Shown here: one piece after another, positions 1 to 44,839 of the stretch
Numbering within the stretch: the stretch's first letter is position 1
Layout of the letters: each line of letters begins with the position of its first letter
Source of the DNA: Alphaproteobacteria bacterium
GTDB lineage: Bacteria > Pseudomonadota > Alphaproteobacteria > GCA-2731375
Direction of reading: 5' to 3'
Length of the DNA stretch: 44,839 bases
Assembly (NCBI GenBank): GCA_021776235.1
Contig: JAJFGG010000011.1
Span: 102,248 to 147,086, forward strand
Program-made: the position numbers and the translations under genes
Notes under the pieces: model-generated
What the model was told of the DNA's origin: nothing
Databases searched by the model: none
The model's input: the letters and a program-made list of their open reading frames with translations, nothing else

Positions 1-1137
1 CATCTGCTCGATCGGATAGAAATCCGTCGGGCTGGTGTCGGCAAACATGCCAGGAAGCATCATCGGGATGTGTACTTTATGCAGGCTTGCGGCCTGCTTC
101 ATGATGTTTTCCCGGCTGAGATCGTCGCCGGCATTTTTCAACACCTCGATCATGGTGTGGCAGACCGCGTAACCATAGGCGTTCATCTTGTTGTCCTTGT
201 CGCCACCCGGATAGTACTTGTCCATCCATGCGCGCCAGGCAATGGTCTCGGGGTCGTCTTTCCATTCGGGATCGTTGGGATCCTTATAGAAATCCACCGA
301 AATGATGCCCTTGGCTTTTTCAACGCCAGCCGGCTTGTAGGTCGACGAGATGGAGGCTGCAACATCGTTCAAAAGATGCGCGGGCTTCCAGCCGATGGCA
401 TGCATTTTCTTGATCGCCTGGGCAGCGAATTTCGGAATGGAAATATTGACGAAGACATCGGCACCTGAACCCGAGAGGCTGACGATCTGGCTGTCAATGG
501 TCGGATCGGTGACTTCGTAGGTTTCCACCTTGACCACCTGCTTGGCGTAGGCGTCACCCATGGCGCGTTTCATGCCGATGACATAATCCTTGCCGTAGTC
601 ATCATTCTGATACATCACCGCAACTTTACCGTTGGGATGGTTCTGCAGGATATAGTTGCCGAAAATGGCGCCAACGGTCTGATAGTTAGGCTGCCAACCC
701 ATGGTCCACGGGAACTTTTTCGGTTGCCCCCACTTGGTCGCGCCGGTGGCGACGAACAGGTGCGGTACTTTCTTCTTGTTCATGTATTTGTGCACGGCGG
801 AATTGGTCGGCGTACCCAGGGTCTGGAAGGTAAAGGCAACCTTCTCTTTTTCCACCAATTTGCGGACCTGTTCCTTGGTCTTGGGCGGTGAATAGCCATC
901 GTCCAGGCTGATCCACTTGATCTTGCGGCCATTGATGCCGCCCGTGTCATTGACCCAGTTCCAACAGGCGCCAATGGATTTGCCAATGGTGCCATAAGAC
1001 GAGGCCGGGCCGGAATACGGATTGGTATTACCAATCGTAATTTGAGTATCGGTAACGCCTGGCGCGTTCCCCGCCATGGCGGCACCCGCCCATAGTGCGG
1101 CTGCAGCAGCCGCGGTTGCTAGATGTAGGTTTCTCAT
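1..1137 (-). CDS. Branched-chain amino acid ABC transporter, periplasmic substrate-binding protein (partial, C-terminus beyond window)
   Basis: This is a LivK-like (Peripla_BP_6) solute-binding protein that would deliver its ligand to the LivHM permease encoded just upstream. The first 22 or so residues form a Sec signal peptide: Arg near the start, an Ala-rich core, and a cleavage site after A-M-A. Mature sequence begins with the family's 'V-T-D-T-Q-I-T-I-G' type strand and 'YSGPASSYG' loop. ATG at 1137 is preceded by AGGGAG at a good distance. It is the last gene of the livGFHM cluster, 75 nt after livM. The frame is open to base 1, giving 379 residues, so only the C-terminal tail is missing. 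The ligand cannot be read from sequence; relatives bind branched-chain amino acids, amides or urea. Confidence 0.93.
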   Translation of the reverse strand, partial: MRNLHLATAAAAAALWAGAAMAGNAPGVTDTQITIGNTNPYSGPASSYGTIGKSIGACWNWVNDTGGINGRKIKWISLDDGYSPPKTKEQVRKLVEKEKVAFTFQTLGTPTNSAVHKYMNKKKVPHLFVATGATKWGQPKKFPWTMGWQPNYQTVGAIFGNYILQNHPNGKVAVMYQNDDYGKDYVIGMKRAMGDAYAKQVVKVETYEVTDPTIDSQIVSLSGSGADVFVNISIPKFAAQAIKKMHAIGWKPAHLLNDVAASISSTYKPAGVEKAKGIISVDFYKDPNDPEWKDDPETIAWRAWMDKYYPGGDKDNKMNAYGYAVCHTMIEVLKNAGDDLSRENIMKQAASLHKVHIPMMLPGMFADTSPTDFYPIEQM

Positions 1138-1212
1138 AACTTGCTCCCTATTTTACAGTGTTTCGCAGTTTACCCCAATAAAACGATAATACGAGATTGT
1201 ATTTCTTGGCCT

Positions 1213-2268
1213 CTATACACCCGGTCGTGCATAGCGCACAACGAACCATCGTACGAAGCCGGCCAGCCCATTGGGCATGACATAGACGGCAAATATCAAA
1301 AAGCAACCGAAGGCAACACCAATTAGCGCTTTGGCGCTGGGATCATCACCAAAAAACTGTGCAATCAATGCTTCGGATATGTTGGGGACATAGAGGATGA
1401 ACAAGCCGCCAACGATCGCCGCCGGAATTGAACCCAAACCGCCAATCACCATACCCACCAGCAACCAGACCGATAGGAAGAAAGTGAAACTGTCCGGGGC
1501 AACGAATTCCGCCACCGCGGCACCCAATGCACCGGCTATGCCTGTATAAGCGCCACTAACGCCAAAGGTCACGGATTTATAAAGCGAAGTATTGATTCCC
1601 ATGGTCCGCGCGGCCAGGGGATTATCGCGTATCGCCATCATGGCCCGGCCGGTCCGTCCCTGGGTCAAATTCCGGGCGCCGACGAGCAACACCACGCCGC
1701 AAACGAGAACAACAAAATAGAGCCATTGGTCGTCGCCAAGCGCTCCGACCGGCGATTCCGGTTTGAACAGATCGATCCCCTGTACGCCGCCGGTGAAACC
1801 TTCGAAATGCTCGTAGCGCAACAGTTGCGGCGTCGCCACGGCCAAGGCAAATGTCGCAAGGGCAAGAAACAGCCCTTCCAATCTCAATGCCGGCAGACCG
1901 AAAAGAAAGCCACCGATAAAACAGATAACGCCGGCAGGCAGAATGGTCCAGTAGAACGCGATCTCGTAGCGATCGACCATGATCGCCGCAGTATAAGCCC
2001 CCAAGGCATAGAACGCGCTATGTCCCAGCGAAAACTGACCGTTGAAACCGGTGAGCAGGTTCAAGCCGAGCACAGCAATGGCATAGACGAGAACCTGGGT
2101 GAGTTGGAATACTGTGAAACTCTCAACCGAGAAGGGCAGGATCAGCGCCAGCGCCACGCCTATTATGGTAACAGCCAGTTTCAAGGTCGGCAGCTTGACG
2201 CCGAACAAAACAGAAGTGGTCGCCGGATTGGCTGGAATGGCCATAGACTTTGTATCAATGGAAGTCAT
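1213..2268 (-). CDS. livM: Branched-chain amino acid ABC transporter permease LivM
   Basis: This 351-residue inner-membrane permease forms the translocation pore with LivH. It has about eight to ten hydrophobic segments, and near residue 70 the LivM hallmark 'GLNLLTGFNGQFSLGHSAF' followed by GAY. The cytoplasmic EAA-like loop near residue 215 ('R-A-M-M-A-I-R-D-N-P-L-A-A') contacts the ATPases. The N-terminal 30 residues are a polar cytoplasmic extension. It begins 3 nt after the livH stop, so the two are probably translationally coupled. Length and motifs are normal for the family. Confidence 0.95.
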   Translation of the reverse strand: MTSIDTKSMAIPANPATTSVLFGVKLPTLKLAVTIIGVALALILPFSVESFTVFQLTQVLVYAIAVLGLNLLTGFNGQFSLGHSAFYALGAYTAAIMVDRYEIAFYWTILPAGVICFIGGFLFGLPALRLEGLFLALATFALAVATPQLLRYEHFEGFTGGVQGIDLFKPESPVGALGDDQWLYFVVLVCGVVLLVGARNLTQGRTGRAMMAIRDNPLAARTMGINTSLYKSVTFGVSGAYTGIAGALGAAVAEFVAPDSFTFFLSVWLLVGMVIGGLGSIPAAIVGGLFILYVPNISEALIAQFFGDDPSAKALIGVAFGCFLIFAVYVMPNGLAGFVRWFVVRYARPGV

Positions 2269-2271
2269 GGC

Positions 2272-3144
2272 TCACACCCTCTGCACGACAACCCGACCGA
2301 ACAGGCCAGCGGGTCTAAACAACAACACGGTGACAATCACCACCAGCGCAAAGGTCAATTTCAACTCGCTACCGATCACATAGGCGCCTGCCAAATTCTC
2401 CAACACGCCCATCAGAAAGCCGCCAACCACGGCGCCCCCCGGACTGGTCAGACCGCCGACCACGGCGCCGGCGAAGCCATAAAGCAGAATACCCAGCATC
2501 ATGTTCGGCTCCAGGAACACCACGGGCGCAATCATCATACCCGCAACCGCGCCAATCGCGGCCGCCAGGCCCCAGCCCAGACCGAGCATTTTCTTGACAC
2601 TGATACCAACCAGAAGCGCCGAGTCCGGCGACGCCGCCGCCGCCCGCATGGCAAGGCCGACCGGTGTGAAACGGAAAAAGACGTAGATCAGGCCCAACAT
2701 TATCAGCGTTATACCCACAATCCCCAATTCATGCGGGCCAATCAGAGTCGTCTTGAAGGGCAATTCGGCTGGGAACGGGCTGGGGAATTCCTTGATGGTG
2801 AACTCCCAGGTGAACCCCGCCATGGCATTGAATATCAAGGTCAGCGCAATAAACACCACGACATGGCTCAAGGCAGGCGCATCATGGATCGGCGCAAAGA
2901 TGATCCGCTCGATCGCCATGCCGCCAATGAAGGAAATTGCCAGGCAAACGAGAAAGGCAACCCAATACGGCGCGCCCCAGGCAATCAACTGCCAGGCAAT
3001 GAAGGTGGAAAACATCGCCATTTCGCCCTGGGCAAAATTGAAATGGTCAATCGCCTGATAGATCATCACCACGGCCAGGGCCAGCGAGGCGTAAATCGCA
3101 CCGTTGGCAAGGCCGCTCAGAGTCTGTTGAAGGAACTGGTCCAT
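2272..3144 (-). CDS. livH: Branched-chain amino acid ABC transporter permease LivH
   Basis: This 290-residue integral membrane permease is the partner of LivM. It starts with the typical 'L-A-N-G-A-I-Y-A-S-L-A-L' helix and carries the LivH signature 'FNFAQGEMAMF' near residue 35. About eight transmembrane segments are visible, as is the conserved 'SPDSALLVGI' cytoplasmic loop near residue 170. It lies 15 nt downstream of livF, with AGGAGGC-like bases just before ATG 3144. Everything is consistent with an intact LivH. Confidence 0.95.
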   Translation of the reverse strand: MDQFLQQTLSGLANGAIYASLALAVVMIYQAIDHFNFAQGEMAMFSTFIAWQLIAWGAPYWVAFLVCLAISFIGGMAIERIIFAPIHDAPALSHVVVFIALTLIFNAMAGFTWEFTIKEFPSPFPAELPFKTTLIGPHELGIVGITLIMLGLIYVFFRFTPVGLAMRAAAASPDSALLVGISVKKMLGLGWGLAAAIGAVAGMMIAPVVFLEPNMMLGILLYGFAGAVVGGLTSPGGAVVGGFLMGVLENLAGAYVIGSELKLTFALVVIVTVLLFRPAGLFGRVVVQRV

Positions 3145-3159
3145 GTCCGAGGAAGCCTC

Positions 3160-3870
3160 CTAGTAACCGAGATAAGATTGACGCACGCTTTCATCCGAGG
3201 CGATATCATCCGATGTCCCGGACATCACCACCCTCCCGGTCTCCAGCAGATAGGCATGATCGGCCAAATTCAGGGCCAGCGTGGCATTCTGTTCAACCAA
3301 AAGCATGGAAACCTTTTCTTCCCGGTTGATGGTGTGCAAAATTTCAAACAATTCCTTGACGATCAGAGGCGCCAGACCGAACGAAGGTTCGTCAAGCAGC
3401 ATCAAGCGCGGCTGCAGCATGAGGGCCCGGCCGACCGCCAGCATTTGTTGCTCGCCCCCTGACAGGGTGCCTGCCTGTTGGTTGCGCCGTTCCTTTAGCC
3501 GAGGGAAATAGCCATAGACCCGCTCCATCCCATTGGCGATCGCTTTACTGTTCTTGACGGTATAGGCACCAAGCCGGAGGTTTTCTTCCGTCGTGACACG
3601 CACAAACGTACCCCGGCCTTCGGGCACATGGGCGATGCCTTTGCGTACGATATTTTCCGTTGCCTGGCCGTCCAGTGCGCCCCCGTCAAACGAGATGGAG
3701 CCGTTAATACGCACCATGCCGCAAATGGACCTCAGGGTCGTGGTTTTGCCAGCGCCATTGGCGCCCAAAATGGTGGTGATGCCGCCTTCTTCAAGTTCAA
3801 AATCCAGGCCATGCAGGGCCTGGGTATGACCATAGAAAGCTTCCAATCCCTTTACTTCTAGAAATGCCAT
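3160..3870 (-). CDS. livF: Branched-chain amino acid ABC transporter ATP-binding protein LivF
   Basis: This 236-residue cytoplasmic ATPase drives the Liv importer. Visible motifs are Walker A 'GANGAGKTT' (about residues 36-44), the ABC signature 'LSGGEQQML' (about 137-145), Walker B 'LMLLDEPSFGLAP', and the switch region 'LLVEQNA'. The 'E-P-S-F-G-L-A-P' variant after Walker B is typical of LivF and separates it from LivG. Its ATG overlaps the livG stop (TGATG), indicating translational coupling. Confidence 0.96.
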   Translation of the reverse strand: MAFLEVKGLEAFYGHTQALHGLDFELEEGGITTILGANGAGKTTTLRSICGMVRINGSISFDGGALDGQATENIVRKGIAHVPEGRGTFVRVTTEENLRLGAYTVKNSKAIANGMERVYGYFPRLKERRNQQAGTLSGGEQQMLAVGRALMLQPRLMLLDEPSFGLAPLIVKELFEILHTINREEKVSMLLVEQNATLALNLADHAYLLETGRVVMSGTSDDIASDESVRQSYLGY

Positions 3871-4679
3871 CAGTCGCTGGTCCCCAAGTAGGCCCGAATA
3901 ACCTCGGGGTTCTGCTGCACTTCGCTGGGGGTGCCTTCGCCAATCTTACGACCGAAATCAATCGCAACCACGTGATCGGAAACCGCCATTACCAAACTCA
4001 TATGATGTTCCACCAACAGAACGGTAATCCCCCGGTCATCCCTGATCTGTTTCATCAGGTCACCAAGATCCTCAACCTCGTCATGGTTCAAGCCACCCGC
4101 TGGCTCGTCCAAAAGCAGCAACTTCGGCTTGCTGGCCAAGGCCCGGGCCAACTCGACCCGCTTTTGCGTGCCGAACGGCAAATCAGCGACCCGGGTATAG
4201 GCCTCGTCCATCAAGTCCATATACTCAATCAATTCCCAAGAGGTCTCGGCCAGACGATCTTCTTCCGTCTTCACCCAGGGCAAACGCAGGGCGTTGGACA
4301 GGAAGTCGCTGCTACTTTGAGAATGGCCGCCGATCATGACGTTGTCCAGCACCGACATGGTGCTGAACAGGGCCAAATTCTGGAAGGTGCGGCCAATGCC
4401 GATATCCGCGATCTTGTGCGGCGCGACATTTAGAATGGTCTCTCCCGCAAAGCGTATATCGCCGGAATTTGGGATGTAAAGGCGGCTAAGACAGTTAAAC
4501 AGCGTCGTCTTGCCGGCGCCGTTTGGACCAATCAGACCCAGGATAGCACCCTGCTGAACATCGAAGCTGACACCGTCGAGAGCAATGATACCGCCAAAAT
4601 GAACGGCGACATCACTTACCTGCAACAACGGCTGGGCGGAGGATGACGCCTCCGAAGCGTTGGCTGAAACTTGATTCAT
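3870..4679 (-). CDS. livG: Branched-chain amino acid ABC transporter ATP-binding protein LivG
   Basis: This 269-residue second ATPase is the first gene of the liv operon. It has Walker A 'GPNGAGKTT' (about residues 52-60), the LivG-type variant signature 'LPFGTQKRVELARAL' in place of LSGGQ, Walker B 'LLLLDEPAGGL', and the C-terminal 'LVEHHM'. A 15-residue polar Ser/Ala-rich leader precedes the first beta strand. ATG 4679 is the only reasonable start, although its ribosome-binding site is weak. Its leader (4680-4790) contains several GC-rich hairpins. Confidence 0.95.
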   Translation of the reverse strand: MNQVSANASEASSSAQPLLQVSDVAVHFGGIIALDGVSFDVQQGAILGLIGPNGAGKTTLFNCLSRLYIPNSGDIRFAGETILNVAPHKIADIGIGRTFQNLALFSTMSVLDNVMIGGHSQSSSDFLSNALRLPWVKTEEDRLAETSWELIEYMDLMDEAYTRVADLPFGTQKRVELARALASKPKLLLLDEPAGGLNHDEVEDLGDLMKQIRDDRGITVLLVEHHMSLVMAVSDHVVAIDFGRKIGEGTPSEVQQNPEVIRAYLGTSD

Positions 4680-4993
4680 GTTATGGATTCGTACAGAAAC
4701 GGCGCCACAAGGCGCCCGACATTAGGCCTACAGGCCGAAGGCAATGGCCAGCTCATTCTTTCGTCCTCCCACCAGCGCCTTCGGCGGCGCCTAGTCTTGT
4801 TGCGCGGCAATATGCGATAGGTTGCCCCAGGACGCAAAGAATTTTTCGCGGCAATTCGTCCTACTTGCTGATTCGAGGAATTTCTTCTTATGCCGCAACA
4901 ACTTGCAGTGCGGCGAGAGCAACGGTCGCAATGGTCGCAACGGTTTGCGGCGCCAGGGTGCCATAATTGGTTGCAATGGGCTATATCTTGGCC
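4680..4993. other. Divergent intergenic region livG / uvrD, structured livG leader
   Basis: This 314-nt region holds no convincing gene. Three short GC-rich inverted repeats lie on the livG side: GGCGCC-acaa-GGCGCC at 4701-4716, GGCC-taca-GGCC at 4725-4736, and GCGCC-ttcggc-GGCGC at 4775-4790. On the uvrD side a 9-bp unit (CAACGGTCG) is repeated about three times, imperfectly, at 4920-4946. Promoters for both genes should lie here, but I cannot place -35/-10 boxes with confidence. Confidence 0.5.
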
Positions 4994-7300
4994 ATGTCCG
5001 ATCCATTCGATTTAGAACAGATTGCACCGGCGCCCGCATCTGTTGATACCCACGCCGAAGCGCCGCCGACGCTTGCCTCTGTGCACCAGCTGAACCCGGA
5101 ACAACAGGCCGCGGTAGAGGCGGTGGAGGGACCGGTCCTGGTCCTGGCCGGCGCCGGCACGGGCAAAACGCGGGTGCTGACCACCCGCCTGGCCCATATA
5201 TTGCACCAACGCCTGGCCTTCCCCAGTCAAGTCCTGGTCGTAACCTTTACCAACAAGGCGGCCCGCGAGATGGGACAGCGCATTGCCGCACTGGTCGGGC
5301 GCGCCGTGGAAGGCTTGTGGCTGGGCACGTTTCACGCCATCGGCGTGCGTCTGCTGCGCCGGCATGCCGAACTGGTTGGCCTGAAAAGCAACTTCACCAT
5401 ACTGGACACGGATGACCAGTTGCGCCTGTTAAAGCAGTTGATCGAGGCCGAACAGCTGGATCCCAAACGCTGGACCCCGCGTCAATTGGCGGCAACCATC
5501 GACCGCTGGAAAGACCGCGGCCTGACACCCGACAAAGTCCCCGCCGGCGAGGGCGAAAGTTTCGCCAACGGCCGGGGGGTCAACCTCTACAAGGCCTATC
5601 AGGAGCGGTTGAAAGTCCTCAATGCCTGCGATTTCGGCGATCTATTGCTCCATTGTCTGACCATCTTCGCCAACAATGGCGATGTCCTGGCCAGTTATCA
5701 AAAACAGTTCCGCTTTATCCTGGTCGATGAATATCAGGACACCAATGTCTCGCAATATCTGTTGCTGCGCCTGTTGGCCCAGGGGCACCGCAATATTTGC
5801 TGTGTCGGTGACGACGATCAGTCGATCTATTCCTGGCGCGGGGCGGAAGTGGGCAATATCCTGCGTTTCGAGCAGGATTTTCCCGGCGCCAAGGTTATCC
5901 GCCTGGAATGCAATTACCGCTCTACCCCCCACATATTGGGTGCAGCATCGGGCCTGATCGCGAAGAACGAGGGCCGCCTGGGCAAGACTCTATGGACGCA
6001 ATTGAACGAGGGGGAAAAAGTCCGGGTACGCGGCCTCTGGGACGGCGCCGAGGAAGCCCGCGCCGTTGGCGAACAGATCGAGGATCTGCAGCGCCGCGAG
6101 CAAAGCCTGAACGAGACGGCCATTCTGGTCCGTGCTTCGTTTCAGACCCGGGAGTTCGAAGAGCGGTTCCTGACCCTGGGCCTGCCTTATCGCCTGATCG
6201 GCGGCACCCGGTTCTATGAACGGGCTGAGATCCGCGATGCCGTGGCCTATCTGCGGGTGCTGGCGCAACCGGACGACGACCTGGCGTTTGAACGCATGAT
6301 CAATACGCCCAGGCGGGGCCTGGGCAACGCCACCTTGCAATTATTGCACCAGACGGCCCGCGGCATGGGCAGTTCCCTGACCCGGGCCGCGCGCATCATG
6401 ATCACCGGCGACGATCTGCAAACCCGGGCGCGCAACAGTTTAAGCAGGCTATTGGATGATCTGGACCGCTGGCGCGGCCTGATCGGCGCTATGCGCCCCG
6501 GTGAGCTGACCGAGATCATCCTGGACGAAAGCGGCTATACCGCCATGTGGCAGGCCAGCAAAGACCCGAAGGCACCCACCAAGCTGGAGAACCTGAAGGA
6601 ATTGATCGTCGCCTTGGAAGCCTTTGATGGATTGGGCGGATTTCTGGAGCATGTCAGCCTGGTCATGGATGTGGAAATGGCCCAGGCGGAGGATGCGGTC
6701 AATATTCTGACCCTGCACGGCGCCAAGGGTTTGGAATTCGACACGGTCTTTCTGCCCGGCTGGGAAGAAGGTTTGTTCCCGCACCAACGGGCATTGGATG
6801 AAAATGGCCTGGCGGCACTGGAAGAGGAACGCCGTCTGGGTTACGTCGGCCTGACCCGGGCCCGGCGGCGGGCCGTCGTCAGCTTCGCGGCGCAACGGCA
6901 GATGTACGGCCATTGGAATATGGCGCTACCCAGCCGTTTTATTGCGGAATTGCCGGCCGAGCATATCGAAACGGAGACCGAACCGGGGCTGTCTAGCGGT
7001 GGCGCGGAAACCATTGATGCGGCGGATGCGCCGGGCGCCTTCAGTTTCGGTGATAGTGGGTCGCCGGCCCGCATGCGGCGTGCCCCTGCCTCGGCGCCGG
7101 CGCCGAGATACCTGGACGGCCGGGCCGAACATGTGGTTACCACCGATCCCGGCGTCTCGGACTACGCCATCGGGGAACGGGTATTCCATCAGAAATTCGG
7201 CTATGGCCTGGTCGAGGATATCGAGGGCAATAAACTGTCTATCGCCTTTGACAAGGCTGGCGCGAAAAAGGTCATCGACAGTTTCGTGCAGCCGGCATGA
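4994..7300 (+). CDS. uvrD: ATP-dependent 3'-5' DNA helicase of the UvrD/PcrA/Rep family
   Basis: This is a superfamily 1A helicase that unwinds DNA in nucleotide-excision and mismatch repair. With ATG 4994 it has 768 residues. Motifs in order are Q-motif 'LNPEQQAAV' (about residue 33), Walker A 'AGAGTGKT' (52-59), motif II 'VDEYQDTN', motif III 'DDQSIYSWRGA', motif IV 'CNYRS', motif V 'LHGAKGLEFD' and motif VI 'YVGLTRAR'. The C-terminus carries the UvrD/PcrA 'V-F-H-Q-K-F-G-Y-G' Tudor-like domain that contacts RNA polymerase in relatives. ATG 4976 and TTG 4967 are possible earlier starts; I prefer 4994 because the protein then begins with a typical polar leader. Its stop overlaps prmA by 4 nt. 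Confidence 0.95.
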   Translation: MSDPFDLEQIAPAPASVDTHAEAPPTLASVHQLNPEQQAAVEAVEGPVLVLAGAGTGKTRVLTTRLAHILHQRLAFPSQVLVVTFTNKAAREMGQRIAALVGRAVEGLWLGTFHAIGVRLLRRHAELVGLKSNFTILDTDDQLRLLKQLIEAEQLDPKRWTPRQLAATIDRWKDRGLTPDKVPAGEGESFANGRGVNLYKAYQERLKVLNACDFGDLLLHCLTIFANNGDVLASYQKQFRFILVDEYQDTNVSQYLLLRLLAQGHRNICCVGDDDQSIYSWRGAEVGNILRFEQDFPGAKVIRLECNYRSTPHILGAASGLIAKNEGRLGKTLWTQLNEGEKVRVRGLWDGAEEARAVGEQIEDLQRREQSLNETAILVRASFQTREFEERFLTLGLPYRLIGGTRFYERAEIRDAVAYLRVLAQPDDDLAFERMINTPRRGLGNATLQLLHQTARGMGSSLTRAARIMITGDDLQTRARNSLSRLLDDLDRWRGLIGAMRPGELTEIILDESGYTAMWQASKDPKAPTKLENLKELIVALEAFDGLGGFLEHVSLVMDVEMAQAEDAVNILTLHGAKGLEFDTVFLPGWEEGLFPHQRALDENGLAALEEERRLGYVGLTRARRRAVVSFAAQRQMYGHWNMALPSRFIAELPAEHIETETEPGLSSGGAETIDAADAPGAFSFGDSGSPARMRRAPASAPAPRYLDGRAEHVVTTDPGVSDYAIGERVFHQKFGYGLVEDIEGNKLSIAFDKAGAKKVIDSFVQPA

Positions 7301-8193
7301 GCACCGGTACCATCTGGCGGGCGACGGTGGTGGTGCCTGCTTTGGCTGTGCCGGCATTCGAGGACGCCCTGGCTGAAGAGGCGCTGGCCAGTTCCTGCTT
7401 TGAACGCCCCGACAGCCGCCACTGGTCCGTGGAGGTCTTGTTCGAGGCGCCCGCGAACAGACTGGAATTGCAGTCGGAACTGCTGACGCGTCTGGCGCGG
7501 GCCGCGGCCGGCCTGGAATTGCCCGCGCCCCGATTAAGTCTGGCGCGCCTGCCGGACCGGGATTGGGTCTCCGCATCCCAGCGTGCCCTGCCCCCGGTTC
7601 GTGCCGGACGTTTTTTCATCCATGGCGCCCATGACAGGGGCCGGGCGCCATCGGGCGCCCTTGCCCTGGAAGTCGATGCTGGACGGGCCTTCGGCAATGG
7701 GCGGCACGAAACGACCAACGGCTGTTTGTTGACCCTGGACCATTTGGCCAAGACCCGGCGCTTCCATCGGCCGTTGGATCTGGGCTGTGGCGCCGGTGTC
7801 CTGGCCCTGGCAATGGCGCGGCTATGGCGGGTTCCCGTAGTGGCCTCGGACATCGACCCCTGGGCCGTTGCCGTGGCCAGGGCCAATTGCCGGAAGAATC
7901 ATCTGCACCCCTGGGTACGCCCGGTATTGGCCGACGGCTTCGCCGGTCAATGCCTTTCCACCAGCGCGCCCTATGATCTGATCATGGCGAATATTCTGGC
8001 CCGACCCCTGCAACGCCTGGCCCCGGCCATTGCCGCCCATCTGGCACCGGGCGGGCGGGTGGTTCTATCCGGCTTGCTGGCGAACCAGGAGGCCCAGGTC
8101 CGCGCCGCCTATCGCGCCCAGGGACTGTGCCTTGTCCACCGCAGACGTCTGGGCGGGTGGGTGACGCTAGAGTTGGCTGTACCGGCCCGGTGA
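7297..8193 (+). CDS. prmA: Ribosomal protein L11 methyltransferase
   Basis: This SAM-dependent enzyme methylates ribosomal protein L11. It has 298 residues, close to the usual 290-300. The N-terminal substrate-recognition half is divergent. The PrmA motif 'A-F-G-N-G-R-H-E-T-T' (about 131-140) has Asn where Thr is usual. SAM motif I 'DLGCGAGVLALA' is at about 161-172, the acidic 'ASDIDPWAV' follows, and the catalytic-loop motif 'ANILARPL' is at about 231-238. The start ATGA overlaps the helicase stop, so the two are co-transcribed. A hairpin follows at 8246-8278. Confidence 0.92.
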   Translation: MSTGTIWRATVVVPALAVPAFEDALAEEALASSCFERPDSRHWSVEVLFEAPANRLELQSELLTRLARAAAGLELPAPRLSLARLPDRDWVSASQRALPPVRAGRFFIHGAHDRGRAPSGALALEVDAGRAFGNGRHETTNGCLLTLDHLAKTRRFHRPLDLGCGAGVLALAMARLWRVPVVASDIDPWAVAVARANCRKNHLHPWVRPVLADGFAGQCLSTSAPYDLIMANILARPLQRLAPAIAAHLAPGGRVVLSGLLANQEAQVRAAYRAQGLCLVHRRRLGGWVTLELAVPAR

Positions 8194-8245
8194 TTTCCTC
8201 AACGGACCTGTGCCGGCGAGCGCCGATAAAGAGCCATTGCGGTCG

Positions 8246-8278
8246 CCTCCGAACGGCCCTGCTTCGGCCGCACGGAGG
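8246..8278. terminator. Imperfect GC-rich stem-loop between convergent genes
   Basis: CCTCCG-aa-CGGCC, a 7-nt loop, then GGCCG-ca-CGGAGG: an 11-bp stem with one internal aa/ca loop, in the gap between prmA (+) and the crotonase gene (-). No T-tract follows on either strand, so it could be a Rho-dependent end, a 3' stabiliser or a REP-like palindrome. A smaller hairpin, CGCCT-ataa-AGGCG (8307-8320), overlaps the crotonase stop codon. Confidence 0.4.
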
Positions 8279-8309
8279 TCGAGTATCGCAAATGCCCGGA
8301 GGCGAACGC

Positions 8310-9122
8310 CTATAAAGGCGAGTTGGGGTCGAAATTAGGCTGGCGTTTTTCCAAGTGCGAGGCCAGGCCCTCCCGGGCTTCCGGGCCCTTGAAACCGAGC
8401 ATTTCCAGAGCCAGCGAATTCTCGAACGTTGGCATTGCCATGCGGTACCAGTTGTTCAGGGCCAGTTTGGTCCAGCGGATGGCATTGGGCGCGCCGTTTG
8501 CCAGAGTCGCGGCCACCTCTTCCGATTTAGCCTGCAACTCGTCATCCTCGGTGCAGAGCGAGAAGAGGCCCATGCGTTCGGCCTCTTCGCCAAACACCGG
8601 CTCGTTCGTCAACAAATGGTATTTGGCCTTGGCCATGCCCGCCAGGATGACCCAGTTGATGCAGGCAACATCGCCGGCCGCGACACCAAGACGGACATGT
8701 CCATCCAGCACGCGGGCGGATTTGGCAATGATTGAGATATCGGCCAGCAGCGCGGCCACCAAGCCGGCACCGACGGCAACACCATTGACGGCGGAAATGA
8801 TGGGCTTGGAACAATTGATGATGTTGTAGACCAGGTCGCGGGCCTCTTTCCAGGCACCGACCGTGTCGTTCCAATTTTCGATGTTGTTCTTGATCATGCC
8901 GAAATCACCGCCGGAGGAGAATGCCTTGCCCTTGGCGGCCAAAATGACACAGCTGATATCAGGATCCTCGTCGATTTCCCGCCAAATATATGTCAACTGC
9001 CGATGGCCGGCGGAATCCAGCGAATTGTAGGTTTCCGGCTTGTTGAATGTAATGCGCAGGACGCGCTCGCTGGGACTGTCATATTCAAAGGCTGGAAATT
9101 TTTCGGCGTAACGTTTTAGCAT
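8310..9122 (-). CDS. Enoyl-CoA hydratase/isomerase (crotonase) family protein, atypical active site
   Basis: This 270-residue crotonase-fold protein acts on an acyl-CoA. The N-terminal 'LRITFNKPETYNSLD' and the oxyanion-hole segment 'GKAFSSGGD' (about residue 90) are intact, as is the second oxyanion strand 'AVNGVAVGAG'. However, the two glutamates of classical enoyl-CoA hydratases are absent. The position in 'GGGCEL' reads G-A-G-L-V-A-A, and the 'PEILLG' position reads G-H-V-R-L-G. It is therefore probably an isomerase, hydrolase or lyase rather than a hydratase. It stands alone and is divergent from the lyase cluster at 9377. Start ATG 9122 is preceded by AGGAGGAGT, a strong ribosome-binding site. 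Confidence 0.85.
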   Translation of the reverse strand: MLKRYAEKFPAFEYDSPSERVLRITFNKPETYNSLDSAGHRQLTYIWREIDEDPDISCVILAAKGKAFSSGGDFGMIKNNIENWNDTVGAWKEARDLVYNIINCSKPIISAVNGVAVGAGLVAALLADISIIAKSARVLDGHVRLGVAAGDVACINWVILAGMAKAKYHLLTNEPVFGEEAERMGLFSLCTEDDELQAKSEEVAATLANGAPNAIRWTKLALNNWYRMAMPTFENSLALEMLGFKGPEAREGLASHLEKRQPNFDPNSPL

Positions 9123-9224
9123 CGGATACTCCTCCTTGGGGGCCGTGTCGACGTCGTGCCCGCCAAGGGCACATTCGGACTATATGGGGTCATTCTCATA
9201 ACACCGATAAGCCCCGACAGATCG

Positions 9225-9241
9225 CCGGGGTCAAGTCCCGG
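9225..9241. repeat. Short GC-rich palindrome resembling a dispersed alphaproteobacterial repeat
   Basis: CCGGG-gtcaagt-CCCGG sits in the 254-nt divergent gap between the crotonase and the first lyase. From general knowledge, alphaproteobacterial genomes carry many copies of palindromes built around 'CCGGGnTCAAGnCCCGG', often mis-translated as 'PGLDPG'. Only one copy is evident in this window. A second stem, CCCCG/CGGGG at 9212-9230, overlaps it. Confidence 0.35.
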
Positions 9242-9376
9242 ATAGCGGTGCTGGCATGCGGCAATTCGTCCCCTGATAACCATGACGACGGCTACCACGC
9301 CGGCCGGTATCTGTTAAAGTAGCGAGAGTCAGAGGTATGGCTCGCAGCCATATGGACCACCCAGGGAGGAAGCGGC

Positions 9377-10258
9377 ATGCGGCGTTCTTCGCAATTGAGG
9401 GCTTTGTTGCAACGGGGCATCGTGCTCGCGCCGGGCGTTTACAACGCACTGTTCGCGAAGACGGTCGAGCATATGGGATTCGATGCGATCTACGTTACCG
9501 GATTTGGCACCGCGGCGCGGTATGGGTACCCAGACGTGGGACTGATAACCCAGACCGAGATGGTGCAAAATCTCCGGCACATCTGCCAGGCAACGACCAT
9601 TCCGGTGATCGCGGACGCCGATACCGGGTACGGAAATGTTATCAATGTCGCCCGCACGGTTCGCGAATACGAACGCGCCGGTGTCGCGGGTTTCCATCTC
9701 GAGGATCAGGTATTTCCCAAGAAATGCGGTTTCATGGAAGGCAAGGCCGTCATCCCCCTTGATGAGCATATGCAGAAAATCCGCGCCGCGCTGGATGCAC
9801 GCAATGATCCGGACACCGTCGTCATTGCCCGCACCGACGCGTTGGCGCCGAATGGGTGGGAAGACGCCCTGGCCCGGGCACGGGCATACCGCGAGGCCGG
9901 TGCGGATCTTGTTTTCGTCGACGGCATCCGCACCACCGAAGAACTCGAAATATACAGCCGCGAACTGGCTTTGCAGGGTATTCCCTGTCTTTACAATGGC
10001 GGGCTGGTGACCGCCGAGGCCGCGGGCCGGATGGGCTTCAAGATACAGATCCTGGCGGGGCTCGCCCTTGGTGCCGTGTACGAAAGTGCGACGGAGGCGA
10101 TGCAGGAATTGAACAGCAGCGGCACGACGCGGCAGACCGCCGCCCGTTACGGTCCGCCGGGCGAAGGAGAAAGCGTTAACGACCTCCTCGGCGTACCGGA
10201 GGTCTACGCGCTGGAGCAGCGCTACGACGCGTCCGGCGAAGAGGAGCTTGTACCATGA
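9377..10258 (+). CDS. Isocitrate lyase/PEP mutase family carbon-carbon lyase, first tandem copy (2,3-dimethylmalate lyase-like)
   Basis: This 293-residue TIM-barrel enzyme belongs to the isocitrate lyase/phosphoenolpyruvate mutase superfamily, whose short members cleave 2-methylisocitrate or 2,3-dimethylmalate or decarboxylate oxaloacetate. Visible are the metal and substrate loop 'IADADTGYGN' (Asp80 and Asp82), 'HLEDQ' (Glu109, Asp110), the flexible catalytic loop 'PKKCGF' with Cys117, and 'ARTDA'. The lyase motif KKCGH has Phe in place of His. A strong GGAGGA lies 7 nt before ATG 9377. Its stop overlaps the next gene by 4 nt, so the paralogs are co-translated. Context (aconitase-type subunits downstream) favours a substituted-malate substrate; exact specificity is inference. 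Confidence 0.88.
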   Translation: MRRSSQLRALLQRGIVLAPGVYNALFAKTVEHMGFDAIYVTGFGTAARYGYPDVGLITQTEMVQNLRHICQATTIPVIADADTGYGNVINVARTVREYERAGVAGFHLEDQVFPKKCGFMEGKAVIPLDEHMQKIRAALDARNDPDTVVIARTDALAPNGWEDALARARAYREAGADLVFVDGIRTTEELEIYSRELALQGIPCLYNGGLVTAEAAGRMGFKIQILAGLALGAVYESATEAMQELNSSGTTRQTAARYGPPGEGESVNDLLGVPEVYALEQRYDASGEEELVP

Positions 10259-11109
10259 GCAGCCCCGGCGCCCGCTTGCGGCATCTAATGACGAACGCCA
10301 TGGTGGTGGCGCCGTTCGTGTACGACGGTTTCACCGCCCTGATAGCCGAAGGGCAAGGCGCCCAGGCCGTCTACATGACGGGGCATGGAACCTCGGCCCA
10401 GATCGGATTGCCGGATGTCGGTCTTGCCAGTCTGGCGGAGATGGCCGGAAACCTGGGCTATATTGCCAATGCGGTCGCGATCCCGGTTATCGCCGATGCC
10501 GATACAGGCTATGGCAACGCCATCAATGCTCAGCGCACTGTGCGGGAATACGAAACCGCCGGCGCCGCCGCCATGCACCTCGAAGATCAGGTCTTCCCAA
10601 AGCGCTGCGGTTTCTTTGAAGGCAAGAAATGCGTGCCGATGGCCGAGCACGTGCAGAAGATCCGGGCCGCCCTGGATGCCCGCGCTGATCCGGATCTGGT
10701 GATCATTGCCCGGACCGACGCCGTGGCGCCGAACGGCTGGGACGATGCGATCCGGCGGGCCGAAGCGTATCGCCAGGCCGGCGCGGACATGGTCTTCGTC
10801 GATGGCATCAAGACCGCCGACGACCTGGACATCTATACCCGCCGGTTGGTCGAACAGGGGATCCCCTGCCTCTACAACGGACAGCTCTCACCCACTGGGG
10901 AGATCGCGGCGCGCGGCTTCAAGATTATGATAACCGGCGGTGGCCACGCGCTTTCGTACGCCGCCGTGCGCCAGGCGCTGCTTGCGCTGAAGCAGGACGG
11001 CGGCGGCGAGGGCCGGGATCTTGAGCGCTTCAATGCCATGACGGATTTGTTGGGTTTGCCCGAAATCTACGAATTGGAGCGTCGCTACGCGCCAATCTCG
11101 AAAACGTGA
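10255..11109 (+). CDS. Isocitrate lyase/PEP mutase family carbon-carbon lyase, second tandem copy
   Basis: This 284-residue paralog of the preceding gene is very similar from 'VIADADTGYGN' to the 'IPCLYNG' strand. It keeps Asp81 and Asp83 of the metal loop, Glu110/Asp111, and Cys118 in 'PKRCGF', again with Phe replacing the usual His. The N-terminal 70 residues and the C-terminus diverge more than the core, including 'T-G-H-G-T-S-A-Q' versus 'T-G-F-G-T-A-A-R' near the substrate pocket. The two copies could be a hetero-oligomer or handle different stereoisomers. ATGA overlaps the first copy; a 54-nt gap with a purine-rich site precedes the next gene. Confidence 0.88.
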   Translation: MSSPGARLRHLMTNAMVVAPFVYDGFTALIAEGQGAQAVYMTGHGTSAQIGLPDVGLASLAEMAGNLGYIANAVAIPVIADADTGYGNAINAQRTVREYETAGAAAMHLEDQVFPKRCGFFEGKKCVPMAEHVQKIRAALDARADPDLVIIARTDAVAPNGWDDAIRRAEAYRQAGADMVFVDGIKTADDLDIYTRRLVEQGIPCLYNGQLSPTGEIAARGFKIMITGGGHALSYAAVRQALLALKQDGGGEGRDLERFNAMTDLLGLPEIYELERRYAPISKT

Positions 11110-11163
11110 GATGAATTTTCCACAATCGCCCGCAAACTGGGCGAACGACAGAAAGAGATCATC

Positions 11164-12411
11164 ATGGGCATGACAATAGCAGAGAAGATTCTGGCCGCGC
11201 ATGCCGGCGCCGACACTGTGGTACCGGGGCAATATCTGTGGTGCAAGGTTGACGCGACCAGCGGTCACAGGCTGGCGGATCTGGAAGCTCTGGGGGTGGA
11301 CCGGGTCTGGGACCCGGACCGGGTGTTCATGGTGGACGATCATCAGGCCCCGCCGCCGACTATTGCCGCGGCCAACCAAGTGAAGGAATTGCGGCGCCTG
11401 ATCAAGAAATTCGGGATCACGAATTATTTTGAATACGGGCGAGGCGGCATTCTGCATCAGGTTTTCGCCGAACACGGCATGTACGCGCCAGGTGATCTGG
11501 TGGCGCAATGCGACTCCCATTCGACCGCGGGCGGGGTATTCAACGCTTGCGTAACCAATGCCAATCTCGACGCGGTGCACGTTCTTGCCTTCGGTGAGCT
11601 TTGGTTCCGGGTTCCCAATTCGGTGCGCGTGATCTTGAACGGCACACTTCCCGGATGGTGCGTCGGCAAGGACGTCATCCTCAAGGTCGCGGCCGAACTC
11701 GGGACCGACTATGGCCTGTACAAGTCCGTGGAGTATGTCGGCCCGGTGGCGAGCCAGATGAGCCTTGCGCAACGTTGGACGGTCTCCAACATGGGCGTGG
11801 AAGTCGGTGCCAAGTTCGCAGTCTTCGAGGCCGATGAAAAGACCGACGCCTTCCTCGCCGGGCGATTGGACCGCCCGTACGAACATGTGACGGCCGACCC
11901 GGATGCATCCTACGAGGCCGAGTACGAGTTCGACTTGAGCGACCTGACGCCGATGGTGGCCCGTCCCGGTGATCCCGGAAACGGGGTTCCCGTCGAATCG
12001 GTGATGTCCGAGCGGGTCCGGGTCGATCAGGCGTTCCTCGGGTCATGCACAAATGCGCGTTTGGAGGACCTTGAAGTGGCGGCGCGAATTCTGAAAGGAC
12101 GGCAGGTCCACCCGGATGTCCGCATGCTGGTCAGCCCATCCTCGCAAGAGGTATTCGGGGCGGCGCTTAAGGCCGGATATCTGGAGACTCTGGTCGACGC
12201 GGGCGCGCTCGTCGAACACTCGACCTGCGGGCCCTGTTACGGCGGACATCTCGGTGTGCTTGGGGACGGCGAAACCTGTATTTCAAGCAGCAATCGCAAT
12301 TTCCAAGGCCGGATGGGCAGCCCACTCGCCAACGTCTGGCTGTCGAGCCCAGCCACCGTCGCGGCGTCCGCGGTCGCGGGCGTGATCGTGGACCCCCGTG
12401 AATACCTCTAA
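11164..12411 (+). CDS. Aconitase-family hydro-lyase, large subunit (LeuC / dimethylmaleate hydratase large-subunit type)
   Basis: This 415-residue protein is the size of the short LeuC/homoaconitase/DmdA subunits (about 420), not of bacterial LeuC (about 465). The [4Fe-4S] ligands are Cys295 ('GSCTN') and Cys355/Cys358 ('TCGPCYG'). Also present are 'Q-C-D-S-H-S' (117, usually G-x-D-S-H-T), and 'SSSNRNFQGRMG' (374-385). It would interconvert an unsaturated dicarboxylate and a hydroxy-acid together with the small subunit next door. ATG 11170 (M-T-I-A-E-K-I-L) is an equally likely start. Being next to two dimethylmalate-lyase-like enzymes suggests dimethylmaleate or a similar acid rather than isopropylmalate. 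Confidence 0.88.
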   Translation: MGMTIAEKILAAHAGADTVVPGQYLWCKVDATSGHRLADLEALGVDRVWDPDRVFMVDDHQAPPPTIAAANQVKELRRLIKKFGITNYFEYGRGGILHQVFAEHGMYAPGDLVAQCDSHSTAGGVFNACVTNANLDAVHVLAFGELWFRVPNSVRVILNGTLPGWCVGKDVILKVAAELGTDYGLYKSVEYVGPVASQMSLAQRWTVSNMGVEVGAKFAVFEADEKTDAFLAGRLDRPYEHVTADPDASYEAEYEFDLSDLTPMVARPGDPGNGVPVESVMSERVRVDQAFLGSCTNARLEDLEVAARILKGRQVHPDVRMLVSPSSQEVFGAALKAGYLETLVDAGALVEHSTCGPCYGGHLGVLGDGETCISSSNRNFQGRMGSPLANVWLSSPATVAASAVAGVIVDPREYL

Positions 12412-12426
12412 AAGGGGACAGAAAAA

Positions 12427-12957
12427 ATGGAAACCGTATGTACCGGCCGTGTTTGGAAATTCGGCGACCGCATTAGCACGGACCTGATGGTGCCGGGGTC
12501 CCGTGTGCTGGCGAATCCAGGCCTCGGCGCGGAGGAAGCCGCCACGTTCTGCATGGAGGCCAATCGTCCTGGCTGGGCCGTGTCCGAAGTGCAGCAGGGC
12601 GATATCCTGGTCGCAGGTATCAATTTCGGTTGCGGCTCCAGCCGCAACGGATCCATGCCATTGAAGACGCTCGGTATCGCCGTGGTGTTGGCCGAGTCCG
12701 TATCACGCATTCACCTGCGCAATGCGGTGAACACAGGGCTGCCGACATTGGTCGCGCCAGGCATTACCGGTTTTGTCGAGGAAGGCCAGAGCCTCAAGGT
12801 GAACATCATAACCGGCGAGGTCAGGAATCTTGAAACCGGGGCCACCATGTCGGCGGAAGCCTGGGGCGAAGGCACGCCGCCCTATGAGATCTTGATGGCG
12901 GGTGGGCTGGATGCCTACATGAAGATAAAATTGAAGGAACGGGGCCTCGTTTCTTAG
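12427..12957 (+). CDS. Aconitase-family hydro-lyase, small subunit (LeuD / dimethylmaleate hydratase small-subunit type)
   Basis: This 176-residue swivel-domain subunit provides substrate-binding residues to the active site of the large subunit. It begins with 'G-R-V-W-K-F-G-D-R-I-S-T-D' and has the family loop 'GCGSSRNGSMP' (68-78), whose Ser-Ser-Arg binds a substrate carboxylate in relatives. The residue after Arg is Asn, where LeuD and homoaconitases usually have Glu. AAAGGGGA lies about 8 nt before ATG 12427, and only 15 nt separate it from the large subunit. It ends 12 nt from the convergent flavin oxidoreductase gene. Confidence 0.88.
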   Translation: METVCTGRVWKFGDRISTDLMVPGSRVLANPGLGAEEAATFCMEANRPGWAVSEVQQGDILVAGINFGCGSSRNGSMPLKTLGIAVVLAESVSRIHLRNAVNTGLPTLVAPGITGFVEEGQSLKVNIITGEVRNLETGATMSAEAWGEGTPPYEILMAGGLDAYMKIKLKERGLVS

Positions 12958-12969
12958 GTTCGATTAGAT

Positions 12970-13779
12970 CTAAAGCAGCGCCCGAATAGCTGAAAGATTG
13001 GCTTCGTCAGGCTTGTTCACGACGAGAATCGCGTCGTCGAAACCGATGTCGGCCAGACCGCGCAAACGCACAGCGGCTTCTTCCGGGCCGCACCGAAGGT
13101 CCAGCTTGTCGGTATCTGCGAGTGATGCGCTCGGCGCGTCAAGATCCACGTGAATGTTTGTCACAATGGCCCGTTTGCCGCCCAGATCCTTGAATCTCGC
13201 GGCCCCCTCCCGCAGCGTGGCTATATCGGTATACATCGCCGAGGCAATCCAGCCGTCATATTGCTGCGCCGCGACCGGGATCCAGCGGCTGCCGGCCCAA
13301 CTGCCAATCAAAATAGGGGGCCCACCAAGGGCCTGCGGCCAGGGTTTGAGATCAACACCCTGAACCGTTTCACCGCGCCACAATTTTTGCATGAGAGGCA
13401 GAGCCTCCCGCAGATGACGAAAACGCCCTGCAAAATCTGCGCCCACGGCCTTGAAATCCGCTTCCGTCGATCCGGCGCCAACGCCCAGGCGCAGCCGGCC
13501 CTGGGACAACAGATGTGCGGTCAATACCCTGTGCGCCAGCTCGACCGGGTTCCGCAACGGGACTTGAAGAATGCAGGTTCCTATCTCGATCCGACTGGTG
13601 ACGGCAGCGGCGGCGCAGGCGGCGCCCAGCGGGTCGGCTATGCTCTCGGCCCGGCCAATTGCATCGAAGAACCAAAGCCCGGTGAAGCCAGTCTTCTCCA
13701 CCATGCCCATGGCGGCGCAATAGGTCGCGCCGTCAAGCGCGGCATTTCCCATAAACGGCAGGCTAATCCCAAGATTCAT
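12970..13779 (-). CDS. LLM class (luciferase-like) flavin-dependent oxidoreductase
   Basis: This 269-residue protein has the bacterial-luciferase-like TIM barrel that uses FMN or F420 to oxygenate or reduce a small substrate. Visible are the N-terminal 'L-G-I-S-L-P-F', the 'G-L-W-F-F-D' strand with Asp at about residue 39, 'I-G-T-C-I-L-Q-V-P-L-R-N-P' (about 67-79), and the family hallmark 'S-Q-G-R-L-R-L-G-V-G-A-G' (about 91-102). It is about 50-80 residues shorter than classical luciferase subunits. It follows the Dpp-type permease gene dppC on the same strand, 92 nt away and after a hairpin, so it may be the last gene of that operon. The substrate is unknown. Confidence 0.85.
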   Translation of the reverse strand: MNLGISLPFMGNAALDGATYCAAMGMVEKTGFTGLWFFDAIGRAESIADPLGAACAAAAVTSRIEIGTCILQVPLRNPVELAHRVLTAHLLSQGRLRLGVGAGSTEADFKAVGADFAGRFRHLREALPLMQKLWRGETVQGVDLKPWPQALGGPPILIGSWAGSRWIPVAAQQYDGWIASAMYTDIATLREGAARFKDLGGKRAIVTNIHVDLDAPSASLADTDKLDLRCGPEEAAVRLRGLADIGFDDAILVVNKPDEANLSAIRALL

Positions 13780-13818
13780 TGCAAAGCGCCCCGCAAATGT
13801 GTTTCAGGAGATGGAGTT

Positions 13819-13839
13819 GGCAAGCCCGTCAGGCTCGCC
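13819..13839 (-). terminator. Stem-loop between dppC-like and LLM genes
   Basis: GGC-a-AGCC, 5-nt loop CGTCA, GGCT-c-GCC: seven base pairs with one A/C mismatch. It lies in the 92-nt gap downstream of the dppC-like gene. There is no T-tract, so it is more likely an attenuator or mRNA-processing element than a full terminator. Confidence 0.3.
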
Positions 13840-13871
13840 GTCCGCGAAAGCGATATGAGGCGTAATGTATC

Positions 13872-14768
13872 TCAGCGATCCCGGAGTTTCGGGTCCAGTA
13901 CATCGCGCATGGCATCACCAAACAGGTTAAAGCCGAACACCGCCAGCGAAATCGCAATGCCTGGGAAGATGACCGCCCAGGGTGCGCTTTCGGCATATTC
14001 TTCCGCACCACTTTTCAGCATCAAGCCCCAGGCCGGTGTCGGCTCCTGCACGCCAAGGCCAAGATAGCTGAGCGAGGCTTCCGCCAGGATGGCCTGGCCC
14101 AGAAAGGTCGTCAGCATGATCAGATAAGGTGCCATGATATTAGGCGATATGTGACGCAGGACAATGCGGACATGGCCAAAACCCATGGCCCGCGCGGCAT
14201 CCACATAAGGAATTTCGCGGATCGCCAGGGCGGACGAGCGCACCACCCGGGCACAGTTCGGTATGAGCGGAATAGTGATGGCGACGATCACCGGTCCGAC
14301 GCCGCGGCCCAGAATAATCACGATCGCCAAGGCCAGAATGATCGAGGGAAAAGCGATCAGAACGTCAACCACGCGCTGTACGATATTATCCACCCAGCCG
14401 CCGAAATAGGCAGAGGTGACACCAATCAACAGGCCGATGGTGGAGCCAAGAATGGCGGCGGTGAAACCAACCAGCATGGCGGTGCGGGCGCCATGGACGA
14501 TACGGGAATAAATATCCCGGCCAAACTCGTCGGTACCGAAAATATGGTCCAAACTGGGCGCCTGCAGCATGGCGCCAAAGTCATTGACTTCCGGATCGTA
14601 CATGTCGATTTGCTCGGCAAATACGGCGGCGAAAATCATCAAGATAACAATCAACCCGCCAGCCGCGCCCAGAGGCTGGCGTCGGATCAAATCTATAGCA
14701 ACGGCACCCCAGCCGCGATCCTGGAGTGGTTCGTCCTGAATTCCAATGTATGTTTCATTGACCGCCAT
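13872..14768 (-). CDS. Dipeptide/oligopeptide/nickel-type ABC transporter permease, DppC-like
   Basis: This 298-residue inner-membrane permease has a cytoplasmic N-terminus of about 30 residues and about six transmembrane helices. It carries the DppC/OppC signature 'FGTDEFGRDIYSRIVHGAR' (about 87-105) and the ATPase-contacting loop 'YVDAARAMGFGHVRIVLRHI' (about 188-207). Gene order and a 24-nt gap place it directly after dppB. The subgroup can carry dipeptides, oligopeptides, nickel, opines or glycosides; specificity is not readable from this subunit. Confidence 0.94.
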   Translation of the reverse strand: MAVNETYIGIQDEPLQDRGWGAVAIDLIRRQPLGAAGGLIVILMIFAAVFAEQIDMYDPEVNDFGAMLQAPSLDHIFGTDEFGRDIYSRIVHGARTAMLVGFTAAILGSTIGLLIGVTSAYFGGWVDNIVQRVVDVLIAFPSIILALAIVIILGRGVGPVIVAITIPLIPNCARVVRSSALAIREIPYVDAARAMGFGHVRIVLRHISPNIMAPYLIMLTTFLGQAILAEASLSYLGLGVQEPTPAWGLMLKSGAEEYAESAPWAVIFPGIAISLAVFGFNLFGDAMRDVLDPKLRDR

Positions 14769-14792
14769 GGCCTGACCCCAATTTACCTGCGA

Positions 14793-15764
14793 TTAGCTAT
14801 AATGAATTCGTGGATCGACCCAGGCATAGAGCAGATCCACCAGTAAATTAACCACAACGAAGACCGAAACAACCATCATCACCAGCGCCTGGGTCAGCGT
14901 GAAGTCATGGTCCAACACCGCATCGACAAATAGTTTACCCAGACCGTTGAGATTGAAAACCTGCTCGGTCACCACCAGACCGCCGATCAGGAATGCGAAC
15001 TCGATGCCGACAAGGGTAATGACCGGCAGCAGCGCGTTTTTCAAGGCGTGCTGATTGACAATCACCTTTTCGAACAGCCCCTTGGCCCGGGCCGTGCGGA
15101 CATAATCCTCGCGCAGAACCTCCAACATGGCCGAACGGGTCATGCGCACCACCACCGCTGCATAGCGATAACCCACCGCGACCGCCGGCCATATGGTCTG
15201 GGATAGATTAGCCCATGGATCGACCCATATGGGCGTAAATTGAATGGGCATCATCCACGGTTCACCAAACAGGTGCTGGCTGACGATTAAAAGGCCCAAA
15301 ATTATCATGATGCCGAGCCAGAATGACGGCGTGGCAATGCCGGCGATGGAAAACAGCCGGATGCAGTAATCCACCCAGGTATTCTGCCTGATGGCGGAAA
15401 TTACGCCGAACGGCAATGCGATGATCACGGCCGTCAAGGTTGCCATGATGGCGATTTGCAAGGTCAGTTGAAAACGGACGGAGATCTCTTCCGTGACCGG
15501 ACGTCCGGTCCACATGGAATCGCCGAAATTCAAAGTCACCATACCAATCGCAAAATCATAAAATTGTTTGGCCATCGATTGGTTCAGGCCGAGGCCCTCG
15601 CGGCAGATGTCAATCTGTTCCTTATCCACCATCAAACCGGTGCCGCCCAGGCGGATCTCGCAGACATCGCCGGGGATCATGCGCATCAGCATGAAGACCA
15701 GAAGACCGGCCCCGATCAGCGTCGGGATCATCAGCAAAATTCGCTTTATGGTGTATTTGTACAT
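14793..15764 (-). CDS. Dipeptide/oligopeptide/nickel-type ABC transporter permease, DppB-like
   Basis: This 323-residue permease is the partner of DppC. It starts with the typical 'Y-T-I-K-R-I-L-L-M-I-P-T-L-I-G' first helix. It has the periplasmic loop with Cys36 and Cys50, the 'N-F-G-D-S-M-W-T-G-R-P-V' segment near residue 75, and the EAA loop 'YVRTARAKGLFEKVIVNQHALKN' shape (about 220-242). The separation from the binding-protein gene includes a strong hairpin (15828-15857). Confidence 0.94.
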   Translation of the reverse strand: MYKYTIKRILLMIPTLIGAGLLVFMLMRMIPGDVCEIRLGGTGLMVDKEQIDICREGLGLNQSMAKQFYDFAIGMVTLNFGDSMWTGRPVTEEISVRFQLTLQIAIMATLTAVIIALPFGVISAIRQNTWVDYCIRLFSIAGIATPSFWLGIMIILGLLIVSQHLFGEPWMMPIQFTPIWVDPWANLSQTIWPAVAVGYRYAAVVVRMTRSAMLEVLREDYVRTARAKGLFEKVIVNQHALKNALLPVITLVGIEFAFLIGGLVVTEQVFNLNGLGKLFVDAVLDHDFTLTQALVMMVVSVFVVVNLLVDLLYAWVDPRIHYS

Positions 15765-15827
15765 GGGTCAGCCATCCATGCGGCGTCAACCGAAGCCGAA
15801 AAGCAATAAATAATCAAAAACGCCGCC

Positions 15828-15857
15828 CATGGCGGCCGCATCTATGCGGCCGCCATG
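15828..15857 (-). terminator. Perfect 14-bp inverted repeat with T-tract downstream of the binding-protein gene
   Basis: CATGGCGGCCGCAT, two bases, then ATGCGGCCGCCATG: a perfect 14-bp stem, 12 nt after the binding-protein stop. In the minus-strand transcript it is followed by GGGCGGCG and five U. That is the form of a partial intrinsic terminator or 3' stabiliser between a highly needed binding protein and its permeases. Confidence 0.6.
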
Positions 15858-15869
15858 TCGGCAATAAGC

Positions 15870-17471
15870 TTACTGGTCCAACCAGACCTGATCCAAATGC
15901 TGGTTCAGATAGTGACTGGGCGCAATCTTCCAACCCTTCACGTAGGAACGGTGGGGGTTGATCTTGTACCACCACAAGGTGGGGATAATGTGGGCTTCCT
16001 CACCATACAAACGCGTTTCAAAGTCACGCATAATTTTGCGCTGCTCGGCCGGATCGCCAGATCTGGACATGGCCGCATGCATTTTTTCCATCGGCTCGTC
16101 CGTATACTGGGCATAGTTGTTGGAGGCACTGCCCAGATATTTCGAGACATCGACGATCGGGTTCACAATCGACTGGCAATTGGCATCGATGGCAACCTGA
16201 TAGTCCTTCTTTTTCCGCAGGGAATCGACCCAGGGGCCAGTCGGCACGGCGTTCTGCGTCACCTTCACGCCAATTTGCCGCCACTGGTCAATCAGCCAGA
16301 CACCCAGGATACGATACGGTTGGTCAACCGCACGATTCAGAAGGGTAAAGCTCAGGTTCGAATGACCGGCTTCCTTTAACAGGCGTCTGGCTTCATCCCG
16401 GCTCTTTTTGATATCGGTCCAGAAACCCGGAATTTTGGTCAGTTCGTCCTTGTTCGCGGCCAGGGGATGGCTTGGGAACACCACACCGCCGACGGTCTTG
16501 ACGATGGCGATCTTCGACAGCGCCTTGGAACCGCTCCAACGGTCCACGGCGAGACTTAGTGCCCGGCGCACCCGCTTGTCATCAAACGGCTTGGCCTTGT
16601 GATTTGGCGTTACCAGCAAGGAACAGTTCCAATCACCTTCCTGCACGGTGATCTTGTCGCCCAGGGCCTTGACCAGGTCGTCCCGCGCTTTCGGGGGAAA
16701 GCCACGGAATTCGATGGCGGCCCGGTTGCCGCGGATGGCCTGCAAACGCACAGCCATCTTCGGTGCGGAGATGGCCTTGTAGCCATCCAGATAGGGTTTG
16801 CCCTTGTGGTGATAACCGTCATAACGCTTGCCCGAGACAAAGGCGCCCGGCTGATGTTCCACGAATGAAAAGGCACCCGTGCCGTTTACGTTCTTTTGAT
16901 GCCATTTATAGCCGTGGGTATCCAGATCCTTCTTGGCATAGATGAAATTGAAGGGCATCGCCACCGAGGGAATAAAGGTCGGCGAAGGGTATTTCAGCTT
17001 CATCACCAGGGTATATTTATCCGGTGTCGTGATGGTCTCGACCATGGAAAAGAACTTTTTCCGCAAGCTCAATATGCCTTCTGGCGGGAACACAAGCTTG
17101 TCATAGGTCGCTTTCACATCGGCCGCGGTCAGCGGCGTGCCGTCATGAAACTTGATATCCTTGCGGATCGCAAACGTATGGGTCTTGCCATCGTCAGAAC
17201 TGGAAAACGACGAACAGACATCACATACGAAATCCGTGGTCGAACTTGGGTTTTCCGGGTTGACCCGGATCAGAGTGCTATAAAACGGCCGGATCGGATG
17301 GATCATCCCGAAGGTGCCTTCCATGTGGCCGTCCATGGAGGGAATCTTAGAGCCCACCACGAAATTCAAAGTGCCGCCGCGCTTCGGCGTCTCCGCCGTC
17401 GCGACGTTGGCCGCCAACAACAGCGCCGCCGCTGTCGTCCCGACCAACATTTTCAGGGTCTTAGGTTTCAT
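15870..17471 (-). CDS. ABC transporter periplasmic substrate-binding protein, family 5 (DppA/OppA-like)
   Basis: This is an extracytoplasmic binding protein (SBP_bac_5) of about 533 residues for the Dpp-type importer. The start at 17471 is chosen because GGGAG lies about 9 nt upstream and the protein then begins with a clean Sec signal peptide: Lys-rich start, hydrophobic core, cleavage near A-T-A-E. An ATG at 17507 would add 12 residues with no good ribosome-binding site. The mature part shows 'RGGTLNFV' and the family signature 'FHDGTPLTAADVKATYDKL' (about 114-133). It is encoded between the ATPases and the permeases, with a terminator-like hairpin after it. The ligand is unknown. Confidence 0.93.
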   Translation of the reverse strand: MKPKTLKMLVGTTAAALLLAANVATAETPKRGGTLNFVVGSKIPSMDGHMEGTFGMIHPIRPFYSTLIRVNPENPSSTTDFVCDVCSSFSSSDDGKTHTFAIRKDIKFHDGTPLTAADVKATYDKLVFPPEGILSLRKKFFSMVETITTPDKYTLVMKLKYPSPTFIPSVAMPFNFIYAKKDLDTHGYKWHQKNVNGTGAFSFVEHQPGAFVSGKRYDGYHHKGKPYLDGYKAISAPKMAVRLQAIRGNRAAIEFRGFPPKARDDLVKALGDKITVQEGDWNCSLLVTPNHKAKPFDDKRVRRALSLAVDRWSGSKALSKIAIVKTVGGVVFPSHPLAANKDELTKIPGFWTDIKKSRDEARRLLKEAGHSNLSFTLLNRAVDQPYRILGVWLIDQWRQIGVKVTQNAVPTGPWVDSLRKKKDYQVAIDANCQSIVNPIVDVSKYLGSASNNYAQYTDEPMEKMHAAMSRSGDPAEQRKIMRDFETRLYGEEAHIIPTLWWYKINPHRSYVKGWKIAPSHYLNQHLDQVWLDQ

Positions 17472-17576
17472 TTTGAGGTCTCCCTTAAGTCTGTTTTTCG
17501 CCGTCATTTATTGTTTCATCAGTACGGCTATGGTCAAAGGTTAACACGTATCCGAGCCTTAAAAAACGCAAATTTC

Positions 17577-17593
17577 TGCCAGTATTACTGCCA
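17577..17593. promoter_or_regulatory. Short inverted repeat upstream of the binding-protein gene
   Basis: TGCCAGTA-t-TACTGCCA (one mismatch) lies in the 132-nt gap between the ATPase gene and the binding-protein gene. On the minus strand a run of six T follows 11 nt later. It could be a weak terminator for the ATPase message or an operator for an internal promoter; I cannot decide which. Confidence 0.25.
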
Positions 17594-17603
17594 CTTACAC
17601 CCC

Positions 17604-18632
17604 CTATTCTCTCGGCACCACGGGACAGGCCAGCATGTGGCCAGGGGTGAATTCCTGAAGTTCGGGGATATCGCGCTTGCAGGTTTCAATCGCCTGCGGG
17701 CAGCGTGGATGGAATACACAGCCGGACGGCGGGTTGATCGGAGACGGCACTTCGCCCTCCAAAATCTGATGCGAACGCGCTGCTTCAATCTCCGGGTCCG
17801 GCACCGGCACGGCGCTCAACAAGGCCCTGGTATAGGGATGTTTCGGGTTATCAAATAATTCATCGCAATCCGCCAACTCGACGATTTTGCCCAAATACAT
17901 CACGGCAACCCGATGGCAGAGGTGGCGCACTACGGAAAGATCATGGGCGATAAACAGATAGCTGAAATTGAACTGCTTTTGCAGATCCTCCAAAAGATTT
18001 ATGATCTGGGCCTGAATTGACACATCCAGCGCCGAGACCGCCTCGTCGCAAACGATGAATTTCGGATTGACCGACAAGGCCCGGGCAATACCCACCCGCT
18101 GCCGTTGGCCGCCGCTCATTTCATGGGGATAGCGGTCGGCAAACCGCGGGTTAAGACCGCAAATCCGCAGCAGTTCCGAAACCCGCTCACGGCGTTCCGT
18201 CGCATCCTTGATTATACCATGCACCCGCATCGCCTCGGAAATGATCGAGCCGATTTTCATGCGTGGATTGAGCGAGGAAAACGGATCCTGGAATATGACC
18301 TGCACATCCTGGCGCAGATCACTCATTTCGCTGGTTTTCATCCCGGCAATGTCGACACCGGAGAATATCACCTTGCCCGCGGTGGGTTGTTCCAGCCGCA
18401 GGATGCAACGGCCGACGGTGGTCTTGCCACAACCGGATTCGCCAACCAGACCCAGCGTCTCGCCTGGCGCTATGGTGAAACTGACACCATCCACCGCTTT
18501 GACCAGCCCGACGGTGTGCTTCAGGAACAATCCGTCGGTGACGGGGAAGTGCATTTTCAAGCCTTCCACCCGCAACAGCGGTTCCGCCTCTGCGAGGGAG
18601 TCTTCCTCCACCATGTCTTCCGCGGCACTCAC
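17604..18632 (-). CDS. Dipeptide/oligopeptide ABC transporter ATP-binding protein, DppF-like
   Basis: This 342-residue ATPase has Walker A 'GESGCGKTT' (about 63-71), the signature '[15 protein letters not shown]' (about 166-180), Walker B '[12 protein letters not shown]', and the C-terminal oligopeptide/dipeptide extension '[11 protein letters not shown]' with Cys residues that can hold an Fe-S cluster in some relatives. An acidic 20-residue leader precedes the first strand. Its ATG overlaps the stop of the upstream ATPase gene by 4 nt. Confidence 0.94.
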
Positions 18633-19651
18633 GCGGCTGTTCCATTTTGTTGCACAAGGGTTTCGTAATGCCAGCAGGCACTCTTATGGTCGCCGGTAAC
18701 CGTTTCCAACTCCGGAATTTCATGGCCGCAACGTTCCGTGGCAAACCGGCAGCGCGGACGAAAGGCACAGCCGTCGTCAAGCCTGGCCAAATCCGGCGGC
18801 TGACCTTCGATCGGGATGAGTGCGGTTCCCCGCGGTTGATCCAACCTGGGCACTGACGCCAGCAGCCCAAGGGTGTAAGGGTGGCTGGGATTGTGGTAGA
18901 TTTCCTTGGCGGTCCCCGTTTCGACGATCTTGCCTGCATACATGACGTTGACCCTGTCGGCGTAGCGGGCCACGACACCCAGATTGTGGGTGATTATGAG
19001 CTGCGCCACGCCCAGCCGTTTGGACAGATCCCGCATCAATTCCAGAATTTGCGCCTGAATAGTGACGTCCAGCGCCGTGGTCGGCTCGTCCGCAATAATC
19101 AGCTTTGGCTCGCAGCAGAGCGCCATGGCGATCATCACCCGCTGGCGCATGCCGCCGCTTAAATGGTGCGGAAACTGCGTGAGTCGGCGGGCCGGATCGG
19201 AGATCCCGACCTGACGCAGCAGATCCAGGGCCCGCTCTTTCGCCTTTTGTTCGTTCATATCCGTATGGCGCAACAACGTCTCGGTCAATTGCCGGCCGAC
19301 AGAGAGCACCGGATTAAGCGAGGTCATCGGCTCCTGAAAGACCATGGCGATGTCGCGGCCGCGCACGTCACGGATCTCAGCGTTGCTCATTTTCAAGAGA
19401 TCGCGGCCCTCAAACAGCGCCTGACCCTTTGCAATGCGCCCGGGCGGTTCCGGGATAAGGCGCAGGATAGACATGGCGCCGACGGATTTGCCACAACCGG
19501 ATTCACCGACAATGGCCACGGTTTCACCCAGCCCAACCGTATATGATATACCGCCAACGGCGCGCACCACACCGTCGCTGGTATCAAATTCCGTCGTCAG
19601 ATCGGAAATTTCAAGCAGATTTTCCAGCGACCATCCCCCCGGAAGCCCCAA
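18629..19651 (-). CDS. Dipeptide/oligopeptide ABC transporter ATP-binding protein, DppD-like
   Basis: This is the first gene of the importer operon, about 340 residues. It has Walker A 'GESGCGKS' (about 44-51), the signature '[15 protein letters not shown]', Walker B '[12 protein letters not shown]', and the C-terminal '[11 protein letters not shown]' extension. The start is uncertain. No ATG or GTG lies in frame before the first strand 'LLEISDL'. TTG 19651 has no ribosome-binding site, while a CTG eight codons later (19627) has GGGGGGA 6 nt upstream. It is divergent from the racemase-superfamily gene at 19940. Confidence 0.92.
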
Positions 19652-19939
19652 ACAAATACGCAGGGCTTGTTACCCCATATTTCGATCCAAAGTCTTTTGC
19701 CAGACTTCGTTGCCGCTCCGAATTTTTGGACCTTAGGAGCATTCTCGCTCCAGTGTCAAGAATATCATCTTTGCCTTCACATTAGTTGCTCTCTACAGGT
19801 GTTTTGCCGCAAGCTGTCGTCCTTCAATCGCGGCGCGATAGGAATTTATCCTCTTCATACCACCGCGCGGCGGCGCAAATCGAGGCTGCAGATCTGACGC
19901 CGCATGGACAGCCGTGCGGCCAATAATAAGGAACACGTG

Positions 19940-20671
19940 ATGCCTGAACTCTCCGAGCGGATCATCCTCGGCATGTTGACGCCGTCTTCGAATACGGTGT
20001 TGGAGCCGACCACGACCGCCATGCTGGCTGGCCTGGGCGAGGTTACGGCCCATTTCAGCCGCTTCAAGGTGACGGAAATATCCTTATCGCAACAAGGCCT
20101 GGCGCAGTTCGATCATGACAGATTCCTCGCCGCCGCCGATCTGCTGGCCGATGCCAAATGTAGCGCCATCGCCTGGAACGGCACTTCCGCCGGCTGGATG
20201 GGTTTCGATAATGACGAGGCGTTGTGCGCCCGCATAACCGAAAGCACCGGCGCGCCCGCCACCACCTCGATCCTGGCCAACAACGATCTGTTTCGCCGTC
20301 ATGGCGTGAAAAAATTCGGCCTGGTGACACCCTACACGGATGACGTCCAGGCCCGCATTCTGGAGAATTACCGGGCTGCCGGCTTTGACTGCGTGTCCGA
20401 GCGGCATTTGGGCATCAGCGACAATTTCTCCTTCTCGGAAATCAGTGAGGCTCAGGTCGAGAAAATGTGCCGGGAGGTCGCGGACGAGGGGGCCGCGGCG
20501 ATCTCCGTCATTTGCACCAACATGCGCGGCGCGGCCCTGGCCGAGCGTCTGGAGGCGGAATTGGGTGTCACGGTTTACGACAGCATTTCCGTCGTTGTCC
20601 TGCGCGCCCTGGAACTGGCCGGCGTTGATGCCACCCATCTGCAGGGCTGGGGCCGAATTTTCGGCCAATAG
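19940..20671 (+). CDS. Asp/Glu racemase superfamily enzyme, arylmalonate decarboxylase / maleate isomerase-like
   Basis: This 243-residue two-lobed enzyme handles malonate, maleate or amino acid substrates by Cys chemistry. Start 19940 is chosen because AAGGA lies about 9 nt upstream; ATG 19904 would add 12 residues. The 'LTPSSNTVLEP' segment (13-23) is shared with maleate isomerases. The first catalytic position is Gly81-Thr82-Ser83, not Cys, while the second, Cys192 in 'VICTNMRG', is kept, as is Tyr132 in 'TPYTDD'. Racemases and maleate isomerases use two Cys. The Gly-Thr-Ser plus single Cys arrangement is that of arylmalonate decarboxylase (Gly74-Thr75-Ser76, Cys188). It probably forms a unit with the DUF1847 gene 81 nt downstream. 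Confidence 0.82.
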   Translation: MPELSERIILGMLTPSSNTVLEPTTTAMLAGLGEVTAHFSRFKVTEISLSQQGLAQFDHDRFLAAADLLADAKCSAIAWNGTSAGWMGFDNDEALCARITESTGAPATTSILANNDLFRRHGVKKFGLVTPYTDDVQARILENYRAAGFDCVSERHLGISDNFSFSEISEAQVEKMCREVADEGAAAISVICTNMRGAALAERLEAELGVTVYDSISVVVLRALELAGVDATHLQGWGRIFGQ

Positions 20672-20696
20672 ACGCCTTTTGATCTAGCGCAACGAC

Positions 20697-20729
20697 TCCC
20701 TTGGAAATCCCGAATAGATTTCCCGGAAG
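20697..20729 (+). promoter_or_regulatory. Stem-loop between the racemase-superfamily and DUF1847 genes
   Basis: GGAAATC-ccgaata-GATTTCC (20703-20723), extended by CCTT and AAGG across a 3-nt bulge, fills much of the 81-nt gap. No T-tract follows. It may modulate expression between the two genes. Confidence 0.3.
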
Positions 20730-20752
20730 GACAACATTGCGTAAGGAGCAGA

Positions 20753-21466
20753 ATGGCCATGAGCTACGATGAACCCGGTTGCGCCTATTGCCCGGACACC
20801 GTCAGGGCCTGCCGTGTAGGGGAAAGCGACACGCGGGGGCCAGGTTATTGCCCGACAAAGGTAATGGCGGACGAACTGCAGGCGGCGGCTGCCCTTTACG
20901 ATGACCCGGAAACCCACCGTGTGGCCCAGGAATCAGCCCGGATCGAGGCCGAGGGTTATTGCCGATGGACCCGGGTCGAGGAGATCTGCCAGTTTGCCAA
21001 GAAGATGGGTTACACCAAGATCGGCATTGCCACCTGCATCAGCTTTGTCGATCTGGCCCGTACCTTGAGCGGTATTCTCGAAAGTCACGGCTTCGAGGTC
21101 GCCTCGGTCGCCTGTAAAAACGGCAGCGTGCCAAAGGAGGAAATGGGCCTAAAGGACGAAGAGAAAATCCGCCCCGGCAACTACGAGGCCATGTGCAACC
21201 CGGTCAGCCAGGCGCAATTGCTGAACCAGTCCGGTTGCCAGTTTAACATTGTGCTGGGCCTATGCGTCGGACACGACAGCCTGTTCTTTAAGTATTCCGA
21301 AGGCTTGGCAACGGTCCTGGTCGCCAAGGACCGGGTGCTGGCCCATAACCCGATCGGCGCCCTGCATTTGGCCGATACCTATTACAGCCGCGTCTGGGGG
21401 CCTGACCGTCCCGACAAACCGCCGAAGATTCCCGCCGCCGGCAGGCGGGGCCAGGGACAGCGATAG
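20753..21466 (+). CDS. DUF1847 domain-containing Cys-rich protein
   Basis: This 237-residue cytoplasmic protein matches my memory of the DUF1847 family, whose function is not known. The N-terminus has a metal-site-like Cys cluster, Cys10-x2-Cys13-x6-Cys20, with Cys33 in 'G-Y-C-P'. Further conserved cysteines occur in 'I-A-T-C-I-S-F', 'V-A-C-K-N', 'A-M-C-N-P', 'S-G-C-Q-F' and 'L-G-L-C-V-G-H-D-S'. The last, with Asp/His, looks like an active or metal site. ATG 20753 has AGGAG 6 nt upstream. It is plus-strand, after the arylmalonate-decarboxylase-like gene and convergent with pepN, 19 nt away. Confidence 0.82.
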   Translation: MAMSYDEPGCAYCPDTVRACRVGESDTRGPGYCPTKVMADELQAAAALYDDPETHRVAQESARIEAEGYCRWTRVEEICQFAKKMGYTKIGIATCISFVDLARTLSGILESHGFEVASVACKNGSVPKEEMGLKDEEKIRPGNYEAMCNPVSQAQLLNQSGCQFNIVLGLCVGHDSLFFKYSEGLATVLVAKDRVLAHNPIGALHLADTYYSRVWGPDRPDKPPKIPAAGRRGQGQR

Positions 21467-21485
21467 CACCGGTCCTTGATAGAGC

Positions 21486-24143
21486 TTACGCCGATGCCCC
21501 GCCCAGGGATTTCGAGGCGATTTCGAAAACATCCGGCGATAGGCCGTCGACCGCCAGAATGCGCCGCAGTTCAGCCTGCATCAGAGCTTGCCGGCCATCG
21601 TCATAGCGGCGCCAGCGGCCAAGCTGGGTTGCCAGGCGGGCCGCAATCTGCGGATTGATCGGGTCCAATTGTAGGATCCGATCCGCCAAAAAACGGTATC
21701 CGCTGCCGTCGTCGGCATGAAAACGATAGGGGTTGCCGCTGCAAAAGGCCGAGATCAGGGCCCGAACCTTGTTCGGTTGCAAAATGGAAAATACCGGATG
21801 CTCCATCAACCCGACCACCCGCGCCAGGGTATCCGGGCGCGCGGACGTTGCCTGTAGCGACAGCCATTTATCGATCACCACCGCATCATCCTTAAAGCGG
21901 TCGTGGAAAGCCGCAAGCGCCGCAGCCCGCTGATCATCTTCCAGCTTATCATCACCCCGATCAATCAGGGCTGAAAGCGCAGCCATGCGGTCGGTCATGT
22001 TGTCGGCATCACGGAACTGCTGTCCGGCCAGCCTTCGGCAGTCATCATCATCCAGGACTGAAAGATAGGACAGGGCCAAATTCTTCAAGGCCCGGCGCCC
22101 AGCGGAAGCCGCATCCGGCGTATAAGGCGTGTTGACCCGGTTGGCATCATGGACGGCCTGCAACTCATCGCGCAGTGTACGCGCAATAGCCGTGCGCAAT
22201 GCCTCGCGGGCCCGGTGGATCGCCGCCGGGTCGGCCTGGTCCACTTGCTCGGCAAGATATTGTTCGTTGGGTAATTGGCAGGCCAGAGCGACAAACGCCG
22301 GGTCCAAGGCCGGATCGGTCAAGGTTTGGCCGAGGGCGGCAATGAAAGCGTCATCAATGGGCGCCTCCCGGCCCGCCGCAAAGGCCGCCGCCATGCTGCC
22401 CAACAAGGCCGTGGCATACTGCTGTCCGGCTTCCCAGCGATTGAAGGGATCGCTGTCGTGAACCATAAGGAAGGCCTGCACAGCATGGTCCAAATTCTGC
22501 CGCACCCGTATAGGGGCCGAAAAGCCCCGGTTGACGGAGGGTATCGGTGCAGCGGCCAGCCCTTCAAATTGCAGCACTGTTTCCGTGCTGTTCAATTCCA
22601 CGACCTTGGTGGTCGCGCCTGTCTTATCCAACGGCAGATCATTGCCATCAGCGTCCAACAGACCGATAGCCACGGGGATGCGCATGGCCTGTTTGGCAAC
22701 GCCATCGGGTGTGGCCGGCAAAACCTGGCTTAAGCGGAGTTCGTAAGATTGCCTGGCATTGTCGTAGGTACCGGAAACATGCACCTCTGGTGTCCCGGCC
22801 TGGCTGTACCATAGTTTGAACTGTTCCAGATCGGCGCCATTGGCGTCCGCCATGGCCGCGAGGAAATCGTCACAGGTCACGGCCTGGCCGTCGTGGCGTT
22901 GAAAATATAGATCCATGCCCTTGCGGAAGCCGTCTTTTCCCAACAACGTCTGGTACATGCCGATCACTTCGGCGCCCTTTTCATACACAGTGGCGGTGTA
23001 GAAGTTGTTGATCTCCATATAGCTGGCCGGGCGGACTGGATGGGCCAGCGGGCTTGCGTCCTCGGCGAATTGGGCGGCGCGCAGGGCACGGACATCCTTG
23101 ATCCGCTGCACCGGGGCCGAGCGCATGTCGGCCGAGAATTGCTGGTCGCGAAAGACCGTCAAACCCTCTTTCAGGCTCAATTGAAACCAGTCGCGGCAGG
23201 TTACCCGGTTGCCGGTCCAATTGTGAAAATACTCATGGGCCACGATGGCTTCGATGTTGGCATAATCGTCATCCGTGGCGGTTTCAGGATTGGCCAGAAC
23301 GTATTTCGCGTTGAACACGTTCAGGCTCTTGTTCTCCATGGCGCCCATATTGAAATCGTTGATGGCAACGATGTTGAACAGATCCAGATCGTATTCCAGG
23401 CCGTATTTTTCCTCGTCCCAGCGCATGGAACGTTGCAACGCCTCCATGGCATAGGCGCAGCGGTCCTCGTTGCCCGGGTCGGTATAAACCCGCAAGGTGA
23501 CCAAACGCCCCGATTGGGTGCTGAATTGATCTTCCAGCCAGGACAGGTTGCCCGCCACCAGGGCAAATAGATACGATGGCTTCGGGAATGGATCGTCCCA
23601 GACGGCGAAGTGGCGTCCATCGGGCAACTCCCCGGCCTCGGCCAGATTACCGTTGGACAGCAGAACAGGACAATCCGCCTTCTCCGCCCGTATGGTCACC
23701 CGATAGGTGGTCATGACGTCGGGGCGGTCCGGGAAATAGGTGATGCGGCGAAAGCCCTCGGCCTCGCATTGGGTGCAAAAAATGCCCCCTGACTGATACA
23801 ACCCCTCCAACTTGGTATTGGCGGCCGGCGCGATCACCGTGATCACTTCCAATTCGCAGACCTCCGGCACCTCGGCCAGGCTCAAGCCGGCGTCGTCCAA
23901 GACATAGTCGTCGCCGCTGAGATTTCGCCCATCCAGGGACAGCGATATCAACTGCATGCCTTCGCCATCCAGGCGCAACGATGCCTTGGCCTCGGCATGC
24001 GCGGGATTGCGCCGCAGGGACGTCCGCGCCCGGACCCGGGTGTTTTCGGGCTCCAGATCGAATTCCAGGGCAACCTTTTCGATCAGAAAGGCCGGTGGTT
24101 GGTAGTCACTTAGATGGATGGTTTTCGGCGTGTCATTTGTCAT
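21486..24143 (-). CDS. pepN: Aminopeptidase N (M1 family zinc metallopeptidase)
   Basis: This 885-residue cytosolic aminopeptidase removes N-terminal residues from peptides and is the right length for proteobacterial PepN (about 870-890). The exopeptidase motif GAMEN is at about 267-271. The zinc site is HEYFH (303-307) followed by the third ligand Glu326 in 'KEGLTV'. The all-helical C-terminal half is complete. Its start faces the FkbM-like gene across a 125-nt divergent gap. Confidence 0.97.
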   Translation of the reverse strand: MTNDTPKTIHLSDYQPPAFLIEKVALEFDLEPENTRVRARTSLRRNPAHAEAKASLRLDGEGMQLISLSLDGRNLSGDDYVLDDAGLSLAEVPEVCELEVITVIAPAANTKLEGLYQSGGIFCTQCEAEGFRRITYFPDRPDVMTTYRVTIRAEKADCPVLLSNGNLAEAGELPDGRHFAVWDDPFPKPSYLFALVAGNLSWLEDQFSTQSGRLVTLRVYTDPGNEDRCAYAMEALQRSMRWDEEKYGLEYDLDLFNIVAINDFNMGAMENKSLNVFNAKYVLANPETATDDDYANIEAIVAHEYFHNWTGNRVTCRDWFQLSLKEGLTVFRDQQFSADMRSAPVQRIKDVRALRAAQFAEDASPLAHPVRPASYMEINNFYTATVYEKGAEVIGMYQTLLGKDGFRKGMDLYFQRHDGQAVTCDDFLAAMADANGADLEQFKLWYSQAGTPEVHVSGTYDNARQSYELRLSQVLPATPDGVAKQAMRIPVAIGLLDADGNDLPLDKTGATTKVVELNSTETVLQFEGLAAAPIPSVNRGFSAPIRVRQNLDHAVQAFLMVHDSDPFNRWEAGQQYATALLGSMAAAFAAGREAPIDDAFIAALGQTLTDPALDPAFVALACQLPNEQYLAEQVDQADPAAIHRAREALRTAIARTLRDELQAVHDANRVNTPYTPDAASAGRRALKNLALSYLSVLDDDDCRRLAGQQFRDADNMTDRMAALSALIDRGDDKLEDDQRAAALAAFHDRFKDDAVVIDKWLSLQATSARPDTLARVVGLMEHPVFSILQPNKVRALISAFCSGNPYRFHADDGSGYRFLADRILQLDPINPQIAARLATQLGRWRRYDDGRQALMQAELRRILAVDGLSPDVFEIASKSLGGASA

Positions 24144-24201
24144 GCCCCTGCTTGCCCTTCACAGTCGCCAAGGTCAAGCCCCGCTGAGCCGCGACAACGG
24201 T

Positions 24202-24221
24202 GGATTAACCAATTGGTATCC
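24202..24221. promoter_or_regulatory. Operator-like palindrome between pepN and the FkbM-like gene
   Basis: GGAT-ta-ACCAATTGGT-ATCC: a perfect 10-bp palindrome flanked by complementary GGAT/ATCC arms with a 2-nt bulge on one side. It sits in the middle of the 125-nt divergent promoter region. It is operator-like, but the regulator is unknown. Confidence 0.3.
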
Positions 24222-24268
24222 ATATCCAGCAATAATCGAGCGGCATTCCGCGACCATGGAGGGCCAGC

Positions 24269-25261
24269 ATGGCCGTTAATGATTTTGCCGCATATCTGAG
24301 TATCTTTGACCATATGGCGCCATTTTCCGGCTATGTGGAAAAGGGCTTTATCGTCGATTTCCTGGGCCGCCGGACAGACGCAAATTTCTATGCTGTCCTG
24401 GGCGTTGACCCGGCGGATTACGGTGGCCGCGAAATCCATACTGAACTGCCCTGCCTGTCGACGGGCGAAGCCTGGTTCGAACATTTCAATTGGGTCGCCG
24501 CCGCCCGCGAGGCGCGCGGTTCCTACGTCATGATGACCCTGGGTTCCTGTTTCGGCAACCAGGCGGTCGGCAGCTATCTGGCCCTGCAAACCCTGAATCC
24601 CATGCCGGCGATGCTGGTGGCCGTTGACGGTGTGCCGGAAAACATGGAAATGACGCGAAAACAGTTTCACAACAATGGCATCGACCCGGATGCCCATTGG
24701 CTGGTCGAAGCCGCCATGAGCGGCGACAACAAGCCGGTTCTCTTTCCCATCGGATCGGCTGGATCAGGCGCGCAGAATTGCACGGAAACCAACAGCGAAG
24801 CCGCCCGCATGGCCATTCTGGAATTGGCCAGGCGCAACGGTACCACAGATGATTTGGCGCAAAATCTGTTGCTGCGAAACAGCACCGCCCTGACCGTGAA
24901 CCTGGTGCCCAGCCCGGACTGCGATTTCACCGGCGAAATCACCTTTGTCAGCGCCGTCACCTTGATGGATCTGCTGGCCCCCTTTGCCCGCGTCGATTTT
25001 GTGGAAGCCGATTTGCAGGAGTCAGAGTGCTTTGTCTTCCCACCCGCCATGGATGCGCTGACCAGGAAAGTCCGGCGGGTTCATTTGGGCACCCATACCG
25101 ATGATACCCACGACATGCTGGAGGGCCTGTTCCGTGAAAGGGGCTGGGATATTCTGTTCAGCTACAAGCCCCGTCAATCCTACGAAACGCCGCACGCCAC
25201 ATTCGACATGGACGACGGCGTTCTGACCGCCGTCAACCCCGCGGTCGCCTATAGCAGCTAG
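24269..25261 (+). CDS. FkbM family SAM-dependent methyltransferase-like protein
   Basis: This 330-residue protein resembles FkbM-type methyltransferases. It has a glycine-bearing motif-I-like strand 'TLGSCFGNQAVG' (about 91-102), an acidic strand 'AVDGVPENMEMTRKQ', the 'DFVEADLQESE' segment (FkbM 'D-x-Q-G-x-E'-like, about 243-253) and the closing 'VRRVHLGTHTDD...GWDILF' region typical of the family's C-terminus. FkbM relatives O-methylate polyketides, glycans or lipids. GGAGGG lies 6 nt before ATG 24269. The gene stands alone between pepN and the acyl-CoA dehydrogenase operon, converging with the latter 5 nt away. The acceptor is unknown. Confidence 0.72.
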   Translation: MAVNDFAAYLSIFDHMAPFSGYVEKGFIVDFLGRRTDANFYAVLGVDPADYGGREIHTELPCLSTGEAWFEHFNWVAAAREARGSYVMMTLGSCFGNQAVGSYLALQTLNPMPAMLVAVDGVPENMEMTRKQFHNNGIDPDAHWLVEAAMSGDNKPVLFPIGSAGSGAQNCTETNSEAARMAILELARRNGTTDDLAQNLLLRNSTALTVNLVPSPDCDFTGEITFVSAVTLMDLLAPFARVDFVEADLQESECFVFPPAMDALTRKVRRVHLGTHTDDTHDMLEGLFRERGWDILFSYKPRQSYETPHATFDMDDGVLTAVNPAVAYSS

Positions 25262-25266
25262 CTGGA

Positions 25267-26424
25267 TTACAAGCCCATTTGCCGGGCCGCCAGGTCTTTC
25301 ATGATTTCGACCGAGCCGCCGCCGATAGCCATGACCTTGGTCTCGCGGTAGATACGTTCCACCTTGCCACCGCGCATATAGCCGGCGCCGCCGAATATCT
25401 GCATAGCTTCGTTGGCGCAGAATTCCATTGCGTCCGTCGCCACCACCTTCACCATGGCCACGTCCGCCGCGATCCGTTCACCCTGCATGTCGCGCCAGGT
25501 CAAATCCTCCAGATAGGCCACGCCGGCGTTGATCCGCATGGCCATGTCCACCAGTTTGTGGCGGATCACCTGATTTTCAACCAGTGCCCGGCCAAAGGTA
25601 TGGCGGTCACGGCTATAGGCGGTGGCCTCGTCCAGGCAGACCTGGGCGAAAGCCAGGGCCTGGGTGGCCAGCATCAGCCGTTCATAGTTGAAGTTGTGCA
25701 TGATCTGCTTGAAGCCCTGGTTCTCCTCGCCGATCAGATTGGCCACCGGCACCCGGCAATCATCGAAATACAAGGTTGCCGTATCGGAACACCACCAGCC
25801 CATTTTATTGAGCGGCGTGCGGCTAAAGCCAGGCGTCCCGCCTTCGACCAGGATCAGCGAGATACCGCCCAGGCCGTCACCGCCCGTGCGCACCGCAACG
25901 GCGACGAAATCCGCCCGCATGCCGGACGTGATGAACGTCTTCTGGCCATTGATGACGTATTCATCGCCGTCACGGCGGGCCGTGGTGCGCAACCGGGCCA
26001 CGTCGGACCCGCCGGACGGTTCGGTGACCCCCAGGGCCGAGATTTTTCTGCCCGCCAGGACGTCGGGCAAAACCCGGGCCTTTAATTCGTCGGAACCGAA
26101 TTGGGCAATATGCGGGGTACCGATGGTATGGCTGGACAAGCCGGCCGCCAGACCGCCGCTGCCGCAACGGCAAAGCTCCTGATGGGCGGCGATAAAGAAG
26201 AACCGGTCGCAATCGACACCGCCATATTCCTCCGGATAGCAGACCTGCAACAGGCCGACCTCCGCCGCCTTTTGATAGATCTCGCGGGGAAATTCCCCGG
26301 CTTCGTCCCAGTCCGTGACATACGGCTCAATCTCCCGTTCCACGAAACGACGGATAGTGGCGCGAAAGACCTCGTGCGCCTCGCCGTAATAGGGGCTGCG
26401 CCGCTGGTTGGGGATATTGTTCAC
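25267..26424 (-). CDS. Acyl-CoA dehydrogenase, second tandem copy (last gene of the atu-like operon)
   Basis: This 385-residue FAD enzyme would introduce a 2,3 double bond into an acyl-CoA. The FAD/substrate motifs 'GVTEPSGGSD' (about 132-141) and 'GQKTFITSG' (160-168) are clear. The base Glu376 of medium-chain enzymes, in 'Y-E-G-T-S-E', is absent (here 'I-G-G-G-S-V-E'). A Glu is instead at about 248 in 'FNYERLM', the position used by isovaleryl-CoA and other branched-chain dehydrogenases. It is near-identical over long stretches to the gene 9 nt upstream, and both have 385 residues, so this is a recent duplication. A methyl-branched substrate is inferred. Confidence 0.95.
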   Translation of the reverse strand: MNNIPNQRRSPYYGEAHEVFRATIRRFVEREIEPYVTDWDEAGEFPREIYQKAAEVGLLQVCYPEEYGGVDCDRFFFIAAHQELCRCGSGGLAAGLSSHTIGTPHIAQFGSDELKARVLPDVLAGRKISALGVTEPSGGSDVARLRTTARRDGDEYVINGQKTFITSGMRADFVAVAVRTGGDGLGGISLILVEGGTPGFSRTPLNKMGWWCSDTATLYFDDCRVPVANLIGEENQGFKQIMHNFNYERLMLATQALAFAQVCLDEATAYSRDRHTFGRALVENQVIRHKLVDMAMRINAGVAYLEDLTWRDMQGERIAADVAMVKVVATDAMEFCANEAMQIFGGAGYMRGGKVERIYRETKVMAIGGGSVEIMKDLAARQMGL

Positions 26425-26433
26425 CGCGACCTC

Positions 26434-27591
26434 CTACAGGGCCATTTGCCGGGCAGCCAGATCCTTCATGATCTCGGCCGAGCCGCCACCAATGGCCATC
26501 ACCTTGGTCTCGCGATAGATCCGCTCTACCTTGCCGCCGCGCAGATAGCCGGCCCCGCCGAGGATTTGCATCGCCTCGTTGGCGCAGAACTCCATGGCCG
26601 CCGTGGCGTGTACCTTCAGCATGCAGACATCGGCCACCACGCGGTCGCCCTGCATGTCGCGCCAGGTCAATTCTTCCAGATAGGCCACGCCGGCGTTGAT
26701 CCGCATGGCCATGTCCACCAGCTTGTGCCGGATCACCTGGTTCTCGATCAACGGCTTGCCGAAGGTATGGCGTTCCCTGGCGTAGGCGGTGGCTTCATCC
26801 AGACAGGTCTGGGCATAACCCAGGGCGCCCGCCGACATGCCCAGGCGTTCATAGTTGAAATTATGCATGATGGCCTTGAAGCCCTGGTTTTCTTCGCCGA
26901 TCAGGTTGGCCACGGGCACCCGGACGTCATCGAAATACAGGGCGGCGGTGTCGGATGCCCACCAGCCCATTTTTTTCAATTTGCTGCGCTCGAACCCAGG
27001 GCGGTCACGCTCTATCAGCAGCAGCGAGATACCGCCCAGACCCTCGCCGCCCGTGCGCACCGCCACGGTGTAGAAATCGGCCCGGAAACCCGACGTGATG
27101 AACATTTTCTGGCCGTTGACGATGTAATCGTCGCCGTCGCGCCTGGCCGTGGTTTTCAGCCGCGCCACGTCGGAACCGCCCGATGGTTCGGTGACCGCCA
27201 GCGCGGCAATCTTTTCACCCGCCAGCACCGGCGGCAGCACCCGCGCCTTTAATTCATCGGACCCGAACTGCGCCAGATGAGGCGTGCCGATGGTATGGCT
27301 CATCAACGAGGCGTTGACCCCGCCGCTGCCCGCCCGCGTCAGTTCCTGGGAGGCGATGATGTTGTAGAACCGGTCACAGGCGATGCCGCCATATTCTTCC
27401 GGATAGCCCAGTTGCAGCAAACCGACCTCGGCTGCCTTCTTGTACAGCTCGCGGGGAAATTCTTCCGCCTCGTCCCAGGCCGCGGTATTTGGTTCGATCT
27501 CTTTCTCGACAAAGCGGCGCATGGTATCGCGAAAGGCCTCATGCTCTTCGGTGTAGTAGGGGCTTCGCCGTTGCTTGGGAAAGCTGTTCAT
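26434..27591 (-). CDS. Acyl-CoA dehydrogenase, first tandem copy
   Basis: This 385-residue protein is closely related to the following gene. It has the same 'AVTEPSGGSD' and 'GQKMFITSG' FAD motifs, the branched-chain type Glu in 'FNYERLG' (about 245-251) and the C-terminal 'I-G-G-G-S-A-E-I-M-K'. Differences cluster in the N-terminal half and around residues 84-98 (T-R-A-G-S-G-G-V-N-A versus C-R-C-G-S-G-G-L-A-A), which may shift chain-length preference. It follows the biotin carboxylase gene by 39 nt on the same strand, so it is part of the same operon. Confidence 0.95.
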   Translation of the reverse strand: MNSFPKQRRSPYYTEEHEAFRDTMRRFVEKEIEPNTAAWDEAEEFPRELYKKAAEVGLLQLGYPEEYGGIACDRFYNIIASQELTRAGSGGVNASLMSHTIGTPHLAQFGSDELKARVLPPVLAGEKIAALAVTEPSGGSDVARLKTTARRDGDDYIVNGQKMFITSGFRADFYTVAVRTGGEGLGGISLLLIERDRPGFERSKLKKMGWWASDTAALYFDDVRVPVANLIGEENQGFKAIMHNFNYERLGMSAGALGYAQTCLDEATAYARERHTFGKPLIENQVIRHKLVDMAMRINAGVAYLEELTWRDMQGDRVVADVCMLKVHATAAMEFCANEAMQILGGAGYLRGGKVERIYRETKVMAIGGGSAEIMKDLAARQMAL

Positions 27592-27630
27592 TGACTTTCT
27601 CCCACACCGCCATTTTGCCGCGCCATTATC

Positions 27631-29586
27631 CTATTCCGCCGCTTCGGCATCCGCCGCCGTGACCTCCGCCAGCATTTGTCTTGGGTCGACCTGATCTCCT
27701 TCCGCGACGCCGATCAATTTGACCACGCCGTCGGCAGGCGCCTTGATCTCATGTTCCATCTTCATGGCTTCCAGGATCACCAGGATCTGGCCTTTTGCCA
27801 CGGTCTCTCCCGGACCGGCCCGGACCGAGACGATGCGCCCGGCCATGGGGGCGATCAAACGGCCATCGCCTGCCTTTTCCCTGGCTGCCGCCAATTCGGG
27901 GGTGAATTCGAAAAAGCGGTTGCCGGCGCCCGCCAAATCCAGATGCAGATCGTTGCCCTCGAACGCAAAACTGGCCCATTGCTGCACCCCCGCGCAGCGG
28001 AAGCGCACCCGCCCGTCCGCAACGCTTAGCAATTCCAGTTCGACTAATTCATCCGCGCCCAGGCTGACCTGGTAGCCGGCCTCGGCGGGCGCTACCCGGC
28101 AGAGGCATTGTTCCTCGCCAAAGCGCAAATCAATGGCGACGACTATCGGCGACGCGGAGCGCCAGGCGACCCGATCCTGGGCGCTGTGCCGGTACAGCAA
28201 GACAGCCGCCAGGGCGCGGGCCGCCGCGTCCGGTTGCGGCCGCTGCAAATCAGGAAAATACTTGGCAATGAAGGCCGTCGTGGCCGCGCCTTCGGCGAAC
28301 GCGGGATGGCGGAGCACCTGCAGCAGGAAGCCGCGATTGTTCGGCAGGCCCAACAGGACGGTATCTTCCAGGCCACGCAACAGGCGGCGCCGGGCCTCCT
28401 CTCGATTGCGGCCATGGGCGATAACCTTGGCCACCATGGGATCGTAAAACGGGGAGATTTCCTGGCCCTCGGCAATACCGGTATCGACCCGTACTTCGAC
28501 AGACGGCCGCCATGCCGCTACCGTGCCGGTCTGTGGCAGGAATTCCGCGTACGGGTCCTCGGCATACAGCCGCACTTCCATGGCGTGACCGTCAAAACCG
28601 ATGGCATCCTGGGTCAGGGGCAAGACGTCACCTGCCGCCACATCCAGTTGCCAGGCGACAAGGTCCAGGCCGGTGATCATTTCGGTCACCGGATGTTCCA
28701 CTTGCAGCCGGGTATTCATCTCCAAAAAGTAGAAACTTCCGTCGGCGCCAAGCAGAAACTCCACCGTGCCCGCGCCCACGTATTCGATCGCCTGGGCCGC
28801 GGCCACCGCCGCCTCGCCCATGGCAGCACGAAGCCCGGCGTCAACCACTGGTGAGGGCGCCTCTTCCACCACTTTTTGGTGGCGCCGCTGAACCGAACAA
28901 TCCCGCTCGCCCAAATGCACGCAGTTGCCATGGGCATCGGCGAAGACCTGGATTTCCACATGCCGCGGCTCAACCACCGCCTTTTCCAGGATCAACTCGC
29001 CCGAGCCAAAGGCATTCTCGGCCTCGGACCGGGCGCCGGATATGGCTGCCGACAGGGCACCCGGGTCCGGGACCAGACGCATACCGCGCCCGCCGCCGCC
29101 CGCCGCCGCCTTGACCATCAGCGGAAAGCCAATTTTTTCGCCCGACGCCAGCAACACCGCGTCATCCTGGTCCGCGCCGTTGTAGCCCGGCACGCAGGGA
29201 ACCTCGGCCTCCGCCATGCGCAGCTTGGCAAGCCGTTTATTGCCCATCAGCTCGATGGCCTGGGGCGACGGGCCGATGAAGGTCAGCCCGGCAGCGGCGC
29301 AGGCGCGGGCGAAATCCGCATTTTCGGCCAGAAATCCATAGCCGGGATGCACCGCATCCGCCCCGGACCGGTCCGCCGCCTCCAAGATAGCCTCTACGTT
29401 CAGGTAGGACGCGGCCACAGGTGCCGGGCCGATGCAGACGGCCTGATCGGCCATTTGCACGTGCGGCGCATCGGCATCGGCCGCGGAATAAACCGCAACC
29501 GTGCGATAGCCCATATGATGGGCCGTCCGCATTATGCGGCAGGCGATCTCGCCGCGATTGGCAATCAGGACCTTGCTGAAGGCCAT
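27631..29586 (-). CDS. atuF: Acyl-CoA carboxylase alpha subunit: biotin carboxylase plus biotin carrier (AtuF/LiuD type)
   Basis: This 651-residue subunit carboxylates its own biotin using ATP and bicarbonate. The N-terminal biotin carboxylase domain starts 'LIANRGEIACRI', with the ATP-grasp glycine loop 'KAAAGGGGRGMR' (about 160-171) and 'FLEMNTRLQVEHPVTE' near 287-302. A BT-like linker follows, then the carrier domain with 'EAMKMEHE' biotinyl-Lys near residue 612. Length fits AtuF and LiuD (about 655). Its position after the AtuE-like gene and the paired AtuC-like beta subunit suggest geranyl-CoA or similar carboxylase rather than methylcrotonyl-CoA carboxylase. Alpha subunits alone cannot distinguish these. 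Confidence 0.9.
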   Translation of the reverse strand: MAFSKVLIANRGEIACRIMRTAHHMGYRTVAVYSAADADAPHVQMADQAVCIGPAPVAASYLNVEAILEAADRSGADAVHPGYGFLAENADFARACAAAGLTFIGPSPQAIELMGNKRLAKLRMAEAEVPCVPGYNGADQDDAVLLASGEKIGFPLMVKAAAGGGGRGMRLVPDPGALSAAISGARSEAENAFGSGELILEKAVVEPRHVEIQVFADAHGNCVHLGERDCSVQRRHQKVVEEAPSPVVDAGLRAAMGEAAVAAAQAIEYVGAGTVEFLLGADGSFYFLEMNTRLQVEHPVTEMITGLDLVAWQLDVAAGDVLPLTQDAIGFDGHAMEVRLYAEDPYAEFLPQTGTVAAWRPSVEVRVDTGIAEGQEISPFYDPMVAKVIAHGRNREEARRRLLRGLEDTVLLGLPNNRGFLLQVLRHPAFAEGAATTAFIAKYFPDLQRPQPDAAARALAAVLLYRHSAQDRVAWRSASPIVVAIDLRFGEEQCLCRVAPAEAGYQVSLGADELVELELLSVADGRVRFRCAGVQQWASFAFEGNDLHLDLAGAGNRFFEFTPELAAAREKAGDGRLIAPMAGRIVSVRAGPGETVAKGQILVILEAMKMEHEIKAPADGVVKLIGVAEGDQVDPRQMLAEVTAADAEAAE

Positions 29587-29606
29587 GGTTTTCCTATCCC
29601 TTCGAT

Positions 29607-30410
29607 CTAATCAACAGCCCAGGCGGGCTTGCGTTTGTTCAGGAAGGCATCGACACCCTCTTTTGCGGCGTCCGAACGCATGGCGCCGGCGAACTGCTGC
29701 GCCGCGGCCTCGATCACTTCCTCCCGCGGCCGGGTCAGGCCCAGACGCATGATGTATTTATTGCCAGCGACACCTTCCGCCGCGCAGCCCTGCACCTGCG
29801 CCAGCACTTCAGAGATTTTGGCCTCCATGGCATCCACGTCCGCTGCCAGATGGTGTACCAGGCCAAGCTCGACGGCCTCCTTCGCCTGAAAGCGCGCGCC
29901 GGTGGCGGCCAGCATGCGCGCCCTGGTCAGTCCAATGCGTTCCACCACCAGTGGTAAAACCTGACTGGCGATCAGGCCCAGGCGCGCCTCGGGCAGACCA
30001 AACAGGGCGCCATCCACGGCAATGGCCACGTCGGAGGAACAGGTGAAACCCATGCCGCCACCCAGCGAAGCACCCTCGATCCCGGCGATCACCGCCTGGG
30101 GGGCCTGATTGATGCGGTCCAGCATCTGTCCGTAATTGCGGTTCGAGGCAACCACTGGGTCCTCCGCCGCCTCTCCCTGGCCCGGGGCAAAACCTTTGAT
30201 ATCGCCACCCGCGCTGAAATTGCCGCCCGCCCCGCGCAGCACGATGGCACGCAGGCTGCGATCGTCATGCACGGCGTCCATGACCGCCGTAATCTCTCCT
30301 ACCATATCAGCATTCAGGGCGTTCTTGCGCTCCGGGCGGTTGAAGGTCAGATGCAGCACCCAATCCTCGCGGCGCAATTCGATGGCGGTGGTTTTTGGCA
30401 AAGTGCTCAT
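29607..30410 (-). CDS. atuE: Enoyl-CoA hydratase of the methylglutaconyl / isohexenylglutaconyl-CoA hydratase type (AtuE-like)
   Basis: This 267-residue crotonase has oxyanion-hole segments 'GNFSAGGDI' and 'EGASLGGGMG'. The first hydratase Glu is Gly ('GGGMGF'), while the second is kept in 'GLPEARLGLI'. That combination, with 'L-G-L-I-x-x-x-V-x-P-L-V-V-E-R-I-G', is as in methylglutaconyl-CoA hydratases (AUH/LiuC) and AtuE. It would hydrate the carboxylated product of the neighbouring carboxylase. Its ATGA overlaps the stop of the upstream acyl-CoA dehydrogenase gene by 4 nt. Confidence 0.88.
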   Translation of the reverse strand: MSTLPKTTAIELRREDWVLHLTFNRPERKNALNADMVGEITAVMDAVHDDRSLRAIVLRGAGGNFSAGGDIKGFAPGQGEAAEDPVVASNRNYGQMLDRINQAPQAVIAGIEGASLGGGMGFTCSSDVAIAVDGALFGLPEARLGLIASQVLPLVVERIGLTRARMLAATGARFQAKEAVELGLVHHLAADVDAMEAKISEVLAQVQGCAAEGVAGNKYIMRLGLTRPREEVIEAAAQQFAGAMRSDAAKEGVDAFLNKRKPAWAVD

Positions 30411-31573
30411 TTATTTCTCCGCGCCGGCAGGATGCCCATGTATTTCGAGAGGATCTGCAGCATCACTTCATCGGCGCCGCCGCCGATGGAGAGCAGACGG
30501 CCATCGCGAAACAGCCGCGCGATCTTGTTCTCCCACATGAAGCCCATGCCGCCCCAATATTGCAGGCAGCTATCCGACAACTCGCGGACCAGGCGGCCGG
30601 CCTTCAGCTTGGCCATGGACGCGAGATAGGTGACATCTTCGCCGGCCACCAGCTTCTCGGCCGCACGGTAGATCAGCGAGCGCAACAGTTCGACTTCCGT
30701 TTGAAGTTCGGCCAAACGAAAATGCACCACCTGATTATCCAGCACCGAACCGCCGAAGATCTTACGCTCGCGGGTATATTCGATGGTGTCTTCGATGGCC
30801 TTTTCCATGGGCCGCAACAGGGTGACCGCCCCCCACAGGCGCTCCTCCTGAAATTGGATCATCTGATACCTAAAGCCCTCGCCTTCGTTGCCAATACGAT
30901 TACGTTGCGGCACCCGCACATCGTCGAAATAGATCAGAGCCGTGTCTGAGGCCCGCATACCCATCTTGTTCAAGGTCCGTTCCACCGTGACGCCGGGACT
31001 GTCCATGGGCACACAAATGAGAGTCTTGTTGCGGTGCACAGGGCCATCGGAGGTATTGCACAGCAGGCAAACCCAATCGGCCTGGGCCCCGTTTGTAATA
31101 AACATCTTGGAGCCATTGATGACGTAGTCATCGCCATCCTTGCGCGCGGCCGTCTTCAATGAGGCAACATCGGAGCCGGCGCCCGGCTCGGTCACGCCAA
31201 TGCAGGCAACCATGTCGCCGGAAATGGCGGGGGCAAGGAATTGCCGGCGCAACTCGTCGGATCCGAACTGCGCCAGAGCCGGCGTCGCCATGGCAGTTTG
31301 CACTCCGATAGCCATGGGCACAGAGCCATGATCGGCGGTGGCGAGCTCTTCCGCGAAGGCTATGACATAGGAATAATCCAGGCCCATGCCGCCAAACTCC
31401 TCGGCCTTGTCAACGCCCAGGAAACCTTGCTGGCCCAGCTTTTTGAACAAATCGTGGGCCGGGAAACCTCCGGCCTCTTCCCAGGCGTCCACATGGGGGT
31501 TGATCTCGGCGGCCACGAACCGGCGGACGGAATTGCGTAATTCTTCGTGCTGGTCGGTAAATAACATGGCCAA
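30407..31573 (-). CDS. atuD: Acyl-CoA dehydrogenase, citronellyl-CoA dehydrogenase-like (AtuD-like)
   Basis: This 388-residue FAD flavoprotein has 'GVTEPGAGSD' (about 135-144) and 'GSKMFITNG' (about 162-170) for FAD and acyl-CoA binding. The C-terminal 'S-I-G-G-G-A-D-E-V-M-L' lacks the medium-chain type Glu, and a Glu in 'QFQEERLWG' takes its place. The N-terminus 'R-R-F-V-A-A-E-I-N-P-H-V-D-A-W-E' and the 'GLDYSY' segment resemble citronellyl-CoA dehydrogenase AtuD as I remember it. Only moderately similar to the two tandem dehydrogenases downstream. It is 20 nt after the carboxyltransferase gene. Confidence 0.92.
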   Translation of the reverse strand: MAMLFTDQHEELRNSVRRFVAAEINPHVDAWEEAGGFPAHDLFKKLGQQGFLGVDKAEEFGGMGLDYSYVIAFAEELATADHGSVPMAIGVQTAMATPALAQFGSDELRRQFLAPAISGDMVACIGVTEPGAGSDVASLKTAARKDGDDYVINGSKMFITNGAQADWVCLLCNTSDGPVHRNKTLICVPMDSPGVTVERTLNKMGMRASDTALIYFDDVRVPQRNRIGNEGEGFRYQMIQFQEERLWGAVTLLRPMEKAIEDTIEYTRERKIFGGSVLDNQVVHFRLAELQTEVELLRSLIYRAAEKLVAGEDVTYLASMAKLKAGRLVRELSDSCLQYWGGMGFMWENKIARLFRDGRLLSIGGGADEVMLQILSKYMGILPARRNK

Positions 31574-31593
31574 TTATCCGTCGTTGCTGTGAT

Positions 31594-33216
31594 CTAACCG
31601 CGCGCGACACCAAAGGTGTTGCCCCGCAAGGGCCGCCGCTCCGCCTCGGTGCAAATGGACAGGCTATAGGCCAGAACCTTGCGGCTATCGCGCGGATCGA
31701 TAATGCCGTCGTCCCACAACCGCGCCGTGGCATAGAGGGCAGTGGATTCCGCATCAATCTGGCTGACAATGGCGTTGAACATCTTGTCCAGGGCCGCCGT
31801 GTCCGGCTCTTTGCCGTCGCGGCGCGCCTTGGCCTCGGTGACGATGCGCATGACCCCCGCGGCCTGTTCCCCGCCCATCACCGATATTCGGTAGTTGGGC
31901 CAGGCGAAAATGAATCTTGGATCGAAAGAACGTCCGCACATGCCGTAGTTGCCGGCCCCGAAAGAGCCGCCGACCATCAGAGTAATCTGCGGCACTGTGG
32001 CGTTGGCAACGGCCTGAATCATTTTCGAGCCATGCTTGACGATGCCGCCCATCTCGGCCTCGCGGCCGACCATATAGCCAGTGGTATTCTGCAGGTAGAT
32101 AATCGGCGTCCCGGATTGGCAACAAAGCTGAATGAATTGCGCCGCCTTGACCGAGCCTTGCGCGTCTATGGGCCCATTGTTACCGATAATGCCGCAAGGA
32201 TAGCCTTCGATACTGGCATGACCACAAACCGTTGCGATGCCATAGGATGCCTTGAAATCCAGGAAACTGGAACCGTCCACCAGGCGGGCGATCAATTCAC
32301 GTACATCATAGGGCTTGGAATAGTCCACGGGCACCAGGCCCAGCAACTCCTCGCTATCATAGAGGGGCGGCTGATAGCTCGGCAGCGGATGCTGGGGCAG
32401 GCGGTCATTCCAACGCAATTTGGCCATGACATCGCGGGCCACGGCGATGGCCTGGGCATCGTCATCGGCAATATACTCCGCCGTTCCGGCCATGGAGGCG
32501 TGCATCTCAGCGCCGCCGAGCTCTTCGTCCGTGGCGATCTCGCCGGTTGCGGATTTCAGCAGCGGCGGCCCGGCCAGAAATATCTTGGCCCGGTCCCGCA
32601 CGACCACCACATAGTCCGACAGGCCCGGCACATAGGCGCCACCGGCGGTGGAGGAGCCGTGCACCACGGTCACCTGCGGAATGCCGGCGGCGGACAGACG
32701 GGACTGATTGGCAAATGTACGCCCGCCTTCGACAAACAATTCGGATTGATACAGCAGATTGGCGCCGCCGGATTCCACCAGGGCGATGGTCGGAAGCTTG
32801 TTCTCGAAGGCGATCTGCTGACTGCGCAGCTTTTTCTTCAGGCCCATGGGGGTCGAAGTGCCCCCCTTGATACCGGAATCACTGGCCGAAATCATGCAAC
32901 GCACGCCGGAGACTACGCCGACACCGTTGATGCCGCCGCCGCCCAAAGGGTTTTCCTTGCCGTCATCATCATGCATGCCCAATCCGGCCAGGGTGGACAG
33001 CTCCACAAACGGTGCGCCACGGTCCAATAGCAAATTGACCCGGTCACGGGGCAGCAACTGTCCCCGCGCCTCGAACCGTGGCCGGGCCCGTTCGGAATAG
33101 GCCCGCACCCGGGCTTCCAGCAGCCGCACACCATCCAGCAACGCCAGCATCGCGGCCCGGTTCTTGGTAAAACTGTCCGATTTCGGATCGACGGAAGAGG
33201 TGATGGCCGGCATCAA
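31594..33216 (-). CDS. atuC: Acyl-CoA carboxylase beta subunit (carboxyltransferase), geranyl-CoA carboxylase-like (AtuC-like)
   Basis: This 540-residue carboxyltransferase transfers CO2 from biotin to a 3-methyl-enoyl-CoA. N- and C-half crotonase-like domains are clear, with 'G-G-A-Y-V-P-G-L-S-D-Y', 'FLAGPPLLKSATGE' and 'GSFGAGNYGMCGR'. Methylcrotonyl-CoA carboxylase beta subunits have F-P-D-R-x-H-F-G-R-x-F-x-N-Q after 'S-G-G-A-N-L'; here the segment is 'E-L-F-V-E-G-G-R-T-F-A-N-Q', smaller and with Gly-Gly. That matches my recollection of AtuC and suits a longer acyl chain such as geranyl. Its ATG overlaps the upstream SDR stop by 4 nt. Confidence 0.9.
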   Translation of the reverse strand: MMPAITSSVDPKSDSFTKNRAAMLALLDGVRLLEARVRAYSERARPRFEARGQLLPRDRVNLLLDRGAPFVELSTLAGLGMHDDDGKENPLGGGGINGVGVVSGVRCMISASDSGIKGGTSTPMGLKKKLRSQQIAFENKLPTIALVESGGANLLYQSELFVEGGRTFANQSRLSAAGIPQVTVVHGSSTAGGAYVPGLSDYVVVVRDRAKIFLAGPPLLKSATGEIATDEELGGAEMHASMAGTAEYIADDDAQAIAVARDVMAKLRWNDRLPQHPLPSYQPPLYDSEELLGLVPVDYSKPYDVRELIARLVDGSSFLDFKASYGIATVCGHASIEGYPCGIIGNNGPIDAQGSVKAAQFIQLCCQSGTPIIYLQNTTGYMVGREAEMGGIVKHGSKMIQAVANATVPQITLMVGGSFGAGNYGMCGRSFDPRFIFAWPNYRISVMGGEQAAGVMRIVTEAKARRDGKEPDTAALDKMFNAIVSQIDAESTALYATARLWDDGIIDPRDSRKVLAYSLSICTEAERRPLRGNTFGVARG

Positions 33217-34100
33217 TTGTCGTCCATTTCATCGGTCTCGCTGAGTACCTTGGGCAGAATTTCCCGGTGGAACCCCGCGAAATGCGAATTGCCCGGTCCG
33301 TCGGGCAGATGGTAATTGTGTGGCATGTTGGGGGCGGCGCCATCGACCCGTAGGCAGGTGCCGGTAATGTAGGCGGCCGCCGGGCTCAATAAAAATACGA
33401 TTGCCGCCGCCACCTCCGCCTCGCGGCCCAGGCGCGCAATAGGCACGTGTTTGGCCAAGGTACGGATCGTCTTGCGGGTCTCGCCGTCATATGTGTCAAA
33501 GCCCGAGGACGCGATCCAGCCGGGCGCCACGCCATTGACCCGGATGCCGAAGCGGCCCCATTCCACTGCCGCCGTCATGGTGAAGTTTTCCATGCCCCCC
33601 CGGGCGGCGCCGGAATGGCCCATGGACGGCATCGACATCCAATGATCGGCGGTGATGTTGATAATCACACCGGCCCCTTGCGCCTTCATGCATTGGTTGT
33701 AGACCTCGCGGGCCATCATGAAACCGCCTGTCAGATTGGTCCGGACCACGGTCTCCCAACCCTTCTGGCTGATATCCTCCAAATTGGCTGGGAACTGACC
33801 GCCGGCGTTGTTGACCAGGCCGTAGATGGGGCCGTCCCGGCCGACGATCATATCAATCGCGGCGATAACGTCTTCTTCGATGCGAATGTCGAGAATCTGG
33901 ATATCGGCCTTGCCGCCATCCTCAATGATCTCCGCCTGAACCTGGACCAGTTTTTCGCGGTTGCGGCCGACCAGCACCACCTTGGCGCCAAGGGCCGCCA
34001 GTTCGTGGGCCGTACAACGGCCAATGCCGCTGCCCGCCCCCGTAACGATGATGGTTTCGCCGGCAAATAGTCCGGGCCGAAACACAGTTCCGTAAGGCAT
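33213..34100 (-). CDS. atuB: Short-chain dehydrogenase/reductase family protein (AtuB-like), lacking the YxxxK motif
   Basis: This 295-residue Rossmann-fold protein is the first gene of the seven-gene operon. NAD(P) binding is clear ('VTGAGSGIGR', about 20-29; 'VNNAGG', about 96-101), as are the SDR 'R-V-N-G-V-A-P-G' and 'G-T-C-L-R-V-D-G' segments. The catalytic Tyr-x3-Lys is absent; the stretch is 'GHSGAARGGMENF', as in 2,4-dienoyl-CoA reductases. In Pseudomonas the equivalent AtuB is listed as a citronellol/citronellal dehydrogenase. The active site here fits an enoyl- or dienoyl-CoA reductase better. The operator-like palindrome lies about 90 nt upstream. Confidence 0.88.
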   Translation of the reverse strand: MPYGTVFRPGLFAGETIIVTGAGSGIGRCTAHELAALGAKVVLVGRNREKLVQVQAEIIEDGGKADIQILDIRIEEDVIAAIDMIVGRDGPIYGLVNNAGGQFPANLEDISQKGWETVVRTNLTGGFMMAREVYNQCMKAQGAGVIINITADHWMSMPSMGHSGAARGGMENFTMTAAVEWGRFGIRVNGVAPGWIASSGFDTYDGETRKTIRTLAKHVPIARLGREAEVAAAIVFLLSPAAAYITGTCLRVDGAAPNMPHNYHLPDGPGNSHFAGFHREILPKVLSETDEMDDN

Positions 34101-34189
34101 CGCATCTCTCTATCTGATGGCGGCATTTGGGCGCATCGATAAGGCCTATTCGCGCGCCGGAATGGAACTCAATAGTGCCTGAAGGCTAC

Positions 34190-34212
34190 TTTACGTTAAC
34201 GTCAACGTCAAG
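34190..34212 (-). promoter_or_regulatory. LiuR-like MerR operator upstream of the atu-like operon
   Basis: TTTACGTTAACGTCAA (34190-34205) is a 16-bp palindrome with one mismatch, extended by a further ACGTCAAG so that the half-site AACGTCAA occurs twice. On the minus strand it reads TTGACG TTGACG TTAACG, which includes a perfect -35-like TTGACG. It resembles the motif reported for LiuR, the MerR-family regulator of leucine and acyclic terpene catabolism. It lies 90 nt before the SDR start. No regulator gene is in the window. Confidence 0.55.
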
Positions 34213-34328
34213 AATTGGCCATGGCTGACAAGGACCGCATTTGCGCCATTGCTTTCGCCATGCTGCGGCGCTATGTGATGGTTTGGTGGTAATTCGCCAA
34301 AAGAGATAATTCTGGGAGATTCACGAAT

Positions 34329-34631
34329 ATGAGCTTGGAACAGTTGACCGACGGTTTGCGCGATCGGGTAGGCGAGGATTGCGGCCTGGGTGCCAGTGTG
34401 AAATGGGACTTCGGCGACGGTACTTTTTTGTTTTTGGACGCCTCCCAGGTGCCCAACGCGGTTTCCAACGACGACAGCGATGCTGACTGCACGTTGAAGA
34501 TCAGCATCGACGATTTCACCGCCATGATCGGCGGCGAATTGGATGGCACCACCGCTTTCATGACCGGCAAGCTGAAGATTGAAGGCGACATGGGTATTGC
34601 CATGAAACTGCAAGGTGTACTGAGCGGCTAG
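34329..34631 (+). CDS. SCP2 sterol/lipid-binding domain protein
   Basis: This 100-residue single-domain protein matches the sterol carrier protein 2 fold. Visible are the 'V-K-W-D-F-G-D-G-T-F-L-F-L-D' strands, the acidic 'S-D-A-D-C-T-L-K-I-S-I-D-D-F' segment, and the lipid-binding C-terminus 'A-F-M-T-G-K-L-K-I-E-G-D-M-G-I-A-M-K-L'. Such proteins bind fatty acyl or isoprenoid lipids. GGGAG lies 12 nt before ATG 34329. It is divergent from the atu-like operon and shares its 228-nt promoter region, which suggests a role in acyl or isoprenoid handling. Confidence 0.88.
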   Translation: MSLEQLTDGLRDRVGEDCGLGASVKWDFGDGTFLFLDASQVPNAVSNDDSDADCTLKISIDDFTAMIGGELDGTTAFMTGKLKIEGDMGIAMKLQGVLSG

Positions 34632-34696
34632 CGACAGCGAACCTCGGGTATTCTTGCTTGAGGCGGCTGCGTCAGCAGTCGACGTTGCTCATGGAT

Positions 34697-34712
34697 GGCC
34701 CCAATTCGGGCC
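34697..34712. terminator. GC-rich hairpin between SCP2 gene and the small minus-strand ORF
   Basis: GGCCC-caattc-GGGCC is a 5-bp GC stem in the convergent gap. No T-tract follows on either strand, so it is at best a weak terminator. Confidence 0.3.
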
Positions 34713-34724
34713 TTCAACAGGACA

Positions 34725-34892
34725 CTAGATCCTGCGACGCATGGCCATGAACGCCAAGGCGACGGCGGCCCTGACCATCGCCAGGCCCAAGGGATATTGC
34801 ACCGGCATGGGCAGCCAGGGTGCCGGCTTAAAATAATCCAGCTTCAGACCTAGGACCAAGTCACCGGCATTATCTGCCTGTAGGAATGCCAT
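34725..34892 (-). CDS. Small hypothetical protein (55 residues)
   Basis: ATG 34892 is preceded by GGAGGAGA at an ideal distance, which is the main reason to believe it. An upstream start at 34931 would lack this. The product is Asp/Leu-rich at its N-terminus, has a 'Y-F-K-P-A-P-W-L-P' segment and ends with an amphipathic or membrane-compatible helix (about residues 33-50) and four closing basic residues. I recognise no family. It lies 71 nt after the Spy-like gene on the same strand and may be co-transcribed. Confidence 0.4.
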   Translation of the reverse strand: MAFLQADNAGDLVLGLKLDYFKPAPWLPMPVQYPLGLAMVRAAVALAFMAMRRRI

Positions 34893-34963
34893 GAAGGTCT
34901 CCTCCTCCGCCTGATAGCGGCGGCGGGCCAATGCCTGACCGGCCCGCCGCCTGGTTCCGGGCT

Positions 34964-35494
34964 TTACCCGTGGCGCCGACGTGACAGCAAATCGTCCAGG
35001 GATTTTCGCTGCTTGTCGTTCAGCGTGCCATAGAAACGATCGAACGCCGGGCGTACTTGCTGCACCACATCCAAACCGGCACTGAGAAAACTTTCGGCCA
35101 TTGCCAGTTTGGCTGTCGCACTTTGCGGCGGCTTGCCGTCCTTGAGACCCTCGCAGGCCACGCCGACCCGGTCATCGGCCCCGCGCAGTGCGCCGGCCAA
35201 GGCTTCCCAGGCCTGCTGCTGGGGCGATGTGAAGGTCATGAAATTATCCACGAACGATATGGCGTGCTCAACTTTCTCGCCACGGATCGGACCGCATAAA
35301 TGGGCCAGACCCCGGCCGCCCCGACCACCGCCATGACCCCAACCAGAATGGCCGCGGCCAAACAGAGCCGAAGCGGTGCTGGTCTCCGTACCCTTGGCGC
35401 TAACGGCCGAGCCTAGGGAGACTGTGGTGGCGGCAATGGCTGCCACAGCCAGCAGGCCGATAGCGCCGGAAATCAAAATACCTTTGGTGTTCAT
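34964..35494 (-). CDS. Spy/CpxP family (LTxxQ motif) periplasmic protein
   Basis: This 176-residue exported protein starts at ATG 35494, which has AAGGAGCG upstream; a start at 35665 would add an implausible leader. The signal peptide has Lys4, a hydrophobic core at about 7-24 and a cleavage site near 30-33. Residues 46-66 form a Gly/His-rich linker that could bind metal. Two helical LTxxQ-like motifs follow: 'F-T-S-P-Q-Q-Q' (88-94) and 'L-N-D-K-Q' (158-162). Cys68 and Cys114 may form a disulfide. Spy and CpxP act as periplasmic chaperones or kinase inhibitors. The gene is divergent from a two-component system, as cpxP is from cpxRA. Confidence 0.82.
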   Translation of the reverse strand: MNTKGILISGAIGLLAVAAIAATTVSLGSAVSAKGTETSTASALFGRGHSGWGHGGGRGGRGLAHLCGPIRGEKVEHAISFVDNFMTFTSPQQQAWEALAGALRGADDRVGVACEGLKDGKPPQSATAKLAMAESFLSAGLDVVQQVRPAFDRFYGTLNDKQRKSLDDLLSRRRHG

Positions 35495-35513
35495 CTTCGC
35501 GCTCCTTGTTGAA

Positions 35514-35531
35514 CCGTACGAAAACCGTACG
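35514..35531. promoter_or_regulatory. Two CCGTACG boxes 11 bp apart in the Spy-like / response regulator divergent region
   Basis: CCGTACGAAAACCGTACG: two identical boxes, each with the palindrome CGTACG, spaced one helical turn. They lie 20 nt before the Spy-like start codon and about 155 nt before the response regulator. Tandem sites one turn apart are the usual geometry for OmpR/CpxR-type regulators, so this is a good candidate binding site for the regulator encoded at 35685. Confidence 0.45.
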
Positions 35532-35684
35532 CAAGAATATCTAAGGTATTCATGTAACTGGCTCATTTCGGCTCGGGCCGATTTTGGTAAGGCAGTATTG
35601 CCGATGTCGTCTCTGCAACAGTTCGTTACATAAAATTCGCGGCACGGGCGTGTGATCCGCCGCACCCTGGCCTAATATGGGGGT

Positions 35685-36416
35685 ATGGAGACAGCACCTC
35701 ATATTCTGGTGGTCGATGACGATCGGGAAATCCGCGATTTGCTGGCCCGCTTTTTGCGCAAGCATGGCTACCGGGTGGACAGCGCCCGCGACGGCCGGGA
35801 AATGTGGCGCCTGCTGGAGTCGGGGCGGTTTGATCTGATCGTGTTGGATTTGATGTTGCCGGGTGAGGACGGCCTGTCCCTGTGCCGCCGCCTGCGCACC
35901 CAGACCGCGGCGCGGGCAAGCCCTCCCATTATCATGTTGACGGCTATTGGCGAAGAGATGGACCGTATCATTGGCCTGGAAATGGGTGCCGACGATTATC
36001 TGGCGAAACCATTCAATCCCCGGGAGTTATTGGCCCGTATGCGCGCCGTGCTGCGCCGTAGCGCCGCCGCGGCCGTGCCATCGGAAGCGGCCGGCGAAGA
36101 TGATCTGAGCTTTGCTGGCTGGTCGCTGCATTTGGCGCGCCGGGAATTGCGGAACCCGGATGGCCACCTGGCCGATCTGACAGGTGGTGAATTCGAGCTG
36201 CTCTGTGCCCTGGCCAGCCATCCGCAGCGGCTGTTGAGCCGGGAGCAGTTGCTGGATCTGACCCGTGGCCGGGCCGCGGTGCCGTTCGACCGGGCCATTG
36301 ACGTCCAGATCAGCCGTCTCCGCGGCAAGATCGAAGCGGACCCCAAAAACCCGGCCATTATCAAGACCGTGCGCGGGGCGGGTTACATTTTCTCGGCCAC
36401 GGTGGCGCGTTCATGA
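35685..36416 (+). CDS. OmpR/CpxR family response regulator
   Basis: This 243-residue regulator has a receiver domain with the acidic triad start 'V-D-D-D-R-E' (about 10-15), phosphoacceptor Asp55 in 'IVLDLMLPG', switch Thr in 'MLTAIG' and Lys in 'LAKPFNP'. The C-terminal winged helix (about 140-240) has 'L-T-G-G-E-F-E-L-L' and 'V-Q-I-S-R-L-R-G-K-I-E', followed by 'VRGAGYIF'. It overlaps the kinase gene by 4 nt. It probably controls the divergent Spy-like gene. Confidence 0.95.
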   Translation: METAPHILVVDDDREIRDLLARFLRKHGYRVDSARDGREMWRLLESGRFDLIVLDLMLPGEDGLSLCRRLRTQTAARASPPIIMLTAIGEEMDRIIGLEMGADDYLAKPFNPRELLARMRAVLRRSAAAAVPSEAAGEDDLSFAGWSLHLARRELRNPDGHLADLTGGEFELLCALASHPQRLLSREQLLDLTRGRAAVPFDRAIDVQISRLRGKIEADPKNPAIIKTVRGAGYIFSATVARS

Positions 36417-37804
36417 TGCGCGCGCTGACACGGTTATGGCCGGCCACCATGGCCAGCCGCTTCACCCTGATACTGGTCACCGGACTGTTGATATTCCTGA
36501 TCATCAGCGCGGCGTTGTTTCTGCACGAACGCGGGGGCCGGACACTGGGCCTGTTTGCCAGGCACATGGCCTTGCGGATCGCAGCCATGGCCGATCTGAT
36601 GGAGGCGACGGCGGCGGCGGATCGGGGCCGGGTTCTGACCGCCCTGGGCGGCCCAATGATGCGGGTATCCTTGAGCCCCGTGGGCCCCGATTTAACTGCT
36701 GACCATTGGCGGCGGCCGGAAGAGTTGCCGGCCCCTATTCAACCTCACCTTGATGTACTGCAGGGACGGCCCCTGTTTGTGCGCCTGTTACGCCCTTGGC
36801 AGGACGGCGGTGAAACCGGGCACGCAAAGGCCCATCGGATGGCTATTGCCGTTGGTCTGGCTGACGGCCATTGGCTTATGGTTCGTTTACATGGCGGGCG
36901 GCCGCCTTGGCGCTGGGGCCCCGGCCCCCTGGGTTGGCTGTTGCTGACCATCGTTCTGGTACTGTGCACGGCGGTCTGGGCTGCCCACCGCATGACCCGG
37001 CCGTTGCGCCGCTTTGCCCAGGCGGCTGACCGCTTTGGCGTTGACGTGCGGGCGCCGCCCATGCCCGAACACGGCTCCCGTGAACTGCGCCGGGCCGCAA
37101 GTGCTTTCAACCGGATGCAGGAACGCCTGCGCCGCTTTGTTGATGACCGCACCATGATGCTGGCCGCCATCTCTCATGACTTGCGCACGGTGCTGACCCG
37201 CCTGCGCCTGCGGGCGGAATTCATCGAGGACAGCGAACAACAGGACAAGGCCATCGCCGACATCGACGAAATGCAGGCAATGTTGGACGAGACCCTGTCC
37301 TTTGCCCGTGACGATGCCCGGGAAGAGGCGCCCATCACGACCGACCTGGCGGCCCTGTTGCAAAGCCTTTGTTCTACCCTGGCCGATACCGGCCGGGCCG
37401 TGCAATTCAGTGGCCCCGCCCACCTGGCTTTGCCGGCCCGTCCAGTTGCCTTGCGCCGGGCCTTTGGCAGTCTGTTGGACAATGCCTTGCGTTATGGCGA
37501 GCAGGCGGAAGTGTCCCTATCAGAAAGCAACGGCGAGGCGATTGTGGAGATCCTTGACCATGGCCCCGGTATTCCGGCCGAGATGCGGGAGAAAGTGTTT
37601 GCACCGTTTTTTCGCCTGGAGGGTTCCCGCAGCCGGGAGACAGGGGGCACCGGCCTAGGTCTGGCCAGCGCCCGGGCCGTGATCCACCGCCACGGCGGCC
37701 AGATAAGTCTGCACGACAGCGCGGATCCCGCCGCGGGCGGGCTTTTGGTCCGTGTCAATTTGCCGATCGGCGGCACCGAAATCAATAGCCCAGAAGTGCT
37801 CTAA
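36413..37804 (+). CDS. Sensor histidine kinase (EnvZ/CpxA type)
   Basis: This 463-residue inner-membrane kinase has TM1 at about 17-37, a periplasmic sensor of about 130 residues (38-172), TM2 at about 173-192, HAMP at about 193-245 and the phospho-His255 motif 'ISHDLRTVLTRLR'. ATPase boxes N ('LLDNALRYG'), G1 ('DHGPGIP'), F ('FAPFFRLEGSR') and G2 ('GGTGLGLA') follow. The sensor domain is rich in Pro, Arg and His. Its 3' end overlaps the convergent FAD oxidoreductase gene by 4 nt (CTAA). The paired periplasmic Spy-like protein suggests envelope stress or metal sensing. Confidence 0.95.
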   Translation: MMRALTRLWPATMASRFTLILVTGLLIFLIISAALFLHERGGRTLGLFARHMALRIAAMADLMEATAAADRGRVLTALGGPMMRVSLSPVGPDLTADHWRRPEELPAPIQPHLDVLQGRPLFVRLLRPWQDGGETGHAKAHRMAIAVGLADGHWLMVRLHGGRPPWRWGPGPLGWLLLTIVLVLCTAVWAAHRMTRPLRRFAQAADRFGVDVRAPPMPEHGSRELRRAASAFNRMQERLRRFVDDRTMMLAAISHDLRTVLTRLRLRAEFIEDSEQQDKAIADIDEMQAMLDETLSFARDDAREEAPITTDLAALLQSLCSTLADTGRAVQFSGPAHLALPARPVALRRAFGSLLDNALRYGEQAEVSLSESNGEAIVEILDHGPGIPAEMREKVFAPFFRLEGSRSRETGGTGLGLASARAVIHRHGGQISLHDSADPAAGGLLVRVNLPIGGTEINSPEVL

Positions 37805-39084
37805 TCCCGGCTGTCGCGCCAGCGAAAATACCAGCTCAATGTCCGGGCCAGCGGCACCACCAGGTCGTGCATTGGCAAAGGTTTCAAGGGCGCCGGCGGC
37901 AATGCCAGCTCGTTGGCCGGCAGGCCCAGGGCGCGCTGGGCCATCATGCGCCCCACCGCCGTGCCCAGTGCGATCCCGCGGCCGCTGTAACCCAGGGCCG
38001 CGATCATGCCGCCGGCCAGTTCGTGATAGCGGGGCAATCTCTCGGGTGTCATGGCGATGATGCCTTCCCAGACATACTCCACCTGGGGCTGTTCGATCTG
38101 GGGAAAGGCTATATTCAGGCGCCGAATTGTCGATGCGGTCATGCGGCCTCTGGCGCCGGCGGTAAATACCGGGGCCGAAGTGGTGACAATGCGGCCAAAA
38201 CGGTCCTTGCGGAAAGCCCACAGCGCCTGGCGGGTATCGGACAGCCCATGATCACCAGGCAGTATGGTCTTCGCCACGTTGTCTCCCAACACCGTGGTGG
38301 CCACGTGGGTAGAACGCAAAGGCACGATCGTCTGGCGCAAATTGGGGAACAGGTTGCCGGTATAACCGTTGGTGGCCAGGATAACCTTGTCGGCCCGCAG
38401 CACGCCGCCAGCGGCTTTCAGGCGCCATTGTCCCCCTTCCCGGTCGACGGCCTGCACCGGGCTGTCGCCATGCACCGCCACACCCGCGGCCTGCGCCGCG
38501 CGGGCCAAGCCACGGGAATATCCCAAAGGCTGGATATGGCCGCCCGAACGGTGCAACCAGCCGCCATGGTAGATGGGGCTGCCGGTCAGTTCCGCGGCCC
38601 TGGCCGCGTCGTACATTTCCACCGGCGCGCCACGGGCGGCCCACTGGTCGTGCTTGGCGCGCACCCCGCGCATGCGCGAAGCCCGATGAGCTGGCTGCAA
38701 CCAGCCATTCTGGACGGCGTCGCATTCGATCTCGTGTTTGCGGATCAAATCGAACACCAGGTCTGCAGAGGCCGCCACCATTTCGTTCAGGCGCTCGCCC
38801 CGCTCTTCGCCAAAGGCCGCCACCGCGTCGTCGGGATTATGCCGGCTGTAGGCGGGAATGACCTGGCCATTGTTGCGGCCCGAGGCGCCAAAGCCCGGTT
38901 GTTCGGACTCCAGCAATACCGTATCGGCACCGCCCATCGCCAAATGCAAGGCAGCCGACAGGCCGGTGAAGCCGCCCCCCACCACCGCCACGTCGGCCCG
39001 GCGCTCGCCTTGCAATGCAGGGTAATGGGGCGTGGGAGCGGACGTGTGGGTCCATAGGTTCGATTTCGGTTCGGCGGGATGCAT
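37801..39084 (-). CDS. FAD-dependent oxidoreductase of the glycine/D-amino acid oxidase family (gamma-glutamylputrescine oxidase-like)
   Basis: This flavoprotein has 427 residues with ATG 39084. That start is chosen because AGGAGAG is close upstream and the N-terminus then aligns with PuuB/OrdL-type proteins ('S-N-L-W-T-H-T-S'); ATG 39189 would add 35 implausible residues. The FAD dinucleotide fold is 'VAVVGGGFTGLSAA' (about 32-45), with 'GFGASGRNNGQ' (about 68-78) as covalent/FAD loop and 'ALGYSGRGIALGT' near the C-terminus. The family oxidises amines or N-methyl amino acids such as gamma-glutamylputrescine. The substrate is not certain. Confidence 0.87.
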   Translation of the reverse strand: MHPAEPKSNLWTHTSAPTPHYPALQGERRADVAVVGGGFTGLSAALHLAMGGADTVLLESEQPGFGASGRNNGQVIPAYSRHNPDDAVAAFGEERGERLNEMVAASADLVFDLIRKHEIECDAVQNGWLQPAHRASRMRGVRAKHDQWAARGAPVEMYDAARAAELTGSPIYHGGWLHRSGGHIQPLGYSRGLARAAQAAGVAVHGDSPVQAVDREGGQWRLKAAGGVLRADKVILATNGYTGNLFPNLRQTIVPLRSTHVATTVLGDNVAKTILPGDHGLSDTRQALWAFRKDRFGRIVTTSAPVFTAGARGRMTASTIRRLNIAFPQIEQPQVEYVWEGIIAMTPERLPRYHELAGGMIAALGYSGRGIALGTAVGRMMAQRALGLPANELALPPAPLKPLPMHDLVVPLARTLSWYFRWRDSRD

Positions 39085-39213
39085 AGCTATTACTCTCCTG
39101 ACCTGTCGCGCACCTCGGTCGCCCTCGTGCGAACCTTGCAATGCGCCGGCATCGCGGCGCGTCGCTCCCCTTGTCGAGGCAACCGACAAGACCGTTATGC
39201 GAGCGATTTTTTT
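39085..39213 (+). ncRNA. Candidate small RNA with intrinsic terminator
   Basis: Three hairpins lie in the 141-nt gap between the FAD oxidase start and the ytoQ stop. They are CGCAC/GTGCG near 39105-39131, GCGCCG-gcatcg-CGGCGC at 39143-39160, and a nested structure at 39162-39206. In the nested structure TCGCTC pairs with GAGCGA and encloses CTTGTCG-aggcaac-CGACAAG. Seven T follow at 39207-39213 on the plus strand only. No plus-strand gene ends nearby, so the terminator implies an independent short plus-strand transcript. The 5' end is unknown and the start coordinate is a guess. Homology to known RNAs is not claimed. Confidence 0.35.
39162..39213 (+). terminator. Nested stem-loop followed by T7 on the plus strand
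   Basis: The outer stem is TCGCTC (39162-39167) with GAGCGA (39201-39206), and the inner stem is CTTGTCG (39170-39176) with CGACAAG (39184-39190). TTTTTTT follows directly. The 10-nt unpaired stretch on the right side makes the outer helix weaker than a textbook terminator. Confidence 0.45.
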
Positions 39214-39225
39214 CCGATAGGGATC

Positions 39226-39696
39226 CTACGCAGAGGCGGCGAGGCGGCCATTGATGACATAATCGAGAATCCGTACAACCTGTTCCGGGGTTTCCGCCGT
39301 GGCCAGGGCGGCCCCATCCACCTCCTTCAGGGCATGACGCAGGGAAGGGTCATGCAGGGTAATGATCGAGGTGCCCAGCGCGGCGGCATAACCCGCATCA
39401 AAGGCGGCATTCCATTGCTTGTACTTGTCGCCAAACCGCACAACCACGACATCGGCGCGCTCGATCAAGGTGCGGGTGCGTATGGCGTTCATTCTGGCCC
39501 CCTTGTGGTCGTGCCAAAAGGGTTGCTCCTCGCCCCCCAGTATGGCGACGCCGCAATCGTCTGAAGAGGCGTGATCGGTGACCGGCGAACTGAAATCAAT
39601 GGCCAGGCCGGCCTTGGCCGCGCCTTCGACGATCCGCTCTCTCCAGTCGCTGTGAATTTCACCCGATAGGTATACGTCCCAGTGTTGCTGGCTCAT
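39226..39696 (-). CDS. YtoQ family protein (nucleoside 2-deoxyribosyltransferase-like fold)
   Basis: This 156-residue cytoplasmic protein is chosen to start at ATG 39696, with AGGGAG upstream; ATG 39717 would add seven residues overlapping the preceding gene. The N-terminal 'W-D-V-Y-L-S-G-E-I-H-S-D-W-R' and the 'S-S-P-V-T-D-H' and 'G-A-R-M-N-A-I-R-T-R-T-L-I-E-R-A-D' segments are those of the YtoQ family, related in fold to nucleoside deoxyribosyltransferases. The function is unknown. It follows the VOC gene by 17 nt on the same strand. Confidence 0.83.
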   Translation of the reverse strand: MSQQHWDVYLSGEIHSDWRERIVEGAAKAGLAIDFSSPVTDHASSDDCGVAILGGEEQPFWHDHKGARMNAIRTRTLIERADVVVVRFGDKYKQWNAAFDAGYAAALGTSIITLHDPSLRHALKEVDGAALATAETPEQVVRILDYVINGRLAASA

Positions 39697-39713
39697 CTTA
39701 ATCTCCCTTAGTT

Positions 39714-40430
39714 TCAATCAAGGCTGCCGGTCAATTGTGCCCGCTGCGAAACCTCGATCCAATTGCCGTCAGGGTCCCGCACAAATGAATAGCGTGTCGT
39801 GGTGCCGATGGTCCGGGGTGGCCCGCCTTCGCTGCCGCCGCGTTGCAATATACCGGCATGTTCCAGGTCGCATTTATGGATCTGCACAGTGGTGTAGCGA
39901 TAACCGGCACCCGCCATACTGTCCGGTGTCGATTTCACATTGCCGTCCTGTTGCAGGAACAGCACCGTGTCTCCGGCAAGTACCGTATCGTCCGGTCCCG
40001 CCTGGAATTGCAGGGCCCCGACCCAGAACTGGCGCGCGGCGGCAAGGTCGCTAACCGCGATCTCAATGCCAATGCCCGCTATACCCTTGTGTCCTTGGGG
40101 CACCAGGTCCACCGCGTTGCCGTCTGGATCGGTCAGGCTTTGCACACCAGCCAAGCCCGGTTTCGCTATCGACAGGCGGCGATAACCCGATGGGCTTAAC
40201 TGATCCAACGGGTCGCGGGCGTGATTGATCTTCAGGATCGAGCCATTCATGTGATGACGCAATTGATGGATACCGCGCCCCAGTTTGCCCACGTGATCAA
40301 ATTCCAGGCCAACCTCTCCTTGCCAAAAGGCCAGTTGCTCCTCCCGCCGATTGGTATACAGGCCAATATCCAGATGCTGTTTTGCCAAATCCACCGGGTC
40401 ACGCTCCTCATCATGCAATGCCCGGCACAT
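39714..40430 (-). CDS. VOC (glyoxalase/bleomycin resistance/dioxygenase) superfamily protein with two domains
   Basis: About 238 residues with ATG 40430; GTG 40478 would add 16, and neither start has a strong ribosome-binding site. Two VOC modules are visible. The first is centred on 'H-L-D-I-G-L-Y-T-N' and ends 'T-D-P-D-G-N-A-V-D-L-V'. The second starts 'G-I-E-I-A-V-S-D-L-A-A-A-R-Q-F-W' and ends 'V-R-D-P-D-G-N-W-I-E-V'. Metal ligands of the glyoxalase fold (His near the module starts, Glu near the ends) seem only partly conserved. Its substrate is unknown. It is divergent from prfC. Confidence 0.75.
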   Translation of the reverse strand: MCRALHDEERDPVDLAKQHLDIGLYTNRREEQLAFWQGEVGLEFDHVGKLGRGIHQLRHHMNGSILKINHARDPLDQLSPSGYRRLSIAKPGLAGVQSLTDPDGNAVDLVPQGHKGIAGIGIEIAVSDLAAARQFWVGALQFQAGPDDTVLAGDTVLFLQQDGNVKSTPDSMAGAGYRYTTVQIHKCDLEHAGILQRGGSEGGPPRTIGTTTRYSFVRDPDGNWIEVSQRAQLTGSLD

Positions 40431-40604
40431 ATAGCAGAAATTAGCGCCGCACCAAGCGCCATCCCTAATGTGGCGCACTGTCGAAGAGATAATTGCCGCG
40501 TTCGTCCCTGGTCACCTTTTCTGTCCGGCCGTTTGGTGCTATACGGCCCGGCGCGCGCAGGAATATGCCGTCCGCGTGCAAAGCCACGAATCCGGACCAA
40601 TGTC

Positions 40605-42203
40605 ATGAACGATATCGCCGCCGAAGTCGCGCGCCGCCGCACCTTCGCCATCATCGCCCATCCCGATGCGGGCAAAACCACCCTGACCGAAAAGCTGCTG
40701 CTGTTCGGCGGCGCCATTCAGCTCGCCGGCGCGGTCAAGGCCAAGGGTGACGCACGCCGGGTGCATTCCGATTGGATGAAGGTAGAGCGGGAAAGGGGCA
40801 TTTCCGTGGCCACATCGGTCATGACCTTCGATTACAGCGATTGCACCTTCAATCTGCTGGATACACCAGGCCATCAGGATTTTTCCGAGGACACCTATCG
40901 CACCCTGACTGCGGTCGACAGCGCTGTCATGGTGCTGGACGCGGCCCGCGGCATTCAGGAACAGACCCGCAAATTGTTCGAGGTCTGCCGCCTGCGCGAC
41001 GTGCCCATCGTCACATTCATCAACAAAATGGACCGGGAGGGGCGAGAGTCGTTCGATCTGTTGGACGAGATCGAACAGAGCCTGGCCCTGGACGTGACGC
41101 CAGCCAGTTGGCCCATTGGCATGGGGCGCCGTTTTCAGGGCTGCTACGATCTGTTCTCGGACCGGCTGGTGTTGATGGACAAAGCGGACAAGAACGTGAT
41201 CAGCGAGGGCGAGGTCTGTTCCGGGCTGGACGACAGCAAGCTGGATGCATTGCTTGGGAATAGCGCCGATACCTTGCGGGAAGAAATAGAGATGGCCCAG
41301 GGCCTGTGCCCGCCCTTTGACGCCCAGGCCTACCGCGAAGGCCACATGACGCCGGTCTACTTCGGCTCCGCCATCAACAATTTCGGTGTGCGGGAATTGC
41401 TGGCCGGCCTGGCCAGGCTGGCCCCGCCGCCGGGCCCGCGGCCCAGCCTGACCCGGCCTGTGCAGCCGCTGGAAAGCAAGGTCAGCGGCTTTATTTTCAA
41501 GATTCAGGCCAACATGGACCCCAAGCATCGGGATCGCATGGCTTTTATGCGAATCTGTTCCGGTCATTTCCGCAAGGGCATGAAGTTAAAGCATGTACGC
41601 AGCGGCAAACAGATCAACATGCACAATCCGGTACTGTTCCTTGCCCAGGACCGGGGCACGGCGGAGGATGCCTACGCCGGCGACATTATCGGCCTGCCCA
41701 ATCATGGCAATCTGCATATTGGTGATGCCTTGACCGAGGGCGAGGCACTTACTTTCACCGGCATTCCCAGCTTCGCGCCGGAACTGCTGCAGCGTGTGGC
41801 GCCGGATGACCCCATGAAAGCCAAGCATCTGGGCCGCGCCCTGCAGCAACTGGCCGAGGAAGGTGCGGCCAGCGTGTTCAAACCTCGCCTGGGCGCGAAT
41901 TGGTATGTCGGCGTCGTCGGTGCCCTGCAGTTCGATGTCCTTGCCGACCGCATCGCCGCCGAATACGAACTACCCGTGCATTTCGAGGCATCCAGCCTGT
42001 ACACCGCACGTTGGGTGCAGAGCGACGACGAGGCGCTGTTAAAACGCTTTGCCGACAAGGAACGCGCCGTGGTCGCCGACGACCACGAAGGCGGCCTGGT
42101 ACTACTGGCCCGCAATGCCTGGCACCTGGATGACCTGGCCCGGGACTGGCCCGATTTGCGTTTTGCCGCGACCAAAGATCAGACTGGTGATCAGGCGGCG
42201 TAA
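40605..42203 (+). CDS. prfC: Peptide chain release factor 3
   Basis: This 532-residue GTPase recycles RF1/RF2 from the ribosome after termination; E. coli RF3 has 529. Motifs are G1 'AHPDAGKTT' (18-26), G3 'DTPGHQDFSEDTYRTL' and G4 'NKMDREG', with 'ERGISVATSVM' as switch I. Start ATG 40605 gives the family N-terminus 'I-A-A-E-V-A-R-R-R-T-F-A-I-I'. The frame is open a further 384 nt upstream but that part is antisense to the VOC gene and has no family similarity. Its 3' end overlaps the convergent GST gene by 13 nt. Confidence 0.96.
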   Translation: MNDIAAEVARRRTFAIIAHPDAGKTTLTEKLLLFGGAIQLAGAVKAKGDARRVHSDWMKVERERGISVATSVMTFDYSDCTFNLLDTPGHQDFSEDTYRTLTAVDSAVMVLDAARGIQEQTRKLFEVCRLRDVPIVTFINKMDREGRESFDLLDEIEQSLALDVTPASWPIGMGRRFQGCYDLFSDRLVLMDKADKNVISEGEVCSGLDDSKLDALLGNSADTLREEIEMAQGLCPPFDAQAYREGHMTPVYFGSAINNFGVRELLAGLARLAPPPGPRPSLTRPVQPLESKVSGFIFKIQANMDPKHRDRMAFMRICSGHFRKGMKLKHVRSGKQINMHNPVLFLAQDRGTAEDAYAGDIIGLPNHGNLHIGDALTEGEALTFTGIPSFAPELLQRVAPDDPMKAKHLGRALQQLAEEGAASVFKPRLGANWYVGVVGALQFDVLADRIAAEYELPVHFEASSLYTARWVQSDDEALLKRFADKERAVVADDHEGGLVLLARNAWHLDDLARDWPDLRFAATKDQTGDQAA

Positions 42204-42871
42204 TTGCCCGGAAACATATTGCGCCGCGAGGCTTCGTCCATTTCGGTCTTGAAGCTATGGCGGTCCTTCAGCGCAATCGCCCGTTCGGCGGCGGGGCGGG
42301 CAGTGATTTCGTCCACCAGGCGTTCCAGATTGGGCATCTTTGCCAGCACCCCATCACCGAGGACGACTGGCATAAGCCGCGCCCAGCCCCAAACGGCCAT
42401 GTCGACAATAGTATAATCGTCGCCAAGCATATAGGGCTGTCCAGCAAGGCGGGCATCGATGATGCCGTAGTGGCGTTGCGCTTCGTATTTGTAGCGGTTG
42501 ATGGCATAGGGCAGTTGCTCCGGCGCATGGTTGCGAAAATGCACCGATTGGCCCGAATAAGGCCCGACGCCGGAGGCGACGAACATCAGCCAGGACAGCA
42601 ATTCCCCCCTTGCTTCAGGTCCATCCCCGGGAAGGAATTTTCCCGTTTTCTCAGCCAGATAAAGCAGAATGGCATTGCTATCGAAAACCCGCACATCGCC
42701 ATCGACGATGACCGGCACCTTGGCATTTGGGTTGAGCGCCAGGAATCCCGGCTTGAACTGATCGCCCTCGCGGGTATCGACGGGTATAGCCTCGTAATCG
42801 AGGCCGGCTTCCTCAAGAAACAAAGCCACTTTGACCGGGTTCGGCGCGCCGCTGTAGTAAAATTTCAACAT
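42191..42871 (-). CDS. Glutathione S-transferase family protein
   Basis: This 226-residue protein starts at ATG 42871 after GGGGGAG; a start at 42904 would add 11 residues. The thioredoxin-like N-terminal domain has 'Y-Y-S-G-A-P-N-P-V-K-V-A-L-F-L' with a possible catalytic Ser7 or Asn11, the cis-Pro motif 'KVPVIVDG' and 'F-D-S-N-A-I-L-L-Y-L-A', the gamma-glutamyl-binding segment. An all-helical C-terminal domain follows. It resembles the YfcG/Nu-class. The role (detoxification, disulfide reduction) is inferred. Confidence 0.92.
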   Translation of the reverse strand: MLKFYYSGAPNPVKVALFLEEAGLDYEAIPVDTREGDQFKPGFLALNPNAKVPVIVDGDVRVFDSNAILLYLAEKTGKFLPGDGPEARGELLSWLMFVASGVGPYSGQSVHFRNHAPEQLPYAINRYKYEAQRHYGIIDARLAGQPYMLGDDYTIVDMAVWGWARLMPVVLGDGVLAKMPNLERLVDEITARPAAERAIALKDRHSFKTEMDEASRRNMFPGNYAA

Positions 42872-42957
42872 CAAGTATCTCCCCCTTGCTGCCTTCGCAC
42901 CCACTGGCCCAAATCCGCAGCTTCACAATTCTATCGGCAAAAAATATAGTTTAACCC

Positions 42958-43821
42958 ATGATCGAGCATCATTTCCAACCGGATGATACCGGCGCCATCC
43001 TGGCGAATATCGCCAGCCATGGCTTTGCCATTGTGCCGGAACTGCTTGATCCGTTGGGGCAAAAAGCGGTGCGCGAGGCGTTGGCCGAGCATAAGACCGG
43101 CTTACGCGGCCGCAACGACTTCGAAGGCTACCAAACCGAACGGCTCTACAGCCTGCTCGCGCGCGGCCGGATATTTGCCGACTTGTCTGAACACCCCGCA
43201 ATATTGGCGGTCTTGGATCAGGTTCTGGAGCCGAACTATCTGCTTTCGGCCGCCCTGTCTATCGATCTATATCCAGGCGAAAGTCCGCAGGCAATCCATT
43301 TTGATGACTCGTTTTATGCAGTACCGCGGCCGCGGCCGCCCATCGGTATGAGCGTAATCTGGGCCATCGACCCATTCACGCCGGAAAACGGTGCTACCCA
43401 ACTTATCCCAGGCAGCCATTCCTGGAGCGGGGATACGCCGGATGGTTTGCCCGACACTCCGGAAATCGCTTTGCCGCGCAATGGTCCGGCCTATCAGGGC
43501 CCGGTGATCGAAGATCTGGAGCACCGGTTGATAGATGCGGTCATGCCGGCGGGTTCCGCCCTGATCTTTTCCGGCACTTTGTGGCATCGGGGCGGCGGCA
43601 ATCGAACAGCGGCCAACCGGCTGGCCGTCACCCTGCAATATTGCGCACCTTGGGCCCGGCAGCAGGAAAATATGATGTTGGCGGTGCCCGCCCATATTGC
43701 CCGGGGTTTGCCGCCACGGGTCCGGGCTCTCATGGGCTATTCCATACACCCGCCATTCATGGGCCATGTGGACAGTATGCACCCGGAACGGCTGTTGCGA
43801 TTGCCTCGGAATTCGACCTAG
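42958..43821 (+). CDS. Phytanoyl-CoA dioxygenase (PhyH) family protein
   Basis: This 287-residue Fe(II)/2-oxoglutarate oxygenase hydroxylates a small acid, acyl-CoA or amine. The iron facial triad is His114 and Asp116 ('IHFDDSF') with His210 ('LWHRGGGNRT'). The 2-oxoglutarate-binding Arg is probably Arg216 or Arg221. 'G-A-T-Q-L-I-P-G-S-H' (145-154) is the family's buttress motif. The frame begins M-I-E-H-H-F with no strong ribosome-binding site. It is divergent from GST and precedes the TRAP binding-protein gene, which may supply its substrate. Confidence 0.9.
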   Translation: MIEHHFQPDDTGAILANIASHGFAIVPELLDPLGQKAVREALAEHKTGLRGRNDFEGYQTERLYSLLARGRIFADLSEHPAILAVLDQVLEPNYLLSAALSIDLYPGESPQAIHFDDSFYAVPRPRPPIGMSVIWAIDPFTPENGATQLIPGSHSWSGDTPDGLPDTPEIALPRNGPAYQGPVIEDLEHRLIDAVMPAGSALIFSGTLWHRGGGNRTAANRLAVTLQYCAPWARQQENMMLAVPAHIARGLPPRVRALMGYSIHPPFMGHVDSMHPERLLRLPRNST

Positions 43822-44010
43822 CGGCATCGCAAATTAGTGAAGACAAATCTCTTTCTTGCGCCGATACAAAGCCTTTAATTTGCCACCCACATGTTCTAGT
43901 CTGCGCTGTGTTAAGTCCGGGAGGCGCTTGTTATCAGATTTCCGGCATCTGTGTTTCCAAATCAAACGCACATTGCAAAAAAATCCAAGAATGATAGACG
44001 GGAGAATGAC

Positions 44011-44697
44011 ATGTCTAAGTCCACATCAACGCGTCGCAAATTTCTCAAAGGCGCGGGTATCGCGGGCGGTGCCGCGGTCGCCGGCACCCTGGCCACGCCT
44101 CATATCGCCAAGGCCAAGACCAAGGTCCTGAAGGTACAGGCAGCCTGGGGCGGCGGCATTTTTCTTGAGAACGCCAAAAGTTACGTCGACCGTGTCCATG
44201 CCATGGCCGGCAAGGACCTGCGGATCGACCTGCTGTCGGTGAATTCCGTGGTCAAGACCTCGCAGATGCAGGACGCCGTGCATCGCGGCGTGCTGGATGG
44301 CGCACATTATGTGCCGGCCTATTGGTACTCAAAATCCAAGGCCGCATCCTTGTTCGGCACCGGGCCATGCTTTGGCTGGTCGGCGCAGGAGTTGCTGGGC
44401 TGGATTCACTACGGCGGCGGCATGGATCTCTTCAACGAATTGATGGGTAGCCTGGGCCTGAACCTGGTCAGCTTCTTCAACAGCCCGATGCCGGCGCAGC
44501 CGATGGGTTGGTTCAAGGAAGAGATCAAGGATTCTTCGCAATTGAAGGGCCTGAAGTACCGTACCGTCGGCCTGGCGGCGAACGTCCTGCAGGAAATGGG
44601 CATGTCCGTGGTGCAGTTGCCCGGTGGCGAAATTCAACCCGCCATGAACTCAGGCCTGATCGTCGCGGCCGATTTCAATAATCCGACGTCCGACTAG
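44011..44697 (+). CDS. TRAP transporter substrate-binding protein (DctP-like), N-terminal portion ending at an in-frame TAG
   Basis: This is a periplasmic binding protein of a tripartite ATP-independent transporter, here 228 residues. ATG 44011 follows GGGAGA. The signal is Tat type: 'STRRKFLKGAG' matches the (S/T)RRxFLK consensus, ending near 'IAKAK'. Typical DctP sequence follows: 'L-K-G-L-K-Y-R-T-V-G' near 188-197 and 'PGGEIQPAMNSGL'. The frame stops at TAG 44695-44697, but coding similarity continues in the same frame. About 330-370 residues would be normal. The gene is either disrupted or the TAG is a base error. Confidence 0.85.
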   Translation: MSKSTSTRRKFLKGAGIAGGAAVAGTLATPHIAKAKTKVLKVQAAWGGGIFLENAKSYVDRVHAMAGKDLRIDLLSVNSVVKTSQMQDAVHRGVLDGAHYVPAYWYSKSKAASLFGTGPCFGWSAQELLGWIHYGGGMDLFNELMGSLGLNLVSFFNSPMPAQPMGWFKEEIKDSSQLKGLKYRTVGLAANVLQEMGMSVVQLPGGEIQPAMNSGLIVAADFNNPTSD

Positions 44698-44839
44698 GAT
44701 TTCGGCATGCAGGATGTCTCGAAGCATTATCATCTCGCTTCCTTCCATCAATCCCAGGAAGCTTTCGAGATCACCTTCAACAAAAAGAAGTACGAGTCCC
44801 TGTCGAATGAGCATCAGAACATCCTGCGCTACGCGTCGG
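44698..44839 (+). pseudogene. Continuation of the TRAP binding protein after the in-frame TAG, cut by window edge
   Basis: The 47 codons after TAG are open and keep the same frame. They read as family sequence: a 'D-F-G-M-Q-D-V-S-K-H-Y-H-L-A-S-F-H' segment, then 'E-I-T-F-N-K-K-K-Y-E-S-L', then 'H-Q-N-I-L-R-Y-A', the usual DctP C-terminal helix. It has no likely start codon of its own (only an internal ATG in mid-domain). A single codon change or base error upstream explains it. Confidence 0.6.

Follow-up and report, generated by a model that had tools for sequence, protein, structure and literature searches.

A candidate four-gene cassette for hydrating and cleaving substituted maleates, related to but apparently distinct from the dimethylmaleate enzymes

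The nicotinate fermentation of Eubacterium barkeri includes a dimethylmaleate hydratase, DmdAB, followed by a 2,3-dimethylmalate lyase, Dml. Systems of this type place a two-subunit aconitase-type hydratase beside a lyase of the isocitrate lyase/PEP mutase (ICL/PEPM) family, an arrangement that recurs, with the same inferred reaction order, in a 44,839-bp stretch of alphaproteobacterial DNA that we analysed (hereafter the window). LeuCD and homoaconitase, represented by the solved chains 4nqy, 4kp2, 3vba and 2pkp, have a two-subunit architecture and Fe-S motifs in common with the window hydro-lyase. The nearest characterised relatives of the window lyases are the 2,3-dimethylmalate lyase (DML) 3fa3 and the oxaloacetate acetylhydrolase (OAH) 3lye, both fungal, and the petal death protein 1zlp, which share their fold, aspartate metal site and catalytic cysteine.

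The window encodes, on the plus strand, two tandem ICL/PEPM-family lyases followed by two hydro-lyase subunits, with reading frames exactly as the initial annotation had described them. The first C-C lyase gene, LY1 (9,377-10,258; 293 aa), overlaps that of its paralogue LY2 (10,255-11,109; 284 aa; 56% identical) by 4 bp, and both proteins carry the same KKCGF active-site variant. They are followed by the large subunit, LARGE (11,164-12,411; 415 aa), with Fe-S motifs GSCTN and STCGPC, and the small subunit, SMALL (12,427-12,957; 176 aa). The cassette promoter is presumed to lie within the 254-bp gap (9,123-9,376) that separates LY1 from a divergent enoyl-CoA hydratase gene; a promoter scan, which found 2 sites where 1.2 were expected, located no sigma-70-like site in this gap. 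On balance, we regard it as probable from the sequences that the four genes form a catabolic cassette for a substituted-maleate hydratase and two malate-cleaving lyases. We infer that LARGE and SMALL would act together as an Fe-S hydro-lyase converting maleate with C2 and/or C3 substituents to the matching substituted malate, and that LY1 and LY2 would catalyze a Mg-dependent, cysteine-assisted, ICL-type cleavage of the C2-C3 bond, releasing a carboxylic acid together with pyruvate or a homologous 2-oxoacid. Each lyase probably handles a different regio- or stereo-isomer of the hydrated acid; alternatively, the two may form a hetero-oligomer.

The four-gene set is a real and conserved cassette and no chance arrangement. 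The order LY1-LY2-LARGE-SMALL is present in 10 of the 16 retained loci with a LARGE of at least 55% identity (L047-L050, L052-L057). In an eleventh, L060, the contig ends inside LARGE, and at L051 it ends just upstream of LARGE. L263, a guessed region, enters none of the counts. The order is kept across three phyla, with a Chloroflexi and a Rokubacteria MAG carrying it at 69-84% identity, and the cassette has probably been transferred. None of the 177 plasmid records matched in a search with LARGE reached 60% identity. Nine of the 15 genomes of the window's order contain LARGE and seven contain LY1 at 83% identity or more, all seven being among the nine. One genome (G391, 84% complete) encodes LARGE-SMALL behind a TPP-enzyme gene, without LY1 or LY2. 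No lyase gene was found on the short contig of the L059 hydratase or within the 20 kb read around that of L170; the L170 cluster contains an IDH-family gene, and a lyase is thus not obligatory downstream. The pairing of hydratase and lyase is less isolated than had been supposed: in 35 of 50 alphaproteobacterial loci examined, a related hydratase adjoins a lyase. Such genes are annotated as 3-isopropylmalate dehydratase and as isocitrate lyase/PEP mutase family, names that hide what may be widespread degradation of substituted four-carbon diacids, of which the window cassette is a clean and apparently transferable example.

Both lyases match the Pfam PEP_mutase domain (172.5 bits for LY1 and 159.1 for LY2; cut-off 31.5) and contain a DxDTGxG metal site and a catalytic cysteine within KKCG. 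Residues D80, D82, K115, C117, G118 and R152 are kept in all 24 LY1/LY2 rows and in L061. The full KKCGH motif is absent, its histidine being replaced by phenylalanine in 12 of 12 LY1, 12 of 12 LY2 and L061; among 62 other rows, 46 have histidine and six phenylalanine at this position. In addition, aspartate replaces the usual glutamate, and the loop that follows Asn207 has lost about six residues. The solved relatives 3fa3, 3lye and 1zlp have KKCGH or KRCGH, FVE, FLE or LLE, and NMVE, NSVE or NMIE before a longer loop, whereas LY1 and LY2 proteins have KKCGF or KRCGF, FVDG (FMDG in L057), and NG before the shortened loop. With the checked catalytic residues intact, LY1 and LY2 appear to be two specialised lyases that share a remodelled active site, and the three changes suggest that their activity may differ from that of every known lyase. 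These three departures from the solved relatives examined, common to both lyases, point to specific residues and substrates to probe.

An aconitase combined with an ICL-type lyase also follows the logic of the methylcitrate cycle, and we consider it rather unlikely, though worth weighing, that the cassette serves an alkylcitrate route in which LARGE and SMALL would re-hydrate an alkyl-aconitate and LY1 and LY2 would cleave an alkyl-isocitrate to succinate and a 2-oxoacid. An MmgE/PrpD gene does recur in the window clade: it lies directly before LY1 at L057, is co-oriented with LY1 and some 5 kb upstream of it in the same-order relative L055, is on the opposite strand at L062, and occurs at L170 in the company of a TcuA-type dehydrogenase with ETF and the IDH-family enzyme. 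However, no MmgE match was found in the window or in the sequence available for L047-L050, L052-L054 and L056, both lyases miss the prpB equivalog cut-off for methylisocitrate lyase (232.6 and 216.1 against 354.4 bits), and informal inspection noticed no citrate-synthase gene by the cassette.

Comparison with locus L183 does not support identity of the window genes with DmdAB and dimethylmalate lyase. L183 served as a proxy for the E. barkeri hydratase and lyase genes, rather than E. barkeri DmdA itself, and its isomerase matches the E. barkeri 3-methylitaconate isomerase chain (E 3.7e-193). Its large subunit, small subunit and lyase are 42%, 38% and 41% identical, respectively, to their counterparts in the window, and its large subunit and lyase belong to clades other than the window's: the large subunit groups within LeuC (99/95), away from the window clade (100/97 split). 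The L183 lyase has an ordinary KRCGH/NMVE active site, unlike those of LY1 and LY2. The window also differs from the E. barkeri type in its two lyases, their KKCGF variant and the absence of Mii by the cassette. No PrpF/Mii gene was found near the cassette, and the single PrpF-family match in its own genome, on contig C103, adjoins a TcuA-like gene (named by eye). The window genes do not look orthologous to E. barkeri-type DmdAB/Dml, and their products constitute a new branch, akin to the dimethylmaleate enzymes but distinct from them.

With duplicates, the short loci of the class (L018-L046) and hits below 185 aa removed, the lyase tree places LY1, LY2 and L061 in a single clade (SH-aLRT 97) whose sister, and nearest characterised group, is DML/OAH (86). 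This placement, and the 40% identity of LY1 to 3fa3 over 280 aligned residues, would fit enzymes that function as a genuine dimethylmaleate hydratase and a dimethylmalate lyase but were reached from a separate branch. We consider this unlikely in view of the lack of orthology to the L183 hydratase and lyase, which are linked to Mii, the missing PrpF/Mii gene and the remodelled lyase pocket. Though the chemistry would be that of DmdAB plus Dml, the separate branch and reshaped pocket make dimethylmaleate an unlikely natural substrate.

The top structural matches of a predicted model of LY1 (pLDDT 89.2) include OAH 3m0j (Z 35.6, rmsd 2.7, 280 residues aligned), DML 3fa3 (Z 35.0, rmsd 3.0, 280 aligned), PEP phosphomutase 5unc (Z 34.9, rmsd 2.2, 282 aligned) and petal death protein 1zlp (Z 34.8, rmsd 2.3, 275 aligned), and these tied scores mean that the model picks no substrate. 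The tie, together with the promiscuity of the superfamily, gives a slim chance that LY1 and LY2 are oxaloacetate hydrolases/decarboxylases or phosphonate enzymes and that the cassette only resembles a pathway. Against this stand the retention of the catalytic cysteine and KKCG, as in C-C lyases, and the steady pairing with the hydratase; a casual look beside the cassette noticed no phosphonate gene.

LARGE and SMALL match Pfam Aconitase (295.8 bits; cut-off 28.7) and Aconitase_C (45.2 bits; cut-off 22.8), respectively. The three Fe-S cysteines of LARGE lie in motifs that align with those of 4nqy and 4kp2, and SMALL contains GCGSSR. LeuCD and homoaconitase small subunits have GSSRE, whereas SMALL has GSSRN and an NRPGW motif, and the window hydro-lyase forms a separate branch in the trees of both subunits. 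A 150-row tree of LARGE was built without duplicate loci, own-genome loci L001-L009 and L017, hits shorter than 360 aa and same-order loci L047, L050, L051, L053 and L060. LARGE branches outside LeuC and HacA at the 100/97 split, apart from both the clade with five leuA/leuB-flanked rows and the solved LeuC/HacA chains. LARGE scores below the equivalog LEU2 (419.3 against 610.65), the leuC model (194.9 against 560.25) and the homoaconitase equivalog HacA_Meth (345.7 against 550), and above the subfamily models hacA_fam (455.2 against 385.7) and IPMI_arch (437 against 410.15). The genome has a separate LeuC-LeuD-LeuB-like cluster on contig C106, and searching the whole window with leuA and leuB queries gave no match, confirming the reported absence of these partners. 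Judged by their phylogeny, LARGE and SMALL are not LeuCD or homoaconitase, and the initial preference for a substituted maleate/malate module is borne out by the tree, the missed equivalogs and the C106 cluster. A biosynthetic role as LeuCD, as citramalate isomerase or as homoaconitase, beside unrelated lyases, would fit the two subfamily models passed but is very improbable given these same results and the conserved gene order with two lyases.

Relatives of the hydratase adjoin enzymes that would make or consume substituted maleate/malate-type acids. A six-gene operon (LARGE, SMALL, lyase, HyuB, HyuA, isochorismatase) is present at 12 of 50 alphaproteobacterial loci and at none of 19 control stretches. 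The operon reading has its limits: HyuA and HyuB do co-occur in a single control, and another control, from the window's own genome, shows 28% matches of isochorismatase-like and hydantoinase-like type. Of two betaproteobacterial records, Paraburkholderia largidicola has the full set, but the 17 kb read from Cupriavidus metallidurans CH34 contains LARGE and SMALL without lyase, HyuAB or isochorismatase. The operon resembles the window in placing a hydratase of the same kind beside a lyase, but its hydratase (100/100) and lyase (99) fall in clades other than the window's, and it has one KRCGH lyase plus ring-opening HyuAB and amidase-type genes. Imide- or amide-opening enzymes also lie beside the hydratase at L059 and L062. 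Chain 3uao is a maleamate amidohydrolase. HyuAB, hydantoinase-like, isochorismatase-like and TcuA-like queries, like that for MmgE, found no match in the window, so it is only relatives that supply a link to imides or to a dehydrogenase. The literature searched yielded no function for the hydratase-lyase-HyuAB-isochorismatase operon, and nothing on a gene cluster combining hydantoinase, isochorismatase, isopropylmalate dehydratase and methylisocitrate lyase or on SAR202 refractory matter.

Bacteria are known to degrade simple cyclic imides, and dialkylmaleimides are pyrrole-ring fragments from chlorophyll and haem breakdown. The presence of related hydratases beside cyclic-amide hydrolases and isochorismatase-type amidases makes substituted maleimides a testable source, and we offer as a long shot that the cassette supplies the lower half of an unrecognised dialkylmaleimide pathway (for example, for methyl ethyl maleimide). 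An imidase would open the ring, an isochorismatase-type amidase would release ammonia, hydration of ethyl-methyl-maleate by LARGE and SMALL would yield two regioisomers, and each of these would be split by one of the two lyases (to pyruvate and butyrate or to 2-oxobutyrate and propionate). Two regioisomers would explain two lyases, and the shortened loop, if it enlarges the pocket, would explain their remodelling. No bacterial dialkylmaleimide route stood out in the literature surveyed, which comprised titles and abstract openings plus passages of PMC7318184 and PMC12934955. If true, the imide link would give environmental bacteria a part in what becomes of substituted maleimides, whether derived from pigments or not.

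Several neighbouring genes were not counted as cassette parts. Across 273 loci and the window, and setting aside overlapping copies of the window region, the enoyl-CoA hydratase (8,310-9,122, minus strand) and a luciferase-like oxidoreductase (12,970-13,779) had matches of at most 36% identity, and a maleate-isomerase/arylmalonate-decarboxylase-like gene (19,904-20,671) had none. A DUF1847 gene (20,753-21,466) has a 42% identical counterpart between the isomerase and lyase of L183; it occurs in five of nine genomes of the order with LARGE and two of six without, on a different contig from LARGE in the other four genomes having both, and was rejected as incidental on this distribution and location. 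A Dpp/Opp-type ABC transporter (13,872-19,651, minus strand) is arranged convergently to the cassette and in the window is not transcribed together with it; Pfam identifies two permeases (13,872-14,768 and 14,793-15,764), an SBP_bac_5 protein (15,870-17,507) and two ATPases (17,604-18,632 and 18,629-19,651). SBP_bac_5 is absent from same-order loci L047-L049 and L052-L055 within the sequence available, one flank of which is as short as 0.1-1 kb for L047, L052 and L053, and the transporter is therefore only a possible part of the cassette. Its possible role as the uptake system is suggested by neighbours in other lineages: Pfam finds SBP_bac_5 genes near the hydratase in the window and at L056, L057, L058 and L170, and they also occur at four of the 50 alphaproteobacterial loci, against none of 19 controls.

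The four open reading frames called in the initial annotation are present with unchanged coordinates, all on the plus strand of the window. Two tandem lyase genes, LY1 (9377-10258) and LY2 (10255-11109), precede the genes for the large (LARGE, 11164-12411) and small (SMALL, 12427-12957) subunits of a hydro-lyase. Their spacing is operon-like, with a 4 bp overlap between LY1 and LY2, 54 bp between LY2 and LARGE and 15 bp between LARGE and SMALL. Pfam and NCBIfam assign LY1 and LY2 to the PEP-mutase/isocitrate-lyase superfamily, LARGE to the aconitase family and SMALL to the LeuD/DmdB-type small subunits. Broad subfamily models are exceeded (NF001614, hacA_fam, IPMI_arch and, for SMALL, LEUD_arch), and all four proteins fall below the equivalog cut-off of every model listed (LEU2, leuC, HacA, leud, prpB and others). 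The cassette is a set of known superfamilies in a conserved arrangement, and the active-site type of its twin lyases is absent from the solved relatives compared.

The initial annotation had linked the cassette to Eubacterium barkeri dimethylmaleate hydratase (DmdAB) and 2,3-dimethylmalate lyase (Dml), for which locus L183 (genome G1073, from the class of an Oscillibacter MAG) served as a proxy. On its minus strand, this locus encodes LARGE, SMALL, a lyase, a DUF1847 protein and an isomerase that matches PDB chain 3g7k (3-methylitaconate isomerase, Mii) with an E-value of 3.7e-193. Because the isomerase so closely resembles E. barkeri Mii, the L183 cluster is probably a dimethylmaleate module. 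Since its LARGE nests in the LeuC clade (99/95), its proteins share only 42% (LARGE), 38% (SMALL) and 41% (lyase versus LY1) identity with those of the window and its lyase carries ordinary KRCGH and NMVE motifs, the window genes are, judged through this proxy, at most functional counterparts of DmdAB and Dml and not their orthologs. In general terms, the evidence supports a substituted-maleate/malate module; the assignment to DmdAB/Dml is not confirmed, the hydratase and lyase of the proxy both differing from those of the window. The L183 cluster (L183:3912-12527) additionally carries MmgE and a MatC/CitMHS-type transporter. A DUF1847 gene in the window (20753-21466) was considered as a cassette partner and rejected, as its occurrence among genomes of the order does not follow that of the cassette. 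The gene next to it (19904-20671), a distant arylmalonate-decarboxylase/maleate-isomerase relative, was matched in no other locus searched.

A maximum-likelihood tree of 52 LARGE rows placed the window protein in a clade of 12 (support 100/100). A 100/97 branch sets this clade apart from the LeuC clade (9 rows, 98/97, five of them leuA/leuB-flanked), from the solved LeuC and HacA chains, which group at 95/92 and are joined by the LeuA-flanked archaeal row L096, and from the hydratases of alphaproteobacterial HyuAB operons (8 rows, 100/100). The small-subunit tree is concordant, setting the 17 rows of the window and sister groups apart from the rest at an SH-aLRT of 94. The alternative raised in the initial annotation, that LARGE and SMALL form LeuCD or a homoaconitase, is rejected, given the missed equivalogs and the position of LARGE outside both groups. 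Elsewhere in the same genome, contig C106 carries a LeuC-LeuD-LeuB-like cluster and C49 a second LeuCD-like pair.

LY1 and LY2 are 56% identical. In the lyase tree, LY1 (12 rows) and LY2 with the lyase of locus L061 (13 rows) form a single clade (SH-aLRT 97), which is sister to the solved DML/oxaloacetate acetylhydrolase (OAH) group with moderate support (SH-aLRT 86). In all 24 LY1/LY2 rows and in L061, DxDTGYG keeps both its aspartates, ARTD keeps its Arg, and the Lys-Lys/Arg-Cys-Gly motif is intact. The same 25 rows all carry Phe119 and Asp182, where the 62 other rows have mostly His (46; Phe in 6) and Glu (50; Asp in 4), respectively. Trp161, Tyr193 and Gly208 occur in none of the 62 other rows, and in all 25 the loop after Asn207 is short by about six residues compared with DML or the alphaproteobacterial lyases, as counted by eye on the alignments. 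At sixteen sites, LY1 and LY2 each have one invariant residue that differs between the two, a pattern that fits two specialised enzymes rather than simple dosage duplication. The AlphaFold model of LY1 (pLDDT 89.2) gives equally good matches to OAH, DML, PEP phosphomutase and petal death protein. The genome of the window has 12 PEP_mutase-family places; of two with notable neighbours, L264 (contig C164) and L268 (contig C58), one adjoins a second SBP_bac_5/Dpp-like transporter and an FAD dehydrogenase and the other an isochorismatase-family gene. At locus L058, a paralogous family member (L058:8930-9940) has KKSG in place of KKCG and so lacks the catalytic cysteine; its cluster contains two large and three small hydratase-subunit genes.

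A LARGE pattern scan of the species-genome collection, from which the best 80 of 573 confirmed stretches were kept, yielded 16 loci with LARGE at or above 55% identity, so the true number of close relatives may be higher. Among these matches, the order LY1-LY2-LARGE-SMALL is complete in 10 of the 16 and interrupted by contig ends in two (L060 and L051). Eight of the 10 complete loci are alphaproteobacterial MAGs, several titled marine; the remaining two among the matches listed, a Chloroflexi MAG (L056) and a Rokubacteria MAG (L057), share 84% (LARGE) and 69-70% (LY2) identity with the window. Within the window's order, LARGE was found in 9 of 15 genomes, a count that overlaps with the previous one because several of the nine are the same MAGs. 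LY1 at 83% identity or more was found in seven of the 15, all among those nine; in G390, which has LARGE and no LY1 match, the contig starts 128 bases upstream of LARGE. In genome G391, a TPP-dependent enzyme gene precedes LARGE-SMALL in place of both lyases (L174:8938-12538), which may reflect either replacement of the downstream step or the assembly. Wider genome samples contain few close LARGE proteins: at E 1e-120 they occur in one genome out of 95 for L057's phylum and in three out of 400 for L058's, and above 50% identity L062 stands alone among 391 genomes of its class (at most four candidates were scored per genome in the two large samples). This patchy occurrence, together with the high identity between phyla, points to spread of the cassette by transfer.

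Relatives in the window clade have varied neighbours. L059 encodes hydantoinase-like and isochorismatase-family proteins, LARGE and SMALL on a single strand; L062 likewise encodes a lyase, LARGE, SMALL, hydantoinase-like and isochorismatase-family proteins and a PLP enzyme. The hydantoinase-like proteins fall under curated cut-offs. The top PDB match of the L062 isochorismatase-family protein is N-carbamoylsarcosine amidohydrolase and the second is 3ot4/3uao, of which 3uao is a maleamate amidohydrolase. L170 combines SBP_bac_5, MmgE, a TcuA-type dehydrogenase (523.5 bits against a cut-off of 369), two ETF subunits, LARGE, SMALL and an IDH-family enzyme; in L056, the cassette is followed by a second hydratase with the same IDH-family gene (72%). 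SBP_bac_5, permeases and MmgE/PrpD lie immediately upstream of LY1 in L057, and in L055, ordered as in the window, MmgE/PrpD lies about 5 kb upstream on the same strand. The window, L056, L057, L058 and L170 carry SBP_bac_5 genes close to the hydratase; none was found within the DNA stretches examined for L047-L049 and L052-L055, loci with the same gene order. On the minus strand, the window also encodes three acyl-CoA dehydrogenases, an enoyl-CoA hydratase, a biotin carboxylase, a carboxyltransferase and an SDR consecutively (25267-34100), a cluster that resembles those for leucine/isovalerate or acyclic-terpene (Liu/Atu-like) degradation.

Judging from their families, LARGE and SMALL would hydrate the double bond of a cis-dicarboxylate, and the ICL-type lyases LY1 and LY2 would next break the C2-C3 bond of the resulting malate. 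Because ring-opening and amidase genes adjoin relatives, the analysis suggests that substituted maleimides can feed into this hydratase-lyase route; dehydrogenases and MmgE next to relatives point to substituted succinates or alkylcitrates in other lineages. The boldest reading, tetrapyrrole-derived dialkylmaleimides with one lyase per regioisomer, would fit the paired, remodelled lyases, and none of the window genes points to it directly. PMC7318184 cites senescent leaves and lake sediments as sources of maleimides and reports none detected in its own leaves.

A wider pattern links similar enzymes to HyuAB and an isochorismatase. We examined up to 20 kb around each of 50 more distant LARGE loci in an alphaproteobacterial sample, several on short contigs. 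In 35 of the 50, the hydratase has a lyase on its own strand within 1.5 kb; in 12, a single-strand stretch of no more than 8 kb holds the complete set of LARGE, SMALL, lyase, HyuB, HyuA and isochorismatase (L201, which supplied query proteins, L203, L206, L209, L213, L220, L222, L244, L245, L249, L252 and L253). The full combination was found in none of 19 control stretches at arbitrary positions (15 in genomes with test loci of their own, four in the genome of the window), which gave separate matches to HyuB (2), HyuA, isochorismatase, hydantoinase-like, LARGE and enoyl-CoA hydratase (1 each). Pfam confirmed the HyuA, HyuB and isochorismatase families of L201. Because these hydratases belong to another clade than the window's, the operons inform the chemistry of the window cassette rather than its identity. 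An FAD-dehydrogenase-like match lies nearby in 8 of the 12, that of L203 being flavocytochrome-c-like and under the cut-off. A literature search found no publication describing this proteobacterial operon. Cupriavidus metallidurans CH34 has LARGE and SMALL, with the other operon genes absent within 17 kb. In Paraburkholderia largidicola (L275), the full set is annotated (PPGUF2_77250 to 77140) with a branched-chain-type ABC transporter and a GntR regulator, the latter also present in L201 and L203.
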